Source: Streptomyces seoulensis (lineage in GTDB: Bacteria; Actinomycetota; Actinomycetes; Streptomycetales; Streptomycetaceae). From it: DNA of 64,000 bases. Location of the stretch: NCBI RefSeq assembly GCF_022846655.1, contig NZ_AP025667.1, positions 1,649,001 to 1,713,000 of the forward strand, written 5' to 3'. The number at the start of each line of letters is the position of its first letter. Within the stretch, counting starts at the first letter, position 1. Both the position numbers and the translations under genes were made by a program. Below the pieces are notes generated by a model. That model saw nothing but the letters and a program-made list of their open reading frames with translations, did not search any database and had not been told where the DNA came from. Below are positions 1 to 64,000 of the stretch, in pieces.

Positions 1-788
1 GTGCGGGGGTCGGCCGCCGGGAAGCGGGCGGAGAGGGCCACCGCGCGGTCGGCCGCCGCGAGCAGCCGGGCGCGGGGCACCTCGGGGCCGCAGGCGTCCG
101 TCAGGTAGCCGAACGCCGCCCGCAGCGGCAGCGCCTGCACCAGCGAGCCGGGCGGCGCGTCCTGGGCGGCCGGCTCGGCGAAGTCGAAGCACTCGCGGTG
201 CGAGCCGTGCCAGAAGGTGGCCAGATAGCGCAGCGCGGCCACATGGCAGCCGTAGTGGTGCGGGGCGCGCCGCACGGCCGCCTCCCACAGCTCCTCGAAG
301 TAGCGGTGGCCCGCGCGGGAGCCGCGCGCGTGGTCCAGCGCGATCCGCCAGGGCACCGGGTCGCGGTCGTCGGCGCGGGCGGCGGCCGTGATCAGCGGGC
401 TGACCTCGCGCAGCAGCCCGGCGCGGTCCGGCGAGGGCCAGGCGCGGTCCACGGCCAACTGGGCGCCGACGAGCAGGACGCCCGGATCGCCGGGATCGGC
501 CGCGCGCCATGCCTCGAACCACTCGGGGCGGGAGCGGGCGAAGGCGGCGAGCCGGGTGGCATAGGCGTCGCGTTCCTCCCACTGGGCCGCCGCGCGGGTG
601 GCCGCGAGCAGGGTGGCGGCGACCGCGAACTCGCCCTGCCCGGCCGCGACCAGGGCGGGGGAGAGGCGGTCGTCGGGCGCGTCGAGGATGACGTCGTCGG
701 CCGGTGCGGGGGAGTCCGGGCGCGAGGCGCGTCGTGTATTCCGGGTGGGGCGGAAGAACGCCGGCAGCAGAACCATGGTGTCGACCAT
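1..788 (-). CDS. Conserved hypothetical protein, 3' end outside window
   Basis: A minus-strand reading frame runs from an ATG at 788 through the left edge without a stop, so the C-terminus is missing. About 262 residues are visible. After a short basic start and a Pro/Ala-rich linker, the protein is alpha-helical in character with many Trp, Arg, Ala and His residues (for example WEERDAYATRLAAF and HYGCHVAALRYLATFW), which suggests a helical-repeat fold. No signal peptide, membrane segment or catalytic motif is visible. Third codon positions are almost all G/C, as in real Streptomyces genes. A second in-frame ATG lies four codons in, at 776, and neither start has a strong ribosome site. I do not recognise the family. 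Confidence 0.6.
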   Translation of the reverse strand, partial: MVDTMVLLPAFFRPTRNTRRASRPDSPAPADDVILDAPDDRLSPALVAAGQGEFAVAATLLAATRAAAQWEERDAYATRLAAFARSRPEWFEAWRAADPGDPGVLLVGAQLAVDRAWPSPDRAGLLREVSPLITAAARADDRDPVPWRIALDHARGSRAGHRYFEELWEAAVRRAPHHYGCHVAALRYLATFWHGSHRECFDFAEPAAQDAPPGSLVQALPLRAAFGYLTDACGPEVPRARLLAAADRAVALSARFPAADPR

Positions 789-940
789 TGAAAGTCCGCA
801 GGTCGCGCCCGCGCCAGAGGGTTCGGGCAACTTGTGGAAGGTTGTACCGCCGAGGGTCAAGGAAGCGCAAAAAGGTAGCTTTTCAACTATTGTCAGGCCC
901 CTGCCAGCACAGCCGACCCGGCCGTCACGGAGCCTCTCCC

Positions 941-1031
941 GTCACACCGGCGCTTCGCGTCGCACTAGCCCCTTAGCGTCGCACCGGCCCCTCCTGTCAC
1001 ACCAGCCCCTCGCATCGCACCGACCCCTCGC
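941..1031. repeat. 18-bp minisatellite, five imperfect units
   Basis: Five adjacent units begin at 941, 959, 978, 996 and 1014 and are 18 bp long, except the second at 19 bp. Each starts GTC or ATC, continues with a short CAC-containing core and ends in CCCCTCGC or a close variant. The array ends directly at the stop codon (1033-1035) of the minus-strand membrane protein gene. It fills much of the 244-nt gap between that gene and the hypothetical gene on its left; the rest of the gap shows nothing recognisable. Confidence 0.75.
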
Positions 1032-1032
1032 G

Positions 1033-2616
1033 TCAGCTCCGTCGCAGCAGTCGCGTGGCCCCCGCCGCCACCGCCGTCGCCAGCACCCAGCCCAGGATGA
1101 TCAGCACCGCCGCCAGCCACGGCCACGCCCCGCGCAGCCGCCACTGGTCCAGTTGCCCCAGGTCGATCACCGGCAGCAGCAGGTCCAGCGTGAGCAGCGC
1201 CGGACTCCACGCCGGACGGTCCAGCAGGTGCGCGGGCGGCGGGTCGGCCTGCGCGAACGCCAGCGTGCCCGCCGCCCACAGCACCGCCATCCACACCGCC
1301 GCCCGGCCCGGCCGGTAGCCGTAGGCGACCGTCCAGTCCTGCGCGTACCCCCACAGCTTCAGCGCCGGGGGCAGCGTCTCGCGGCGCCTGCGGTGCTTGG
1401 CGAGCAGCACCTCGCGGGCGTCCTCGTCCTCCCCGGCCGCGCGCAGCACGGCGGCCAGCCGCTCGTACGGCTCCGGGTGGTACTCGGCGGTCGCCGCCGC
1501 CACCCAGTCCAGCCGGTGGGCCAGCGGGAACGGGCCGCGCGGCACCAGGTTCTCGTACGCGAAGCCGCTCATCTGGAGGTTGCCCGGGTCCGGCCAACTG
1601 CCCGCCTGGTCCACCAGGTTGACTATCCGGGCGCCGGACAGCACCACCCGGCCCGACGGCGGCCGGTCCCCGAGGAAGCGCAGCTCGGGCGTCTGCACCC
1701 GGCGCAGCGACAGCTCCTGGTCGTCGGTGAGCACGAACCGCGCCCCCTCCAGGTCCACCGCGTCCCCGAACCGGCCGTCGTCCAGCCGCATCCCGCCCCG
1801 GCACTCGAACCGCTGCACCCGCGTCCCGCGCGCCGGTGTCGTCCCGGTCAGCAGCGGGCTGCCCACCGCCGCCGGGGTCAGATACAGGGTCCGCTCCACC
1901 GTGAGCTGCGGGGCGTTCAGCGCGAGGCGGGCGTACGGGTTGGACAGCCGGGCCCCGCGCAGGCTCAGCGACACCCCGACCTGGGCGCCGCGCAGCCGCA
2001 GTTCGCCGTACGACTCCAGCATCTCCGCCTGGAGGTCCTGGCCGACCGTCATGCCGTCCGCCGTGAGGGAACGGCCGCTGCGGTCCCGGTGGCACACGGC
2101 CTGGTTGAGCATCAGGTCGGTGCCGATCCGCGCGTCGGTCAGCCGCACGCCGGTACGGAACCGGCAGCGCGCCAGATGCAGATCACCCTCCGTGTGCACC
2201 CGCGCCGCCTCCAGGCGGGGCACCGCGCAGTCCACCAGGCGCACGGTGGTGAAGTGCGCCTCCGGCACCCGGACCTCGTCGTCGAAACGGCAGCCGCGCA
2301 GCTCCACGTACGGCGTGACCGTGCCGCCCGCCAGGTCCACCGTGCCCGTGATCCGCACCCCGGTCAGCTTCAGCGAGGAGACCCGGCCCGCGAGCGCCGG
2401 CGGCCCGTCCAGCAGCAGCCAGCACACCACCCGCGCCCGCACGCTGCGCTCCGGGCCCCAGGGGACGCCGCCGTGCGGATCGTCCACGGCCGCCTCGCCG
2501 CTGCTCAGGTCGTACACACTGCCGTTGCGGAACGCCTGCCACATGCCCGCCTCGGCCGGGGTCAGATCGTCCGGCAGCTCCTCCGCGCCCGGACCCACCG
2601 CCAGTGCCTCGGTCAC
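1033..2616 (-). CDS. Membrane-anchored beta-helix-like protein
   Basis: This 527-aa protein is usually called membrane-associated oxidoreductase in Streptomyces annotation, but no nucleotide-binding or redox motif is visible. Residues about 1-60 are acidic and helical. From about 70 to 360 there are repeated short strands of the type [15 protein letters not shown] and VVLSGARI, as in pentapeptide-like or right-handed beta-helix proteins. The C-terminus (about 425-515) has two or three hydrophobic segments that would anchor it in the membrane. The GTG start at 2616 has a GAGGAG ribosome site a few bases upstream. It is divergent from hisD across 232 nt. Function is unknown; the oxidoreductase label should not be trusted. 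Confidence 0.8.
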
Positions 2617-2790
2617 CGCGGCTCCTCTCCCGCGAGCCGGTCACGGGCGTCACCGCCCGGCCCGCCGCCCACGTCCGTCCCATCCGTCGTTTCCCGGCTC
2701 ATGCCCGCTGAGTGACGGGTTCGACACACAACGTGAGGGTGAATTCGCGGGTTCCGGCCACTCTCTGTCGCAGCGGTTGTCCCATGCTCT

Positions 2791-2807
2791 GTATCAGCCA
2801 TTGATAC
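2791..2807. promoter_or_regulatory. Inverted repeat upstream of hisD, possible operator
   Basis: The perfect repeat GTATCA-GCCAT-TGATAC has 6-bp arms and a 5-bp spacer. It lies 42-58 bp before the hisD start, just upstream of where the -35 region should be, within the 232-bp divergent intergenic region. The size and position suit a transcription factor site; no regulator is known to me for it. Confidence 0.45.
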
Positions 2808-2835
2808 GCGCGGACGGGGCCCGGCGCCGGTCTGA

Positions 2836-2848
2836 GAGAATTGGGACT
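2836..2848 (+). promoter_or_regulatory. hisD -10 box, leaderless start
   Basis: GAGAAT at 2836-2841 is followed by 7 nt and then the GTG start at 2849. There is no Shine-Dalgarno sequence before that GTG. Spacing fits transcription starting at or beside the first base of the start codon. Confidence 0.5.
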
Positions 2849-4174
2849 GTGATCTCCCGAATCGATCTGCGCGGCGACGCCCTCCCCGAGGGCCCCGCCC
2901 TGCGCGACCTGCTGCCCCGAGCCGACTTCGACGTCTCGGCCGCCCTGGAGAAGGTGCGTCCGATCTGTGAGGCCGTGCATCATCGTGGCGACGCGGCACT
3001 GATCGACTTCGCGGAGAAGTTCGACGGAGTACGGCTGGAATCCGTCCGTGTCCCGGTCCAGGCGCTCACCGACGCGCTGGAGGCCCTCGACCCGGCCGTG
3101 CGCGCGGCCCTGGAGGAGTCCATCCGCCGGGCCCGCATGGTCCACCGCGCCCAGCGCCGCACCACCCACACCACCCAGGTCGTGCCCGGCGGCACCGTGA
3201 CCGAGAAGTGGGTGCCCGTCGACCGGGTCGGGCTGTACGCGCCCGGCGGCCGCTCGGTCTACCCCTCCTCCGTGATCATGAACGTGGTGCCCGCGCAGGA
3301 GGCCGGGGTCGAGTCCATCGCGCTCGCCTCGCCCGCGCAGGCCGAGTTCGACGGCCTCCCGCACCCGACCATCCTCGCGGCCTGCGCCCTGCTCGGCGTG
3401 GACGAGGTGTACGCGGCCGGCGGCGCCACCGCCGTGGCGATGTTCGCCCACGGCACCGAGTCCTGCCCGCCCGCCAACATGGTCACCGGCCCCGGCAACA
3501 TCTGGGTCGCCGCCGCCAAGCGCTACTTCACCGGGAAGATCGGTATCGACGCCGAGGCCGGCCCCACCGAGATCGCCGTCCTCGCCGACGACACCGCCGA
3601 CCCGGTGCACGTCGCCTCCGACCTGATCAGCCAGGCCGAGCACGACCCGCTGGCCGCCGCCGTCCTCGTCACCGACTCCGTGGAGCTGGCCGACGCGGTG
3701 GTGGAGGAGCTGAAGACGCAGGTCGCCGCCACCAAGCACATCGACGACCGGATCGTGCCCGCGCTGAACGGCCAGCAGTCCGCGATCGCCCTCGTGGACG
3801 GTGTCGAGGAGGGCCTGCGGGTGGTCGACGCCTACGGCGCCGAGCACCTGGAGATCCAGACCCGCGACGCCGCCGCCGTCGCCGACCGGGTGCGCAACGC
3901 GGGCGCGGTCTTCATCGGCCCCTGGGCGCCCGTCTCCCTCGGCGACTACGCCGCCGGGTCCAACCACGTGCTGCCCACCGGCGGCTGCGCCTGCCACTCC
4001 TCCGGCCTGTCCGTGCAGTCCTTCCTGCGCGGCATCCACATCGTCGACTACACCGAGGACGCCCTCGCCGAGGTCGCCCACCACGTGGTGACCCTCGCGG
4101 AGGCGGAGGACCTGCCCGCGCACGGCGCGGCCGTCAAGGCCCGGTTCGGGTGGAAGGTGCCGGAGACCACATGA
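2849..4174 (+). CDS. hisD: Histidinol dehydrogenase HisD
   Basis: HisD performs the last two steps of histidine synthesis, oxidising L-histidinol through histidinal to histidine with two NAD+ and a bound zinc. The 441-aa length is normal for the family. Visible signatures are the zinc-ligand motif SQAEHDP near residue 260, the catalytic Glu-His pair in GAEHLEI near 330, and [10 protein letters not shown] and LRGIHIVDY further on. The frame is open far upstream, but real homology begins at the GTG at 2849, which has a -10 box 7 nt before it and so is probably leaderless. It is first in the his operon and its stop overlaps the hisC ATG by 4 nt. Confidence 0.97.
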
Positions 4175-5277
4175 GCGGCATCGACGACCTTCCGGTACGG
4201 GACGAACTGCGCGGCAAGTCGCCGTACGGCGCACCCCAGTTGGACGTCCCCGTCCGGCTGAACACCAACGAGAACCCCTACCCGCTGCCCGAGGCGCTGG
4301 TCGAGCGGATCGCGGAGCGGGTGCGCGAGGCCGCGCGGAACCTGAACCGCTACCCCGACCGGGACGCGGTCCAGCTCCGCACGGAACTGGCCGGATACCT
4401 CACCACCACCGGGCGCCACCCCCTCGGTCTCGAGAACGTCTGGGCGGCCAACGGCTCCAACGAGGTCATCCAGCAGCTTCTGCAGACCTTCGGCGGCCCC
4501 GGCCGCACCGCGATCGGCTTCGAGCCGTCGTACTCGATGCACGCGCTGATCGCGCGCGGCACCGGTACCGGCTGGATCTCCGGGCCGCGCGGCGCGGACT
4601 TCACCATCGACCTGCCCGCCGCCGAGCGCGCCATCGCCGAGCACCGGCCCGACGTCGTCTTCATCACCACCCCCAACAACCCCACCGGCAACGCCGTCCC
4701 GCCCGAGACGGTCCTCGCGCTGTACGAGGCCGCGCAGGCGGCGAAGCCGTCCATGGTGGTCGTGGACGAGGCGTACATCGAGTTCAGCCACGGCGACTCC
4801 CTGCTGCCGCTGCTGGAAGGCCGCCCCCACCTGGTGGTCTCACGGACCATGTCCAAGGCGTTCGGCGCCGCCGGACTGCGCCTCGGCTACCTGGCAGCCG
4901 ACCCCGCCGTGGTCGACGCCGTCCAGTTGGTCCGGCTGCCCTACCACCTGAGCGCCATCACCCAGGCGACCGCGCTGGCCGCGCTGGAGCACACCGACAC
5001 GCTGCTCGGCTACGTCGAGCAGCTCAAGGCCGAGCGGGACCGCCTCGTCGCCGAACTGCGCGCCATCGGCTACGACGTGATCGAGTCCGACGCCAACTTC
5101 GTGCAGTTCGGCCGCTTCGAGGACACCCATGGCGCCTGGCAGCGCATCCTCGACCGCGGAGTGCTGGTCCGGGACAACGGCGTGCCCGGCTGGCTGCGGG
5201 TGTCCGCCGGAACCCCCGAAGAGAACGACGCGTTCCTCGACGCGGTACGGGACTTGAAGAAGGAGCTTGACGCATGA
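4171..5277 (+). CDS. hisC: Histidinol-phosphate aminotransferase HisC
   Basis: This is a PLP fold-type I aminotransferase that converts imidazole acetol-phosphate and glutamate to histidinol-phosphate. The protein is 368 aa, the usual size. It shows the N-terminal [11 protein letters not shown] motif near residue 27, the TPNNPTGN motif near 167, and the PLP-lysine motif [14 protein letters not shown] with the lysine near 229. The ATG overlaps the hisD stop and the gene's own stop overlaps the hisB ATG by 4 nt, so translation of the three genes is coupled. Confidence 0.97.
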
Positions 5278-5867
5278 GCCGCACAGGACGCGTGCAGCGC
5301 ACCACCAAGGAGACCTCGGTCCTCGTCGAGATCGACCTCGACGGCACCGGCAAGACCGACATCGCCACCGGCGTCGGCTTCTACGACCACATGCTCGACC
5401 AGCTCGGCCGGCACGGTCTGTTCGACCTCACCGTGAAGACCGACGGCGACCTGCACATCGACACCCACCACACCATCGAGGACACCGCCCTCGCGCTCGG
5501 CGCCGCCTTCAAGCAGGCGCTCGGCGACAAGGTGGGCATCTACCGCTTCGGCAACTGCACGGTCCCGCTGGACGAGTCCCTCGCCCAGGTCACCGTCGAC
5601 CTCTCCGGCCGCCCCTACCTCGTGCACACCGAGCCCGAGAAGATGGCGCCGATGATCGGCGAGTACGACACCACGATGACCCGGCACATCCTGGAGTCCT
5701 TCGTCGCCCAGGCGCAGATCGCGCTGCACGTGCACGTGCCGTACGGGCGCAACGCGCACCACATCGTGGAGTGCCAGTTCAAGGCCCTCGCCCGCGCCCT
5801 GCGCTACGCGAGCGAGCGCGACCCGCGCGCCGCCGGCATCCTCCCCTCCACGAAGGGCGCGCTGTAA
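5274..5867 (+). CDS. hisB: Imidazoleglycerol-phosphate dehydratase HisB
   Basis: HisB dehydrates imidazole glycerol phosphate to imidazole acetol phosphate using two manganese ions. The 197-aa protein is the monofunctional form, without the phosphatase domain fused in enterobacteria. The metal-binding histidine motifs are visible: [12 protein letters not shown] and [12 protein letters not shown] in the first half, and [10 protein letters not shown] with its following partner in the second. The protein ends LPSTKGAL, typical for the family. It is translationally coupled to hisC. Confidence 0.97.
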
Positions 5868-5872
5868 ATCCC

Positions 5873-6037
5873 ATGACCGGTCTGTCCACCATCCTGATCG
5901 TCGTCGGCCTCTTCCTGGTCGGCGGCATCATCTCCTTCGTCAAGCAGAAGATGCCCACCAGCCTGATCGTGCTGGTGTCCATCGGTGCGGCCATGTGCCT
6001 GGTCGCGGGCGTCATGCGGCTGGGGGTGTGGAGTTGA
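5873..6037 (+). CDS. 54-aa membrane protein within the his operon
   Basis: This short gene encodes two hydrophobic helices, about residues 5-22 and 31-49, separated by a basic turn containing FVKQKMPTS. It starts 5 nt after hisB and its stop TGA overlaps the hisH start region, so it is cotranscribed and very likely translated. Third positions are G/C rich. It has no known domain. Its place between enzymes of a cytoplasmic pathway is unexplained; it could be a membrane tether or simply a conserved passenger. Confidence 0.75.
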
Positions 6038-6675
6038 GCGACGTGAAGAAGGTCGTGGTCTTCGACTACGGCTTCGGCAACGTCCGGTCCGCCGAGCGCG
6101 CGCTGGCCCGCGTGGGCGCCGAGGTGGAGATCACCCGCGACTTCGACAAGGCGATGAACGCCGACGGCCTGCTGGTGCCGGGCGTCGGCGCGTTCGCCGC
6201 CTGCATGACCGGCCTGCGCGAGGCCCGCGGCGACTGGGTCGTCGACCGGCGCCTGGCGGGCGGCCGCCCGGTGCTCGGCATCTGCGTCGGCATGCAGATC
6301 CTGTTCGCGCGCGGCATCGAGCACGGTGTCGAGACCGAGGGCCTGGACGAGTGGCCCGGCACGGTCGGCCCGCTGAAGGCCGACGTCGTGCCCCACATGG
6401 GCTGGAACACCGTCGACGCCCCGGCCGACTCACGGCTGTTCGCGGGCCTGGACCCCGAGGACCGCTTCTACTTCGTGCACTCCTACGCGGTGCAGGACTG
6501 GGACTTCGAGCAGCTCAACGCGGCCATGATTCCGCCCGCGGTGACCTGGTCGACCTACGGCGGGCCGTTCGTGGCCGCCGTGGAGAACGGCGCCCTGTCC
6601 GCCACCCAGTTCCACCCCGAGAAGTCCGGCGACGCCGGTGCCCAGCTCCTCACCAACTGGATCGGAACCCTCTAA
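6028..6675 (+). CDS. hisH: Imidazole glycerol phosphate synthase, glutaminase subunit HisH
   Basis: HisH is a class I glutamine amidotransferase that releases ammonia and channels it to HisF. The nucleophile motif GICVGMQ has the cysteine near residue 86. The catalytic His and Glu lie in QFHPEKSG near 196-198. The frame is open upstream, but homology begins at [13 protein letters not shown]. The GTG at 6028 and the TTG at 6034 are both possible starts; GGGGG at 6022-6026 is better spaced for the TTG. The start overlaps the end of the small membrane protein gene. Confidence 0.95.
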
Positions 6676-6679
6676 GACC

Positions 6680-7405
6680 ATGGCCAAGCTCGAACTGCTC
6701 CCCGCCGTCGACGTCCGCGACGGCCAGGCCGTCCGCCTCGTGCACGGCGAGTCCGGCTCCGAGACCTCCTACGGTTCCCCGCTGGAGGCGGCCCTCGCCT
6801 GGCAGCGCGCGGGCGCCGAGTGGCTGCATCTGGTCGACCTGGACGCCGCGTTCGGCACCGGTGACAACCGGGCGCTGATCGCCGAGGTCGCGGAGGCGAT
6901 GGACATCAAGGTGGAGCTGTCCGGCGGCATCCGCGACGACGACACCCTCGCCGCCGCCCTCGCCACCGGCTGCACCCGCGTCAACCTCGGCACCGCGGCC
7001 CTGGAGACCCCCGAGTGGGTCGCCAAGGTCATCGCCGAGCACGGCGACAAGATCGCGGTCGGCCTCGACGTCCGCGGCACCACGCTGCGCGGCCGGGGCT
7101 GGACCCGCGACGGCGGCGACCTGTACGAGACGCTGGCCCGCCTGGACCGGGAGGGCTGCGCCCGCTACGTCGTCACCGACATCGCCAAGGACGGCACCCT
7201 CCAGGGCCCCAACCTGGAGCTGCTGAAGAACGTCTGCGCGGCCACCGACCGCCCGGTCGTCGCCTCCGGCGGCGTCTCCTCGCTGGACGACCTGCGCGCC
7301 ATCGCCGACCTGGTGCCCGACGGCGTCGAGGGCTCCATCGTCGGCAAGGCGCTGTACGCCAAGGCGTTCACCCTGGAAGAGGCCCTCGCGGCGGTGTCCC
7401 GGTGA
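6680..7405 (+). CDS. priA: Bifunctional HisA/TrpF isomerase PriA
   Basis: This 241-aa TIM barrel isomerises ProFAR to PRFAR in histidine synthesis. In Streptomyces and other actinobacteria the same enzyme also isomerises phosphoribosylanthranilate in tryptophan synthesis, and is named PriA. The catalytic aspartates are visible in [15 protein letters not shown] near residue 11 and [11 protein letters not shown] near 171. The phosphate-binding SGGIRDD and [11 protein letters not shown] motifs are present. No separate trpF occurs in the window although trpE, trpC, trpB and trpA do, which agrees with the dual role. The dual role itself is family knowledge, not visible in the sequence. Confidence 0.93.
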
Positions 7406-7797
7406 GCGACGTCCGCCGGGTGGGCACGGGCGCGCCCTGGGAGGACCAGTTCGGCTACTCCCGCGCCGTGGAGCTGCCGGGCGGCCTGGTACTGGTATCG
7501 GGCTGCACCTCCATCGTGGACGGCCAGATCGCCGGGGGCGGCCCGTACGAGCAGGCCGTCAACGCCTTCGGCGTCGCCCTGAGCGCGCTGGAGCAGGTGG
7601 GCCTCGGCCGTGACGACGTGGTGCGCACCCGTATGTACATCACCCACGCACGGGACGTGGAGGAGGTCGGGCGCGCCCACAAGGAGCTGTTCGACACCGT
7701 CCGGCCCGCCGCATCGATGATCATCGTCTCCGGTTTCGTGGACCCCAGCCTGGTCGTCGAGATCGAGGTGGAGGCGTTCCGAGGAGTGCCCGCATGA
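7402..7797 (+). CDS. RidA family protein
   Basis: This 131-aa protein has the RidA (YjgF/YER057c/UK114) fold, marked by [14 protein letters not shown] near residue 30, [21 protein letters not shown] near 75, and [24 protein letters not shown] at the end (quoted in parts of one segment). RidA enzymes hydrolyse reactive enamine and imine intermediates released by PLP enzymes. The canonical ligand-binding arginine would fall in the RTRMYI segment. The GTG start overlaps the priA stop, and the stop overlaps the hisF ATG, so the gene is locked between two his genes. Its substrate there is not known. Confidence 0.88.
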
Positions 7798-8549
7798 CCC
7801 TGGCCGTACGAGTGATCCCCTGCCTGGACGTGGACAACGGCCGGGTCGTCAAGGGCGTCAACTTCCAGAACCTGCGTGACGCGGGCGACCCGGTGGAGAT
7901 GGCCAAGGTCTACGACGCCGAGGGCGCCGACGAGCTGACCTTCCTGGACATCACCGCCTCCTCCGGCGACCGGGAGACCACCTACGACGTGGTGCGCCGC
8001 ACCGCCGAGCAGGTCTTCATCCCGCTCACCGTGGGCGGCGGCGTCCGCACCGCCGAGGACGTGGACAAGCTGCTGCGCGCGGGCGCCGACAAGGTGGGCG
8101 TCAACACGGCCGCCATCGCCCGCCCCGACCTCATCCGGGAGATCGCCGAGCGGTTCGGCCGCCAGGTGCTGGTCCTCTCGGTGGACGCCCGGCGCACCCC
8201 TTCCGGCTCCTTCGAGGTCACCACCCACGGCGGCCGCAAGGGCACCGGTATCGACGCGGTCGAGTGGGCGCACCGGGCCGCCGAGCTGGGCGCGGGCGAG
8301 ATCCTGCTCAACTCGATGGACGCGGACGGCACCAAGGACGGCTACGACCTCGACATGCTCGCGGCCGTCCGGGAGCACGTCTCCGTCCCGGTGATCGCCT
8401 CGGGCGGCGCGGGCGCGCTCTCGCACTTCGCGCCCGCCGTCGCGGCCGGTGCGGACGCGGTCCTGGCCGCCTCCGTCTTCCACTTCGGCGACCTCCGCAT
8501 CGGCGAGGTCAAGCAGAGCCTGCGCGAGGCCGGCCACCCGGTCCGCTGA
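7794..8549 (+). CDS. hisF: Imidazole glycerol phosphate synthase, cyclase subunit HisF
   Basis: HisF uses ammonia from HisH to cyclise PRFAR to imidazole glycerol phosphate and AICAR. It is a 251-aa TIM barrel of standard length. The two catalytic aspartates sit in [14 protein letters not shown] near residue 11 and VLSVDARR near 130, and the phosphate-binding [12 protein letters not shown] and [12 protein letters not shown] motifs are present. It is the last gene of the his operon and ends 10 nt before a large palindrome. Confidence 0.97.
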
Positions 8550-8559
8550 CACCGCGCAC

Positions 8560-8611
8560 GATACGAAAGGAAAGTTGCGCAAGAAATGTTGTGCAACTTT
8601 CCTTTCGTATC
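8560..8611. promoter_or_regulatory. 52-bp inverted repeat between hisF and arsR-type gene
   Basis: Two perfectly complementary 19-bp arms (8560-8578 and 8593-8611) flank a 14-nt centre. The arms read GATACGAAAGGAAAGTTGC and its reverse complement. Inside are two near-identical half-palindromes, TTGCGCAA at 8575-8582 and TTGTGCAA at 8589-8596, 14 nt apart. It ends 12 nt before the regulator's start codon, so it is a likely autoregulatory operator. As RNA it could also fold and end the his transcript, though no T-run follows. Confidence 0.7.
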
Positions 8612-8623
8612 TACGGTGTGGGC

Positions 8624-9214
8624 ATGCCGGACAAGGAGCGGGACCTCCCGATCACGGACGTGGGCACGCTGAAGGCGCTCGCCCACCCGTTGCGGATGAA
8701 GCTGTACCGCGCGCTGTGCGTCGCCGGCCGGGCGACCGCCTCCCAGCTCGCCGAGCAGGCGGGCGAAGCGGTCTCGCTCGTCAGCTACCACCTGCGCAGG
8801 CTCGCGGAGCACGGGCTCATCGAGGACTCGGCGGCCCAGGGCGCCGACGGCCGCGAGCGCTGGTGGCAACCCGCCTCGGCGGGGATCAGCGTCCGCGACC
8901 GGGACTTCCGGGACGCACCCGAGAAGGCCGCCGCCCACCTGGCGGCCACCCGGCTCTTCCACGAGCAGCGCGCCGAGATGTACCGCCGCTACCTGGACGA
9001 GCGGCCCACCTGGAGCGCCGAGTGGAACGCGGCCGCCCCCGACAGCGAGTCCCTGCTCCGGCTGACCGCCGGGGAGCTGGACGACCTACGCGCGGAACTG
9101 ACCGCGCTGGCCAGGAAGTACGACGAGAAGGGACGGGCCGCCGTGGCCGCCGGAGACACCGAGGGACGCGAACACGTCGCCCTCCACATGTACGGGTTCC
9201 CCTTCCGTGGCTGA
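8624..9214 (+). CDS. ArsR-type winged-helix transcriptional regulator
   Basis: This 196-aa protein has an N-terminal winged helix-turn-helix: ALAHPLRMKLYRAL near residue 16, then ATASQLAEQAGEAVSLVSYH as the recognition region near 38-57, then a wing containing RERWWQP. The C-terminal half is a charged helical region probably used for dimerisation. It lacks the metal-binding ELCVC motif of true ArsR sensors, so it is more likely a small-molecule sensor. Its stop overlaps the exporter start. The 19-bp-arm palindrome just upstream is its probable binding site. Confidence 0.88.
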   Translation: MPDKERDLPITDVGTLKALAHPLRMKLYRALCVAGRATASQLAEQAGEAVSLVSYHLRRLAEHGLIEDSAAQGADGRERWWQPASAGISVRDRDFRDAPEKAAAHLAATRLFHEQRAEMYRRYLDERPTWSAEWNAAAPDSESLLRLTAGELDDLRAELTALARKYDEKGRAAVAAGDTEGREHVALHMYGFPFRG

Positions 9215-10481
9215 GGGGGCCGGCCCGGTGGCCGACACCGCCGTCATACCGCCGACCGTCGCCGACTCCGTCCGGGCGGCCCACCGCGACCCCAACGTGC
9301 TGCGCTGGCTGGGGGCGTACACCGCCTCCATGCTCGGGGACAACGTCTACTACATCGCGCTGTCCTGGGCCGCGGTGCGGGCGGGCAGTCCCTCCGAGGC
9401 CGGAGCGGTGATGGCGGCCAGCGCGGTGCCGCGGGCCGTGCTGCTGCTGGGTGGCGGAGTGATCGCGGACCGGTTCGGGCCGCGCCGGGTGGTCATCGGG
9501 AGCGACGCCGTGCGGTGCGCGGCCGTCCTCGCCGTCGCGGCCCTGCTGTTCGTCACCACGCCCGGACTGTGGCCGCTCGCCGCGCTGGCGCTGGTCTTCG
9601 GCACCGTCGACGCCGTCTTCATGCCCGCCGTGGGCGCGCTCCCGGCCCGGATCACCGCACCCGGCCAGCTCGCCCGCGTCCAGGGTCTGCGCGGGCTCGC
9701 CATCAGGGTCGCCGGTGTCGTCGGCGCCCCGCTCGGCGGGCTCGGCGTGGCCATGGGCGGCGCGGCCGCCGCGTTCGGGCTGGCCGGGCTGCTCATCGCG
9801 CTCTCGCTGCCCCTGCTGATCACGGTACGGCTCAGGCCGCTGCCCGACGGCGAGGCCGCCCGGGAGGCGGGCACCGCCTGGGCCGACCTCGCGGACGGAC
9901 TGCGCCATGTGCGCCGCCACCAGGTCCTCGGCCCGCTGATGCTCGCCATCGCCCTCGGCGACTTCGGCTTCGTCGGCCCGCTCAACGTCGGCCTCACCCT
10001 GCTCGCCGACCGGCGCGGCTGGGGCTCCGCCGGCATGGGCTGGGTGCTCGCGGGGTTCGGTGTCGGCGCGGGCGCGGTCTCGCTGCTGCTCGCCGTACGC
10101 GGCCGGGTCCCGCGCGCCGGGCTGACCGCCGCCTGCTCGATCCTCGCCGCGTCGGTCGCCATCGGCTCCCTCGCCTACGTGCCCCAGCTCGCCGGAGCCG
10201 TCGGCGTGGCCCTGCTGATCGGGCTGCTCGCCGGCCTCAGCGGCGCGATGTGCGGAGCCCTGCTCCAGACCCAGGCCGACCCCGCCTACCTCGGCCGGAT
10301 CACCGCCGTCGCCAGTCTGGTCAGCCTCGGGCTCGCCCCGCTGAGCATGCCGTTCGCCGCCGCCGCGATCGGCGCCTTCGGGCTCGGGCCGGTGTTCGTG
10401 GCCAGCGCCGTGGTGTGCGGGCTCGGCGGGGTCGTCGTGCTGTGCTTCCCGCACCTCAGGCGCGCCGAACTGCCCGCCTGA
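9207..10481 (+). CDS. MFS transporter, probable efflux pump
   Basis: The 424-aa protein has about ten to twelve hydrophobic segments in two halves, with a central charged loop containing RLRPLPDGEAAREAG near residues 207-222. The MFS loop motif appears in degenerate form as GGVIADRFGPRRVVIGSD near 80. The second half carries glycine-rich helices typical of the EntS or enterobactin-exporter-like MFS group. The GTG start overlaps the upstream regulator gene by 8 nt, a common regulator/exporter arrangement. Substrate is unknown. Confidence 0.88.
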   Translation: MAEGAGPVADTAVIPPTVADSVRAAHRDPNVLRWLGAYTASMLGDNVYYIALSWAAVRAGSPSEAGAVMAASAVPRAVLLLGGGVIADRFGPRRVVIGSDAVRCAAVLAVAALLFVTTPGLWPLAALALVFGTVDAVFMPAVGALPARITAPGQLARVQGLRGLAIRVAGVVGAPLGGLGVAMGGAAAAFGLAGLLIALSLPLLITVRLRPLPDGEAAREAGTAWADLADGLRHVRRHQVLGPLMLAIALGDFGFVGPLNVGLTLLADRRGWGSAGMGWVLAGFGVGAGAVSLLLAVRGRVPRAGLTAACSILAASVAIGSLAYVPQLAGAVGVALLIGLLAGLSGAMCGALLQTQADPAYLGRITAVASLVSLGLAPLSMPFAAAAIGAFGLGPVFVASAVVCGLGGVVVLCFPHLRRAELPA

Positions 10482-10485
10482 ACGG

Positions 10486-10884
10486 TCAGTGCAGCCGCTG
10501 GGTCAGTTGCACCAGGTTGCCGACCGTGTCGTCGAACACGGCCGCCAGCACCGGCCCCTGCGCCTGCGGGGGATGGGTGAACCGGACACCGGCGGCGCGC
10601 AGCCGCTCGTACTCCACCCGCATGTCGTCCACCTCGAACACGATGGTCGGCAGGCCCGCCTCGTACAGCGCCGTGCGGTACGGCTCCGCGATGGGGCCCT
10701 CGCCGGGCTCCAGCAGCAACTGGAGGTCCGGCTGGGCGCCCCCGACCGCCCCGACCGTCACGAACAGCACGCCGTCACCGAGATCCACGTGCAGCCGGGT
10801 CTCGAAGCCCAGCACCTCCGTGTAGAAGGCGTGCGCCCGCGCCACGTCGTCCACGTACACCCCGGTCATGGCGACCTTGATCAT
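10486..10884 (-). CDS. VOC (glyoxalase) family protein
   Basis: This 132-aa single-domain protein has the glyoxalase/bleomycin-resistance pattern: a first beta-alpha-beta unit beginning IKVAMTGVYVDDVARAHAFY and a second containing TIVFEVDDMRVEYERL, ending with FDDTVGNLVQL. The final Glu metal ligand usual in this position is Asn or Gln here, so metal binding is uncertain. The ATG at 10884 has a GGGAG site 5 nt upstream; a longer frame exists but is not supported. It lies 16 nt after the next minus-strand gene and is probably cotranscribed with it. Confidence 0.87.
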   Translation of the reverse strand: MIKVAMTGVYVDDVARAHAFYTEVLGFETRLHVDLGDGVLFVTVGAVGGAQPDLQLLLEPGEGPIAEPYRTALYEAGLPTIVFEVDDMRVEYERLRAAGVRFTHPPQAQGPVLAAVFDDTVGNLVQLTQRLH

Positions 10885-10900
10885 GGTGGCTCCCGGTGGG

Positions 10901-11536
10901 TCAGAGGCCCAGCTCACGGCAGTCGTGCAGGGTGGCGATCGCGTCCGCGTCGCCCTCCAGCGCCACCTTGGCCGCGTCCTGCCGCCCGTAGGCGAACATC
11001 AGCAGCTCGGCGGGCTCGCCGGTCGCCGTGACCACCGGGGCGCCCCGGTGCGCGACCACCGTGCGGCCGTCCGGGCGGCGCAGCACCAGCCCGGTCGGCG
11101 CGTGCCGCCCGGTCAGCCGGGCCGTGCGCTCCAGCCGCGACCACAGCACGTCCTGGAACACCGGGTCCAGCTCACGCGGGCTCCACTCCGGCTGTGCGCG
11201 GCGCACGTCCTCGGTGTGGATGAAGAACTCGACGGTGTTGGCCGCCTCGTCCACCTGCTTGAGCCGGAACGGGGAGAACTTCGGCGGACCGGTGCGGATC
11301 AGCCGGATCAGTTCGTCGTAGGGCCTGGCCGCGAACTCGTCCATCACGCGTTCCAGGCGGGAGGCCAGTGGCCTCGCGAGCATCCCGGCCGCCGCGTCCG
11401 GGCGCCGTTCGCGCACCACCACGTGTGCGGCCAGATCACGGGTCGTCCAGCCCTCGCACAGGGTCGGTGCGTCCGGGCCGGCGGTTTCCAAGAGGTCGGC
11501 GAGCAGGAGCCGTTCACGCTTGGCGAAGGTCGACAT
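10901..11536 (-). CDS. TIGR03085-type protein with mycothiol-dependent DinB-like domain
   Basis: This 211-aa protein resembles the TIGR03085 family, which shares the DinB-like four-helix fold of mycothiol-dependent enzymes. The metal-site pattern is visible as LCEGWTTRDLAAHVVVRERR near residues 27-46 and FFIHTEDVRRAQP near 104-116, each contributing histidine. The C-terminal part, from about 150, resembles a sterol-carrier-like domain with VVAHRGAPVVTATGEPAEL. Actinomycetes use mycothiol as their thiol buffer, so a role in thiol-dependent isomerisation or detoxification is plausible but not shown. Confidence 0.82.
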   Translation of the reverse strand: MSTFAKRERLLLADLLETAGPDAPTLCEGWTTRDLAAHVVVRERRPDAAAGMLARPLASRLERVMDEFAARPYDELIRLIRTGPPKFSPFRLKQVDEAANTVEFFIHTEDVRRAQPEWSPRELDPVFQDVLWSRLERTARLTGRHAPTGLVLRRPDGRTVVAHRGAPVVTATGEPAELLMFAYGRQDAAKVALEGDADAIATLHDCRELGL

Positions 11537-11605
11537 GACCTCAGCCTACGGCCACACCCGAGTACCACGCAGCGGACACGGACCGTGACCTGGAGCGCCG
11601 CACGG

Positions 11606-11618
11606 CACAATGGCACCC
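11606..11618 (+). promoter_or_regulatory. hisI -10 box, leaderless start
   Basis: CACAAT at 11606-11611 precedes the ATG at 11619 by 7 nt. A GTGACC at 11585-11590 could be the -35 box, 15 nt upstream. No ribosome site precedes the ATG. A second ATG at 11610 overlaps the -10 box itself, so it cannot be the start if this promoter is used. Confidence 0.5.
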
Positions 11619-11999
11619 ATGACCCGTACGACCGGCAGCCCCCGTCCCAGCGGCCTCGACCCCGAGATCGCCGCCCGCCTCAAGCGCGACCCGGACGGAC
11701 TCGTCCCCGCCGTGGCCCAGCAGTACGACACCGGCGAGGTGCTGATGCTCGGCTGGATGGACGACGAGGCGCTGCACCGCACGCTGACCACCGGCCGCTG
11801 CACGTACTGGTCCCGCAGCCGCCAGGAGTACTGGGTCAAGGGCGACACCTCGGGCCACGTCCAACTGGTGAAGTCCGTCGCGCTGGACTGCGACGCCGAC
11901 ACCCTGCTCGTCAAGGTCGACCAGACCGGCGCGGCCTGCCACACCGGTGACCGCACCTGCTTCGACGCCGACGTGCTGCTGAAGGCCGAGGAGCGGTGA
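11619..11999 (+). CDS. hisI: Phosphoribosyl-AMP cyclohydrolase HisI
   Basis: HisI opens the adenine ring of phosphoribosyl-AMP, the third step of histidine synthesis. The 126-aa protein is the monofunctional form without a HisE domain. The active-site segments are [16 protein letters not shown] near residue 43, [14 protein letters not shown] near 70, [14 protein letters not shown] near 90, and the zinc ligands in [12 protein letters not shown] near 107-118. It is separated from the rest of the his genes and coupled instead to trpE, whose GTG overlaps its stop. The start at 11619 is chosen because of the -10 box 7 nt upstream. Confidence 0.95.
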
Positions 12000-13489
12000 G
12001 CGCCATGGACCTGGACACCTTCCGCAAGCTCGCCGCCGACCGGCGCGTCATCCCGGTCACCCGCAAGCTCCTGGCCGACGGCGACACTCCCGTGGCCCTC
12101 TACCGCAAGCTCGCCGCCGAGCGCCCCGGCACCTTCCTGCTGGAATCCGCCGAGAACGGCCGCTCCTGGTCCCGGTACTCCTTCGTCGGCGTCCGCTCGG
12201 CCGGCACCCTCACCACCCGCGACGGCGAGGCCCACTGGCTCGGCACCCCGCCGGTCGGCGTCCCCACCGACGGCGACCCGCTCGCCGCGCTGCGCGCCAC
12301 CCTCCAGGCCCTGCACACCCCGCACCTTCAGGGTCTGCCGCCCTTCACCGGCGGCATGGTCGGCTACCTCGGCTACGACATCGTCCGCCGCCTGGAGAAG
12401 ATCGGCCCCGGCGAGCGCGACGACCTGAAGCTGCCCGAGCTGACCATGCTGCTCACCAGCGACCTCGCCGTGATGGACCACTGGGAGGGCTCGGTCCTGC
12501 TGATCGCCAACGCGATCAACCACAACGACCTCGACACCGGCGTGGACGAGGCGTACGCCGACGCGGTCGCCCGGCTCGACGCCATGGAGGCCGACCTGGC
12601 CCGCCCGGTCGCCCAGCCCCCGGCTGTGCTGCCCCCCTCCGAGCTGCCCGAGTACACCGCGCTGTGGGGCGGCCCCGACTTCCAGGAGGCCGTCGAGGAC
12701 GTCAAGGAGCGCATCCGCGCGGGCGAGGCGTTCCAGGTCGTGCCCTCCCAGCGCTTCGAGACCCCGTGCACCGCGAGCGCCCTCGACGTCTACCGGGTGC
12801 TGCGCGCCACCAACCCGTCCCCGTACATGTACCTGTTCCGCTTCGACGGGTTCGACGTGGTCGGCTCCTCGCCCGAGGCACTGGTCAAGGTCGAGGACGG
12901 GCGCGCCATGGTGCACCCCATCGCCGGCACCCGGCACCGGGGCGCCACCCCGCAGGAGGACCAGGCCCTCGCCGACGAGCTGATGGCCGACCCCAAGGAG
13001 CGCGCCGAGCACCTGATGCTGGTCGACCTCGGCCGCAACGACCTCGGCCGGGTCTGCGAGCCCGGCTCGGTGGAGGTCGTCGACTTCATGTCGATCGAGC
13101 GCTACTCGCACGTCATGCACATCGTGTCCACCGTCACCGGCGAGGTCGCGGGCGGGCGCACCGCCTTCGACGTGCTCACCGCCTGCTTCCCGGCCGGCAC
13201 CCTCTCCGGCGCCCCCAAGCCCCGCGCGATGCAGATCATCGACGAACTCGAGCCCTCCCGGCGCGGCCTGTACGGCGGCTGCGTCGGCTACCTCGACTTC
13301 GCGGGCGACTCCGACACCGCCATCGCCATCCGCACCGCCCTGCTGCGCGACGGCACGGCATACGTGCAGGCGGGAGCGGGGATCGTAGCCGACTCCGACC
13401 CGGTCGCGGAGGACCAGGAGTGCCGCAACAAGGCGGCGGCCGTGCTGCGCGCGGTGCACACCGCCAACCGGCTGGGCACCGCCGGCTGA
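11996..13489 (+). CDS. trpE: Anthranilate synthase component I TrpE
   Basis: TrpE makes anthranilate from chorismate with ammonia supplied by TrpG, which is not in this window. The 497-aa protein has the N-terminal tryptophan-feedback motif LLES near residue 47 and the chorismate-binding C-terminal half with [36 protein letters not shown] and [12 protein letters not shown]. The GTG start overlaps the hisI stop by 4 nt and is preceded by GAGGAG. Feedback inhibition by tryptophan is expected from the LLES motif; no Trp-rich leader peptide is present, so attenuation is unlikely. Confidence 0.96.
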
Positions 13490-13499
13490 GCCGATTGCC

Positions 13500-13529
13500 G
13501 AACCCCGGATGACGCTTCGTCCGGGGTTC
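13500..13529 (+). terminator. Hairpin after trpE
   Basis: Perfect 10-bp arms GAACCCCGGA and TCCGGGGTTC flank a 10-nt loop, starting 10 nt after the trpE stop. No T-run follows. The right arm ends 5 nt before the -10 box of the next gene, so the hairpin DNA must also contain its upstream promoter region. Confidence 0.6.
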
Positions 13530-13533
13530 AGGC

Positions 13534-13546
13534 GATAGTGGAGTAC
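13534..13546 (+). promoter_or_regulatory. -10 box for trp-associated membrane protein
   Basis: GATAGT at 13534-13539 is followed by 7 nt and a GTG start with no ribosome site, the leaderless pattern that recurs in this window. Confidence 0.45.
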
Positions 13547-14176
13547 GTGACTGCCGTACCTCACCCCCGTTCCGAAGCCGCCGCGCCCGCCCGGTCCGGC
13601 CGGCGCAGCCTCGCCGCCGCCCTGCTGTTCGGCGCGCTCGGCGCGGCCGTGGCCCTGCTGGCGACCCGGCAGCGCTGGTCCGAGGGGACCGCGACGGTCG
13701 CCGGAGGCGCCTTCCCGCTGACCGCCAAGGGCAGTGACGTCACCGGCGTCCCGGCCGCCCTCGCCGTCGTGGGCCTCGCCGCGCTCGTCGCCGTCTTCGC
13801 CGTGCGCCGGGCCGGCCGGTTCGCTGTCGCCGCACTGCTCACGCTCTCCGGCGCGGGCATCGTCGCCGCCGCCCTCGCCGGGGTCGCCGACGGCTCCGCG
13901 CTGGACGAGAAGGCGGCCGAGGCCACCGGCGACACCTCGGCCACCGTCGAGGCGCTCACCCACACCGGCTGGCCCTACGCCGCCGCGGCGGGCGGGGTGC
14001 TGATCCTGCTCGCCGGACTCCTCGCGCTGCGCTACGGCCCCCGCTGGCCCGCCATGTCCGGCCGCTACGAGCGCGGCACGGACCGCCCGCGGCGCAGCGC
14101 CCGCCCGGTCGACCCGGAGCGCCCCGAGGAGATCTGGAAGGCCCTGGACCGGGGCGAGGACCCCACCGGCGCCTGA
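13547..14176 (+). CDS. Trp biosynthesis-associated membrane protein (TIGR02234)
   Basis: This 209-aa protein belongs to a family found beside tryptophan genes in actinomycetes. It has four hydrophobic segments, at about residues 22-40, 65-85, 90-110 and 145-165, and an extracytoplasmic loop with RQRWSEGTATVAGG near 43. The C-terminus is charged and ends with PEEIWKALDRGEDPTGA. Its role is unknown; location between trpE and trpC supports a link to tryptophan metabolism, perhaps transport. The GTG at 13547 is chosen over one three codons earlier because it fits the leaderless spacing. Confidence 0.85.
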   Translation: MTAVPHPRSEAAAPARSGRRSLAAALLFGALGAAVALLATRQRWSEGTATVAGGAFPLTAKGSDVTGVPAALAVVGLAALVAVFAVRRAGRFAVAALLTLSGAGIVAAALAGVADGSALDEKAAEATGDTSATVEALTHTGWPYAAAAGGVLILLAGLLALRYGPRWPAMSGRYERGTDRPRRSARPVDPERPEEIWKALDRGEDPTGA

Positions 14177-14292
14177 ACCCGCGCGCGGGTGTGGGCAATC
14201 AGACTTCCACCCCCGCGTCGATCACGCGCTGGCGTACGGGACAATGGACGGCGAGCGACCGGCTCGGACAGTGACGGGCGGGCTCGGAACCG

Positions 14293-14325
14293 TACGACAC
14301 GTACGACATGTACTACGACACGTAC
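14293..14325. repeat. Two 12-bp direct repeats 21 bp apart
   Basis: TACGACACGTAC occurs at 14293-14304 and again at 14314-14325, exactly 21 bp (two DNA turns) apart and 21 bp before the HGxxPAAW gene's ATG. Same-face spacing suggests a protein site or a structured leader. Confidence 0.5.
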
Positions 14326-14345
14326 ACAGCAACGAGGAGCAAGTC

Positions 14346-14603
14346 ATGGCGGGCAGCAGCCACGGTCACACCCCGGCCGCCTGGACCGGTGTCATCATCG
14401 CCTTCATCGGTTTCTGCGTCTCGGGCGCCTTCATCGTGATGGCCCAGCCCGTCGGCTTCTGGGCCGGTCTGGTGATCGTGGTCCTCGGTGGCGTCGTGGG
14501 CTGGATCATGCGCTCCATGGGCCTCGGCATGCCGAAGGAGAGCGCCACCCCGGTCCGCCCTGCCGCGGCAGCCACCCGTGAGCCGGTCGGCGCGGAGAGC
14601 TGA
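14346..14603 (+). CDS. HGxxPAAW family membrane protein
   Basis: This 85-aa protein has the family's namesake motif HGHTPAAW at residues 6-13, followed by two hydrophobic helices at about 14-36 and 41-58 and a short Pro/Ala-rich cytoplasmic tail. The ATG has a GAGGAG ribosome site 7 nt upstream. The family is common in Streptomyces and has no established function. It sits in a run of three small membrane protein genes between trpE and trpC. Confidence 0.87.
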   Translation: MAGSSHGHTPAAWTGVIIAFIGFCVSGAFIVMAQPVGFWAGLVIVVLGGVVGWIMRSMGLGMPKESATPVRPAAAATREPVGAES

Positions 14604-14618
14604 GCCGAATCGCCTGAA

Positions 14619-14659
14619 GGGGCGCCCCGGAGCCGTACGGACGGCACCAGGGGCGCCCC
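14619..14659 (+). terminator. Hairpin after the HGxxPAAW gene
   Basis: Two copies of GGGGCGCCCC (14619-14628 and 14650-14659) can pair, with an inner CCGT/ACGG stem. This GC-rich stem lies 15 nt after the stop codon and before the next promoter. No T-run follows. Confidence 0.6.
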
Positions 14660-14696
14660 TCGCGCGTCCGCCGGGGGCCCACGGCACAATGCCAGG

Positions 14697-15152
14697 GTGA
14701 ATGCCGACAGCGGTGCCGCCTCGCCCCTCTCCCCGCCCGCCAGGCCCGAGGACGCCCCGCTGTGGCGGCGCCTCGCCACCCCGGCCGGGGTCCTCGCGGC
14801 GGTGGCCGGAGCCTTCGCCTACGTCGGCGCCGTCGACCCCAACCAGCCCGGCCACTACCCGGTCTGCCCGCTCTACGCGCTCACCGGGCTGTACTGCCCC
14901 GGCTGCGGCGGACTGCGCAGCGCGCACGCCTTCGTCCACGGCGACCTCCTCGGCGCCCTGCACGACAACGCGGCCGGTGTCGCCGCCTACCTCGCCTTCG
15001 CCGTGCTCTGGACGGTCTGGGTGGTCCGCGTGGCCCGGGGCCGGCCGGTGCGGCTCGTCCTCGGAGGTACGCCGCTGTGGGTCCTCGGCTCCGCGCTGCT
15101 GCTCTTCACCGTCGTCCGGAACCTGCCGTTCGGTGGCTTGATCCGTCCTTGA
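14697..15152 (+). CDS. DUF2752 membrane protein
   Basis: The 151-aa protein has the DUF2752 signature YALTGLYCPGCGGLRSAHA near residue 60, in which the CPGCG motif lies in a membrane-proximal loop. Hydrophobic segments lie at about 28-45, 95-112 and 125-142. A -10 box CACAAT at 14685-14690 ends 6 nt before the GTG start, so the message is probably leaderless. The family is widespread in bacteria and uncharacterised; the cysteine pair might bind a metal or be redox active. Confidence 0.88.
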   Translation: MNADSGAASPLSPPARPEDAPLWRRLATPAGVLAAVAGAFAYVGAVDPNQPGHYPVCPLYALTGLYCPGCGGLRSAHAFVHGDLLGALHDNAAGVAAYLAFAVLWTVWVVRVARGRPVRLVLGGTPLWVLGSALLLFTVVRNLPFGGLIRP

Positions 15153-15219
15153 TCAACAGTGAATGTCCAGGTAATGGGACCGCCGACCGCCGGATGCGAG
15201 CCCTGGCACCTCCTCCGGA

Positions 15220-15225
15220 TACCAT
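15220..15225 (+). promoter_or_regulatory. Possible trpC promoter -10 box
   Basis: TACCAT fits the TAnnnT pattern and would start a transcript near 15232 with a leader of about 55 nt before trpC. A tiny frame in that leader (ATG at 15236, 11 codons) has no Trp codon. No -35 box is obvious. Confidence 0.35.
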
Positions 15226-15286
15226 CGACGTGACCATGGGTTTTCGAACCCGCCCCAGGACCAACGGCTGAAAGGGGGCCGCTCGC

Positions 15287-16096
15287 GTGAGTGTGCTCGA
15301 CGAGATCATCGACGGAGTCCGGGCCGACCTCGCGGAGCGGCAGGCCCGCGTCAGCCTCGACGAGCTCAAGGAGCGCGCGGCCGCGGCGCCGGCCCCCAAG
15401 GACGGCGTGGCCGCCCTCAAGGGCGACGGCGTCAAGGTGATCTGCGAGGTCAAGCGCTCCAGCCCGTCCAAGGGCGCGCTGGCCGCCATCGCCGACCCGG
15501 CCGCCCTGGCCGCCGACTACGAGGCGGGCGGCGCCGCCGTCATCTCCGTCCTCACCGAGCAGCGCCGCTTCGGCGGCTCGCTGGCCGACCTCGAGGCCGT
15601 CCGCGCCCGCGTCGACATCCCGGTGCTGCGCAAGGACTTCATCGTCACCTCGTACCAGCTCTGGGAAGCCCGCGCGTACGGCGCCGACCTCGCGCTGCTC
15701 ATCGTCGCCGCGCTGGAGCAGCCCGCGCTGGAGTCGCTGATCGAGCGCGCCGTCTCCATCGGCCTGACCCCGCTGGTCGAGGTCCACGACGAGGACGAGA
15801 TCGAGCGTGCCGTGGACGCGGGCGCCAAGATCATCGGCGTCAACGCCCGCAACCTGAAGACCTTGGAGGTCGACCGGGGCACCTTCGAGCGGATCGCCCC
15901 GGAGATCCCCGACGAGCTGGTCAAGGTGGCGGAGTCCGGCGTGCGCGGCCCGCACGACCTGATCGCCTACGCCAACGCGGGCGCCGACGCCGTCCTGGTC
16001 GGGGAGTCCCTGGTCACCGGCCGCGACCCCAAGACCGCGGTGGCCGACCTGGTGGCCGCGGGCGAGCACCCCGCTCTGCGGCACGGCCGCGGCTGA
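15287..16096 (+). CDS. trpC: Indole-3-glycerol phosphate synthase TrpC
   Basis: TrpC closes the indole ring from CdRP. It is a 269-aa TIM barrel, the monofunctional form without fused TrpF. Catalytic and substrate residues fall in [10 protein letters not shown] near residue 53, VLRKDFIV near 113, GVNARNLKT near 184 and VAESGVRGP near 215. The GTG start has an AGGGGG ribosome site. It is first in the trpC-trpM-trpB-trpA cluster. With PriA supplying the preceding isomerase step, this cluster completes the tryptophan path from phosphoribosylanthranilate. Confidence 0.96.
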
Positions 16097-16104
16097 TCCC
16101 CCGG

Positions 16105-16117
16105 TAGGCTTGACCCC
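16105..16117 (+). promoter_or_regulatory. trpM -10 box, leaderless start
   Basis: TAGGCT at 16105-16110, then 7 nt, then GTG. It lies 8 nt after the trpC stop, so trpM and the genes after it can be transcribed apart from trpC. Confidence 0.55.
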
Positions 16118-16336
16118 GTGACCCTCACCCTGACCACCGTGGACCGGCACGCCCGCCTCGCGCGCGGCTGCCGCCCGCGGGGCTGCCGCGCGCCGGCCCG
16201 CCGGGTCCACGGCCGCAGGGTGCGGTACCACATCGGGGCCGAGCCCGGGCAGGTGAACGGCATGCGATGGCGACAGCCGACCCGCAGGGGCGCGGGGAAC
16301 GGCGCGACCAGCCACGAACGGCTCGCGGCCAAGTAA
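16118..16336 (+). CDS. trpM: Tryptophan biosynthesis modulator TrpM
   Basis: This 72-aa, very arginine-rich protein lies between trpC and trpB, where S. coelicolor carries trpM, a small protein reported to modulate tryptophan synthesis and differentiation. It contains clusters such as RGCRPRGCRAPARR and ends in GNGATSHERLAAK. Apart from the short hydrophobic start there is no recognised domain. The basic character suggests nucleic acid or protein binding. Assignment rests on position and composition, since such small proteins diverge fast. It appears to have its own leaderless promoter. Confidence 0.75.
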   Translation: MTLTLTTVDRHARLARGCRPRGCRAPARRVHGRRVRYHIGAEPGQVNGMRWRQPTRRGAGNGATSHERLAAK

Positions 16337-16358
16337 CCATCCCCGCCCCCACGGCGAA

Positions 16359-16364
16359 TAGTGT
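16359..16364 (+). promoter_or_regulatory. Possible trpB promoter -10 box
   Basis: TAGTGT in the 61-nt gap between trpM and trpB would give a leader of about 27 nt, with a GTGAGG ribosome site before the trpB ATG. Confidence 0.35.
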
Positions 16365-16397
16365 CGATTTCACACGCACTCACCGTGAGGTACTGGC

Positions 16398-17684
16398 ATG
16401 CCCAGCAGCAACTACTTCTTCCCTGACCCGGAGGGCCAAGTGCCCACCACTCAGGGCTACTTCGGCGCCTTCGGCGGCAAGTTCATCCCGGAGGCCCTGG
16501 TCGCCGCCGTGGACGAGGTGGCCGTCGAGTACGACAAGGCCAAGGCGGACCCGGAGTTCGCCCGCGAGCTGAACGACCTCATGGTCGACTACACCGGCCG
16601 CCCCAGCTCGCTCACCGAGGTCCCGAGGTTCGCCGAACATGCCGGCGGAGCCCGCGTGTTCCTCAAGCGCGAGGACCTGAACCACACCGGCTCGCACAAG
16701 ATCAACAACGTGCTCGGCCAGGCCCTGCTGACCAAGCGCATGGGCAAGACCCGCGTGATCGCGGAGACCGGCGCAGGACAGCACGGCGTCGCCACCGCCA
16801 CCGCCTGCGCCCTGTTCGGCCTCGACTGCACCATCTACATGGGCGAGATCGACACCGAGCGCCAGGCGCTCAACGTCGCCCGGATGCGCATGCTCGGCGC
16901 CGAGGTCGTGGCCGTGAAGTCCGGCAGCCGCACCCTGAAGGACGCCATCAACGAGGCGTTCCGCGACTGGGTCGCCAACGTCGACCGCACCCACTACCTC
17001 TTCGGCACCGTCGCCGGACCCCACCCCTTCCCGGCGATGGTCCGCGACTTCCACCGCGTCATCGGCGTCGAGGCCCGCCGCCAGATCCTGGAGCGCGCCG
17101 GGCGCCTGCCGGACGCCGCCATCGCCTGCGTCGGCGGCGGCTCCAACGCCATCGGCCTCTTCCACGCCTTCATCCCCGACGAGGACGTGCGCCTGATCGG
17201 CTGCGAGCCCGCCGGGCACGGCATCGACACCGGCGAGCACGCGGCCACCCTGACCGCGGGCGAGCCCGGCATCCTGCACGGCTCCCGTTCCTACGTCCTC
17301 CAGGACGACGAGGGCCAGATCACCGAGCCGTACTCGATCTCGGCCGGCCTGGACTACCCCGGCATCGGCCCCGAGCACTCCTACCTCAAGGACTCCGGCC
17401 GGGGCGAGTACCGCGCCGTCACCGACGACGCCGCGATGCAGGCGCTGCGCCTGCTGTCGCGCACCGAGGGCATCATCCCGGCCATCGAGAGCGCCCACGC
17501 GCTGGCCGGCGCCCTGGAGGTCGGCAAGGAGCTGGGCCCGGGCGGGCTGATCCTCGTCAACCTCTCCGGCCGCGGCGACAAGGACATGGACACCGCCGCC
17601 CGGTACTTCGGGCTCTACGACACCGACGCCGAGGTCGCGGCCGACGAGGCCCACACCGCCGAGATCGAGGGGGACGCCAAGTGA
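16398..17684 (+). CDS. trpB: Tryptophan synthase beta subunit TrpB
   Basis: TrpB condenses indole with serine using PLP. The 428-aa protein shows the PLP-lysine motif HTGSHKINN near residue 101, the substrate motif [13 protein letters not shown] near 123, and the glycine-rich phosphate loop VGGGSNAIG near 250. It also has the COMM-like IYMGEID segment and ends in the usual [12 protein letters not shown] motif. The start ATG at 16398 has a GTGAGG ribosome site. The stop overlaps the trpA GTG, matching the obligate alpha2beta2 complex. Confidence 0.97.
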
Positions 17685-18499
17685 GCGGCAACATCCAACT
17701 GCTGTCGGACACCCTCGCCGCCGCGAAGGCCGAGGACCGCGCCGCACTCATCGCCTACCTCCCGGCCGGGTTCCCGACCGTGGACGGCGGCATCGAGGCG
17801 ATCAAGGCCGTCTTCGACGGCGGCGCCGACGTCGTCGAGGTCGGTCTGCCGCACAGCGACCCGGTGCTCGACGGCCCGGTCATCCAGACCGCCGACGACA
17901 TCGCCCTGCGCGGCGGCGTACGCATCGCGGACGTCATGCGCACGGTCCGCGAGGCCCACGCGGCCACCGGCAAGCCGGTGCTCGTCATGACGTACTGGAA
18001 CCCCATCGACCGCTACGGCGTCGAGCGGTTCACCGCCGAGCTGGCCGAGGCGGGCGGCGCGGGCTGCATCCTGCCCGACCTGCCGGTGCAGGAGTCCGCG
18101 CTGTGGCGCGAGCACGCCGACAAGCACGGCCTCGCCACCGTCTTCGTGGTCGCCCCCAGCAGCAGGGACGCCCGGCTCGCCGAGATCACCGCGGCGGGCA
18201 GCGGCTTCGTGTACGCGGCCTCGCTGATGGGTGTCACCGGCACCCGTGAATCCGTCGGCGCGCAGGCCGAGGACCTGGTGACGCGTGCCCGCGCCACCCG
18301 CGACGACCTGCCCGTCTGTGTCGGCCTCGGCGTCTCCGACGCGGCCCAGGCCGCCGAGGTGGCCGCCTTCGCCGACGGCGTCATCGTCGGCTCGGCCTTC
18401 GTGAAGCGGATGCTGGACGCCCCCGACGACGCCTCCGGTGTCGAGGCGGTGCGCGCGCTCGCCGCCGACCTGGCGAAGGGCGTCCGCCGGGACGCCTGA
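17681..18499 (+). CDS. trpA: Tryptophan synthase alpha subunit TrpA
   Basis: TrpA cleaves indole-3-glycerol phosphate and passes indole to TrpB. The 272-aa TIM barrel shows [13 protein letters not shown] near the start, the catalytic Glu in [15 protein letters not shown] near residue 51, the catalytic Asp in [10 protein letters not shown] near 130, and the phosphate site in GVTGTRE and VGSAFVK. The GTG start overlaps the trpB stop by 4 nt. A strong hairpin follows the gene. Confidence 0.97.
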
Positions 18500-18528
18500 G
18501 CCGGTCACTCGAACGGGTGGACCTCCGG

Positions 18529-18555
18529 CCGGGGAGGCGCAATGCGCCTCCCCGG
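18529..18555 (+). terminator. Hairpin terminator after trpA
   Basis: A perfect 12-bp stem (CCGGGGAGGCGC paired with its complement) with a 3-nt AAT loop, 30 nt after the trpA stop and just before the DsbA-like gene. Only a short T-poor tail follows. Confidence 0.75.
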
Positions 18556-18569
18556 TTCGTTCAGGGGGT

Positions 18570-19346
18570 GTGAGCGAGAAGAACCGTGACGGAAGGCGCA
18601 CCGCCCGCCAGCGCCTGGCGGCCGAGCGCGAGAAGCAGAAGTCCGCTGAGAAGCGCCGGCGCGCGCTGATCGTCGGCGTCAGTGTCGTCGGCGTCCTGGG
18701 TCTCGCGGCGGTGATCGGGGTCGTCGCGGCCAACGCGGGCAAGGACAAGGGCAGCAAGAAGGCGGGCCCGGTCGTGGCCCCGTCCGGCGCGCAGGGCAAG
18801 GACAGCCTGGCGATCCCGGTCGGTGGGGAGGGCGCCAAGTCCACGCTCACCATCTGGGAGGACTTCCGCTGCCCCGCCTGCCAGTCCTTCGAGACCCGGT
18901 ACCGCTCCACGCTGCACGAGCTGACGGACGCGGGCAAGCTCCGCGTCGAGTACCACCTGGTCCGCCTGATCGACGGCAACATGGGCGGCACCGGCTCGCT
19001 GCGCTCGGCCAACGCGGCGGCCTGCGCCCAGGACGCCGGGAAGTTCCGCGAGTACCACGACGTGCTGTACGCGAACCAGCCCCAGGAGACCGACGACGCC
19101 TTCGCCGACAACGGCAAGCTGATCGACCTCGCGGGCAAGGTCAAGGGCCTCGACACGCCCGCGTTCCGCTCGTGTGTGAACGACGGCACCCACAACAGCT
19201 GGGTGGACCGCTCCCAGCAGGCGTTCGCCTCCGGCAGCTTCGGCGGCACGCCCACCGTGCTGTTCGGCGGCAAGAACATCTACCAGGACCAGTCCATGAC
19301 CCCCGAGAAGCTCAAGGAGATGGTGGAGGCGGCCGACCGCGGGTGA
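18570..19346 (+). CDS. Membrane-anchored DsbA-like thioredoxin-fold protein
   Basis: The 258-aa protein starts with a very basic cytoplasmic segment (RTARQRLAAEREKQKSAEKR), then one membrane helix at about 35-56. An extracytoplasmic thioredoxin/DsbA domain follows. Its redox motif CPAC occurs in FRCPACQSF near residue 97, and the cis-proline is in FGGTPTVLFGG near 225. It probably handles disulfide exchange in exported proteins. The frame is longer upstream, but the GTG at 18570 after GGGGG is the sensible start because it follows the trpA terminator. Confidence 0.9.
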   Translation: MSEKNRDGRRTARQRLAAEREKQKSAEKRRRALIVGVSVVGVLGLAAVIGVVAANAGKDKGSKKAGPVVAPSGAQGKDSLAIPVGGEGAKSTLTIWEDFRCPACQSFETRYRSTLHELTDAGKLRVEYHLVRLIDGNMGGTGSLRSANAAACAQDAGKFREYHDVLYANQPQETDDAFADNGKLIDLAGKVKGLDTPAFRSCVNDGTHNSWVDRSQQAFASGSFGGTPTVLFGGKNIYQDQSMTPEKLKEMVEAADRG

Positions 19347-19415
19347 GGCGTTTTTCTCACCTCCCCGTTATGGACCCGTAGCCCGGCCGCGAGGCGACCG
19401 CGCGGCCCGGCACGG

Positions 19416-19421
19416 TAGCGT
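19416..19421 (+). promoter_or_regulatory. lgt -10 box
   Basis: TAGCGT lies 10 nt before the lgt ATG, which would give a leader of only about 3-4 nt and no room for a ribosome site. Confidence 0.45.
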
Positions 19422-19431
19422 CGACCTTGCC

Positions 19432-20499
19432 ATGGAACTTGCCTACATTCCCAGTCCGTCGCGCGGGGTGCTGTACCTCGGCCCTGTCCCGCTGCGCGGT
19501 TACGCCTTCTGCATCATCATCGGTGTCTTCGTCGCCGTCTGGCTCGGCAACAAGCGCTGGGTAGCGCGGGGCGGACGCCCCGGCACCGTCGCCGACATCG
19601 CGGTGTGGGCCGTCCCCTTCGGCCTCGTCGGCGGCCGGCTCTACCACGTGATCACGGACTATGAGCTGTACTTCAGTCCGGGCCGCGACTGGGTGGACGC
19701 CTTCAAGGTGTGGGAGGGCGGCCTGGGCATCTGGGGCGCCATCGCGCTCGGCGCGGTCGGCGCATGGATCGGTGCCCGGCGCATGGGCGTGGCCCTGCCC
19801 GCCTACGCCGACGCCGTCGCCCCCGGCATCGCTTTCGCGCAGGCCATCGGCCGCTGGGGCAACTGGTTCAACCAGGAGCTGTACGGCCACGAGACGAACC
19901 TGCCCTGGGCCCTGCACATCACCTCCTCCGAGGGCGGCCGGGTGCCGGGTTACTACCACCCGACCTTCCTCTACGAATCCCTGTGGTGCGTGGGTGTCGG
20001 TCTCCTGGTCATCTGGGCCGACCGCCGCTTCAAGCTGGGCCACGGCCGCACCTTCGCGCTGTACGTCGCCGCGTACTGCGCGGGCCGCGCCTGGATCGAG
20101 TACATGCGGGTGGACGACGCCCACCACATCCTGGGTGTCCGGCTGAACGTCTGGACGGCCGTGGTGGTGTTCCTGCTGGCGGTGACCTACCTGGTCCTCT
20201 CCGCACGGCGCCGGCCGGGACGCGAGGCGGTCGTGGAGCCCGGTGTCTCCGACGGTCCGGCCGAGGACGAGGCGGACGCCGCTGACGGTGAGACGAAGGC
20301 CGAGGCGGAGGGCGGGGCCGAGGACGGGGACGGGGCCAAGGTCGACGTGACCAAGGCCGAGAAGGCTGAGAAGCCAGAGAAGGCCGAGAAGCCCGAGCCC
20401 GTGGATTCCCCGGCCGAGGCCGGTGCCGAGGCCGACGCCGAACCCAAGGCCGAGGCCGCCGGGGTCAAGGACACGGCCGAGTCCGGCAAGAAGGGCTGA
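19432..20499 (+). CDS. lgt: Prolipoprotein diacylglyceryl transferase Lgt
   Basis: Lgt transfers diacylglycerol from phosphatidylglycerol to the lipobox cysteine of lipoproteins in the membrane. The first 265 residues hold about seven hydrophobic segments and the family signature IGRWGNWFNQELYG near residue 139. The loop that reads HGGL in E. coli reads WEGGLGIWGA near 94. From about 265 on, the protein has a long charged tail with repeats of the form KAEKAEKPEKAEKPEP and many acidic residues, absent from shorter homologues. Its client may include the LivK lipoprotein encoded in this window. Confidence 0.95.
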   Translation: MELAYIPSPSRGVLYLGPVPLRGYAFCIIIGVFVAVWLGNKRWVARGGRPGTVADIAVWAVPFGLVGGRLYHVITDYELYFSPGRDWVDAFKVWEGGLGIWGAIALGAVGAWIGARRMGVALPAYADAVAPGIAFAQAIGRWGNWFNQELYGHETNLPWALHITSSEGGRVPGYYHPTFLYESLWCVGVGLLVIWADRRFKLGHGRTFALYVAAYCAGRAWIEYMRVDDAHHILGVRLNVWTAVVVFLLAVTYLVLSARRRPGREAVVEPGVSDGPAEDEADAADGETKAEAEGGAEDGDGAKVDVTKAEKAEKPEKAEKPEPVDSPAEAGAEADAEPKAEAAGVKDTAESGKKG

Positions 20500-20524
20500 C
20501 CACAGCCCCGTACGCACGCCGAAG

Positions 20525-20548
20525 GGCGCCCGGAACACTCCGGGCGCC
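20525..20548. terminator. Terminator between convergent lgt and citE-like gene
   Basis: A 10-bp perfect stem (GGCGCCCGGA and complement) with loop ACAC, flanked by AA on one side and TTT on the other. It can serve both converging genes. Confidence 0.75.
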
Positions 20549-20559
20549 TTTCGGCGTGT

Positions 20560-21366
20560 TCAGGCCCCGCGGGCCGTCGACAGGATCCGCTGGGCCTGGG
20601 CCACCGCCGCCGCGTCGATGAAGCGGCCGTCCGGGAGGGCCAGCGCGCCCTGCTCGGCAGCGGCCGCCTTCAGTACCGTCTCGGCCTCCGCCAGCTCCTC
20701 CGGGGTGGGCAGATAGGCCCGCGCGATCACCGGGAGCTGGCGGGGATGGATCGCCGCGCGGCCCACGAAGCCGAGGGCGCGGCCGTGGGCGCAGGACGCG
20801 GCGAGACCGTCCAGGTCCCGTACGTCCGGGTGGACCGACTGGGGCGGCGGGGCCAGTCCGGCCGCGCGGGCGGCCACCACCACCCGCGAGCGGCACCAGT
20901 CCAGGCCCGTGTCGGCCCGTACCCCGAGGTCGGAGCTGAGGTCGGCCTCGCCGAGGGACAGCCCGCGCAGGGCGGGGTGCGCGGTGGCGATGGCGTAGGC
21001 GTGCTCGATGCCGAGGGCGGACTCCAGCAGCGCGTACAGCGGGAGCGCGGTGGCCTCGGCGGTGCGGCGGATCTGCTCGGGCACGGCCACCTTGGGCAGC
21101 CGCAGCCCGGAGGCGCCCGGCAGGTCGGCCAGCGCGGTGAGGTCGGCCGCCGCCCAGGGGCCCTCGGAGCCGTTGAGACGGACGTGGACCGGGACCGGCT
21201 GGGGGTCGGCGAGCCGTTCGGCGGTGGCCGCGCGGGCGTACTCCTTGCGGTCCGGGGCGACCGCGTCCTCCAGGTCGATCACCACCACGTCGGCACCCGC
21301 CACCAGCGCCTTGTCCACCACGTGCGGCCGGTCACCGGGGACGTACAGCCAGGTCAGCGGGGTCAC
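20560..21366 (-). CDS. CitE-like HpcH/HpaI aldolase or lyase
   Basis: This 268-aa protein belongs to the citrate lyase beta (CitE) group, Mg-dependent enzymes acting on CoA thioesters of malate-like acids. Visible motifs are WLYVPGDRP at the start, VVIDLEDAVAPDRK near residue 29, VRLNGSEG near 62, the metal-binding Glu in LYALLESALGIEHA near 112, and LGEADLSSDLG near 137. No other citrate lyase subunits are nearby. It is the last gene of a seven-gene minus-strand operon. Its GTG start overlaps the CoA transferase stop by 4 nt, so the two probably act on the same CoA ester. Confidence 0.88.
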   Translation of the reverse strand: MTPLTWLYVPGDRPHVVDKALVAGADVVVIDLEDAVAPDRKEYARAATAERLADPQPVPVHVRLNGSEGPWAAADLTALADLPGASGLRLPKVAVPEQIRRTAEATALPLYALLESALGIEHAYAIATAHPALRGLSLGEADLSSDLGVRADTGLDWCRSRVVVAARAAGLAPPPQSVHPDVRDLDGLAASCAHGRALGFVGRAAIHPRQLPVIARAYLPTPEELAEAETVLKAAAAEQGALALPDGRFIDAAAVAQAQRILSTARGA

Positions 21367-22577
21367 AGCGCGCCCTCCTCGCGCAGGGCGCCGATCTCGG
21401 CCGGGCCGAGGCCCAGCTCGGTGAGGACCGCGTCGGTGTCGGCGCCGTGTCCGCGCCCGGCCCAGCGGATCGCACCGGGGGTCGCGGAGAGCCGGAAGAG
21501 GACGTTCTGCATGCGCAGCGGGCCCAGCTCGGGGTCGGCCACGGTGGTGACCGTGTCCAGCGCCTGGTACTGCGGGTCGTCCAGCACGTCCCGTACGTCC
21601 TGCACGGGGGCGATGGCCGCCTCCGCCTTCTCGAAGGCGGCCAGCACCTCGTCACGGGGGCGGGCCGCGATCCAGTTGCCGACCGCCTCGTCCAGCTCGT
21701 CGGCGTGCGCGGCCCGCTGCACCCCGGTGGCGAACCAGGGCTCGTCGGTCAGCTCCGGGCGGCCCACCAGGCGCATCACCCGTTCCGCCACCGACTGCGC
21801 CGAGGTGGAGACCGCGACCCAGGCGCCGTCCAGGGTGCGGTAGGTGTTGCGCGGCGCGTTGTTCGCGGACCGGTTGCCGGTGCGTTCCTGGACGTAGCCG
21901 AGCTGGTCGTACCAGGTCGGCTGGGGGCCCAGCACGGCGAGCATCGGCTCGATGATCGCCATGTCCACCACCTGCCCGGTGCCGGTGTGCTGCCGGGCGG
22001 CCAGCGCGGTGAGCACGGCGTACGCGGTGGCCAGGGCGGCGATGGAGTCGGCGAGCCCGAAGGGCGGCAGGGTCGGGGGCGCCTCCGGCTCGCCGGTGAG
22101 GGCGGCGAAGCCGCTCATCGCCTCGGCCAGCGTGCCGAAGCCGGGCCGGTGCGCGTACGGGCCGAACTGGCCGAAGGCCGTGACCCGCGCGAGGACGAGC
22201 CGGGGGTTGGCCGCCGACAGCTCGGGCCAGCCCAGGTCCCACTTCTCCAGGGTGCCGGGCCGGAAGTTCTCGATCACCACGTCGGCGGTGGCGGCGAGCC
22301 TGAGCAGGGTGTCCCGGCCGCCCGGGCGGGACAGGTCGAGGGTGATGGTCCGCTTGTTGCGGCCGAGCACCTTCCACCACAGGCCCACCCCGTCCTTGGC
22401 CGGGCCGTGCCCCCGCGACGGGTCGGGCCGCAGCGGATGCTCCACCTTGATCACCTCGGCGCCGAAGTCACCCAGCATCGTGGCGGCCAGCGGACCGGCG
22501 AACAGGGTGGCCAGGTCCAGCACCCGCAGGCCGTCCAGCGGCGGGCGGGGCGCGTTCTCGGTGCGGTCGGCGCTCAT
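21363..22577 (-). CDS. CaiB/BaiF (class III) CoA transferase
   Basis: The 404-aa protein is a family III CoA transferase. It begins with LDGLRVLDLATLFAGPLAA and shows FGAEVIKVEHP near residue 40, NKRTITLDL near 75, VVIENFRPGTLEKWDLG near 100, and the probable catalytic aspartate in GQVVDMAIIEP near 205. These enzymes move CoA between carboxylic acids. The ATG at 22577 is used because it overlaps the kinase stop by 4 nt and homology starts right after it. Its substrate is unknown; coupling to the CitE-like lyase suggests activation of a dicarboxylic acid. Confidence 0.9.
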   Translation of the reverse strand: MSADRTENAPRPPLDGLRVLDLATLFAGPLAATMLGDFGAEVIKVEHPLRPDPSRGHGPAKDGVGLWWKVLGRNKRTITLDLSRPGGRDTLLRLAATADVVIENFRPGTLEKWDLGWPELSAANPRLVLARVTAFGQFGPYAHRPGFGTLAEAMSGFAALTGEPEAPPTLPPFGLADSIAALATAYAVLTALAARQHTGTGQVVDMAIIEPMLAVLGPQPTWYDQLGYVQERTGNRSANNAPRNTYRTLDGAWVAVSTSAQSVAERVMRLVGRPELTDEPWFATGVQRAAHADELDEAVGNWIAARPRDEVLAAFEKAEAAIAPVQDVRDVLDDPQYQALDTVTTVADPELGPLRMQNVLFRLSATPGAIRWAGRGHGADTDAVLTELGLGPAEIGALREEGAL

Positions 22578-23467
22578 GCGGTGTACTGCGCCTCGATCTC
22601 GGGGCGGTACGGCATCGACGCCGACGCCCCCTCCCGCTGCACCGACAGCGCGGCCGCGGCCGCCGCCCAGGACAGCGCCTCCCGCAGCGGCTTCTCCTCG
22701 GCGACGGCCACCGCGTAGGCACCGGCGAAGGTGTCGCCCGCGCCGGTGGAGTCCACCGCCGCCACCTGGTGCGCGGGCACCGCGAGCGGCTCGGTGTTCC
22801 GGGACACGTACAGGCACCCCGCCTCGCCCAGGGTGAGCACTACCTCCGGCACCAGTTCGAGCAGGCCCACGGCCGCGTCGAGCGGGTCGGTGCGGCCGGT
22901 GAGGGTGACGGCCTCGTACTCGTTGGGGACCAGCACGTCGGTCACGCTCAGCAGCTCCTCCGGCAGCGGCTGGGCGGGGGAGGGGGTGAGCACCGTGCGG
23001 ACGCCGTGCCGCCTGGCCGCCTCCGCGCCCGCGACGACGGCCGCGAGCGGGACCTCCAGTTGCAGCAGCAGCGCGTCGGCGGAGGCGATCAGGCCCTCGT
23101 CGCCGGGGGAGAGGTGGTCGACGGTGCCGTTGGCGCCGGGGACGACGACGATGGAGTTGCCGCCCTCGTCGTCCACCACGATGTGCGCGGTGCCCGACGG
23201 GCCCTCGACCGTGCGCAGGAAGTCGGTGTCCACGCCGGAGTGTTCGAGGTTGTCGCGGAGCCGGGCGCCGTACGCGTCGTTGCCGACCGCGCCGATCAGC
23301 GACACCGTGGCGCCCGCGCGGGCGGCGGCCATCGCCTGGTTGGCGCCCTTGCCGCCGGGGATGGTGCGGAACTCCCGTCCGGTGACGGTCTCGCCGCGCT
23401 GCGGTGCCTTGGCGACATAGGTGACGAGGTCCATGTTCGTGCTGCCGAGCACGACGATGTGGGTCAT
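22574..23467 (-). CDS. PfkB-family sugar kinase, ribokinase-like
   Basis: The 297-aa protein has the ribokinase pattern: VLGSTNMDLVTYV at the start, the PfkB-1 signature with GGKGANQAMAAARAG near residue 38, and the PfkB-2 signature with DSTGAGDTFAGAYA near 240, which holds the catalytic aspartate. It probably phosphorylates ribose, but other furanosides or nucleosides are possible. Its ATG overlaps the stop of the upstream ADP-ribosylglycohydrolase gene by 4 nt, pointing to a pathway in which a ribosyl product is released and then phosphorylated. Confidence 0.9.
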   Translation of the reverse strand: MTHIVVLGSTNMDLVTYVAKAPQRGETVTGREFRTIPGGKGANQAMAAARAGATVSLIGAVGNDAYGARLRDNLEHSGVDTDFLRTVEGPSGTAHIVVDDEGGNSIVVVPGANGTVDHLSPGDEGLIASADALLLQLEVPLAAVVAGAEAARRHGVRTVLTPSPAQPLPEELLSVTDVLVPNEYEAVTLTGRTDPLDAAVGLLELVPEVVLTLGEAGCLYVSRNTEPLAVPAHQVAAVDSTGAGDTFAGAYAVAVAEEKPLREALSWAAAAAALSVQREGASASMPYRPEIEAQYTA

Positions 23468-24828
23468 GGGCGGGTCGCTTCCAGATGGGTGAGTCGGGCG
23501 AGGGTGTCGAAGCCGGTGCCGTCGAAGTCGGCGACCGAGGTGGCGAGCCGGTTCTTCAGCGGGGCCCGCCAGCGCTCGGGCAGTGCGTCGGGGGCGCCCG
23601 CGAGGAGGCCCGCGACGCAGCCGGCCGTCGCGCCGTTGGAATCGGTGTCCCAGCCGCCCGAGACCGCACGGCAGACCGAGCCGGTGAAGTCGCCGTCCGC
23701 GTGGGTGAGCGCGGCGGCGATCAGGGCGGTGTTGGGCAGGGCGTGCACCCAGTGGTGGGTGGGGGCGTACAGGGCGTGCAGTTCGTCCACGACGTCGTCG
23801 AAGTCGGCCCTCTGCTGCGCCAGTCGGACGGCGTGGCCGATGGCGCGGGCCAGCCGGGAGCCGGGCGGGACGACCGTGAGGCCGGTGCGCAGGCAGGCGT
23901 GCACGTCCTTGGTGCCGGCGGACGCGGCGGCGATGACGGCGGCCGCGAACATCGCCGCGTGGACGCCCGTCGAGGTGTGGGTGAGGGCCGCGTCCCGGTG
24001 GGCCTGCGCGGCGGCGGCCGCCGGGTCGCCCGCGTTGGTCCAGCCGTGCACATCGGCCCGGATCAGGGCGCCGATCCACTCGCGGAACGGGTTGCGGTGG
24101 CGGGCGGTGTACGGGGGCTCGACACCGCCGAGGAGGTTGCGCAGGGCGACGCGCTCGGCGGTGAAGGCGCGGCCGGGCGGGAGTTCGTCCAGCCAGAGCC
24201 GGGCCACGTCGGCGGTGGTGAAGGCGCGGCCGTGGCGGCGGAGCAGGAGCAGGCCCAGCAGGGGGTAGTTGAGGTCGTCGTCCTCCGGCATGCCGTCGAT
24301 GTTCTCGGCCAGCGAGGTCGGGGCGGAGCGGCGGTTCCAGGGGTGCCGGGCGAGCAGGTCCTCGGGGACGCCCTTCGCCGTGAACCACGTGGTCAGCGGC
24401 CAGTTTCCGGTGGCGCGGGCGAGGGCGCGGATGCCGTCGAGGGGGAGCTTCTCCACCGGTTTGCCGAGCAGGCAGCCGATGGCCCGGCCGAGCCAGGCGG
24501 CCTCCAGCGCGCGCGGGTCGGGGGCCGTGCGCCCGGTGGGGGAGGCGGGCCAGTCGGGGCACAGGGCCTCGATCCGGTCCAGCGCGGTCGGCTCCAGGTC
24601 CGCCGACTCGCTGGGCAGCTCGGCGAGTTCGTCGAGCAGGTCCTCGGCCAGCAGCCGCAGGTAGCGGGAGACGGGCTCCGGTGAGGCGCCGGCCCGCTCG
24701 GGGGCGTCCGCGCCGCCCGCCGCGCGCCAGCGCGCCTCGATCCGGGCGGCGTTGCGGCCGTCCAGGCGGGCCTGGCGCAGCTCGTGGCCGACCAGGTCCT
24801 CGGGCTGCACCCAGGTCAGTCGGAGCAT
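23464..24828 (-). CDS. ADP-ribosylglycohydrolase family protein, copy A
   Basis: The 454-aa protein has an N-terminal extension of about 120 residues (start LRLTWVQPEDLVGHELRQA) before the all-helical ADP-ribosylglycohydrolase domain. The dimetal motifs are ENIDGMPEDDDLNYPLLG near residue 180 and SGGWDTDSNGATAG near 395; the first departs from the usual TDDT. This is the largest of four adjacent paralogues (23464-28295). Its ATG overlaps the stop of copy B by 13 nt. Substrate is unknown: the family includes protein de-ADP-ribosylases as well as small-molecule hydrolases. Confidence 0.88.
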   Translation of the reverse strand: MLRLTWVQPEDLVGHELRQARLDGRNAARIEARWRAAGGADAPERAGASPEPVSRYLRLLAEDLLDELAELPSESADLEPTALDRIEALCPDWPASPTGRTAPDPRALEAAWLGRAIGCLLGKPVEKLPLDGIRALARATGNWPLTTWFTAKGVPEDLLARHPWNRRSAPTSLAENIDGMPEDDDLNYPLLGLLLLRRHGRAFTTADVARLWLDELPPGRAFTAERVALRNLLGGVEPPYTARHRNPFREWIGALIRADVHGWTNAGDPAAAAAQAHRDAALTHTSTGVHAAMFAAAVIAAASAGTKDVHACLRTGLTVVPPGSRLARAIGHAVRLAQQRADFDDVVDELHALYAPTHHWVHALPNTALIAAALTHADGDFTGSVCRAVSGGWDTDSNGATAGCVAGLLAGAPDALPERWRAPLKNRLATSVADFDGTGFDTLARLTHLEATRP

Positions 24829-26000
24829 GCCGGGCCTCCCAGCGCGGCGAACGCCCGCTCGTGCGCACGGCGCCGCCCGGTGTCCCGTACGAAGACCTCG
24901 CGGGCGACCCCGGCCAGCTCGCGGGCCGGGGCCCACAGGTCCAGCCGGCTCGCCTCGGCCACCGTCTTCGCCCACTCCTCGGGCACCGGCGAGCCGAGCG
25001 CGCCCGCGAGAGCACCGGCCATCGTGGCGATCGAGTCGCAGTCCCGGCCGTAGTTGACCGCGCCCAGCACCGCGTGCCGCGCATCGCCGCCCGCGACCAC
25101 CAGCATGCCGAGGGCGACCGGGAGTTCCTCGATGGAGTGCAGCCGGGAGGGGCGGCGGGCGCCGAGGGAGGGGGCGCGGTAGTCGGGGCCGACCGTGTCG
25201 TACGGGGCGACCGCCTGCCGGAGCGGGGTCAGCGCCGACTCGAAGTCGCCGTACCCGGCGGCCACTTCGCAGACCTTCTCGATCGCCTCGCGGGTGCCGT
25301 CCTTGGCCAGCGCGAGGCAGGCGGCCACCACCGAGTCCGGGGTCGCGCCGGGCGCGCACGCCGCGGCCACGGCCGCCGCGAACACCCCGGCCGCCTCCCG
25401 GCCGTACGAGGACTGGTGGGCGCCCGCCACGTCCAGTGCCTCGGCGTACGCGGCCGCCGGGTTGGCGGCGTTGACCAGGCCGACCGGGGCCATGTACATC
25501 GCCGCCCCGCAGTTGACGATGTTGCCGGTGCCCGCCTCGCGCGGGTCCACGTGCCCGTACGCGATCCGGGCCACGAGCCACTTCTCGGCGAGGAAGATCC
25601 GCTGCAGCGGCAGCGCCTCCGCCTCCAGCTCGGGGATCCAGCGCGGCTCGGTCATCAGGTCCGGAACCAGGTGCTCCGCGACGGCGTACGCGTCGAGGTG
25701 GTCGCGGACGCGGGCGTAGACCCGGATCAGCGCGTGCGTCATCAGGGTGTCGTCGGTGACGTGCCCGTCGCCCTTGTGGTACGGCGCGATCGGGCGGGCG
25801 GTGCGCCAGTCGTCGCCGTTCCAGGGGCCGACGATCCCGTGCACCCGGCCGCCGTGGCGCTCGACGATCTGGTCGGGGCCGTAGCCCTCGACCGGGCCGC
25901 CGAGGGCGTCTCCCACGGCCGCGCCGAGCAGGGCGCCGGTGATCCGCTCGTCCAGGCAGGCCGCGCTCGGACCGGCGATTTCGTCATCTTTGGGCGTCAT
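24816..26000 (-). CDS. ADP-ribosylglycohydrolase family protein, copy B
   Basis: This 394-aa paralogue has the most complete family motifs of the four: GALLGAAVGDALGGPVEGYG near residue 22, the metal-binding TDDT at 82-85, NIVNCGAAMYMAPVG near 168, and NYGRDCDSIATMAGALAG near 315. It should be an active dinuclear-metal (Mg or Mn) glycohydrolase that cleaves an N- or O-glycosidic bond to ribose. It lies 7 nt after copy C in the same transcript. Confidence 0.9.
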   Translation of the reverse strand: MTPKDDEIAGPSAACLDERITGALLGAAVGDALGGPVEGYGPDQIVERHGGRVHGIVGPWNGDDWRTARPIAPYHKGDGHVTDDTLMTHALIRVYARVRDHLDAYAVAEHLVPDLMTEPRWIPELEAEALPLQRIFLAEKWLVARIAYGHVDPREAGTGNIVNCGAAMYMAPVGLVNAANPAAAYAEALDVAGAHQSSYGREAAGVFAAAVAAACAPGATPDSVVAACLALAKDGTREAIEKVCEVAAGYGDFESALTPLRQAVAPYDTVGPDYRAPSLGARRPSRLHSIEELPVALGMLVVAGGDARHAVLGAVNYGRDCDSIATMAGALAGALGSPVPEEWAKTVAEASRLDLWAPARELAGVAREVFVRDTGRRRAHERAFAALGGPACSD

Positions 26001-26007
26001 GCCCGCA

Positions 26008-27120
26008 TCATCCCCCTGGCCGGGTCCGTTGGGCGGCTTCCAGCAGCCCGGCGAGTTCCACCAGGTCGGTGCCGGTCAGCCGGGGCAGCGTGCAGCCGGA
26101 GAGGGTCCGGCAGGAGCGCCGCCACGCCTCCGGCACGCACTCCCCGCCGCCCAGCGCGCCGCAGAGCGCCCCGGCGAGCGCGGGCGCGGAGTCGGCGACG
26201 CGGGACAGGCAGGCGGCGGCCGGCACCGCCTCGGCGATGCGCCCGCCGGCCGCGAGGGTCAGCGCGAGCGCCACGGGGACCGTCTCGGCGGCGGCGATGC
26301 CGTAGCTGTAGACGTGGTCCACGATCTGGTGCTCCAGCAGGGGGACCAGGGCGAACGCGGTGTCGGCGCCGGTCACCAGGGCCAGCGCGTGCCGGGCGTT
26401 GCGGCCGATCTCCGTGCCCTCGGGCAGCTCGTCCAGCGCGGCCGCCACACACGCGTCCGCGCCGGCGCCGGTCAGGGCGGTGGCCAGTGCCGCCGCCATG
26501 GCCCGCGCGCCGTGCACCCCGTCGCCGTCCTGGGTGTAGCGGGCGTCGAACTCGGCGAGGTCGGCCGCGCGTGCCGGGTCGCCGGGGTGGGCGACGGCCA
26601 GCACGCAGGCGCGTACGCAGGCCGCGTCGTCGAAGTAGTGCGGGTTGTCGTGGCCGGTGGCGGGCGGGCGCAGCCCGGCGGCGAGGTTGCCGAGGCCCGC
26701 GCGCACCGAGATCCGGGCGCGCAGGGGCAGTACGGCCGACTCGATCTCCGGCGCGCGCTCGGCCGCCGCGGCGACCTCGGAGGCCACGGCGGTCCAGGTC
26801 AGGTCGATCGCGGCGCGCATGCGGCGGTCCCGGCTGAGGTCGCCCAGGACGTCGTCCCCGGCGCGCAGCACCGCCTCCGCCGCGAACGCCGCCCACTCCG
26901 CGTCGTCGGACGGGCCGAGCCTGAGCGGTTCCGGGGGCTGGTTCAGCGCGATGGGCACGGGCAGCGTGGTGGTGGCGTTCTGCTCGGCGAACGTGTCCAG
27001 CTCCCGCGTGAGCCGTCGCGTCCATTCGGGCATGCGGGCCGCCCGGTGCCGTGCGGCGGGCCATCCGGCCGCGTCCCCGGCGGCGAGCCCGAGCAGCAGT
27101 CCCTCGATCCGCCGGGTCAC
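26008..27120 (-). CDS. ADP-ribosylglycohydrolase-like protein, copy C, altered metal site
   Basis: This 370-aa paralogue begins IEGLLLGLAAGDAAGWPAAR, as the family does, and has SDDAEWAAF near residue 95 where others have TDDTEYA. The C-terminal motif normally reading G-R-D-x-D-S/T is CLSRVADSAPALAG here, so a conserved metal-binding aspartate is lost. It may bind substrate without hydrolysing it, use a changed site, or act as a partner of the other copies. The GTG start overlaps the copy D stop by 4 nt. Confidence 0.83.
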   Translation of the reverse strand: MTRRIEGLLLGLAAGDAAGWPAARHRAARMPEWTRRLTRELDTFAEQNATTTLPVPIALNQPPEPLRLGPSDDAEWAAFAAEAVLRAGDDVLGDLSRDRRMRAAIDLTWTAVASEVAAAAERAPEIESAVLPLRARISVRAGLGNLAAGLRPPATGHDNPHYFDDAACVRACVLAVAHPGDPARAADLAEFDARYTQDGDGVHGARAMAAALATALTGAGADACVAAALDELPEGTEIGRNARHALALVTGADTAFALVPLLEHQIVDHVYSYGIAAAETVPVALALTLAAGGRIAEAVPAAACLSRVADSAPALAGALCGALGGGECVPEAWRRSCRTLSGCTLPRLTGTDLVELAGLLEAAQRTRPGG

Positions 27121-28295
27121 GACGGGATCTCCGCTTCGTCCTCCTGGGCGGCGCCCGCGAGCGGGAACGGCGTCTGCGTGGCCGTACCCGTCAGGGCGAG
27201 CGGTGGCTCACCGGCGGGCACCACGACGGGCCCCGAGAGCGCGAGCCGCACCCCCTCCGGCAGCAGGTCGGGCAGGACCACCCCCTCGCCCCACTTGCCG
27301 CCCTCCTCGGGGGTCAGCAGTTCGGCCACGTCGAGGATGTGGTGGCCGGACATGGCGGGCAGGCAGCGGCCGCGGGCCGGGCCGATGGCCGCGGCCCAGG
27401 CCGCGGGGATGGCACCGACACCGCTGGTGGCACCGGCCAGCGCCCCTGCCACCGCCGCCGTCGTGTCGGCGTCGCGGCCCATGTTGACGGCCGTCAGGAC
27501 CGCTTCGCGGAAGTCGCCGTCGGCGGCCGCGTAGGCGCCGAAGGCGAGGGCGACCGCCTCGGGGGCGAGGTCGGTCCAGGGGTAGCCGCCGATGACCACG
27601 GCGGAGCGCACCGCGCGTTCGCCCCGGTGGGCGACGGCGACCGCGCGGCGCAGGGAGCGGGCGGTCCAGGAGTCGTCGGGCACGGCGGCGAGGGCGGCCG
27701 CGATCACCACGGCCGGCTCCGCGCCCGCCATCGCGGCGGCCACCCCGGCCGCGACCGCCTGACCGCCGTAGATCCCCTCGCCCTCGTGGCTGACCGAGCC
27801 GTCGATCGCCACCAGCCGGGCCGCCTCGGCGGGCCGCCCCGCGGCGAACACCCCGAACGGCGCCGCCCGCATCGCCAGCCCGTCGCTCCAGGCGTGCCGG
27901 TGCTGGGCGGAGATGGGCGCGGCCAGCCCCCGCCGCAGGTTCTCCAGCGTGCCCCGCTCGCTGAAGCCCGCTCCCCGGAAGGGACCCTCGGCCCGGTCCG
28001 CGATCCACTGGTGCCAGGCCGCCTCCACGTGCGCCGGGGTGAGCGCGGAGCCGTGCCGGGCCAGCAGCAGCCCGGAGAAGATCGCGTACTCGGTGTCGTC
28101 CGTGCCGCACGGACGCTCGGTGACGTACCCGGTGATCCGGCCCCAGCGGGCGCGGATCTCGGAGGGCTTCAGGTTCTCGGCCGGGGCGCCCAGCGCGTCC
28201 CCGACGGCCAGGCCGAGCAGCGCGCCGCGCGCCCGCTCACGGAGTCCGGGCCCCGAGGGGGCGGGCAGCGGTGAAGCGGGTGCGATCGATGCCAT
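27117..28295 (-). CDS. ADP-ribosylglycohydrolase family protein, copy D
   Basis: The 392-aa protein is first in the seven-gene operon. It has GALLGLAVGDALGAPAEN near residue 24, the metal motif GTDDTEYAIF at 64-73, GEGIYGGQAVAAG near 178, and NMGRDADTTAAVAGALAG near 282, all consistent with an active enzyme. The C-terminal 60 residues, after EEGGKWGEGVVLPDLLPEG, form an extra segment that is less conserved. The ATG at 28295 has a strong AGGAGG ribosome site 8 nt upstream; a longer frame exists upstream but lacks homology. Confidence 0.9.
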   Translation of the reverse strand: MASIAPASPLPAPSGPGLRERARGALLGLAVGDALGAPAENLKPSEIRARWGRITGYVTERPCGTDDTEYAIFSGLLLARHGSALTPAHVEAAWHQWIADRAEGPFRGAGFSERGTLENLRRGLAAPISAQHRHAWSDGLAMRAAPFGVFAAGRPAEAARLVAIDGSVSHEGEGIYGGQAVAAGVAAAMAGAEPAVVIAAALAAVPDDSWTARSLRRAVAVAHRGERAVRSAVVIGGYPWTDLAPEAVALAFGAYAAADGDFREAVLTAVNMGRDADTTAAVAGALAGATSGVGAIPAAWAAAIGPARGRCLPAMSGHHILDVAELLTPEEGGKWGEGVVLPDLLPEGVRLALSGPVVVPAGEPPLALTGTATQTPFPLAGAAQEDEAEIPS

Positions 28296-28488
28296 GGGCG
28301 GGACCCTCCTTCGCCAGGACCGCGTGGCCCTTTGCCCATGTGTCCCACCCCGGGAGCGGTGCCCTAGCCTCCCGGCCCCCGCCATCACCCGCTCGGTACC
28401 CGGAAATCCCCGTCCTGGACGCCTGAGCAGGGAAGACGCCGTGGGTTAGCGCAGCCTCGCCTTGCTGGCGGCGGCGCGCGGATCGCCG

Positions 28489-28494
28489 TAGATT
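28489..28494 (+). promoter_or_regulatory. Possible -10 box for the VIT-type transporter
   Basis: TAGATT fits TAnnnT and would start transcription near 28501, placing the iron-box-like site at 28527 inside the leader. The rest of the 262-nt gap between the ADP-ribosylglycohydrolase operon and this gene shows only a weak second iron-box-like stretch near 28446. Confidence 0.3.
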
Positions 28495-28526
28495 GGGGGT
28501 CTTCGAAAAATAGAACAGGTCCAAAG

Positions 28527-28545
28527 TTAGCTTTGGCTCAGCTTA
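28527..28545. promoter_or_regulatory. Iron-box-like (DmdR/IdeR) site
   Basis: TTAGCTTTGGCTCAGCTTA matches 15 of 19 positions of the Streptomyces iron box TTAGGTTAGGCTCACCTAA. It lies 12 nt before the transporter ATG. This suggests control by the DtxR-family iron regulator; the comparison was made by eye. Confidence 0.55.
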
Positions 28546-28557
28546 CCGGGGGTCCGT

Positions 28558-29289
28558 ATGGCCATCATCGAAACCGAGGCCGCGCTGCACGAGGCGCACC
28601 GCGACAATCACACGCACCGCGATGTGAACGGCGGCTGGCTGCGCCCCGCCGTCTTCGGCGCGATGGACGGCCTGGTCTCCAACCTCGCCCTGATGACCGG
28701 TGTCGCGGGCGGCTCGGTGAGCCACCAGACGATCGTGATCACGGGCCTCGCCGGGCTCGCGGCCGGTGCCTTCTCGATGGCGGCCGGCGAGTACACCTCC
28801 GTCGCCTCGCAGGCCGAACTCGTCCAGGCCGAGCTGGACGTCGAGCGCCGTGAGCTGCGCAAGCACCCGCAGGCCGAGGAGGACGAGCTGGCCGCGCTGT
28901 ACGCCTCCCGCGGTGTCGAGCCCGCGCTCGCCCGCGAGGTCGCCCGGCAGTTGTCGAAGGACCCCGAGCAGGCCCTGGAGATACACGCCCGGGAGGAGCT
29001 GGGCATCGACCCCGAGGACCTGCCCTCCCCGCTGACCGCCGCCGTCTCCTCCTTCGGCGCCTTCGCCCTGGGGGCCCTGCTCCCCGTGCTGCCCTACCTG
29101 CTGGGCGCCACCGCCCTGTGGCCGGCCGTACTGCTCGCGCTCGCCGGACTGTTCGGCTGTGGCGCGGTGGTGGCCAGGGTGACCGCCCGTAGCTGGTGGT
29201 TCAGCGGACTGCGCCAGCTCGCTCTCGGCGGCGCGGCGGCGGGGGTCACCTTCGCCCTGGGCAGCCTGTTCGGGACCGCTGTGGGATGA
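28558..29289 (+). CDS. VIT1/CCC1 family iron or manganese transporter
   Basis: The 243-aa protein has the VIT pattern: an N-terminal helix with [19 protein letters not shown] near residue 33, then [20 protein letters not shown] near 75. A cytoplasmic metal-binding region of charged helices rich in Glu follows (about 95-155), then three more membrane segments. The family moves Fe(II) or Mn(II) out of the cytosol. The site just upstream resembles an iron box, in keeping with iron control. Confidence 0.9.
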
Positions 29290-29590
29290 GAGACCCTGGA
29301 CATATGCCGGGGCACGCATAAATAATTGTTACTCGCGGGTTTCGCACGGTTGGCCGTCGGGCATGAGCCGTAAGCACTGCGGGCAACGGCGCTCGCGGTG
29401 CACTTCGCGGGACGGGCGACGACGCCCGGCCGCCCCCGGGGCCGCCCGGTGCCGATCCGCCCGGTCGCCACCCGTCCGGCCCACTCGCGAAACCCCGCTC
29501 GAACTTGCTGTGAACCCCGCTTTTCCAGCCGCCCGGAGCGGCGCCCGCCGTACCCCACGGCACCCCGCCGCGCCTCCCTGTGGCGTCCGC

Positions 29591-29633
29591 ATGGTGGAAC
29601 GGAGTATCCGGTTCCCGACAAGCGTTCCATCAT
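29591..29633. promoter_or_regulatory. Long inverted repeat in the gltB promoter
   Basis: ATGGTGGAACG at 29591-29601 and CGTTCCATCAT at 29623-29633 are complementary at 10 of 11 positions, with a 21-bp spacer. The right arm ends 1 nt before the TAACCT -10 box at 29635-29640, so a bound protein would cover the -35 region. Confidence 0.5.
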
Positions 29634-29634
29634 G

Positions 29635-29640
29635 TAACCT
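29635..29640 (+). promoter_or_regulatory. gltB -10 box
   Basis: TAACCT fits TAnnnT and would give a leader of roughly 75 nt before the gltB start at 29723. Confidence 0.4.
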
Positions 29641-29722
29641 GCACGAAATTTTGCACCTCGCAGAGGGCCAGCGTCGTCCCTCGGCACCTGCCAAACGCCA
29701 CATGACGACGACGGGAGAGCCG

Positions 29723-35774
<6,052 letters not shown>

Positions 35775-35820
35775 CCCACACAAACCCGGTGTGCCGTACA
35801 AGGGCGTACGGAACATCAGA

Positions 35821-35866
35821 CGGCGCCTGCCCGACAGTCCCCGACCGGACGCCCGGGCAGGCGCCG
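35821..35866. terminator. Terminator between convergent gltD and rhomboid gene
   Basis: Perfect 13-bp arms (CGGCGCCTGCCCG at 35821-35833 and its complement at 35854-35866) with a 20-nt loop. It lies 47 nt after gltD and 9 nt before the rhomboid stop. Confidence 0.7.
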
Positions 35867-35874
35867 CCGCCTTG

Positions 35875-36792
35875 TCAGTAGGTGCCGCTGGTGAGCGTGG
35901 CCACCTTCACCGCCGCCAGCCCCAGCAGCAGCACTGCCAGTCCCGCGCACGCGGCCCACTGGATCAGGGTGCGGCGGTCGCCGCGCGGGGCGTAGGCGAA
36001 GGCCAGCGTCACCACGGCGCCCGCGAGCAGGCCGCCCAGATGCGCCTCCCAGGAGGTCATGAACGCCGAGATGACCAGCCAGATCAGCAGGCCCGTCATG
36101 TACTGGTTGACCGCCCGCATGTCGTAGCCCAGGCGCCGCCCCATCACCCAGTACGCCGCGCCCAGGCCGAACACCGCGCCCGAGGCGCCCACCGTCGGCG
36201 CGTCCGGCGCGATCAGCAGGACCAGGACCGAGCCGCCGAGCGCCGAGAGCAGGTACAGCGCGAGATAGCGGGCCCGGCCGAGCTGGGTCTCCACCACCCG
36301 GCCGACGTTCACCAGCGCCACCATGTTCAGCACGATGTGCACCACCCCGATCCCGTCGTCCGGCGGCATGTGCAGGAACGCCCCGGTCAGCAGCCGCTCC
36401 CACTGCCCGCCGGCCACCCCCTCCGGGGTCAGCACCGAGTCGTACGGGTACTGCCACAGGTAGTGCCCGCCGTCCGGTCCGACCAGGCCCGCGCCCAGCA
36501 TCCCGAACCGGTCCACCACCGAGGGCCGGGCCAGCTCGGCGAGATAGGCGAGTGCGTTCAGCGCCACCAGCACCCACGTCAGAAGTGGAAACGTGCTGAT
36601 CCGGCCGCCGAACGCGGTCCGTGCCCGCCGTATCGAGCGGGCACCCTCCTGCACGCACTCCACGCACTGGTGGCCCACGGCCGCCTCGCGCATGCAGTCC
36701 GGGCAGATGTAGCGGTCGCAGCGGGTGCAGCGGACGTGCGACTCCACCTTGGGATGACGGAAGCACGTGGTCACGGCGGACTCGGCGGTCAC
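35875..36792 (-). CDS. Rhomboid family intramembrane serine protease with zinc-binding N-terminus
   Basis: The 305-aa protein begins with a cytoplasmic zinc finger: CFRHPKVESHVRCTRCDRYICPDC from about residue 10 (given in part), followed by VGHQCVEC. Six or more membrane segments follow. The rhomboid motifs are HIVLNMVALVNVG near 155, the catalytic serine in VGASGAVFGLGAAY near 203 and the catalytic histidine in EAHLGGLLAG near 250. It should cleave membrane proteins within the bilayer; substrates are unknown. The GTG at 36792 is chosen for its AAGGAG site; a longer frame starts with low-complexity sequence. Confidence 0.9.
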   Translation of the reverse strand: MTAESAVTTCFRHPKVESHVRCTRCDRYICPDCMREAAVGHQCVECVQEGARSIRRARTAFGGRISTFPLLTWVLVALNALAYLAELARPSVVDRFGMLGAGLVGPDGGHYLWQYPYDSVLTPEGVAGGQWERLLTGAFLHMPPDDGIGVVHIVLNMVALVNVGRVVETQLGRARYLALYLLSALGGSVLVLLIAPDAPTVGASGAVFGLGAAYWVMGRRLGYDMRAVNQYMTGLLIWLVISAFMTSWEAHLGGLLAGAVVTLAFAYAPRGDRRTLIQWAACAGLAVLLLGLAAVKVATLTSGTY

Positions 36793-37097
36793 GGCCGGCT
36801 CCTTCGAGGAAGGGGGGGAGAGGAAGGGGAGACAGGGCGAGCCGGTGGGGACGGCGGCGAACAAAATAGCGAACCCGGTGGCCGGTCGCGGAGCCGCCCC
36901 CGCCTTTGATCAGCCGATTTCCCGACAGCGCGTCACCTCCCGGCCGTGGCGCACTCGTAGGAATGAAGCGACGGCCGGGGCATGGCCCGCGCGGTCGCGG
37001 CCGCGCCCATGATGATCCCGACTCCGCGCCATGCGCAGCCCTCCAGCCCAGCTCAGACGGGCTGCTGCGCCGTGCGCGGTTTCGGGAGGAGACGACT
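36793..37097. other. 305-nt divergent intergenic region
   Basis: This region separates the rhomboid gene from the hydrolase gene. A minus-strand TATTTT at 36863-36868 is a possible rhomboid -10 box and a plus-strand TAGGAA near 36959 a possible hydrolase -10 box. No repeat or further gene is evident. Confidence 0.35.
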
Positions 37098-38318
37098 GTG
37101 TCCGACCAGCAGAACGAGAAGGCGGAGCAGAGCGCCGGCGAATTCACCCTCGCCGGCCCGCTGAGCACCACGCCCCCGACCGCGCTCCCGTACCCGGTCC
37201 CGGAGCCGGACGCCACGTGGGACCTGCCGAACGGCTTCGCCCGCGTCTACCACGGGACGGGCAACCAGGGCATCGTCCGGCCCGTGCTCATGGCCGACGG
37301 CTTCAACCTCGGCAAGAGCGACCTCGACTGGCTGTACGCGGGACTCGACCGCGACTTCCCGCTGCTGAGCGAGGTGCGCCGCCGGGGCCGGGACGTCATC
37401 CTCATCGGCTTCAAGGAGCGCAGCGCGTCGATCCTCGACAACGCCCGCACCGTGACCGCCGCCGTCCTGCGGACCATCGCCGAGCAACTCGGCGACGCGC
37501 CGCTCACGGTGGGCGGGTTCAGCATGGGTGGCCTGATCACCCGCTACGCGCTGGCCAGGATGGAGCAGGAGCACATCGACCACCGCACCAGCCTGTACTT
37601 CTCCTACGACACCCCGCACCGCGGCGCCTACATCCCCGTCGGCCTCCAGGCGTTCTCGCACTTCATCCCCCTGCCGAACCCCTTCGCCCGGCAGATGAAC
37701 AGCCCCGCCGCCCGCCAGATGCTCTGGCGCCACTACGACCCGATGACCGGCGAGAGCGGCATCGCCCCGGAGCGCACCGAGTTCCTCCAGGCCCTGGAGG
37801 AACTCGGCGGCTGGCCGCGCCGCCCCCGCACCCTGGCCCTCGCCAACGGCCGCGGCGACGGCACCGGCATCGCCGTCCCGCCCGGCGAGACCGTCCTCAA
37901 GACCGAGCGGATCTACCCCGGCACCGCCTTCTACGCCCAGGCCCAGGGCCGGGACGTCACGGTCGCCGAGCTGAAGCGCCGCTTCCCCAAGGCCGAGAAG
38001 ACCGTCACCACCAGCGGCTTCCCCGAGCTGGACGGCGCCCCCGGCGGCACCCTGCGCTCCTACGGCATCCTCGCCGACGCGCTGAAGAAGGCCGGCGCCC
38101 AGATCGACCTGCGGCACGAGGAGATCTGCTTCGTGCCCTCGGTCAGCGCGGTCGCCGTCCGTGACCTGGACGAGCAGAAGGACCTCTACACCGCCGTCGA
38201 CTCCCTGTCCCCGCAGGACAGCGACGTCGACGACTTCATCTGCTCCGCCACGACGACCTCCCACACCGCCGTCACCGAGGAACTGGGCACCTGGCTCATC
38301 GAGCGCCTGACCGACTGA
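37098..38318 (+). CDS. Alpha/beta hydrolase, lipase or esterase-like
   Basis: The 406-aa protein has an alpha/beta-hydrolase core with the nucleophile elbow in TVGGFSMGGLITRYAL near residue 138, preceded by RRRGRDVILIGFKE near 95 and followed by SYDTPHRGAYIPVG near 170. The DTPHRG motif resembles PGAP1-like and triacylglycerol lipases. No signal peptide is visible, so it is probably cytoplasmic. The first 30 residues are hydrophilic and probably disordered. The GTG start has a GGAGGAG site 7 nt before it. It converges with the metallopeptidase-like gene, with only 6 nt between stops. Confidence 0.8.
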   Translation: MSDQQNEKAEQSAGEFTLAGPLSTTPPTALPYPVPEPDATWDLPNGFARVYHGTGNQGIVRPVLMADGFNLGKSDLDWLYAGLDRDFPLLSEVRRRGRDVILIGFKERSASILDNARTVTAAVLRTIAEQLGDAPLTVGGFSMGGLITRYALARMEQEHIDHRTSLYFSYDTPHRGAYIPVGLQAFSHFIPLPNPFARQMNSPAARQMLWRHYDPMTGESGIAPERTEFLQALEELGGWPRRPRTLALANGRGDGTGIAVPPGETVLKTERIYPGTAFYAQAQGRDVTVAELKRRFPKAEKTVTTSGFPELDGAPGGTLRSYGILADALKKAGAQIDLRHEEICFVPSVSAVAVRDLDEQKDLYTAVDSLSPQDSDVDDFICSATTTSHTAVTEELGTWLIERLTD

Positions 38319-38324
38319 CCGGGC

Positions 38325-39248
38325 TCAGGTGTCGCACTCCAGCACCGTCCGGCACAACCCGCAGCGGGCCCTGACCCGGCCCCGGACCGGGACCCGGATG
38401 CGCTGATGGCACACCGGGCACGGGAAGGACACTTTCAGGCCCGCCCCGTCCGGGGTGAACTCGTAGGGGGAATCCGGACGGGGCCGGGCGGTGTCGTGCC
38501 GGCCCATGTCGCGCCGGTCGTGGGCGTAACGGCGGCGGGCCGACCAGCCCGCACCCGTCAGCGGCGCCCGCCGCTCGTCCTCCCGCGCCCGCTCCCGCCC
38601 CGTCACGTACGCCGTGTACGCCTGCGGGCTGGTGAACCACACCGCAGGGTCCTCCCCGAACAGCGCGGCCCGCTTCGCCAGCACGTAGCCGAACTCCTCC
38701 GGGGTGAGATAGCCCAGCTTCTGCGACGCCTCGCCGTGCTCGCGGTAGGCGTCCAGCAGCAGCCAGCCCGCGCCCAGATACGTGGTCACCGTGTCGGTCA
38801 GGATCTCGTTCTCCGCCGTCGTCGGGAACGTAAGACCCAGCCGGTGCAGATACACATGGGCCACCTCGTGCGCCAGGGCCGCGCCGATGTCCCGGCGATG
38901 GGTGCGGAACCGGTCGTTCAGCTCCACGAAGTACTCGGGGCCCGCCGCCAGTTCGACATCGGCCGCGTGCCGCATCTCCCGGAAGCAGACGACCAGCCGC
39001 GCGTCCGGCAGCCGGAAGTGCCGCACCAGCTCCCGTGCCACCCGCTGGGCGCCCAGATGCAGATCGTCGCCGTCGCCGAACGCCACGTCGACCGGGGCCA
39101 CGCTCGCCGCGAAGGTCCGCAGCCCCTCGTACGACAGGCGCCGGTACAGCGCCGTGACCGCCGCACGCACCGTCGCGAGGTGCGGGAAGCCGTGCTCCAC
39201 CGGTCCGCCTGCCGCCACGCCCGCACCCCCGAAGGTCGCCCGGAACAC
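38325..39248 (-). CDS. HExxH metallopeptidase-like protein with C-terminal zinc ribbon
   Basis: The 307-aa protein has the zinc-protease motif ALAHEVAHVYLHRLG near residue 123, with a possible third ligand in ENEILTDTVTTYLG near 145. The C-terminus has two CxxC pairs, CPVCHQRI and CGLCRTV, forming a zinc ribbon, after a basic linker. No signal peptide is seen, so it should work in the cytoplasm. I do not recognise a named family. A -10 box TACAGT (39257-39262, minus strand) lies 8 nt before the GTG start. Confidence 0.75.
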   Translation of the reverse strand: MFRATFGGAGVAAGGPVEHGFPHLATVRAAVTALYRRLSYEGLRTFAASVAPVDVAFGDGDDLHLGAQRVARELVRHFRLPDARLVVCFREMRHAADVELAAGPEYFVELNDRFRTHRRDIGAALAHEVAHVYLHRLGLTFPTTAENEILTDTVTTYLGAGWLLLDAYREHGEASQKLGYLTPEEFGYVLAKRAALFGEDPAVWFTSPQAYTAYVTGRERAREDERRAPLTGAGWSARRRYAHDRRDMGRHDTARPRPDSPYEFTPDGAGLKVSFPCPVCHQRIRVPVRGRVRARCGLCRTVLECDT

Positions 39249-39256
39249 CCCCTCCC

Positions 39257-39262
39257 ACTGTA
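39257..39262 (-). promoter_or_regulatory. -10 box of the metallopeptidase-like gene
   Basis: TACAGT on the minus strand sits 8 nt before the GTG at 39248. The plus-strand chorismate mutase -10 box is only 38 bp away at 39300, so the two promoters are back to back. Confidence 0.45.
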
Positions 39263-39299
39263 GAACCGCCCACCGCGAACGCCACCGCCCCGCGCCCCG

Positions 39300-39305
39300 T
39301 AGGGT
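39300..39305 (+). promoter_or_regulatory. Chorismate mutase -10 box
   Basis: TAGGGT lies 8 nt before the ATG at 39314, which has no ribosome site; probably leaderless. Confidence 0.5.
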
Positions 39306-39313
39306 TGACGCCC

Positions 39314-39661
39314 ATGACCATCAGCAACACCGGCACCGGTGACGTCGACCCCGAGGCCCGCGAGGAACTGGAGCGGCTGCGGGCCAGCATCGACAACATC
39401 GACGCGGCCGTCGTCCACATGCTGGCCGAACGCTTCAAGGCCACCCAGCAGGTCGGCCGCCTCAAGGCCCGCCACCACCTGCCGCCCGCCGACCCCGGCC
39501 GCGAGTCCCGCCAGATCGAGCGGCTGCGCAGCCTCGCCGAGGACGCCCGCCTCGACCCCGCCTTCGCCGAGAAGTTCCTCAACTTCATCGTCGCCGAGGT
39601 CATCCGGCACCACGAGCGCATCGCCGAGGACACCGCGCACTCCCGCCCCGGACCGGGGTGA
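39314..39661 (+). CDS. Chorismate mutase, AroQ type
   Basis: This 115-aa helical protein is a stand-alone AroQ chorismate mutase, making prephenate for phenylalanine and tyrosine. Motifs are LERLRASIDNIDAAVVHMLAERF near residue 18 (in part), the catalytic arginine and lysine in QVGRLKARHHLP near 45, and the Glu and Gln region LNFIVAEVIRHHERIAED near 90. It competes with TrpE, also in this window, for chorismate. A TTG at 39305 in frame is an alternative start but overlaps the -10 box. Confidence 0.9.
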   Translation: MTISNTGTGDVDPEAREELERLRASIDNIDAAVVHMLAERFKATQQVGRLKARHHLPPADPGRESRQIERLRSLAEDARLDPAFAEKFLNFIVAEVIRHHERIAEDTAHSRPGPG

Positions 39662-39727
39662 GCCGGGCGCGCGGCGGACAAAAGCCGTGTACGGAATCCG
39701 CCCCTGTCCGCCGCCGACCCGATCGGG

Positions 39728-39740
39728 CAGCATGGCATCC
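39728..39740 (+). promoter_or_regulatory. pepN -10 box, leaderless start
   Basis: CAGCAT at 39728-39733, then 7 nt, then ATG at 39741. An in-frame ATG at 39732 overlaps the box. Confidence 0.4.
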
Positions 39741-42221
39741 ATGTCCGTACTGACGCGCGACGAAGCGCAAGCCCGAGCAGAGTTCCTCGACGTCCACCGC
39801 TACACCGTCGATCTCGACCTCACCACCGGTGACGAGACCTTCGGCTCCCGCACCGCGATCCGGTTCACCGCGCGGACGGACGGGGACACCTTCGTCGAGC
39901 TGAAGCCCGCCGAGCTGCGCGCCGTCACCCTCGACGGACAGCCCCTGGACCCGCACGCCCTCGACGGCAACCGGCTGCCGCTGAAGAACCTCACGGCGGG
40001 CGAGCACGAGCTCACCGTCGACGCCGCCATGCGCTACTCCCGCACCGGCGAGGGCATGCACCGCTTCACCGACCCCACCGACGGCGAGACCTACGTCTAC
40101 ACCCAGCTCTTCCTCGACGACGTCCAACGCGTCTTCGCCGCCTTCGACCAGCCCGACCTCAAGTCCGTCTTCGACGTGAGCGTCACCGCCCCCGAGGGCT
40201 GGCAGGTGCTCGCCAACGGCATCACCGAGCACCTCGGCGAGGGCCGCTGGCGCGCCGCCACCACCCCGCTCATCTCCACCTACCTCGTCGCCGTCGCCGC
40301 CGGCCCCTGGCACTCCGTGCGCACCGAGCACCGCGGCCTGCCCTTCGGCATCCACTGCCGCCGCTCGCTCGCCCCCCACCTCGACGCCGACGCGGACGAG
40401 ATCCTGGACATCACCCGCGCCCTGTACGACCGGTACCACGAGAAGTTCGAGGAGCCCTACCCCTTCGACTCCTACGACCAGGCGTTCGTCCCCGAGTTCA
40501 ACGCCGGCGCCATGGAGAACCCCGGACTCGTCACCTTCCGCGACGAGTTCGTCTTCCGCTCCGCCGTCACCGACACCGAGCGGCAGACCCGCGCCATGGT
40601 CATCGCCCACGAGATGGCCCACATGTGGTTCGGCGACCTCGTCACCCTCAGGTGGTGGGACGACATCTGGCTGAACGAGTCCTTCGCCGAGTACATGGGC
40701 TACCAGACCACCCTGGAAGCCACCCGCTTCACCCAGCCCTGGGTCGAGTTCGGCGTCACCCGCAAGTCCTGGGGCTACGACGCCGACCAGCGCCCCTCCA
40801 CCCACCCCGTCGCCCCCGAGTCCGTCGACGACACGGCCGCAGCCCTCCTCAACTTCGACGGCATCTCCTACGCCAAGGGTGCCTCCGCCCTGCGCCAGCT
40901 CGTCGCCTGGCTCGGCGAGAAGGACTTCCTCGCCGGCATCAACGTCCACTTCGAACGGCACAAGTTCGGCAACGCCGCCCTCGCCGACTTCATCGACTCC
41001 CTCGCCTCCGCCACCGAACGCGACGTACCCGCCTGGGCCGACGCCTGGCTGCGCACCACCGGCGTCGACAAGCTCACCCCCGTGCTCACCACCACCGAGG
41101 GCACCCGCACCCTCACCGTCGAACACGACGGCAGCCGCCCGCACCGCGTCACCGCCGGCCTCTACGACCACGACCTCACCGAAGAGGGCCGCCTCACCCT
41201 GCGCGAACGCGTCGGCCTCGACATCCCGCAGGCCGCACCCCAGCCCCTCGGCAAGCGGCCCGCGCTGCTCCTCCTCAACGACGGCGACCTCACCTACGCC
41301 AAGGTCCGCTTCGACCCCGAGTCCTTCGAGACCCTGCGCACCAGCCTGTCGGGCCTGCCCGACCCGCTCACCCGCGCCGTCGTCTGGAACGCCCTGCGCG
41401 ACGCCGTACGCGACGGCGAACTCCCGCCCACCGCCTACCTGGACACCGCCCGCGCCCACCTCCCGCTGGAGACCGACCTCGCCCTCGTCCAGGGCGTCCT
41501 GGCCTTCGCGGGCACCCACATCGCCGACCGCTACCTCACCCCCGAGCAGCGGCCCGCCGCGCTCGCCACCCTCGGCTCCCTCTGCCGCGACCTGCTGCGC
41601 CGCACCGAGGACGGCGACAACCCCGGCCTGCGCCTGGTCGCCGTACGGCACTTCATCGACGTCGCCGCGCACCCCGAGACCATCGCCGCCTGGCTCGCCG
41701 ACGGCACCGTGCCCGGCGGACCCGAACTCGACCCCGAGCTGCGCTGGCGCATCCTCGGCCGGCTCGCCGTGCTCGGCGCCACCGACGAGGCCGCCATCGC
41801 CGCCGAACTCGAGCGCGACCCCTCCGCCAACGGACAGGAAGGTGCCGCCCGCTGCCGCGCCGCCCTGCCCGACCCGGAGGCCAAGCGGCGGGCCTGGGAG
41901 TCGATGTTCGCCACCGACGACCTCTCCAACTACCTGTTCAAGGCCACCGCCCAGGGCTTCTGGCAGCCCGAACAGGCCGACCTCGTCCGCGAGTACGTGC
42001 CCCGCTACTACCAGGACGCGGTCGCGGTGTCCGCCCGGCGCGGCCCCGCCATCGCCACCGCCGCCGGCGCCTGGGCCTTCCCGCACCACGCCGTCGACGC
42101 CGAGAACCTGGCCCTGGGACAGGCATGCCTGCGCGACGCCGACCCGGTACCCGCGCTGCGCCGCAAGCTCGCGGACGAACTGGACGACCTGGCACGGGCG
42201 TTGCGGGTGCGGGGGGAGTAG
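39741..42221 (+). CDS. pepN: Aminopeptidase N (M1 family)
   Basis: This 826-aa cytoplasmic zinc aminopeptidase removes N-terminal residues from peptides. The exopeptidase motif GAMENPGLVTF lies near residue 255 and the zinc site HEMAHMWFGD near 290, with the third ligand in LNESFAEYMGYQ near 313. The C-terminal half is the ERAP1-like helical domain. The length suits the actinobacterial M1 group. The start at 39741 fits a leaderless message; the frame is open further upstream through chorismate mutase, which is a shadow. Confidence 0.94.
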   Translation: MSVLTRDEAQARAEFLDVHRYTVDLDLTTGDETFGSRTAIRFTARTDGDTFVELKPAELRAVTLDGQPLDPHALDGNRLPLKNLTAGEHELTVDAAMRYSRTGEGMHRFTDPTDGETYVYTQLFLDDVQRVFAAFDQPDLKSVFDVSVTAPEGWQVLANGITEHLGEGRWRAATTPLISTYLVAVAAGPWHSVRTEHRGLPFGIHCRRSLAPHLDADADEILDITRALYDRYHEKFEEPYPFDSYDQAFVPEFNAGAMENPGLVTFRDEFVFRSAVTDTERQTRAMVIAHEMAHMWFGDLVTLRWWDDIWLNESFAEYMGYQTTLEATRFTQPWVEFGVTRKSWGYDADQRPSTHPVAPESVDDTAAALLNFDGISYAKGASALRQLVAWLGEKDFLAGINVHFERHKFGNAALADFIDSLASATERDVPAWADAWLRTTGVDKLTPVLTTTEGTRTLTVEHDGSRPHRVTAGLYDHDLTEEGRLTLRERVGLDIPQAAPQPLGKRPALLLLNDGDLTYAKVRFDPESFETLRTSLSGLPDPLTRAVVWNALRDAVRDGELPPTAYLDTARAHLPLETDLALVQGVLAFAGTHIADRYLTPEQRPAALATLGSLCRDLLRRTEDGDNPGLRLVAVRHFIDVAAHPETIAAWLADGTVPGGPELDPELRWRILGRLAVLGATDEAAIAAELERDPSANGQEGAARCRAALPDPEAKRRAWESMFATDDLSNYLFKATAQGFWQPEQADLVREYVPRYYQDAVAVSARRGPAIATAAGAWAFPHHAVDAENLALGQACLRDADPVPALRRKLADELDDLARALRVRGE

Positions 42222-42233
42222 CCCACCTTCGTC

Positions 42234-42281
42234 GCCGGGCGGAGTGCCGCAGGGCCCCGGGGCCCAGCCACTCCGCCCGGC
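42234..42281 (+). terminator. Hairpin terminator after pepN
   Basis: Perfect 13-bp arms (GCCGGGCGGAGTG at 42234-42246 and complement at 42269-42281) with a 22-nt GC-rich loop, 12 nt after the pepN stop. Confidence 0.7.
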
Positions 42282-42442
42282 ACGCGCGTGCCCCTTCCCG
42301 CACTTCTCGAACAGGAACGACCGCTCCAACGCGTTTTCCCCGTACGGCAGTACCCATTTCCCGCTCCCGCTCGTTGTGCAGCGCGGACACCCGGCTCCCG
42401 AACCCTGAGAGCCCTGTGTGTCCCCGCCCCGCAGGAGAGCCC

Positions 42443-43801
42443 ATGAGCACCCCGCCCCTCGCCTCAGGACCCCACGGCCCGGACGCCCTGCGCCCGCTCC
42501 TGGACACCGTCCTCGACGCCCTCGCCACCGGTACGGCCGCGCGCGGCGGACCGCTGCCCGCCGGTGGGCCCGACGCCGTCGCCGCCCGCGTCGCCCAAGC
42601 CCTCGGCGAGGTGCTCCCCGAGCACGGCGATCCCGACGCCCTGCGCGCCCTCGTCCACACCCTCGCAGCGGGTGCCGCCGACCCCGCCGACCCGCTCTGC
42701 GCCGCCCACCTGCACTGCCCGCCGCTCGCCGTCGCCACCGCCGCCGACCTGGCCGTCAGCGCGCTGAACCCCTCGCTGGACTCCTGGGACCAGGCACCCG
42801 CCGCCTCCGCCCTCGAAGCCCGCGTCACCGCCGCCCTCGCCGCCCGCATCGGCCTCGCCGACGCCGTCGTCACCACCGGCGGCACCGAGGCCAACCAACT
42901 CGCCCTGCTGCTCGCCCGCGAGGCCCACGGCGCCAACCTCCGCCTGGTCTGCTCGGCCGCCGCCCACCACTCCCTGCCCCGCGCCGCCTGGCTCCTCGGC
43001 CTGCCCGACCCCGTCGTCCTCCCCGCACCGAACGGCACCCTGGACCCCGCCGCGCTCGACGCCGCCCTCACCGAGCTGACCGGCCCCCTCCTCGTCGCCG
43101 CCACCGCGGGCACCACCGACGCCGGGCTCATCGACCCGCTCCCCGAGATCGCCGCCCGCTGCGCCGCCCACCGCACCCGGCTGCACATCGACGCGGCCTA
43201 CGGCGGCGCCCTCGCCCTCAGCGACCGCCACCGCGCCCTGCTCACCGGACTCGACGCCGCCCACACCGTCGCCCTCGACCTGCACAAACTCGGCTGGCAG
43301 CCCGTCGCCACCGGCTTCCTCGCCGTCGCCGACGCCACCGAACTCGACGCCCTCCACCAGCGCGCCGACTACCTCAACGCGGGCGACGACACCGAGGCCG
43401 GCCTCCCCGACCTCCTCGGCCGCTCCACCCGCACCACCCGCCGCCCCGACATCCTCAAGGCCGCGGTCACCCTGCGCACCCTCGGCCGCACCGGCCTCGC
43501 CGACCTCATCGACCAAGTCCTCACCCTCGCCCAGGACTTCGCCGACCGCATCGAGGCACACCCCGGCCTCGAACTGTACGACCGGCCCACCCTCGCCACC
43601 GTGCTGTTCCGGCCCGCCCACGCGAGCGACGACGCCGTCGCCGCCGTCCGCCGCACCCTGCTGCACGAGGGCCGCGCCGTCCTCGGCCGGGCCCGCGCCG
43701 ACGGCCGCCTCTGGCTCAAGGCCACCCTCCTCAACCCCCACACCAGGCCCGACGACCTGGCCCACCTCCTGAAACTCGCCGAAGGAAACACCCCCGCATG
43801 A
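42443..43801 (+). CDS. Group II PLP-dependent decarboxylase, lysine/diamine type
   Basis: The 452-aa protein is a group II amino acid decarboxylase. It shows TTGGTEANQLALLLARE near residue 150, AAAHHSLPRAAWLLGL near 175, AATAGTTDAGLIDPL near 230, HIDAAYGGALALSD near 250, and the PLP lysine in ALDLHKLGWQP near 281. In siderophore clusters such enzymes (DesA) turn lysine into cadaverine; diaminobutyrate decarboxylases are close relatives. The ATG has AGGAGA 6 nt before it. It overlaps the following N-hydroxylase gene by 4 nt, which favours a diamine product. No iron box was found in the 220 nt before it. Confidence 0.88.
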   Translation: MSTPPLASGPHGPDALRPLLDTVLDALATGTAARGGPLPAGGPDAVAARVAQALGEVLPEHGDPDALRALVHTLAAGAADPADPLCAAHLHCPPLAVATAADLAVSALNPSLDSWDQAPAASALEARVTAALAARIGLADAVVTTGGTEANQLALLLAREAHGANLRLVCSAAAHHSLPRAAWLLGLPDPVVLPAPNGTLDPAALDAALTELTGPLLVAATAGTTDAGLIDPLPEIAARCAAHRTRLHIDAAYGGALALSDRHRALLTGLDAAHTVALDLHKLGWQPVATGFLAVADATELDALHQRADYLNAGDDTEAGLPDLLGRSTRTTRRPDILKAAVTLRTLGRTGLADLIDQVLTLAQDFADRIEAHPGLELYDRPTLATVLFRPAHASDDAVAAVRRTLLHEGRAVLGRARADGRLWLKATLLNPHTRPDDLAHLLKLAEGNTPA

Positions 43802-45222
43802 GCCACCCCCCACGCCAGGAGCCCGAGTCCCCCCGCGACCTCGTCGGCATCGGCATCGGCCCCTGCAACCTCTCCCTGGCCGCCCTCGCGGCGCCCCTCG
43901 CCGAACTCGACGCCGTCTTCTACGAACAGCGCCCCGGCTTCGACTGGCACCCCGGCCTCCTCATCGACGGCGCCACCCTCCAGGTCCCCTACCTCGCCGA
44001 CCTGGTGACCCTCGCCGACCCCACCAGCCCCTGGAGCTTCCTCAACTACCTCCGCACCCGCGACCGCCTCTTCCCCTTCTACTTCGCCGAGCACTTCCAC
44101 ATCCAGCGCGCCGAATACGACGCCTACTGCCGCTGGGTCTCCGGCCGGCTCCCCGGACTCCGCTTCCGCCACCAGGTCGACGCCGTCCGCTGGAACCCCC
44201 GGCGCGAGGTGTTCGAGGTCGACTTCACCCAGCTCGACGCCGACGGCCACGCCGAAGCCCTCGGCCGCACCCGCACCCGCAACATCGTCCTCGGCGTCGG
44301 CACCGCCCCCCACGTCCCCGAACCGCTGCGCCCCCTCGCCGCCGCCCCCGGCGTCCCCGTCCTGCACGCCGCCGACTACCTCGCCCACCGCGAGGCCCTG
44401 CTCGCCGCCGGGCACGTCACCGTCGTCGGCTCGGGACAGTCCGGCGCCGAGGTCTTCCTCGACCTGCTCCGCCACCGCCCCGCCGGCCGCGAGCGCCTGC
44501 ACTGGATCGGCCGCACCGCGGCCTTCGCCCCCATGGAGTACTCCAAGCTCGGCCTGGAACACTTCACGCCCGACCACACCCGCTACTTCCACGCCCTCGC
44601 CGAGCCCGTGCGCGACCGGCTCGTCGCCGCCCAATGGCAGCTCCACAAGGGCGTCGACGCCGGCACCCTCGCCGCCATCCACGACGAGCTGTACCGGCGC
44701 ACCCTGCACGGCGGCTGGCCCGACGCCGTCCTCACCCCCGGCGTCCACGTCCGCACCGCCGGACGCCTCGGCGCCGGACAGGTCGAGCTCCACCTCGAAC
44801 ACCTCGACCAGGGCACCCGCACCCGCCTCACCACCGACGCCGTCGTCCTCGCCACCGGCTACCGGATGCGCCCCCTCGACGGCATCCTCGCCGGACTCGA
44901 CCCCCACCTGCGCCGCGACGGCGCCGGACGACCCCTGATCGGCGAGGACTTCCGGCTCTCCCTCGCCCCCGCCGTCGGCGGCGCGGTCTACGTCCAGAAC
45001 GCCGAACTCCACACCCACGGCGTCGGCGCCCCCGACCTCGGCCTCGCCGCCTGGCGCAGCGCCACCATCCTCAACTCCCTGACCGGCAAGGAGCAGTACC
45101 CGCTCCCCGGCCGGACCGCCTTCACCACCTTCGGCCTCCACCCGCAACGCCGAAGCCCCGGTGACGGCGCGACCGGACCGGCCCGCACCGTCACCGGGGC
45201 TTCACCCGGACCGGCGTACTAG
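43798..45222 (+). CDS. Lysine/ornithine/diamine N-monooxygenase
   Basis: The 474-aa flavoprotein has the N-hydroxylase pattern: FAD motif GIGIGPCNLSLAALA near residue 17, the substrate region PGFDWHPGLLIDGATLQVPYLADLV near 45 (in part), the NADPH motif VVGSGQSGAEVFLDLL near 212, and the C-terminal LATGYRM near 358. Relatives (DesB, IucD, PvdA) hydroxylate the terminal amine of lysine, cadaverine or ornithine, the first step toward hydroxamate siderophores. It is coupled to the decarboxylase, as desA-desB are, but no acyltransferase or NIS synthetase follows. The end of the gene lies in a 12-bp tandem repeat. Confidence 0.9.
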   Translation: MSHPPRQEPESPRDLVGIGIGPCNLSLAALAAPLAELDAVFYEQRPGFDWHPGLLIDGATLQVPYLADLVTLADPTSPWSFLNYLRTRDRLFPFYFAEHFHIQRAEYDAYCRWVSGRLPGLRFRHQVDAVRWNPRREVFEVDFTQLDADGHAEALGRTRTRNIVLGVGTAPHVPEPLRPLAAAPGVPVLHAADYLAHREALLAAGHVTVVGSGQSGAEVFLDLLRHRPAGRERLHWIGRTAAFAPMEYSKLGLEHFTPDHTRYFHALAEPVRDRLVAAQWQLHKGVDAGTLAAIHDELYRRTLHGGWPDAVLTPGVHVRTAGRLGAGQVELHLEHLDQGTRTRLTTDAVVLATGYRMRPLDGILAGLDPHLRRDGAGRPLIGEDFRLSLAPAVGGAVYVQNAELHTHGVGAPDLGLAAWRSATILNSLTGKEQYPLPGRTAFTTFGLHPQRRSPGDGATGPARTVTGASPGPAY

Positions 45223-45251
45223 AACACGTACTGGAAGACGTACTAGAACAC
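45216..45251. repeat. Three tandem 12-bp repeats across two stop codons
   Basis: Units at 45216-45227, 45228-45239 and 45240-45251. The outer two are both GTACTAGAACAC and the middle is GTACTGGAAGAC. The first unit supplies the TAG stop of the plus-strand monooxygenase and the third supplies the TAG stop of the minus-strand nucleotidase. Confidence 0.85.
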
Positions 45252-47054
45252 CGGCGTCCCGTTCCGCGTCAGCTTCCAGTCCACCGACGCGAAGTCCTTC
45301 GGGTCCAGCACACCCTTCGCGGTCACCCACTCCGCGATCCGGGTCCGGATCTCCGTCGACTCCGACCACAGCTCCTTCGCCGACGCCACATGCGGGAACG
45401 CGCCGCCGCCGTTCGCCCGGTAGTTGTTCACCGCGAACACGAACCGCGCCGCGTCGTCCAGCGGAGCCCCGCCGAAGGACAGGTTCCTGATCCGCGACCC
45501 GGCGGGCTGCGCGATGTCGATGTCGTACGACAGCCCCGACACGTAGTCGTAGTTGTAGTCGGGGCGGTCGCCCGCGTTCGTCAGCTTGTCCACGTCCACC
45601 GGCGCGCCCGGCGCCGTCTGCGCGTAGTACTGCGCCGAGTACTCCAGGTACGCCCGCACCTGCGCACCCGTCATCAGCTTCGCCACCAGGGTGTTGTCGT
45701 AGACGTACAGACCCGACAGGTCCCGGATGGTCACGTCGCCCGCCGGGATCTGGCTCGTCCGGGAGAACGGCGACGCCTGCGCCAGCACCGGCAGCGACGC
45801 GTACTCGGTGCCCGCCAGCGCGGCCTTGACCACGTCCTCCTGCACCTTGGTGATCAGGTCGATGATCGGGGCGTCCTTGTACCGCGCCTCCACCGTGGTC
45901 AGCGTCTCGGTCGCCCGGCCGACCACCTGGTTGACGTACGCCACCACCTTCGCGTGCTCCTTCGAGAGCAGCTTGGTGATCTTCGGGTCGTCCGCCACCG
46001 TCCGCGAGTCCTTCAGCGACGCCTTCACCGACTCCACCTGCCAGCGGCCCCGCGTGAAGACCAGCTCGAAGTCGAACAGGGTCAGCCGCTCCGCGAAGCA
46101 CAGCGGCTCCGACAGCACGACCGTCCTCCCCGACTTCTCGTTCACGACCCGCAGCTCCGGGATCTCCTGGTGCGCGTGCCCGACCAGGATCGCGTCGATC
46201 CCCGGCACCTGCCGCGCCACGTTCGCCGCCGCGTTCTCCACGTACGGCACCTGGTCGCCGTAGGACGACGTGCCCGACGTGCCCGAGTGCGCCGAGACCA
46301 CCACGATGTCCGCGCCCATCGACCTGAGCTTCGGCACCCACTTCGCGGCCTGCTCCTCAAGACCCTCGAAGGCCAGCTTGCCCTGCACGTACGCCTTGTC
46401 CCAGATGGCGATGCCGGGGTTGGTCAGGCCCAGCACCGCGACCTTCACCGGCGGGGCACCCGGCACATGGAACCGCTTCATGTAGTACGGCGCGAACGCC
46501 GGCTTCAGCGTCTTGGCGTCCACCGCGTTCGCGCCCAGCAGCGGGAAGTCGAGCTGGTGCTCGAAGCGGCGCAGGGTCTCGATGCCGTAGTTGAACTCGT
46601 GGTTGCCCAGCGCCGCCGCGTCGTACCCGATCGCGTTCATCGCCTTCGCCATCGGGTGCACCGGCCCGCCCTCGGCGGTGATCGGGTCCACCTTGGCGTA
46701 GTAGTACGTCAGCGGGGTGCCCTGGATCGTGTCGCCCGCGTCCAGCAGCAGGGTGTTGTGGCGGCCCTTCTCCGCGCGGACCTGGTTCACCAGCGTCGAG
46801 ATCCGGGCCAGACCCTGGGCGTTGCCCGCCGCGTCGGAGTAGTCCGCGTTCTTGAAGTAGTCCCAGTTGAAGACGTGCCCGTGCAGGTCGGTGGTGCCCA
46901 TCACGGTCAGCGCGTACCGCTTCTCCCGGTGCCCGTGGCCACCTGCGGCGGTCTCGGCCGCCTGGGCCGCCGGGGCTCCCGCCCCGCCCGCGATCGCCAC
47001 GCCCGCCCCGGTCACGGCGGACTGCTTCAGGAACTTCCGGCGGTCGAACGGCAT
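45243..47054 (-). CDS. Tat-exported bifunctional nucleotidase / cyclic nucleotide phosphodiesterase
   Basis: The 603-aa protein starts with a twin-arginine signal (RRKFLK at residues 5-10, hydrophobic stretch, cleavage near APAAQAAET). The calcineurin-like domain has dimetal motifs TTDLHGH near 53, DAGDTIQG near 105, GNHEFNYG near 147, VSAHSGTSG near 255 and GHAHQE near 290. The C-terminal 5'-nucleotidase domain follows from about 350, with substrate segments FAVNNYRANGGGAFP near 545. It should release phosphate from extracellular nucleotides or 2',3'-cyclic nucleotides. GAGGAG precedes the ATG. The much longer open frame upstream is a shadow. Confidence 0.92.
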   Translation of the reverse strand: MPFDRRKFLKQSAVTGAGVAIAGGAGAPAAQAAETAAGGHGHREKRYALTVMGTTDLHGHVFNWDYFKNADYSDAAGNAQGLARISTLVNQVRAEKGRHNTLLLDAGDTIQGTPLTYYYAKVDPITAEGGPVHPMAKAMNAIGYDAAALGNHEFNYGIETLRRFEHQLDFPLLGANAVDAKTLKPAFAPYYMKRFHVPGAPPVKVAVLGLTNPGIAIWDKAYVQGKLAFEGLEEQAAKWVPKLRSMGADIVVVSAHSGTSGTSSYGDQVPYVENAAANVARQVPGIDAILVGHAHQEIPELRVVNEKSGRTVVLSEPLCFAERLTLFDFELVFTRGRWQVESVKASLKDSRTVADDPKITKLLSKEHAKVVAYVNQVVGRATETLTTVEARYKDAPIIDLITKVQEDVVKAALAGTEYASLPVLAQASPFSRTSQIPAGDVTIRDLSGLYVYDNTLVAKLMTGAQVRAYLEYSAQYYAQTAPGAPVDVDKLTNAGDRPDYNYDYVSGLSYDIDIAQPAGSRIRNLSFGGAPLDDAARFVFAVNNYRANGGGAFPHVASAKELWSESTEIRTRIAEWVTAKGVLDPKDFASVDWKLTRNGTPVF

Positions 47055-47191
47055 CTCTCGGTCTCCTCGGCAAGGGGTCGACAACGCGCGTAGATTGTGG
47101 CCCGACCATGACAGGTCGCAACAGACCCCCCAGGTTGCGATCCGGTGACCGATTCCCGTCAACTCCCCCCGCCGGCGCGCCGGACACATGA

Positions 47192-47204
47192 CACAGTGGG
47201 ACGT
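47192..47204 (+). promoter_or_regulatory. -10 box of the SIMPL-domain gene
   Basis: CACAGT at 47192-47197, then 7 nt, then ATG at 47205 without a ribosome site. Confidence 0.4.
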
Positions 47205-47891
47205 ATGACCCCTGAGGCGACCCCCGCGTACGGCACCCCCGACGCCCCCCTCCTCGCCGTCCGGGGCGAGGCCGAGTTCCAGGCCGAGGCCGAGATCGCC
47301 CGCATCGGCGTCACCGTCACCGCCCGGGGCCGCGACCGCCGCACCACCCTCGACGACCTCACCCGCCGCAACACCGCCGCCCTCGACCTCCTGAGGTCCT
47401 ACGGCGAAGCGGTGCCCGACCTCACCACCGGCGCCCTGAGCGTCACCCCCGAGCTCAGCGAACGCGGCCGGGGCGAGCGGGTCCGCAGCCACCAGGGGAT
47501 CGTCCGCATCGACGCCGAGATCACCGACTTCACCGTCCTCGGCGAACTCACCGCCCGTCTCGCCGAGTCCGAGCTGACCGAGCTCGACGGCCCCTGGTGG
47601 TCCCTGCGCCCCGACTCCCCGGTCCACGCCGAGGCCCGCCGCCGCGCCGTCGCCGACGCCCTCCGGCGCGCCCGCGAGTACGCCGACGCCCTCGGCACCT
47701 CCCTCGCCGCCCTGACCGAACTGGCCGACACCGGCGCCGACCGGCCCCGCAACGTCTCCGCCTTCGGCCGCTCCGCCCGCCGCGCGGCCGAGGTGGCCGA
47801 ATCCGCCGGGCCCTTCGATCTCCAGCCCGCGCAATTGTGGGTCTCCGCCCAGGTCACCGCGCGCTTCACCCTGGTACCGCCCAGGCTTTGA
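47205..47891 (+). CDS. SIMPL domain (DUF541) protein
   Basis: The 228-aa protein matches the SIMPL/DUF541 family: LAVRGEAEFQAEAEIARIGVTV near the start (in part), TTGALSVTPELSERG near residue 85, and ARRRAVADALRRAREYADALG near 145, where the conserved helix leads into the final strand pair. Family members include periplasmic Bp26-like proteins and a mammalian signalling-related protein, but no biochemical role is established. It lacks a signal peptide, unlike many relatives, so it is probably cytoplasmic. It is divergent from the nucleotidase gene. Confidence 0.87.
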   Translation: MTPEATPAYGTPDAPLLAVRGEAEFQAEAEIARIGVTVTARGRDRRTTLDDLTRRNTAALDLLRSYGEAVPDLTTGALSVTPELSERGRGERVRSHQGIVRIDAEITDFTVLGELTARLAESELTELDGPWWSLRPDSPVHAEARRRAVADALRRAREYADALGTSLAALTELADTGADRPRNVSAFGRSARRAAEVAESAGPFDLQPAQLWVSAQVTARFTLVPPRL

Positions 47892-48038
47892 ATAAATCCC
47901 TTGATCCGAATAAATATCGCGCGGAAAACATCGCTCATAGGAGCGGGTCATCGCACAATTCAACACTTGTCAATAAGCCTTTCCCCAAGGGTCGTTGAGT
48001 GGCCATGGAGCCCGAATTCTCTACCCGCCGGTAAGCCA

Positions 48039-48050
48039 TAGGCTCGACCC
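48039..48050 (+). promoter_or_regulatory. pyk -10 box, leaderless start
   Basis: TAGGCT at 48039-48044 is followed by 6 nt and the ATG. There is no ribosome site. The preceding 110 nt are unusually AT-rich. Confidence 0.55.
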
Positions 48051-49487
48051 ATGCGCCGAGCAAAGATCGTCTGCACCCTGGGGCCCGCCACCGACTCGTA
48101 CGACCAGATCAAGGCACTGGTCGAGGCCGGAATGGACGTCGCCCGGTTCAATCTCAGTCACGGCACCCAAGCCGAACACGAGGCGCGATACCAGCGCGTT
48201 CGGAAAGCCGCCGACGAGACCGGCCGCAGCGTCGGAATGCTCGCCGATCTTCAAGGTCCGAAGATCCGGCTCGGCACGTTCGCCGAAGGACCCGTACTCC
48301 TCGAACGCGACGACATCTTCACCATCACCGTCGAAGAGGGCGTCGAGGGCGACCGCCACCGGTGCGGCACCTCCTACGCAGGCCTCGCCGAGGACGTCCG
48401 CCCCGGCGAACGCGTCCTCGTCGACGACGGCCGGGTCTGCCTGGAGGTCACCGGCGTCGACGGCCCCCGCGTGCGCACCCGCGTGCTGGAGGGCGGCATG
48501 ATCTCCGACCACAAGGGACTCAACCTCCCCGGCGTCGCCGTCTCCGTCCCCGCCCTCTCCAAGAAGGACCGGGACGACCTGCGCTGGGCGCTGCGCACCG
48601 GCTTCGACGTCGTCGCCCTCTCCTTCGTCCGCAGCGGCCGCGACGCCGCCGAGGTGCACCGGATCATGGCCGAGGAGGGGCGCCGGGTGCCCGTCGTCGC
48701 CAAGGTGGAGAAGCCGCAGGCCGTCGAGAACATCGAGGACGTCGTCGCCGCCTTCGACGGGCTGATGGTCGCCCGCGGCGACCTCGGCGTGGAGATGCCG
48801 CTGGAGCAGGTGCCGATCGTGCAGAAACGCGCCGTCAAGCTGGCCAAGCGCAACGCCAAGCCGGTCATCGTCGCCACCCAGATGCTCGACTCGATGATCG
48901 ACAGCGCCCGGCCGACCCGCGCCGAAGCCTCCGACGTGGCCAACGCGGTGCTCGACGGCGCGGACGCGGTGATGCTGTCCGGCGAGACCAGCGTGGGGCG
49001 GTACGCCGTCGAGGCCGTGCGCACCATGGCGAAGATCGTCGCGGCGGCGGAGGAGGAGATGCTGGCCAAGGGGCTGCCGCCGCTGACCGAGCGGAACAAG
49101 CCCCGCACGCAGGGGGGTGCCGTCGCGCGGGCCGCCGCCGAGATGGGCGACTTCCTCGGGGCGCGCTTCCTCGTCGCCTTCACCCAGTCCGGCGACACCG
49201 CCCGCCGCCTCTCCCGCTACCGCTCACCCATCCCCGTCCTCGCCTTCACCCCCGAGCCCGCCACCCGCTCCCAGCTCAGCCTCTCCTGGGGCGTGGAGAC
49301 CTTCCTCGGACCGCACGTCGACTCCACCGACGCGATGGTCGACCAGGTGGACGAGCTGCTGCTGAAGTACGGCCGCTGCGAGAAGGGCGACGTCGTCGTC
49401 ATCACCGCCGGCTCCCCACCCGGCGTCACCGGCACCACCAACATGGTCCGCGTCCACCACATCGCGGAGGACGACAGCCCGAGGTAG
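48051..49487 (+). CDS. pyk: Pyruvate kinase
   Basis: Pyruvate kinase makes ATP and pyruvate from phosphoenolpyruvate at the end of glycolysis. The 478-aa protein shows KIVCTLGPATDSYDQI at the start, FNLSHGTQAEHE near residue 28, DLQGPKIRLGTF near 65, the catalytic region VAKVEKPQAVENIEDVV near 215, ARGDLGVEMPLEQVPIVQK near 240, and TQMLDSMIDSARPTRAEASD near 278. The C-terminal domain ends VITAGSPPGVTGTTNMVRV. It converges with the LAGLIDADG-like gene with 4 nt between stops. Confidence 0.97.
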   Translation: MRRAKIVCTLGPATDSYDQIKALVEAGMDVARFNLSHGTQAEHEARYQRVRKAADETGRSVGMLADLQGPKIRLGTFAEGPVLLERDDIFTITVEEGVEGDRHRCGTSYAGLAEDVRPGERVLVDDGRVCLEVTGVDGPRVRTRVLEGGMISDHKGLNLPGVAVSVPALSKKDRDDLRWALRTGFDVVALSFVRSGRDAAEVHRIMAEEGRRVPVVAKVEKPQAVENIEDVVAAFDGLMVARGDLGVEMPLEQVPIVQKRAVKLAKRNAKPVIVATQMLDSMIDSARPTRAEASDVANAVLDGADAVMLSGETSVGRYAVEAVRTMAKIVAAAEEEMLAKGLPPLTERNKPRTQGGAVARAAAEMGDFLGARFLVAFTQSGDTARRLSRYRSPIPVLAFTPEPATRSQLSLSWGVETFLGPHVDSTDAMVDQVDELLLKYGRCEKGDVVVITAGSPPGVTGTTNMVRVHHIAEDDSPR

Positions 49488-49491
49488 GGGG

Positions 49492-50247
49492 TCAGTGCTT
49501 GGGGCCTACGTGGGTGTCCATGAGGGCTACGGAGGCTTTGCGGGCGACGGAGATGTTCCGCCGGTTGGCCCTACGCCACTCGACGCCGACCCGGTCCAGG
49601 GCGCCGGTGAAGAGCCCGATGATGTCCTCGGACACGTTGGTGAAGAAGTACCGCGGATACTCGTAGCGCCTCGGCTCACCGCCCACGGTCCGGGTCGTCC
49701 AATTGGTGACCCGGCAGCCGTCGGAGTGGATGAGGCCCCGGACGAACTCCCAGGGGTGGGCGTCGACGATCTCCCGCTGCCAGGGCTCCAGCACGATCGA
49801 CCGCTCGTGTTTCTTACCCGGGCCGTGCTGCGGGAAGAGGCAGGGCCAGTGCTTGCTGCACGAGGTGACCTGTCGGCAGCCTTGCTGCCGCGTCCGGCAG
49901 ACCTTGTTGCCCGGCATCACGGCCCGCATGGCCTCGGCGCAGGCGTCCATCAGTCCCGGCCACGCGTCGGCACAGGCGATACGGAGCGAGTGGACGCCGC
50001 GCTTCATCGGGCTGACGCAGCCGTCACCGAGGTAGAGCCCCAGCAGGTAGGCGTAGGCGGCCGGATTCCGGGGCGGCCCCGGCACGTTCTGGCAGCGGGG
50101 GCAGTCGGTGGGGCGCAGGGGAGCGCTTCGCATCTGCCAGGAGCGGATGGCCGCGCGGGAGATTCCGGTCTCCCGGCTCACGGAGTTCAGGCTGCGGTTC
50201 TGCGCCACCAGCGCGAGTACCCGCTCGCGGGTGTCCATGTCGTACAC
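49492..50247 (-). CDS. Helix-turn-helix protein with two LAGLIDADG-type motifs
   Basis: The 251-aa protein has an N-terminal resolvase-like helix-turn-helix (SLNSVSRETGISRAAIRSWQ, residues 19-38), a CPRC knuckle at 49-52, and two LAGLIDADG-like motifs, LLGLYLGDG at 68-76 and VRGLIHSDG at 169-177, about 100 residues apart as in single-chain homing endonucleases. Each ends with the acidic residue expected to bind metal. It is often labelled transcriptional regulator in Streptomyces genomes. It lies just downstream of a tRNA gene on the same strand. A minus-strand CACATT box (50254-50259) 6 nt before the GTG at 50247 supports that start; an ATG three codons on is the alternative. Confidence 0.82.
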   Translation of the reverse strand: MYDMDTRERVLALVAQNRSLNSVSRETGISRAAIRSWQMRSAPLRPTDCPRCQNVPGPPRNPAAYAYLLGLYLGDGCVSPMKRGVHSLRIACADAWPGLMDACAEAMRAVMPGNKVCRTRQQGCRQVTSCSKHWPCLFPQHGPGKKHERSIVLEPWQREIVDAHPWEFVRGLIHSDGCRVTNWTTRTVGGEPRRYEYPRYFFTNVSEDIIGLFTGALDRVGVEWRRANRRNISVARKASVALMDTHVGPKH

Positions 50248-50290
50248 GCGGCCAATGTGCAGGAGCCGTGACGTGCGCGTATGCAGAAAA

Positions 50291-50320
50291 GCGGATGTTC
50301 ACGAGAACGTGAGCATCCGC
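50291..50320 (-). terminator. Intrinsic terminator after the tRNA gene
   Basis: Read on the minus strand, a GCGGATG stem continues (after one mismatch) with TCACG, a TTCT loop and the complementary arm, then TTTT at 50290-50287. It is the clearest Rho-independent terminator in the window, 34 nt after the tRNA. Confidence 0.8.
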
Positions 50321-50331
50321 TTGCCGAGTCA

Positions 50332-50350
50332 TTCCTTCGATTCGAAGGAA
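50332..50350. repeat. 9-1-9 palindrome beside the tRNA 3' end
   Basis: TTCCTTCGATTCGAAGGAA has perfect 9-bp arms around one base, 4 nt from the tRNA 3' end. It may be a processing hairpin for the tRNA precursor. Confidence 0.55.
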
Positions 50351-50353
50351 AAG

Positions 50354-50428
50354 TGCCCCGAGTCGGATTCGAACCGACACTGTATGGGTTTTGAATCCAT
50401 TGCCTGCTGCCAATTGGGCTACCGGGGC
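50354..50428 (-). tRNA. tRNA with anticodon CAA (Leu by anticodon, class I size)
   Basis: The 75-nt minus-strand sequence folds as a cloverleaf. The acceptor stem GCCCCGG pairs with TCGGGGC (one G-T pair) with discriminator A. The D arm has three pairs and a long loop, the T arm GTCGG-TTCGAAT-CCGAC is perfect, and the variable loop is ACAGT. The anticodon loop TTCAAAA gives CAA (50391-50393), read as Leu. Bacterial leucine tRNAs normally have a long variable arm and about 85 nt; this one does not. The last anticodon-stem pair is A-C, a mismatch. CCA is not encoded. Amino acid identity is therefore uncertain. Confidence 0.85.
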
Positions 50429-50484
50429 TCGCAGATTCCAAGGCTTCCCTTGACCCTCCGCGCGTCCACCATACCGTAGCTAGG

Positions 50485-50490
50485 TAGGCT
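50485..50490 (+). promoter_or_regulatory. pdtaR -10 box
   Basis: TAGGCT fits TAnnnT and gives a leader of about 32 nt containing a CGGAG ribosome site before the GTG at 50529. The tRNA promoter must occupy the same 100-bp gap in the opposite direction. Confidence 0.4.
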
Positions 50491-50528
50491 CTTGTCAGCA
50501 GCACCCCTGCCCTGAACGGAGACCCCCC

Positions 50529-51185
50529 GTGACCGCCGAGTCGCCCCAGCCCGCAGACGTGTCCGACGACGACAAGTCGCATGTGCCCCCGCTGACGACC
50601 CGGGTCGTCATCGCCGAGGACGAGGCGCTGATCCGGCTCGACCTCAAGGAGATGCTGGAGGAGGAAGGGTACACGGTCGTCGGTGAGGCCGGGGACGGTG
50701 AGCAGGCGGTGGAGCTGGCTCGCGAGCACAAGCCGGACCTGGTGATCCTGGACGTGAAGATGCCGAAGATGGACGGCATCTCCGCGGCCGAGAAGATCGC
50801 CGAGGAGTCCATCGCCCCGGTCCTGATGCTCACCGCCTTCTCACAGCGCGACCTCGTGGAGCGGGCCCGCGACGCCGGCGCCATGGCCTACCTGGTGAAG
50901 CCGTTCAGCAAGACCGACGTGGTCCCGGCCATCGAGATGGCCGTCTCCCGCTTCACCGAGCTGAAGCAACTGGAGCAGGAGGTCGCCGACCTCAGCCTGC
51001 GCCTGGAGACCCGCAAGCTGGTCGACCGCGCGAAGTCGATCCTGCAGACCGAGTACGGCCTGAGCGAGCCCGCCGCCTTCCGCTGGATCCAGAAGACCTC
51101 GATGGACCGCCGCATGTCGATGCAGCAGGTCGCGGAGGCGGTCATCTCGGACGACCAGGAGAAGAAGTCGGCCAAGAAGGGCTGA
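50529..51185 (+). CDS. pdtaR: ANTAR-domain response regulator PdtaR
   Basis: The 218-aa protein has a receiver domain (residues about 25-140) with acidic pocket IAEDEALIRLD, phosphoacceptor aspartate near 75 in VILDVKMPKMDG, and the conserved lysine in YLVKPFSK near 123. A coiled-coil linker rich in Leu and Glu leads to a C-terminal ANTAR RNA-binding domain (about 155-210: ETRKLVDRAKSILQTEYG, MSMQQVAEAVI). ANTAR proteins bind paired hexaloop hairpins in mRNA to prevent termination. The partner kinase (PdtaS in mycobacteria) is not encoded nearby. Confidence 0.93.
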   Translation: MTAESPQPADVSDDDKSHVPPLTTRVVIAEDEALIRLDLKEMLEEEGYTVVGEAGDGEQAVELAREHKPDLVILDVKMPKMDGISAAEKIAEESIAPVLMLTAFSQRDLVERARDAGAMAYLVKPFSKTDVVPAIEMAVSRFTELKQLEQEVADLSLRLETRKLVDRAKSILQTEYGLSEPAAFRWIQKTSMDRRMSMQQVAEAVISDDQEKKSAKKG

Positions 51186-51202
51186 CCAGCCAGGACGAAG
51201 AG

Positions 51203-51240
51203 AAGGCCCGCGCCCCCCGAGCCGGAGGGACGCGGGCCTT
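51203..51240. terminator. Terminator between convergent pdtaR and livF
   Basis: AAGGCCCGCG at 51203-51212 pairs perfectly with CGCGGGCCTT at 51231-51240, and the 18-nt loop can form an inner CCC/GGG stem. It serves both converging units. Confidence 0.75.
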
Positions 51241-51253
51241 CGCGTACGCGCGC

Positions 51254-51970
51254 TCAGTCCTCGCCGAGGTACGCCTTGCGTACCGACTCGTCGGTCAGGA
51301 GGTCCCGCCCGGTGCCGGAGAGCACGATGCTGCCGACCTCCATGACGTGTCCGTGGTCGGCGAGCGAGAGCGCCGCCTGGGCGTTCTGCTCGACCAGCAG
51401 GATCGTCGTACCGCTCGCCTTCAGCTCGGCGATCGTCGCCATGATCTTCTGCATCATGATCGGCGACAGGCCCATGGACGGCTCGTCCAGCATGAGGAGC
51501 TGCGGCTGGGACATCAGCGCCCGCCCCATCGCCAGCATCTGCTGCTCACCGCCGGAGAGGGTGCCCGCGGCCTGCTTCCTGCGCTCCCCGAGGATGGGGA
51601 AGAGGTCGTAGGCGCGCTGGATGTCCTTCTCGATGCCGGGCTTGTCGTTGCGCAGGAAGGCACCGAGGCGCAGGTTGTCCTCGATGGTCATGCGCGGGAA
51701 GATGTGCCGCCCCTCGGGGGAGTGGGCGAGCCCGAGGGAGACCACCTGGTGGGCGGGGACCTTCTTCAGCGACCTGCCGTTGAAGCGGATCTGTCCGCCG
51801 ACCGGCTTGAGCAGCCCGGACAGGGTGCGCAGCGTGGTGGTCTTGCCCGCGCCGTTGGTGCCGATGAGGGTGACGACCTCGCCGGCCTCGACCTTGAACG
51901 AGATGCCCTTGACGGCCTCGATCTTGCCGTAGGCGACCCGCAGGTCCTCGACTTCGAGCAGTGCGGTCAT
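51254..51970 (-). CDS. livF: Branched-chain amino acid ABC transporter ATP-binding protein LivF
   Basis: This 238-aa ATPase is the smaller nucleotide-binding subunit of the Liv importer. It has Walker A GTNGAGKTT near residue 38, the Q-loop region, signature LSGGEQQMLAMGRAL near 138, Walker B LLMLDEPSMGLSP near 158 and the H-loop in ILLVEQNAQAAL. It is the last gene of the operon and its start overlaps the livG stop by 4 nt. Confidence 0.95.
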   Translation of the reverse strand: MTALLEVEDLRVAYGKIEAVKGISFKVEAGEVVTLIGTNGAGKTTTLRTLSGLLKPVGGQIRFNGRSLKKVPAHQVVSLGLAHSPEGRHIFPRMTIEDNLRLGAFLRNDKPGIEKDIQRAYDLFPILGERRKQAAGTLSGGEQQMLAMGRALMSQPQLLMLDEPSMGLSPIMMQKIMATIAELKASGTTILLVEQNAQAALSLADHGHVMEVGSIVLSGTGRDLLTDESVRKAYLGED

Positions 51971-52857
51971 CGGTCGTTCTCCTTCGTGGTGCCGGCCTGC
52001 GCCTCGGCCGCCTCCACCTCGGCGGCCTCCTCGGCGCCGGGGGCGTCCTCGAAGGGCTCACCGAGGTAGGCGGCGACGACGCGCTCGTCGCCCTGGACGG
52101 TGGCGCTGTCGCCCTCGATGAGCTTCTGGCCCTGGACGAGGACGGCGACGCGGTCGCACAGGTTGAAGATGAAGCGCATGTCGTGCTCGATGACGAGGAC
52201 GGCGATGCCCTGGTCGCGGATGGCGAAGACCAGTTCCTCGGTGGCGCGGGTCTCCTGCGGGTTCATGCCGGCCGTCGGCTCGTCCAGGAGCAGCAGTCCG
52301 GGCTCGCTGGCCAGCGCGCGGGCGATCTCCAGCTTGCGCTGTTCGCCGTAGGGGAGGTTGCGGGCGAGGTGTTCGGCCTTGGCGTCCAGGCCGACGAAGG
52401 CGAGGAGTTCCATGGCGCGGGCGCGGGAGGCGGCTTCGGCCTTGTGGAAGCCGGGGCCGCGCAGCAGGGCGGACCAGAGCCCTTCCTTGGTGCGGGTGTG
52501 GCGGCCGACGAGGACGTTCTCCAGGACGGTCATGTTGGCGAAGAGCCGGATGTTCTGGAAGGTGCGGGCGATGCCGGCCGCGGTGACCTTGAAGGACTTG
52601 GGCGGCAGGACGGTGCCCTTGTAGCGGACTTCGCCCTCGGTGGGGACGTAGAGGCCGGTGAGGCAGTTGAAGAAGGTGGTCTTTCCGGCGCCGTTGGGGC
52701 CGATGAGGCCGACGATCTCGCCGCTGTTGACGGTGAGGTCCACGTCGCGGACGGCGGTGAGGCCGCCGAAGCGCATGGTGACGCCGCGGGCGTCGAGGAC
52801 CGTCTCGCCGGGGGTGGTGCCGGGTGCGGTGTCCTTGGTGGTGGTGTCGGTGGTCAT
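51967..52857 (-). CDS. livG: Branched-chain amino acid ABC transporter ATP-binding protein LivG
   Basis: The 296-aa protein is the larger nucleotide-binding subunit. It shows Walker A GPNGAGKTT near residue 54, the LivG-type signature LPYGEQRKLEIARAL near 165, Walker B LLLLDEPTAGMNP near 190 and the H-loop segment VLVIEHDM near 225. Homologues are about 255 aa; the extra length is a 20-residue N-terminal and a 25-residue acidic C-terminal extension. It lies 5 nt after livM. Confidence 0.95.
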   Translation of the reverse strand: MTTDTTTKDTAPGTTPGETVLDARGVTMRFGGLTAVRDVDLTVNSGEIVGLIGPNGAGKTTFFNCLTGLYVPTEGEVRYKGTVLPPKSFKVTAAGIARTFQNIRLFANMTVLENVLVGRHTRTKEGLWSALLRGPGFHKAEAASRARAMELLAFVGLDAKAEHLARNLPYGEQRKLEIARALASEPGLLLLDEPTAGMNPQETRATEELVFAIRDQGIAVLVIEHDMRFIFNLCDRVAVLVQGQKLIEGDSATVQGDERVVAAYLGEPFEDAPGAEEAAEVEAAEAQAGTTKENDR

Positions 52858-52862
52858 GGTGG

Positions 52863-54704
52863 TCAGGCCCCTGCCTTGCTGAGGACGGCGGGCGCCGGGG
52901 CGTCCTCGTGGAACTCGAGTTGGCGGCGCCGGTTGGGGATGAGGCCCTCGGGGCGGAAGCGCATCAGCAGGACGAGCGCGACACCGAAGGCGAAGAGCTG
53001 GTACTCGCCCATGAACTGGAGCTTGGCCGGGATCAGGTAGAGCAGCGAGGCGCCGACGAGGGGGCCGGAGATGGTGCCCATGCCGCCGAGGACGACGGCG
53101 GCCAGCAGGAAGGCCGAGTTGGGCGGGACGACGTGGGCGAACTGGTACTGCTCCGGGGTCACGGTGTAGGTGACGTGGGCCTGGACGGAGCCGGCGAGTC
53201 CGGCGAGGGCGGCGCCGAGCGCGAAGGCGATGAGCTTGACCCGGAAGCCGTTGATGCCCATGGCGAGCGCGGCGGTCTCGTCCTCGCGGATGGCGATCCA
53301 GGCGCGGCCGATGCGGGAGTCGCTGCTGCGCCGGAAGACGATGACCACGATGAGGGTGATCAGGAGCATCAGCAGGAAGTAGTTGGCGAAGCGGCCGACG
53401 GTGGCGCCGAACAACTGGTGTTCCTGGCCGAAGTCGAAGCCGAGGATGTCGAGGTTGGGGACCGAGGAGATGCCGTTGGAGCCGTTGGTGACGTCGGGTC
53501 CGGAGGTGCCGTCCATGTTGAGGACGGTGATGCGGAAGATCTCGCCGAAGCCGAGGGTGACGATGGCGAGGTAGTCGCCGCGCAGGCGGAGGGTGGGGGC
53601 GCCGATGAGGACGCCGAAGATCATGGCGACGGCCGCGCCGAGCAGGGCGGAGGCCCAGAAGGGCCAGTGCACGTGCAGCGGCGAGGAGGGCGAGCCGGAG
53701 ACGAGGGCGGCGGTGTAGGCGCCGACGCCGAGGAACGCGACGTAGCCGAGGTCGAGCAGGCCGGCGAGGCCGACGACGATGTTCAGGCCGAGGGCGACGG
53801 TGGCGAAGATGAGGATGTAGACGCCGATGGTGGCGTACTGGTCGTCGGACTGGGTGAAGGGGAAGGCGGCGGCGGCGACGAAGGCGCCGGTCATGGTGAC
53901 GGTGCGGTGTCGCGTGGTGATCGCCGAGATCCGGGCCACGAGTCCGGCCTTGGCGACGGCGGCGAAGCCGAATCCGGCGGTGATGAGGAAGCCGATGAAG
54001 AGTTCGTCGTACTCGGTGCCGATGCCGTAGGTGAAGACCAGCAGGCCGAGGGCCATGACGCCGGTGATGACGAGGATCTCCGCCCAGGCGGGCAGGGTGC
54101 GGCCGGGGGCGGGGGGTTCGGCGGCGAAGGCGGCCTTGAAGTCGGTCCAGTTCTGCCGGGTGCGGTGCCGGAAGGCTTCCCAGCCGGTGTCGTCGGGGTC
54201 CACCGGGTCGGGCTCGGGCCGCTGGTAGGGCAGCGAGAGGGCGCCGAGCAGGGCGGCCAGGGTGGCCAGCGCGGCGACGTAGCCGCCGGGTTCGAGATTG
54301 ACGACGCCGCCGAGCGTGGCGCTGATGGCGATGACGGTGTACCAGGCGGTGGCGAAGGTGCCGAGCGCGGCGAGCTTGAGGGCGCTGTCGGCGTTGCCGG
54401 GGGTGAGGAGTTTCAGGCCCTTGACGCCGTAGGAGGCGAGGCCGAACAGGGTGGTGAGGAGGCCGCCGATGAGGACGAGGACCTGGAGTCCGCCGGGGTA
54501 GCCGTAGACGGTGAGGTCGCCGGGGAAGGCGGCGGTCCAGGTCCAGGCGAGGAAGGCGGAGACGACGGCCAGGGCGCCGCCGCCGGTGGCGAGGGCCCGG
54601 CCGAGGCCGGCCGGCAGGCCGATCAGTCCGGTGGCGGCGGGGGCGCCGGCGGCCGGGGTCTCGGGGGTCTCCGGGGTGCCGGGTGCGGTGGTCTGTGTGG
54701 TCAT
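52863..54704 (-). CDS. livM: Branched-chain amino acid ABC transporter permease LivM, N-terminally extended
   Basis: The 613-aa membrane protein carries the LivM permease fold from about residue 205 to 595 (GLNIVVGLAGLLDLGYVAFLGVGAY, DYLAIVTLGFGEIFRI and GGMGTISGPLVGASLLYL, quoted in parts). About 200 extra residues precede it: a Thr/Pro/Ala-rich start, four hydrophobic segments, and an acidic cytoplasmic linker with PDPVDPDDTGWEAFRHRTRQ. Typical LivM proteins have 320-430 aa. The ATG at 54704 is used; a GTG at 54713 overlapping the livH stop is equally possible. Confidence 0.92.
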   Translation of the reverse strand: MTTQTTAPGTPETPETPAAGAPAATGLIGLPAGLGRALATGGGALAVVSAFLAWTWTAAFPGDLTVYGYPGGLQVLVLIGGLLTTLFGLASYGVKGLKLLTPGNADSALKLAALGTFATAWYTVIAISATLGGVVNLEPGGYVAALATLAALLGALSLPYQRPEPDPVDPDDTGWEAFRHRTRQNWTDFKAAFAAEPPAPGRTLPAWAEILVITGVMALGLLVFTYGIGTEYDELFIGFLITAGFGFAAVAKAGLVARISAITTRHRTVTMTGAFVAAAAFPFTQSDDQYATIGVYILIFATVALGLNIVVGLAGLLDLGYVAFLGVGAYTAALVSGSPSSPLHVHWPFWASALLGAAVAMIFGVLIGAPTLRLRGDYLAIVTLGFGEIFRITVLNMDGTSGPDVTNGSNGISSVPNLDILGFDFGQEHQLFGATVGRFANYFLLMLLITLIVVIVFRRSSDSRIGRAWIAIREDETAALAMGINGFRVKLIAFALGAALAGLAGSVQAHVTYTVTPEQYQFAHVVPPNSAFLLAAVVLGGMGTISGPLVGASLLYLIPAKLQFMGEYQLFAFGVALVLLMRFRPEGLIPNRRRQLEFHEDAPAPAVLSKAGA

Positions 54705-54709
54705 CGGTG

Positions 54710-55642
<933 letters not shown>

Positions 55643-55673
55643 CGCATGTCCTCCGAGCGTTCGGATAAGCGAC

Positions 55674-55699
55674 GGATGTGGCCGGATGTGGCCGGATGC
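55674..55699. repeat. Short tandem repeat GGATGTGGCC
   Basis: Two perfect 10-bp copies at 55674 and 55684 and a partial third at 55694, between livK and livH and next to the hairpin. Confidence 0.7.
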
Positions 55700-55703
55700 G
55701 AGT

Positions 55704-55736
55704 CCGCGCGGGGCGCCTCTTGAGCGCCCCGCGCGG
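55704..55736 (-). terminator. Attenuating hairpin between livK and livH
   Basis: A perfect 13-bp GC stem (55704-55716 with 55724-55736) and a 7-nt loop lie 21 nt after the livK stop, inside the operon. It probably stabilises or partly ends the livK message so that more binding protein than membrane subunits is made. Confidence 0.65.
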
Positions 55737-55757
55737 CTCGGCTGGTGCGGGTGTGGG

Positions 55758-56990
55758 TCAGGAGCCGTTGTAGGTGCCGGACTCCACGGCCTTCCAGGCA
55801 CCGTCCTTGACGGAGTACACGGTGAGCTGCTTGTTGGTGGCGTCGCCGAACTCGTCGAAGGAGACCTTGCCGGTCACGCCGTCGAAGGAGACGTTCTGCA
55901 GGGCGGCGGTGACCTTGGCGCGGCCGTCGGAGGGCAGCTTGCCGCCGTTGTCGTCGACGACCTTCTTGACGGCCTCGATGATCGACCAGGCGGAGTCGTA
56001 GGAGTAGCCGCCGTACGCCGCGTACTCCTCCTTGTAGCCCTCGGTCTTGTAGTCCGCCACGAACTGCTTGGCGGAGGGCAGGGTCTCCACCGGGGCGCCG
56101 ACGGAGGTGGCGAAGTCGCCGGTGGCGGCGGCGCCGCCGAGCTTGATGAAGTCGGCCGCGTAGATGCCGTCGCCGCCGACCAGCGGGACCTTGGCGCCGG
56201 CCGCCTTGATCTGCTTGCTGAGCGGGCCGGCCTGCGGGTACTCGCCGCCGTAGTAGACCACCTGGGCGCCGGAGTTCTTCACCTTGGTGGCGACCGCGGA
56301 GAAGTCCTTGGTGTCGGGGTTGATGTGCTCGGTCCCGACGACCTTGCCGCCGAGCTTCTTGAACTCCGCGGAGAAGGTGGCGGCGAGGCCGGCGCCGTAG
56401 GTCTTCTTGTCGTCGATGACGAAGACCTTGGTCTTCTTGGCCTTGTTGTAGACGTACTGGGCGGCGAACGGGCCCTGGATGGCGTCCGTGGTCGCGGTGC
56501 GGAAGTACGCCTTGTACGGGCGGGCCTTGGTCTTCTGCCAGTTGACGCCCTGGGTGAGGGCCGGGTTGGTGTTGGCGGGGGAGACCTGGGCCAGCTTGGC
56601 GTCGTCGAGGACCTTCTGCATCGACTCGGCGACGGAGGAGTTCAGCGGGCCGACGACGCCGAGGACGCTCTTGTCGGTGACGAAGGCGGTGGAGTTCTGC
56701 TGACCGGAGGAGGGCTGGCCCTGGTCGTCCTTGGCCTCGATCTTGAAGGTGACGCCCTTGACGTACTCCTTCTTGTTCGCGGTCTTGACCGCGAGGTCCA
56801 CCGAGTTCTTGATGCCCAGGCCCAGCGCGGACAGGTCGCCGGTCAGCGGGGCGTCGACGCCGATGACGACGGTGGTGCCGCCGTTGGCCTCGGAACCCTT
56901 GTCGCCGCTGTCTCGCGATCCGCAGGCGGTCAGGGTGAGTGCTCCCGCGGACAGCGCGGCGGTGATGGCGATGAGCGAACGTTGACGCAC
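55758..56990 (-). CDS. livK: Branched-chain amino acid-binding lipoprotein LivK
   Basis: The 410-aa substrate-binding protein has a lipoprotein signal with lipobox LTAC and acylated Cys at 23. A Leu/Ile/Val-binding (periplasmic-binding type I) fold follows: TTVVIGVDAPLTGDLSALG near residue 39, VLGVVGPLNSSVAESMQ near 108, SPANTNPALTQG near 135 and YDSAWSIIEAVKKVV near 335. It hands substrate to LivHM. The GTG start has AAAGGAC 7 nt upstream. A -10 box TAGAGT lies at 57086-57091 (minus strand), giving a leader of about 90 nt. Confidence 0.95.
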   Translation of the reverse strand: MRQRSLIAITAALSAGALTLTACGSRDSGDKGSEANGGTTVVIGVDAPLTGDLSALGLGIKNSVDLAVKTANKKEYVKGVTFKIEAKDDQGQPSSGQQNSTAFVTDKSVLGVVGPLNSSVAESMQKVLDDAKLAQVSPANTNPALTQGVNWQKTKARPYKAYFRTATTDAIQGPFAAQYVYNKAKKTKVFVIDDKKTYGAGLAATFSAEFKKLGGKVVGTEHINPDTKDFSAVATKVKNSGAQVVYYGGEYPQAGPLSKQIKAAGAKVPLVGGDGIYAADFIKLGGAAATGDFATSVGAPVETLPSAKQFVADYKTEGYKEEYAAYGGYSYDSAWSIIEAVKKVVDDNGGKLPSDGRAKVTAALQNVSFDGVTGKVSFDEFGDATNKQLTVYSVKDGAWKAVESGTYNGS

Positions 56991-57085
56991 GATCAGTCCT
57001 TTCCCTGGACGACCGCATCCCCATGGAAACGGTCGAGCCGCGCGCCTGGCCGAAAAGTGAATCCGGGGCGCGGTGACTGGCCGTG

Positions 57086-57091
57086 ACTCTA
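57086..57091 (-). promoter_or_regulatory. livK -10 box
   Basis: TAGAGT on the minus strand, about 96 nt before the livK start. It overlaps the stop codon of the doubtful frame at 57089-57850. Confidence 0.4.
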
Positions 57092-57850
57092 AGCGTGTGT
57101 GGGGAACGTGGAGGAGAGTCTGACCAAGGCTGTGACGCTCTTGTTATGACACGAGGTAATGCAGAGCGGTACCCCCTGGGGGGAACGCCGGAATTCCGGC
57201 CGATTCGCCCTGTCCACATGCTGAGAACCCGCAGGACCCACCCTCAACTGTTCAGGCGTCTCGGGGGTTTTGGTGATGACGGGTGATCTCTCGCCGCATG
57301 CTTCCCCGAGCGCTCCGGAGAGGTGTCGGGCGTAGCGCGGGCCGAGGAGGAAACTCTGGGTTTGTATTGCGCGTGTATTACGCAGTGTTACTTCCAGGAA
57401 AGGCAGTCCGGCGTTTTTGGGCACCCTTCCGCATTCCGTGACACGCATGGTCACGGTGATCACGCGCGGGGAACCGGGGTCGGTCCGTAAGGGTGCGCGG
57501 GGAGCGGATTCGGCCCGCATCCCGGTGCGGGGCTGGCTCACCCGCGTCACGGTGACCGGTGGTCCGGCGTCGACGGCGAGCGGCACGTCGGAGGCGAGCC
57601 GGTGCGGCGCGACCGAGCGGCCGCCCAGGAAGGTCACGGTCACCGTCTGTGCGGGAAAGGGGAGTTCGGGAGCCGGCGCGGGGCGCGGGCGGGTCGCCGG
57701 AAGTGTGCCGCCGACCGCCGGTGCGGCGCGGGCGGTGGCCAGAATCAGCCGGGTGCGGGTGGACCGGTGGCGGCAGGGCGGCGGGTGCGGGGTGACGGGT
57801 TCGCGTGCGGAGGTGCCCTCGCCGGGCTCCAGCGGGCCTGTGCGGCTCAT
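57089..57850 (-). CDS. Hypothetical protein, coding status uncertain
   Basis: A 253-codon minus-strand frame. Residues about 60-130 (TVTVTFLGGRSVAPHRL, VTVTRVSQP, VITVTMRVTE) look like beta-strands with normal high-GC third positions. Residues 150-185 (FLEVTLRNTRAIQTQSFLLG) read like a conserved protein segment although codon use there is less GC-rich. The last 50 residues have poor codon bias and look non-coding. One TTA codon occurs near residue 130, which in Streptomyces would make it bldA-dependent. The true stop may be nearer 57260. If it is not a gene, 56991-57953 is a 963-nt gap with only the livK promoter evident. Confidence 0.42.
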   Translation of the reverse strand: MSRTGPLEPGEGTSAREPVTPHPPPCRHRSTRTRLILATARAAPAVGGTLPATRPRPAPAPELPFPAQTVTVTFLGGRSVAPHRLASDVPLAVDAGPPVTVTRVSQPRTGMRAESAPRAPLRTDPGSPRVITVTMRVTECGRVPKNAGLPFLEVTLRNTRAIQTQSFLLGPRYARHLSGALGEACGERSPVITKTPETPEQLRVGPAGSQHVDRANRPEFRRSPQGVPLCITSCHNKSVTALVRLSSTFPTHA

Positions 57851-57953
57851 CGCCGCGATCCGGCCAGGGGAGCCGGGGGGGTCGGGGGTGCCCCGCGCCG
57901 TCCCGTGCGCCGAAGCTACGGCGTGGTGCGGCGCGGGGCAACGGCCCGGGCGG

Positions 57954-58433
57954 TCAGCCCCGCGCGACGGCCTCGCCCGCGCCCGCGTCGCGCAGCAGGC
58001 AGGTCAGGCGGGCCGTGCAGACGCGGCGGTCCTGCTCGTCGGTGATGACGATCTCGTAGGTCGCCGTCGAGCGGCCCCGGTGGACGGGGGTGGCGACGCC
58101 GGTGACCAGGCCGGAGCGGACGCCCCGGTGGTGCGTGCAGTTCAGGTCGACGCCGACGGCGACCTTGGAGCTGCCGCCGTGCAGCATCGAGCCGACCGAG
58201 CCGAGGGTCTCGGCGAGCACCGCCGAGGCGCCGCCGTGCAGCAGGCCGTAGGGCTGGGTGTTGCCCTCCACCGGCATCGTGCCGACGACCCGCTCCGGCG
58301 ACGCCTGGAGGATCTGCACGCCCATCCGCGTTCCCAGGTGGCCGGCGGAGAACAGCGCGGGCAGGTCGACGCCGAGCGCCGCGTACTCGTCGATGATCTC
58401 CTGCGGGAACTGCGTCTGCTGTTGCTCACCCAT
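57954..58433 (-). CDS. PaaI-type hotdog thioesterase
   Basis: The 159-aa protein has the hotdog fold of PaaI/YbdB acyl-CoA thioesterases. The active-site motif is QPYGLLHGGASAVLAETLGS near residue 60, with the catalytic Glu/Asp position in the ETLGS helix, followed by VGVDLNCTHHRGVRSG near 92 and IVITDEQDRRVCTARLTCL near 130. It probably hydrolyses medium-chain or aromatic acyl-CoA. The ATG has CGGAG 6 nt upstream. A perfect TetR-like palindrome lies 45-62 nt before the start. Confidence 0.9.
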   Translation of the reverse strand: MGEQQQTQFPQEIIDEYAALGVDLPALFSAGHLGTRMGVQILQASPERVVGTMPVEGNTQPYGLLHGGASAVLAETLGSVGSMLHGGSSKVAVGVDLNCTHHRGVRSGLVTGVATPVHRGRSTATYEIVITDEQDRRVCTARLTCLLRDAGAGEAVARG

Positions 58434-58477
58434 GCCCGGCTCCGTTCTCGTGCGCCTGTCCGGCGGCGTGCCATGTC

Positions 58478-58495
58478 ACTGAGCGAACGCTCAGT
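58478..58495. promoter_or_regulatory. Perfect TetR-type palindrome
   Basis: ACTGAGCG-AA-CGCTCAGT has perfect 8-bp arms and a 2-bp centre. It covers the stop codon of the oxidoreductase gene (58491-58493) and sits 45 nt upstream of the thioesterase start. Arms with GAGCG...CGCTC are typical of TetR-family operators. Confidence 0.6.
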
Positions 58496-60791
58496 CGGTC
58501 GCCGATTGTTCCAGACGGCCTTCCGGGCGCGCCTCCAGCCGGACCACCACGGACTTGCTGGCCGGGGTGTTGCTGGTGTCGGCGGTGGCGTCCAGCGGCA
58601 CCAGCACGTTGGTCTCCGGGTAGTACGAGGCCGCGCAGCCCCGCGCGGTCGGGTAGTGCACCACGCGGAAGCCGGGCGCCCGCCGCTCCACCCCGTCGCT
58701 CCACTCGCCCACCAGGTCCACGTAACTGCCGTCCGCCACGCCCAGTTCGCGGGCGTCCTCGGGGTGGACCAGCACCACGCGGCGGCCGTCGGTGATGCCC
58801 CGGTAGCGGTCGTCCAGGCCGTAGATCGTGGTGTTGTACTGGTCGTGCGAGCGCAGCGTCTGGAGCAGCAGCCGGCCCTCGGGCAGCTCGGGGTGTTCCA
58901 CCGGCGCGGCGGTGAAGTTGGCCTTGCCGGTGGCGGTGGGGAAGCGGCGCTCGTCGCGCGGGGCGTGCGGCAGGGTGAAGCCGCCGGGGTCGGCGACGCG
59001 CGCGTTGAAGTCCTCGAAGCCGGGGACCACCCGGGCGATGCGGTCGCGGATCGCCGCGTAGTCGTGCTCGAACTCCTCCCACGGCACCGTGCTGTCCGGC
59101 AGCACCCGCCGGGCCAGCCGGGCCACGATCGCGGGCTCGGACAGCAGGTGGGCACTCGCGGGCGCCAGCCGTCCGCGCGAGGCGTGCACCATGCCCATGG
59201 AGTCCTCGACGGTGACGAACTGCTCGCCCCCGCGCTGGACGTCGCGCTCGGTGCGGCCGAGCGTGGGCAGGATCAGGGCGCGGGCGCCCGTGACCACGTG
59301 CGAGCGGTTGAGCTTGGTCGACACGTGCACGGTCAGCCGGGCCCGCCGCATGGCCGCCTCGGTCACCTCGGTGTCGGGGGAGGCGGAGACGAAGTTGCCG
59401 CCCATGGCGAAGAACACCTTGGCCTCGCCGTCGCGCAGCGCCCGTATCGCCCGGACGACGTCGAAGCCGTGCTCGCGGGGCGGCGCGAAGCCGAACTCCC
59501 GCTCCAGCGCGTCCAGGAACGCCGGGGCGGGGCGTTCGAAGATGCCCATCGTGCGGTCGCCCTGCACGTTGGAGTGGCCGCGCACCGGGCACACGCCCGC
59601 GCCGGGACGGCCGATGTCGCCGCGCAGGAGAAGGAAGTTGACCACTTCGCGGATGGTCGGCACGGAGTGCTTGTGCTGGGTGAGGCCCATGGCCCAGCAG
59701 ACGATGGTCCGCTTCGAGGCCAGCACCATCTTCAGGGCCCGCTCGATCTCCGCGCGGGTGAGGCCGGTCGCCGTCAGGGTCTCGTCCCAGTCGGCCTTGG
59801 CGGCCGCCTCCGCGAACTCCTCGTAGCCGTGGGTGTGTTCGCGGACGAACTCCTCGTCGACCGCGCCGTCCGTCTCCAGGATCAGCTTGTTGAGGAGGCG
59901 GAAGAGGGCCTGGTCGCCGCCGAGACGGATCTGGAGGAACAGGTCGGTGAGCGCGGCGCCCTTCAGCATGCCCTGCGGAGTCTGCGGGTTCTTGAACCGC
60001 TCCAGGCCCGCCTCGGGCAGCGGATTGACACTGATGATCTTCGCGCCGGCCGCCTTGGCCTTCTCCAGCGCGGAGAGCATGCGCGGATGGTTGGTGCCCG
60101 GGTTCTGCCCCGCGACGATGATCAGGTCGGCCCGGTACAGATCCTCCAGCAGGACGCTGCCCTTGCCGATGCCGATCGTCTCCGAGAGCGCCGAACCCGA
60201 CGACTCGTGGCACATGTTGGAGCAGTCGGGCAGGTTGTTCGTGCCCAGCTCACGGGCGAACAACTGGTACAGGAAAGCCGCTTCGTTGCTGGTGCGCCCC
60301 GAGGTGTAGAAGACGGCCTCGTCGGGCGAGCCGAGGGCCGCGATCTCCTCGGCGACGATGTCGAAGGCCCGCTCCCAGGTGACCGGTTCGTAGCGGTCGG
60401 CGCCCTCGGGCAGGTACATGGGGTGGGTGAGGCGGCCCTGCTGGCCCAGCCAGTAGCCGCTGCGCCCGGCGAGGTCCGCCACCGGGTGCGCGGCGAAGAA
60501 CTCGGGGGTGACCCGGCGCAGTGTGGCCTCCTCGGCCACCGCCTTGGCGCCGTTCTCGCAGAACTCCGCCCTGTGCCGGTGCTCCGGCTCGGGCCACGCG
60601 CAGCCGGGGCAGTCGAAGCCGTCCTTCTGGTTCACCCGCAGCAGGGTCAGCGCGGTGCGCCGCACCCCCATCTGCTGCTGCGCGATCTTCAAGGAGTGCC
60701 CCACGGCGGGCAGTCCCGCCGCCGCGTGCTTCGGCTCCCCTGTCCGCGGCGCGTCCTGCACCGGATCGCCCTTGGGCGGCTTCGTCGCCAT
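58491..60791 (-). CDS. FdhF/YdeP-type molybdopterin oxidoreductase
   Basis: The 766-aa protein belongs to the formate-dehydrogenase-alpha-like group (TIGR01701, relatives E. coli YdeP). A short N-terminal iron-sulphur-like motif CPGCAWPEPEHR lies near residue 61. Then come TSGRTSNEAAFLYQLFAR near 165, the molybdopterin segment CSNMCHESSGSALSETIG near 190, IVAGQNPGTNHPRM near 225, and a C-terminal molydopterin dinucleotide-binding domain with RLLLQTLRSHDQYNTTIYG near 645. No electron-transfer partners are nearby. The substrate is unknown; YdeP is linked to acid resistance. The start at 60791 has GGGGAG upstream. Confidence 0.9.
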   Translation of the reverse strand: MATKPPKGDPVQDAPRTGEPKHAAAGLPAVGHSLKIAQQQMGVRRTALTLLRVNQKDGFDCPGCAWPEPEHRHRAEFCENGAKAVAEEATLRRVTPEFFAAHPVADLAGRSGYWLGQQGRLTHPMYLPEGADRYEPVTWERAFDIVAEEIAALGSPDEAVFYTSGRTSNEAAFLYQLFARELGTNNLPDCSNMCHESSGSALSETIGIGKGSVLLEDLYRADLIIVAGQNPGTNHPRMLSALEKAKAAGAKIISVNPLPEAGLERFKNPQTPQGMLKGAALTDLFLQIRLGGDQALFRLLNKLILETDGAVDEEFVREHTHGYEEFAEAAAKADWDETLTATGLTRAEIERALKMVLASKRTIVCWAMGLTQHKHSVPTIREVVNFLLLRGDIGRPGAGVCPVRGHSNVQGDRTMGIFERPAPAFLDALEREFGFAPPREHGFDVVRAIRALRDGEAKVFFAMGGNFVSASPDTEVTEAAMRRARLTVHVSTKLNRSHVVTGARALILPTLGRTERDVQRGGEQFVTVEDSMGMVHASRGRLAPASAHLLSEPAIVARLARRVLPDSTVPWEEFEHDYAAIRDRIARVVPGFEDFNARVADPGGFTLPHAPRDERRFPTATGKANFTAAPVEHPELPEGRLLLQTLRSHDQYNTTIYGLDDRYRGITDGRRVVLVHPEDARELGVADGSYVDLVGEWSDGVERRAPGFRVVHYPTARGCAASYYPETNVLVPLDATADTSNTPASKSVVVRLEARPEGRLEQSATD

Positions 60792-60940
60792 CGCCCGCTC
60801 CCCTTCCATCGTCTTTCTCACATCGGGTCCCCCGCCCCGCGGACAAGCATGCCCCGCGAGCGGCCGCGGGGGGAGCCCTGTGGACAGTGCGCGATCTTCC
60901 GGCGGAACGCTTCGCGGACTCGGCTGTCGGTGGGGCGTGG

Positions 60941-60953
60941 CAGGATCGGGGGC
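60941..60953 (+). promoter_or_regulatory. polA -10 box, leaderless start
   Basis: CAGGAT at 60941-60946 is followed by 7 nt and the GTG start, with no ribosome site. Confidence 0.45.
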
Positions 60954-63677
60954 GTGGCAGAGACAGCATCGAAGAAGACCGACACCCCTCCCGGCGGCCG
61001 TCCCCGCCTGATGCTCATGGACGGGCACTCACTGGCGTACCGCGCGTTCTTCGCGCTGCCCGCGGAGAACTTCACCACCGCGACGGGCCAGCCGACGAAC
61101 GCGATCTACGGCTTCGCCTCGATGCTGGCCAACACCCTGCGTGACGAGGCGCCCACGCACTTCGCGGTCGCCTTCGACGTGTCCCGCAAGACCTGGCGCT
61201 CCGAGCGGTTCACCGAGTACAAGGCGAACCGGTCCAAGACCCCGGACGAGTTCAAGGGCCAGGTCGAGCTGATCGGCGAGCTGCTGGACGCGATGCACGC
61301 GCCCCGCTTCGCCGTGGACGGCTTCGAGGCGGACGACGTCATCGCCACCCTCGCCACCCAGGCCGAGGCCGCGGGCTTCGACGTGCTGATCGTCACCGGC
61401 GACCGGGACTCCTTCCAGCTCGTCAGCGAGCACACCACGGTGCTCTACCCGACCAAGGGTGTCTCGGAGCTGACCCGGTTCACCCCGGAGAAGGTCGTCG
61501 AGAAGTACGGGTTGACGCCCGCGCAGTACCCCGACTTCGCCGCCCTGCGCGGCGACCCGTCCGACAACCTGCCCGGCATCCCCGGCGTCGGCGAGAAGAC
61601 CGCCGCGAAGTGGATCAACCAGTTCGGCTCGTTCGCCGAGCTGGTCGAGCGCGTCGAGGAGGTCAAGGGCAAGGCCGGGCAGAACCTCCGCGACCACCTG
61701 GAGTCGGTCAAGCTCAACCGCGTCCTGACCGAGCTGGAGCGGGACGTCGAGCTGCCGAGGACGGTCACCGACCTGGCCCGTGAGCCGTACGACCGCAAGA
61801 CCGTGGCGGCGTTCCTGGACACCCTGGAGATCCGCAACCCCTCGCTGCGCGAGCGGCTCTTCGCCGTCGACCCCGGTGCCGAGGAGGCCGAGGCCACCCC
61901 GGTCACGGCGGACGGCGTCGAGGTCGACGGCACGATCCTGGGCACCGGCGAGCTGGCCGCCTGGCTGGCCGAGCACGCCGGCGAGACCCTGGGCATGACC
62001 ACCGTCGACACCTGGGCGCTGGGCACCGGCTCGGTCGCCGAGGTCGCCCTCGCCGCCGCCGGCGGAGCGGCCGCCTGGTTCGACCCCGCCGAGCTGGACG
62101 AGGCCGACGAGCGGGCGTTCGCCGGCTGGCTGGCCGACGCCGAGCGGCCCAAGGTGCTGCACAACGCCAAGGCCGCCATGCGCGTGCTGGCCGAGCACGG
62201 CTGGGTGGTCGAGGGCGTGTCCATGGACACCGCGCTCGCGGCCTACCTGGTCAAGCCCGGCCGCCGCTCCTTCGACCTGGACGCGCTGTCCCTGGAGTAC
62301 CTGCACCGCGAGCTGGCCCCGGCCGCCGCGGCCGACGGCCAGTTGGCGTTCGGCGCGGACGACGGCGCCGAGGCCGAGGCCCTGATGATCAAGGCCCGCG
62401 CCATCCTCGACCTGGGCGAGGCGTTCGGGACCCGGCTCGCCGAGGTCGGCGCCGCCGAACTGCTGCGGGACGTGGAGCTGCCCACCTCCGCGCTGCTGGC
62501 CCGCCTGGAGCGGCACGGCATCGCGGCCGACCGCACGCACCTGGAGACGATGGAGCAGACCTTCGCGGGCGCCGTGCAGCAGGCCGTGAAGGAGGCGCAC
62601 GCCGCCGCCGGGCACGAGTTCAACCTCGGCTCGCCCAAGCAGCTCCAGGAGGTCCTCTTCGGGGAGCTGGCACTGCCGAAGACCAAGAAGACCAAGACCG
62701 GCTACACCACGGACGCCGACGCCCTGGCCTGGCTCGCCGCGCAGACCGACAACGAACTGCCGGTCATCATGCTGCGCCACCGTGAGCAGGCCAAGCTGCG
62801 CGTCACGGTCGAGGGCCTGATCAAGACCATCGCCGCCGACGGCCGTATCCACACCACCTTCAACCAGACGGTGGCCGCGACCGGCCGGCTGTCCTCCACG
62901 GACCCCAACCTGCAGAACATCCCGGTCCGCACCGACGAGGGCCGCGCGATCCGCCGGGGCTTCGTGGTCGGCGAGGGCTTCGAGTCCCTGATGACCGCCG
63001 ACTACAGCCAGATCGAGCTGCGCGTCATGGCCCACCTCTCCGAGGACGCCGGCCTGATCGAGGCGTTCACCTCCGGCGAGGACCTGCACACCACGGTCGC
63101 CTCCCAGGTGTTCGGCGTCGGCCGGGACGCCGTCGACGCGGAGATGCGCCGCAAGATCAAGGCCATGTCGTACGGCCTCGCCTACGGCCTGTCCGCCTTC
63201 GGCCTCTCCCAGCAGCTCAACATCGACGCCGGTGAGGCCCGCGCGCTGATGGACACCTACTTCGAGCGGTTCGGCGGCGTACGGGACTACCTGCGCCGCG
63301 CGGTCGACGAGGCGCGGGCGACCGGCTACACGGCGACCCTCTTCGGCCGCCGCCGCTACCTGCCCGACCTGAACAGCGACAACCGCCAGCGCCGCGAGGC
63401 CGCCGAGCGGATGGCGCTGAACGCCCCGATCCAGGGCACGGCGGCCGACATCGTCAAGATCGCCATGCTCCACGTCGACCGGGCGCTGCGCGAGGCGGAC
63501 CTCAGGTCCCGCATGCTGCTCCAGGTCCACGACGAAATCGTGCTGGAGATCGCCCCCGGCGAGCGCGCGGCCGTGGAGGAGCTGGTCCGCCGCGAGATGG
63601 CGGACGCCGTGAGCCTGCGCGCCCCGCTGGACGTCTCGGTGGGCGTGGGCCCGGACTGGGAGTCCGCGGCGCACTGA
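60954..63677 (+). CDS. polA: DNA polymerase I
   Basis: PolA fills gaps and removes RNA primers in replication and repair. The 907-aa protein has the 5'-3' exonuclease domain (1-310; LMLMDGHSLAYRAFF, GFEADDVIATLA, GIPGVGEKTA). A 3'-5' exonuclease-like domain (320-500) follows in which acidic residues are lost. The polymerase domain (520-907) has motif A DYSQIELRVMAHLS near 682, motif B RRKIKAMSYGLAYGLS near 730 and motif C LLQVHDEIVLE near 858. The GTG at 60954 is chosen because homology starts there and a -10 box precedes it; the huge open frame upstream is a shadow. Confidence 0.97.
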   Translation: MAETASKKTDTPPGGRPRLMLMDGHSLAYRAFFALPAENFTTATGQPTNAIYGFASMLANTLRDEAPTHFAVAFDVSRKTWRSERFTEYKANRSKTPDEFKGQVELIGELLDAMHAPRFAVDGFEADDVIATLATQAEAAGFDVLIVTGDRDSFQLVSEHTTVLYPTKGVSELTRFTPEKVVEKYGLTPAQYPDFAALRGDPSDNLPGIPGVGEKTAAKWINQFGSFAELVERVEEVKGKAGQNLRDHLESVKLNRVLTELERDVELPRTVTDLAREPYDRKTVAAFLDTLEIRNPSLRERLFAVDPGAEEAEATPVTADGVEVDGTILGTGELAAWLAEHAGETLGMTTVDTWALGTGSVAEVALAAAGGAAAWFDPAELDEADERAFAGWLADAERPKVLHNAKAAMRVLAEHGWVVEGVSMDTALAAYLVKPGRRSFDLDALSLEYLHRELAPAAAADGQLAFGADDGAEAEALMIKARAILDLGEAFGTRLAEVGAAELLRDVELPTSALLARLERHGIAADRTHLETMEQTFAGAVQQAVKEAHAAAGHEFNLGSPKQLQEVLFGELALPKTKKTKTGYTTDADALAWLAAQTDNELPVIMLRHREQAKLRVTVEGLIKTIAADGRIHTTFNQTVAATGRLSSTDPNLQNIPVRTDEGRAIRRGFVVGEGFESLMTADYSQIELRVMAHLSEDAGLIEAFTSGEDLHTTVASQVFGVGRDAVDAEMRRKIKAMSYGLAYGLSAFGLSQQLNIDAGEARALMDTYFERFGGVRDYLRRAVDEARATGYTATLFGRRRYLPDLNSDNRQRREAAERMALNAPIQGTAADIVKIAMLHVDRALREADLRSRMLLQVHDEIVLEIAPGERAAVEELVRREMADAVSLRAPLDVSVGVGPDWESAAH

Positions 63678-63687
63678 GCCACCGGCG

Positions 63688-63721
63688 AACCCCGCGGGAA
63701 GGACGCCCTTCCCGCGGGGTT
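63688..63721 (+). terminator. polA terminator
   Basis: A perfect 15-bp stem (AACCCCGCGGGAAGG and complement) with loop ACGC, 10 nt after the stop and followed by TC-rich sequence. Confidence 0.8.
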
Positions 63722-63780
63722 TCACTCACGTGGCCCCCGCCAGAACGCAGGCCCGGCCCGCCACCCGCAAGACTGCGGGC

Positions 63781-64000
63781 ATGGGTATACGCATGCTTCA
63801 CCGCCTGAGGCCCGACCCGTGGCACGGCAGTACGGAGCCGGCGGACACCGGCCGGGCGTCCGGCGCGTCAGGCACGGCGGTGCCCGTCGTCGCGGCCGGT
63901 GCGAGCGCCGCCCGCCACCCCTCGGACCCCCGGGCCCGGCTCCGGCGGGCGGGCACGGACGCCGGGCGGGCCCTGGCCCGCCGCACCCCCGACCGACGGG
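63781..64000 (+). CDS. Hypothetical protein, 3' end outside window
   Basis: An open frame from the ATG at 63781 (GIRMLHRLRPDPWHG) runs off the right edge; 73 codons are visible. The start MGIRMLHR followed by a Pro/Ala/Val-rich stretch (GTAVPVVAAGASAARH) and a basic helix (RARLRRAGTDAGRALARRT) resembles small uncharacterised Streptomyces proteins. Codon bias is normal. A longer look at the sequence beyond the window is needed to know its size. Confidence 0.5.
   Translation, partial: MGIRMLHRLRPDPWHGSTEPADTGRASGASGTAVPVVAAGASAARHPSDPRARLRRAGTDAGRALARRTPDRR

Follow-up and report, generated by a model that had tools for sequence, protein, structure and literature searches.

What could be the function of a Streptomyces seoulensis operon in which four ADP-ribosylglycohydrolase-family genes are followed by genes for a ribokinase-type kinase, a family III CoA transferase, and a CitE-like beta-hydroxyacyl-CoA lyase? 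All seven genes lie on the minus strand of the window, by which we mean the whole 64,000-nt stretch of DNA analyzed, between positions 20560 and 28295. The first gene, ARH1 (27117-28295), starts with ATG and has AGGAGGG ahead of the start; it is followed by ARH2 (26008-27120, GTG start), ARH3 (24816-26000, ATG), ARH4 (23464-24828, ATG), the PfkB-family kinase (22574-23467, ATG), the CoA transferase (21363-22577, ATG), and, as the last gene, the lyase (20560-21366, GTG). From ARH1 to the lyase gene, the junctions consist of a 4-nt overlap, a 7-nt gap, and overlaps of 13, 4, 4, and 4 nt. The open reading frames and the sequence confirmed every detail of this layout as given in the original prediction, and its view of the seven genes as a single operon unit is supported. 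Folding revealed a stable hairpin on the same strand (20510-20562; -41.1 kcal/mol versus -19.6 for shuffles, sd 2.75, z -7.8), which begins at the lyase stop codon and is probably a terminator without a U run. It emerged from folding only: a scan for T-run terminators found nothing at the operon, and a scan for sigma-70 promoters likewise found nothing. A near-palindrome is present 5' of ARH1, closer to the divergent neighboring gene. The seven-gene arrangement is not due to chance, since the gene order recurs across genera and families and NG86 dN/dS ratios are 0.13-0.43 (27 gene comparisons, some of them partial, with four same-genus relatives, one of which is missing the kinase).

The operon set is largely kept in many soil actinobacteria, and a literature search found no published description of it as a pathway. 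ARH4 with the CoA transferase and lyase genes as neighbors was present in 35 of 45 same-genus genomes; a genome with only a 47% identical paralogue (G022) was scored as operon-free. In a class-wide sample, where an ARH4 orthologue was defined by a match with E below 1e-100, 25 genomes outside the genus qualified; weaker ARH4-like matches (G079, G109, G178, and G182) were not counted, nor were second ARH4 copies of other genomes. An order-wide sample was searched with ARH4 as the query. Eighty loci were collected, and 67 were counted after omission of 13 with short flanks; genes in the loci were called by a custom script, independently of annotation.

All four hydrolases match PF03747 (ARH1, 197.8 bits; ARH2, 117.6; ARH3, 160.8; ARH4, 175.1; gathering threshold, 26.2). 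In ARH4, the match covers residues 102-410, numbered on a slightly shorter reading of the ORF, and the alignment contains a conserved N-terminal extension of ~95 residues. We take the metal ligands of the family to be the acidic residues of the N-terminal DD and C-terminal DxD motifs. Both motifs are present in ARH1 (GRDADT in 25/25 aligned rows; TDDT in 24/25, with SDDT in locus L048), whose C-terminal metal motif aligns with that of DraG. They are intact in ARH3 (TDDT and GRDxDS, 25/25 rows) and in ARH4 (DDD and DTDS, in the window protein and the aligned rows). In ARH2, the first Asp of the C-terminal DxD is replaced in all 23 rows, two of them distant, and the DD is retained in 22 of 23; judging from the alignment, ARH2 has lost one metal ligand and its metal site is degenerate. 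In a quick tree, in which long branches were flagged, the hydrolases fall into four clades, each spanning genera (support: ARH1, 80; ARH2, 100; ARH3, 100; ARH4, 98), and the window paralogues are mutually ~26-34% identical over the longer alignments. Recent tandem duplication was rejected on both counts, and the tree identifies the four hydrolases as old, distinct clades. ARH3 is found in all 67 loci, as is ARH4, which served as the query, and these two can be regarded as the core genes. ARH2 is found in 47 loci, exactly those with ARH1. The earlier suggestion that four paralogues serve several related substrates has to be revised, as the proteins look like two pairs, one of which includes the degenerate ARH2.

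The name of the PF03747 family points to ADP-ribosylation reversal, in which the four hydrolases would act on ADP-ribosylated proteins, nucleic acids, or antibiotics, with the kinase, transferase, and lyase as passengers. The operon proteins indeed share this family with the ADP-ribosyl hydrolases DraG, ARH1, and ARH3, and the closest solved structure to the operon's ARH1 is that of DraG (2woe, 77.9 bits). However, the best scores against the DraG equivalog TIGR02662 (80.1 bits, ARH1; cut-off 337) and the ADP-ribosylarginine hydrolase Tri1 equivalog NF041672 (46.8 bits; cut-off 490) are far below threshold, ARH2 misses a metal ligand, and no PADLOC anti-phage defense model matched any of six operon proteins (all except the kinase). 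By gene numbering and gltB-lgt synteny, Streptomyces coelicolor SCO2028-SCO2031 presumably represent the same operon; on the same grounds, SCO2028 would correspond to ARH1 and SCO2030 to ARH3. The passage of one study that deals with DraG/ARH homologues counts eight in S. coelicolor and calls the four consecutive ones, SCO2028-SCO2031, uncharacterized (PMC9411070); four of the eight thus probably belong to this operon. In the passages concerned, the S. coelicolor homologues, SCO2028-SCO2031 included, are classed among putative ADP-ribosyl hydrolases (PMC9411070, PMC5087735), and another ARH-like protein, SCO5809, is described as removing ADP-ribose from RNA phosphate ends (PMC11833690). Yet SCO2028 and SCO2030 were inactive on U-alpha-ADPr, the sole substrate reported in the relevant section (PMC13036486). 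The sections that treat SCO2028-SCO2031 as ADP-ribosyl hydrolases leave the kinase, transferase, lyase, and importer unmentioned (PMC13036486, PMC9411070, PMC5087735), whereas it is to a sugar ABC importer (see below), a ribokinase, and acid-processing enzymes that the hydrolases are linked, a setting of carbohydrate uptake. We consider ADP-ribosylation reversal by this operon quite improbable.

The original prediction coupled hydrolysis of a ribosyl compound to phosphorylation of the sugar, and the profile of the kinase supports such a role. The protein matches the PfkB Pfam family (228 bits) and passes the ribokinase equivalog TIGR02152 (309.4 bits; cut-off 299.65), and all 15 of its PDB matches at E<=1e-30 are named ribokinase, which makes it a probable ribokinase. 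It misses a second ribokinase equivalog, PRK11142 (NF008353; 270.4 bits versus 341), and its orthologue in locus L062 falls narrowly under the TIGR02152 cut-off (298.5). The kinase was found in 46 of the 67 loci, so its place as a fixed member has to be corrected to that of an optional one.

The last two genes were predicted to form an acid branch, and this assignment is supported. The transferase matches CoA_transf_3 (PF02515, 412 bits; gathering threshold, 23.3), and its PDB relatives include 4ed9 and the succinate--hydroxymethylglutarate CoA-transferase 9br7. The lyase matches HpcH_HpaI (PF03328, 115 bits), with 8khl and 9nzb as best PDB matches, followed by 6aq4, Rv2498c (103 bits). Neither protein reaches the cut-off of any NCBIfam equivalog that was listed for it: the transferase falls short of succinate--glutarate CoA-transferase (NF052585, 232.7 bits versus 750), and the lyase falls short of its best NCBIfam match, citramalyl-CoA lyase RipC/Ccl (NF038242, 146 versus 375), and of the citrate lyase beta subunit (TIGR01588, 129.2 versus 443.4). 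According to the relevant part of its description, Rv2498c cleaves (S)-citramalyl-CoA and (R)-HMG-CoA and has a weak synthase activity with glyoxylate; the same source cautions that bioinformatics-only assignment within PF03328 is unreliable (PMC6689899). The pairing of a CoA transferase with a CitE-family lyase resembles the Pseudomonas aeruginosa itaconate operon ict-ich-ccl with the TRAP system IctPQM, as presented in the sections dealing with it (PMC12599236, PMC12290011). The operon in the window differs from ict-ich-ccl in its low RipC/Ccl score, in its additional hydrolases, kinase, and sugar importer, and in the missing hydratase: none is found among the seven genes at 20560-28295, so the itaconate set of transferase, hydratase, and lyase does not occur together there.

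Do the hydrolases and the acid enzymes belong to one pathway? They could instead form separate branches that share only regulation, the hydrolases and kinase acting on one substrate and the transferase and lyase on another acid, either imported by a TRAP system or produced internally, or working in reverse as an apparent malate/citramalate synthase. The weak synthase activity of Rv2498c would fit the last possibility (PMC6689899, the part cited above). In ten genomes, the transferase and lyase genes sit apart from the ARH cluster, and a DctM-like gene lies beside the separate pair in 4 of 10 short loci. Another 27 inspected loci have the transferase but no ARH genes; PrpD and cyclase genes accompany it in 14 of them and TRAP genes in 3. 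An organic acid as the substrate of the pair is suggested by its occurrence with TRAP acid-transporter genes; the other surroundings of the transferase (PrpD, cyclase, an allantoinase-like amidohydrolase, and a flavoprotein) did not reveal which acid this is. Against separate branches stands the tight association of the two halves. The prediction expected the transferase and lyase to be kept with the hydrolases in other genomes, and they adjoin ARH4 in 35/35 operon-bearing same-genus genomes and in 56 of the 67 loci. In the remaining 11 loci, neither is present on the operon strand, to which this count is restricted, so that L158, which has ARH1, ARH2, and the transferase on the opposite strand, was scored among these. 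The acid genes are missing beside the hydrolases in five Nonomuraea loci and in L116, L119, L128, L142, and L148. In the class sample, the transferase is present in 25/25 other-genus genomes with an ARH4 orthologue, including one where it lies outside the ARH locus, compared with 26/243 other genomes. Among 13 genomes whose ARH locus seemingly lacked the transferase, 10 carried it elsewhere, one did contain it within the locus, and two had none at E<=1e-110. The 25/25 co-occurrence and the both-or-neither pattern speak for a mutual dependence of the two branches, and we regard separate branches as unlikely.

The absence of a transporter or regulator, pointed out in the original prediction, is true of the window locus; it does not hold for the system, since elsewhere, in the other genera examined, the operon begins with the two of them. 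A CUT1-type ABC importer with a LacI regulator was counted where a binding protein, two permeases, and the regulator are linked to the hydrolases, and heads the operon in 42 of the 67 loci with full flanks (37/37 outside Streptomyces versus 5/30 within it). In the window genome, where this set is not found at the locus itself, three importer genes are unlinked, at 4.507-4.511 Mb of G000:C1 and 2.8 Mb from the operon; they are 62-76% identical to the three within the operon of L123, and the binding-protein gene among them spans G000:C1:4507488-4508765. An orthologue of the binding protein (E<=1e-70) is present in 26/35 operon-bearing same-genus genomes, the window genome included, versus 0/10 operon-free ones (Fisher 3e-5, a value that overstates independence because the loci share descent), and in 0/15 genomes of other genera. 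A clear LacI orthologue was not found in the window genome, where the best matches among 15 are 38-41% identical. A search for an operator shared by the operon and the unlinked importer, using 24 ARH1 and 17 permease upstream regions, found no common 10-mer (at least 4 sequences per set), and co-regulation of the two is therefore unsupported.

In 9/35 operon-bearing same-genus genomes, the importer orthologue is absent at E<=1e-70, so the substrate there must enter otherwise or arise internally. This persistence of the operon, its dN/dS ratios, and the absence of importer and regulator from the window locus would all be accommodated by metabolite repair, in which the enzymes destroy an internal ribosylated side product, for example a non-enzymatic or alpha-anomeric riboside, the importer being ancestral and no longer essential. 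On the other hand, the importer is kept elsewhere in the other 26 of these genomes, and its linkage to the operon is the rule in other genera; we rate metabolite repair as rather unlikely.

ARH1 and ARH2 are near-exclusive with an alpha-amylase-fold/FGE-like protein: ARH1/2 occur alone in 44 of the 67 loci, the alpha-amylase-fold protein alone in 19, both in 3, and neither in 1, namely L158, whose ARH1 and ARH2 lie on the strand opposite the one read. The Streptomonospora loci L119 and L146 differ in which of the two they carry. In family f21, assigned to Jiangellaceae by shared contigs, the two usually occur together; eight such loci were seen, two of which apparently duplicate the contigs of L097 and L099, and they weaken the case for replacement of one by the other. 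In a Foldseek search with the model of the alpha-amylase/FGE-like protein, TM-scores were low (<=~0.35 by query length among the matches listed); its fold assignment rests on a separate analysis.

We favor, with moderate confidence, a catabolic role in which the operon encodes the steps that take place inside the cell after import of a riboside or glycoside of an organic acid. The CUT1-type importer would take up a ribose-type furanose conjugated to an organic acid. Hydrolysis of the glycosidic bonds in this conjugate would fall to ARH3, to ARH4, and to ARH1 acting with the degenerate ARH2. The kinase would phosphorylate the released ribose for entry into the pentose-phosphate pathway. The hydroxy-acid set free would receive CoA through the transferase, with succinyl-CoA as the probable donor, and the lyase would split the resulting beta-hydroxyacyl-CoA into acetyl-CoA and a 2-oxo or 3-oxo acid. 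The acid is likeliest of the citramalate or 3-hydroxy-3-methylglutarate class, because such acids would become usable after just two steps, neither of which needs a hydratase, and the operon encodes none; the linkage is perhaps alpha. No assay that used a riboside of an acid of this class is known to us. A simple conjugate would not need as many as four hydrolases, which counts against this reading. More tentative, and doubtful in its entirety, is a fuller version: the ARH-family proteins would be small-molecule glycosidases with ARH3 and ARH4 as the core pair, ARH1 and its obligate partner ARH2 would be replaceable in many lineages by an alpha-amylase-fold/FGE-like fusion, and the imported substrate broken down by the system would be an alpha-riboside whose acid part, a branched hydroxy-diacid, is then cleaved as the CoA ester.

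A parallel exists in Bacteroides thetaiotaomicron, where the rus ribose-scavenging locus combines an ADP-ribosylglycohydrolase-family gene with ribokinases, a nucleoside hydrolase, and a ribose/riboside importer. The rus locus relies on TonB/SusCD import and is not known to include a CoA transferase or lyase, whereas the operon system combines ABC import with four paralogous hydrolases and acid-processing enzymes. We take the B. thetaiotaomicron BT2804 entry to be the rus locus. The part of a report where this entry appears gives it with a ribokinase and a nucleoside hydrolase, names no ADP-ribosylglycohydrolase there, and separately assigns a gene for such a hydrolase to a hemin locus of Prevotella (PMC10434189).

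If the proposed pathway is true, part of the large, mostly uncharacterized group of "ADP-ribosyl hydrolases" would shift from signaling to carbohydrate catabolism. It would also point to an apparently widespread natural conjugate, to the use of which many actinobacteria devote 6 to 12 genes. The unlinked importer provides a direct handle, as identifying the ligand of its binding protein would show what the pathway as a whole acts on.

The seven-gene layout of the original prediction was borne out: genes for four PF03747 hydrolases (ARH1-ARH4), a PfkB kinase, a CoA transferase and a CitE-like lyase lie on the minus strand at window 20560-28295, joined by overlaps of 4, 13, 4, 4 and 4 nt and one 7-nt gap. 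The operon is flanked by lgt (19432-20499, plus strand) and, on the other side, by a divergent gene for a 243-aa protein (28558-29289), followed by gltB; lgt and gltB were named by eye. A hairpin starting at the last stop codon of the operon (-41.1 kcal/mol, z -7.8) was equaled in stability by 0 of 200 shuffles. Between ARH1 and the divergent gene, a near-palindrome, CCAAAGCTAACTTTGG (28521-28536), perhaps the operator of that neighbor, is likewise found upstream of ARH1 in L030, a locus from another genome. The window is C1:1649001-1713000 of its genome (G000), a single contig of 6.54 Mb. Of the seven PF03747 matches (E ≤ 0.001) in that genome, the operon accounts for four. Among the matches listed, the nearest named relatives of the locus are Streptomyces records that share its neighbor genes.

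Conservation was analyzed in 60 genomes sampled from the order, 45 from the same genus (the window's included) and 15 others, with ARH4 as the hydrolase query. An ARH4 orthologue was present in 35 of these 45 and 0 of the 15; it is reduced to short pieces in genomes G039 and G046 and split in two in several others. The single-pathway idea, which the original prediction had tied to retention of the transferase and lyase with the hydrolases, survives: in 35/35 operon-bearing same-genus genomes the CoA transferase (at least 78% identity) adjoins ARH4 and the lyase (at least 67% identity; two pieces in genome G055) lies beside it, on the same contig. The kinase is missing from loci L028, L029, L031 and L033 and retained in L030, L032, L034, L035 and L042.

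The class sample comprised 296 genomes, 268 of them outside the genus. An ARH4 orthologue (E below 1e-100) is carried by 25 of the 268; CoA transferase was found in all 25, compared with 26 of the remaining 243. Gene content was also called by tblastn, on the operon strand, in the 67 loci with full flanks among the best 80 listed from a scan of species genomes. Among these, ARH3 and ARH4 occur in 67/67, and the 47 loci with ARH1 are also those with ARH2; transferase and lyase are found as a pair in 56, the other 11 having neither. A LacI regulator is present in 43, the kinase in 46, and importer genes in 42 (37/37 outside Streptomyces, 5/30 in Streptomyces); all four hydrolases are together in 30/30 Streptomyces loci. 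Combined across loci, the gene order reads LacI, permease, permease, binding protein, [ARH1, ARH2], ARH3, ARH4, [kinase], [alpha-amylase/FGE-like protein], transferase, lyase, with optional genes bracketed and the regulator, permease and binding-protein families checked by Pfam in one locus. A single 996-aa reading frame in L047 (G073:C377, 2648-5638) encodes a fusion of the kinase with the alpha-amylase/FGE-like protein. L126 (Streptomyces sp. CB02923) has LacI immediately before ARH1 and no importer genes, as if intermediate between the full operon and the window's form. Distant ARH4-like genes of L036, L063, L064 and L065 lie in other sugar ABC clusters without acid genes; in L036 a nucleoside hydrolase-like gene, named by eye, adjoins. 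ARH4 relatives also occur in metagenome-assembly contigs labeled Trueperaceae (L157) and Bacillota (L168), and all or part of the system may thus extend outside the actinobacteria.

The earlier statement that no transporter or regulator gene is included holds at the window's locus, but an importer is encoded elsewhere in the genome. A binding protein from another genus gave one standout match there, C1:4507488-4508753 (47%, E 6.8e-116; next best 24%), in a locus whose binding protein and both permeases are 62-76% identical to the in-operon genes of L123. In the order sample, a binding-protein orthologue (E ≤ 1e-70) was found in 26/35 operon-bearing and 0/10 operon-free same-genus genomes, and in 0/15 others. 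The importer, though physically separate, still travels with the operon, the exceptions being the 9/35 operon-bearing genomes without an orthologue at this threshold. No clear LacI orthologue was found in the window's genome. Comparison of 24 ARH1 with 17 importer-permease upstream regions gave no 10-mer occurring in four or more of each set.

All four hydrolases pass PF03747 (Pfam) but score far below the equivalog cut-offs for DraG and Tri1. By numbering and synteny, ARH1 and ARH3 presumably correspond to S. coelicolor SCO2028 and SCO2030. Uncharacterized DraG/ARH homologues are given as SCO2028-SCO2031 in PMC9411070 and as SCO2028-SCO2030, omitting SCO2031, in PMC5087735. Purified SCO2028 and SCO2030 were inactive on U-alpha-ADPr (PMC13036486); SCO5809, another ARH-like protein, acted on ADP-ribosylated RNA phosphate ends (PMC11833690). 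Our literature search, with most subscription journals outside its scope, found no publication presenting these genes as a pathway. The kinase scores above the TIGR02152 ribokinase cut-off (309.4 against 299.65) and misses PRK11142, and 15/15 solved structures matching it at E ≤ 1e-30 are named ribokinase.

The CoA transferase (family III) and the lyase (PF03328) fall below every equivalog cut-off of the models matched. The best solved relatives of the lyase are 8khl and 9nzb (136.5 bits); Rv2498c (6aq4) scores 103 bits. PMC6689899 gives (S)-citramalyl-CoA and (R)-HMG-CoA as substrates that Rv2498c cleaves, and employs Pa0883 as a lyase for (R)-HMG-CoA. Whole-genome searches of 13 genomes with no apparent transferase at the ARH locus placed it elsewhere in 10 (64-68% identity) and within the ARH locus after all in L149; the genomes of L142 and L158 yielded none at E ≤ 1e-110, although L158 has a transferase stretch on the opposite strand. 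Where separate, the transferase is paired with a lyase gene within ~4 kb in 10/10 genomes, followed by a DctM-like gene in 4/10. Of 28 non-ARH transferase loci fetched, 27 yielded a transferase by gene calls; these have PrpD-like and cyclase genes (14/27), a lyase gene (15/27), an allantoinase/dihydroorotase-like amidohydrolase (15/27) or a TRAP gene (3/27), and nameable neighbors are mainly organic-acid genes. The genome of L060 (G022:C18:15000-34900) belongs to the same genus and has no ARH operon; at 5083-11630 of this locus a different cluster combines the transferase (67%) and the lyase (48%) with MFS, MmgE/PrpD, cyclase and IclR-like genes, and the 14/27 PrpD/cyclase loci hold related clusters. 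With no hydratase present, transferase and lyase by themselves form a full route only from acids already beta-hydroxylated, for instance citramalate or 3-hydroxy-3-methylglutarate; malate would also be chemically suitable, yet requires no such route.

We conclude that this is a real, conserved system, with its intracellular enzymes in the window and its importer elsewhere in the genome, and we lean somewhat toward a role in using a glycoside plus an acid, the substrate being putative.
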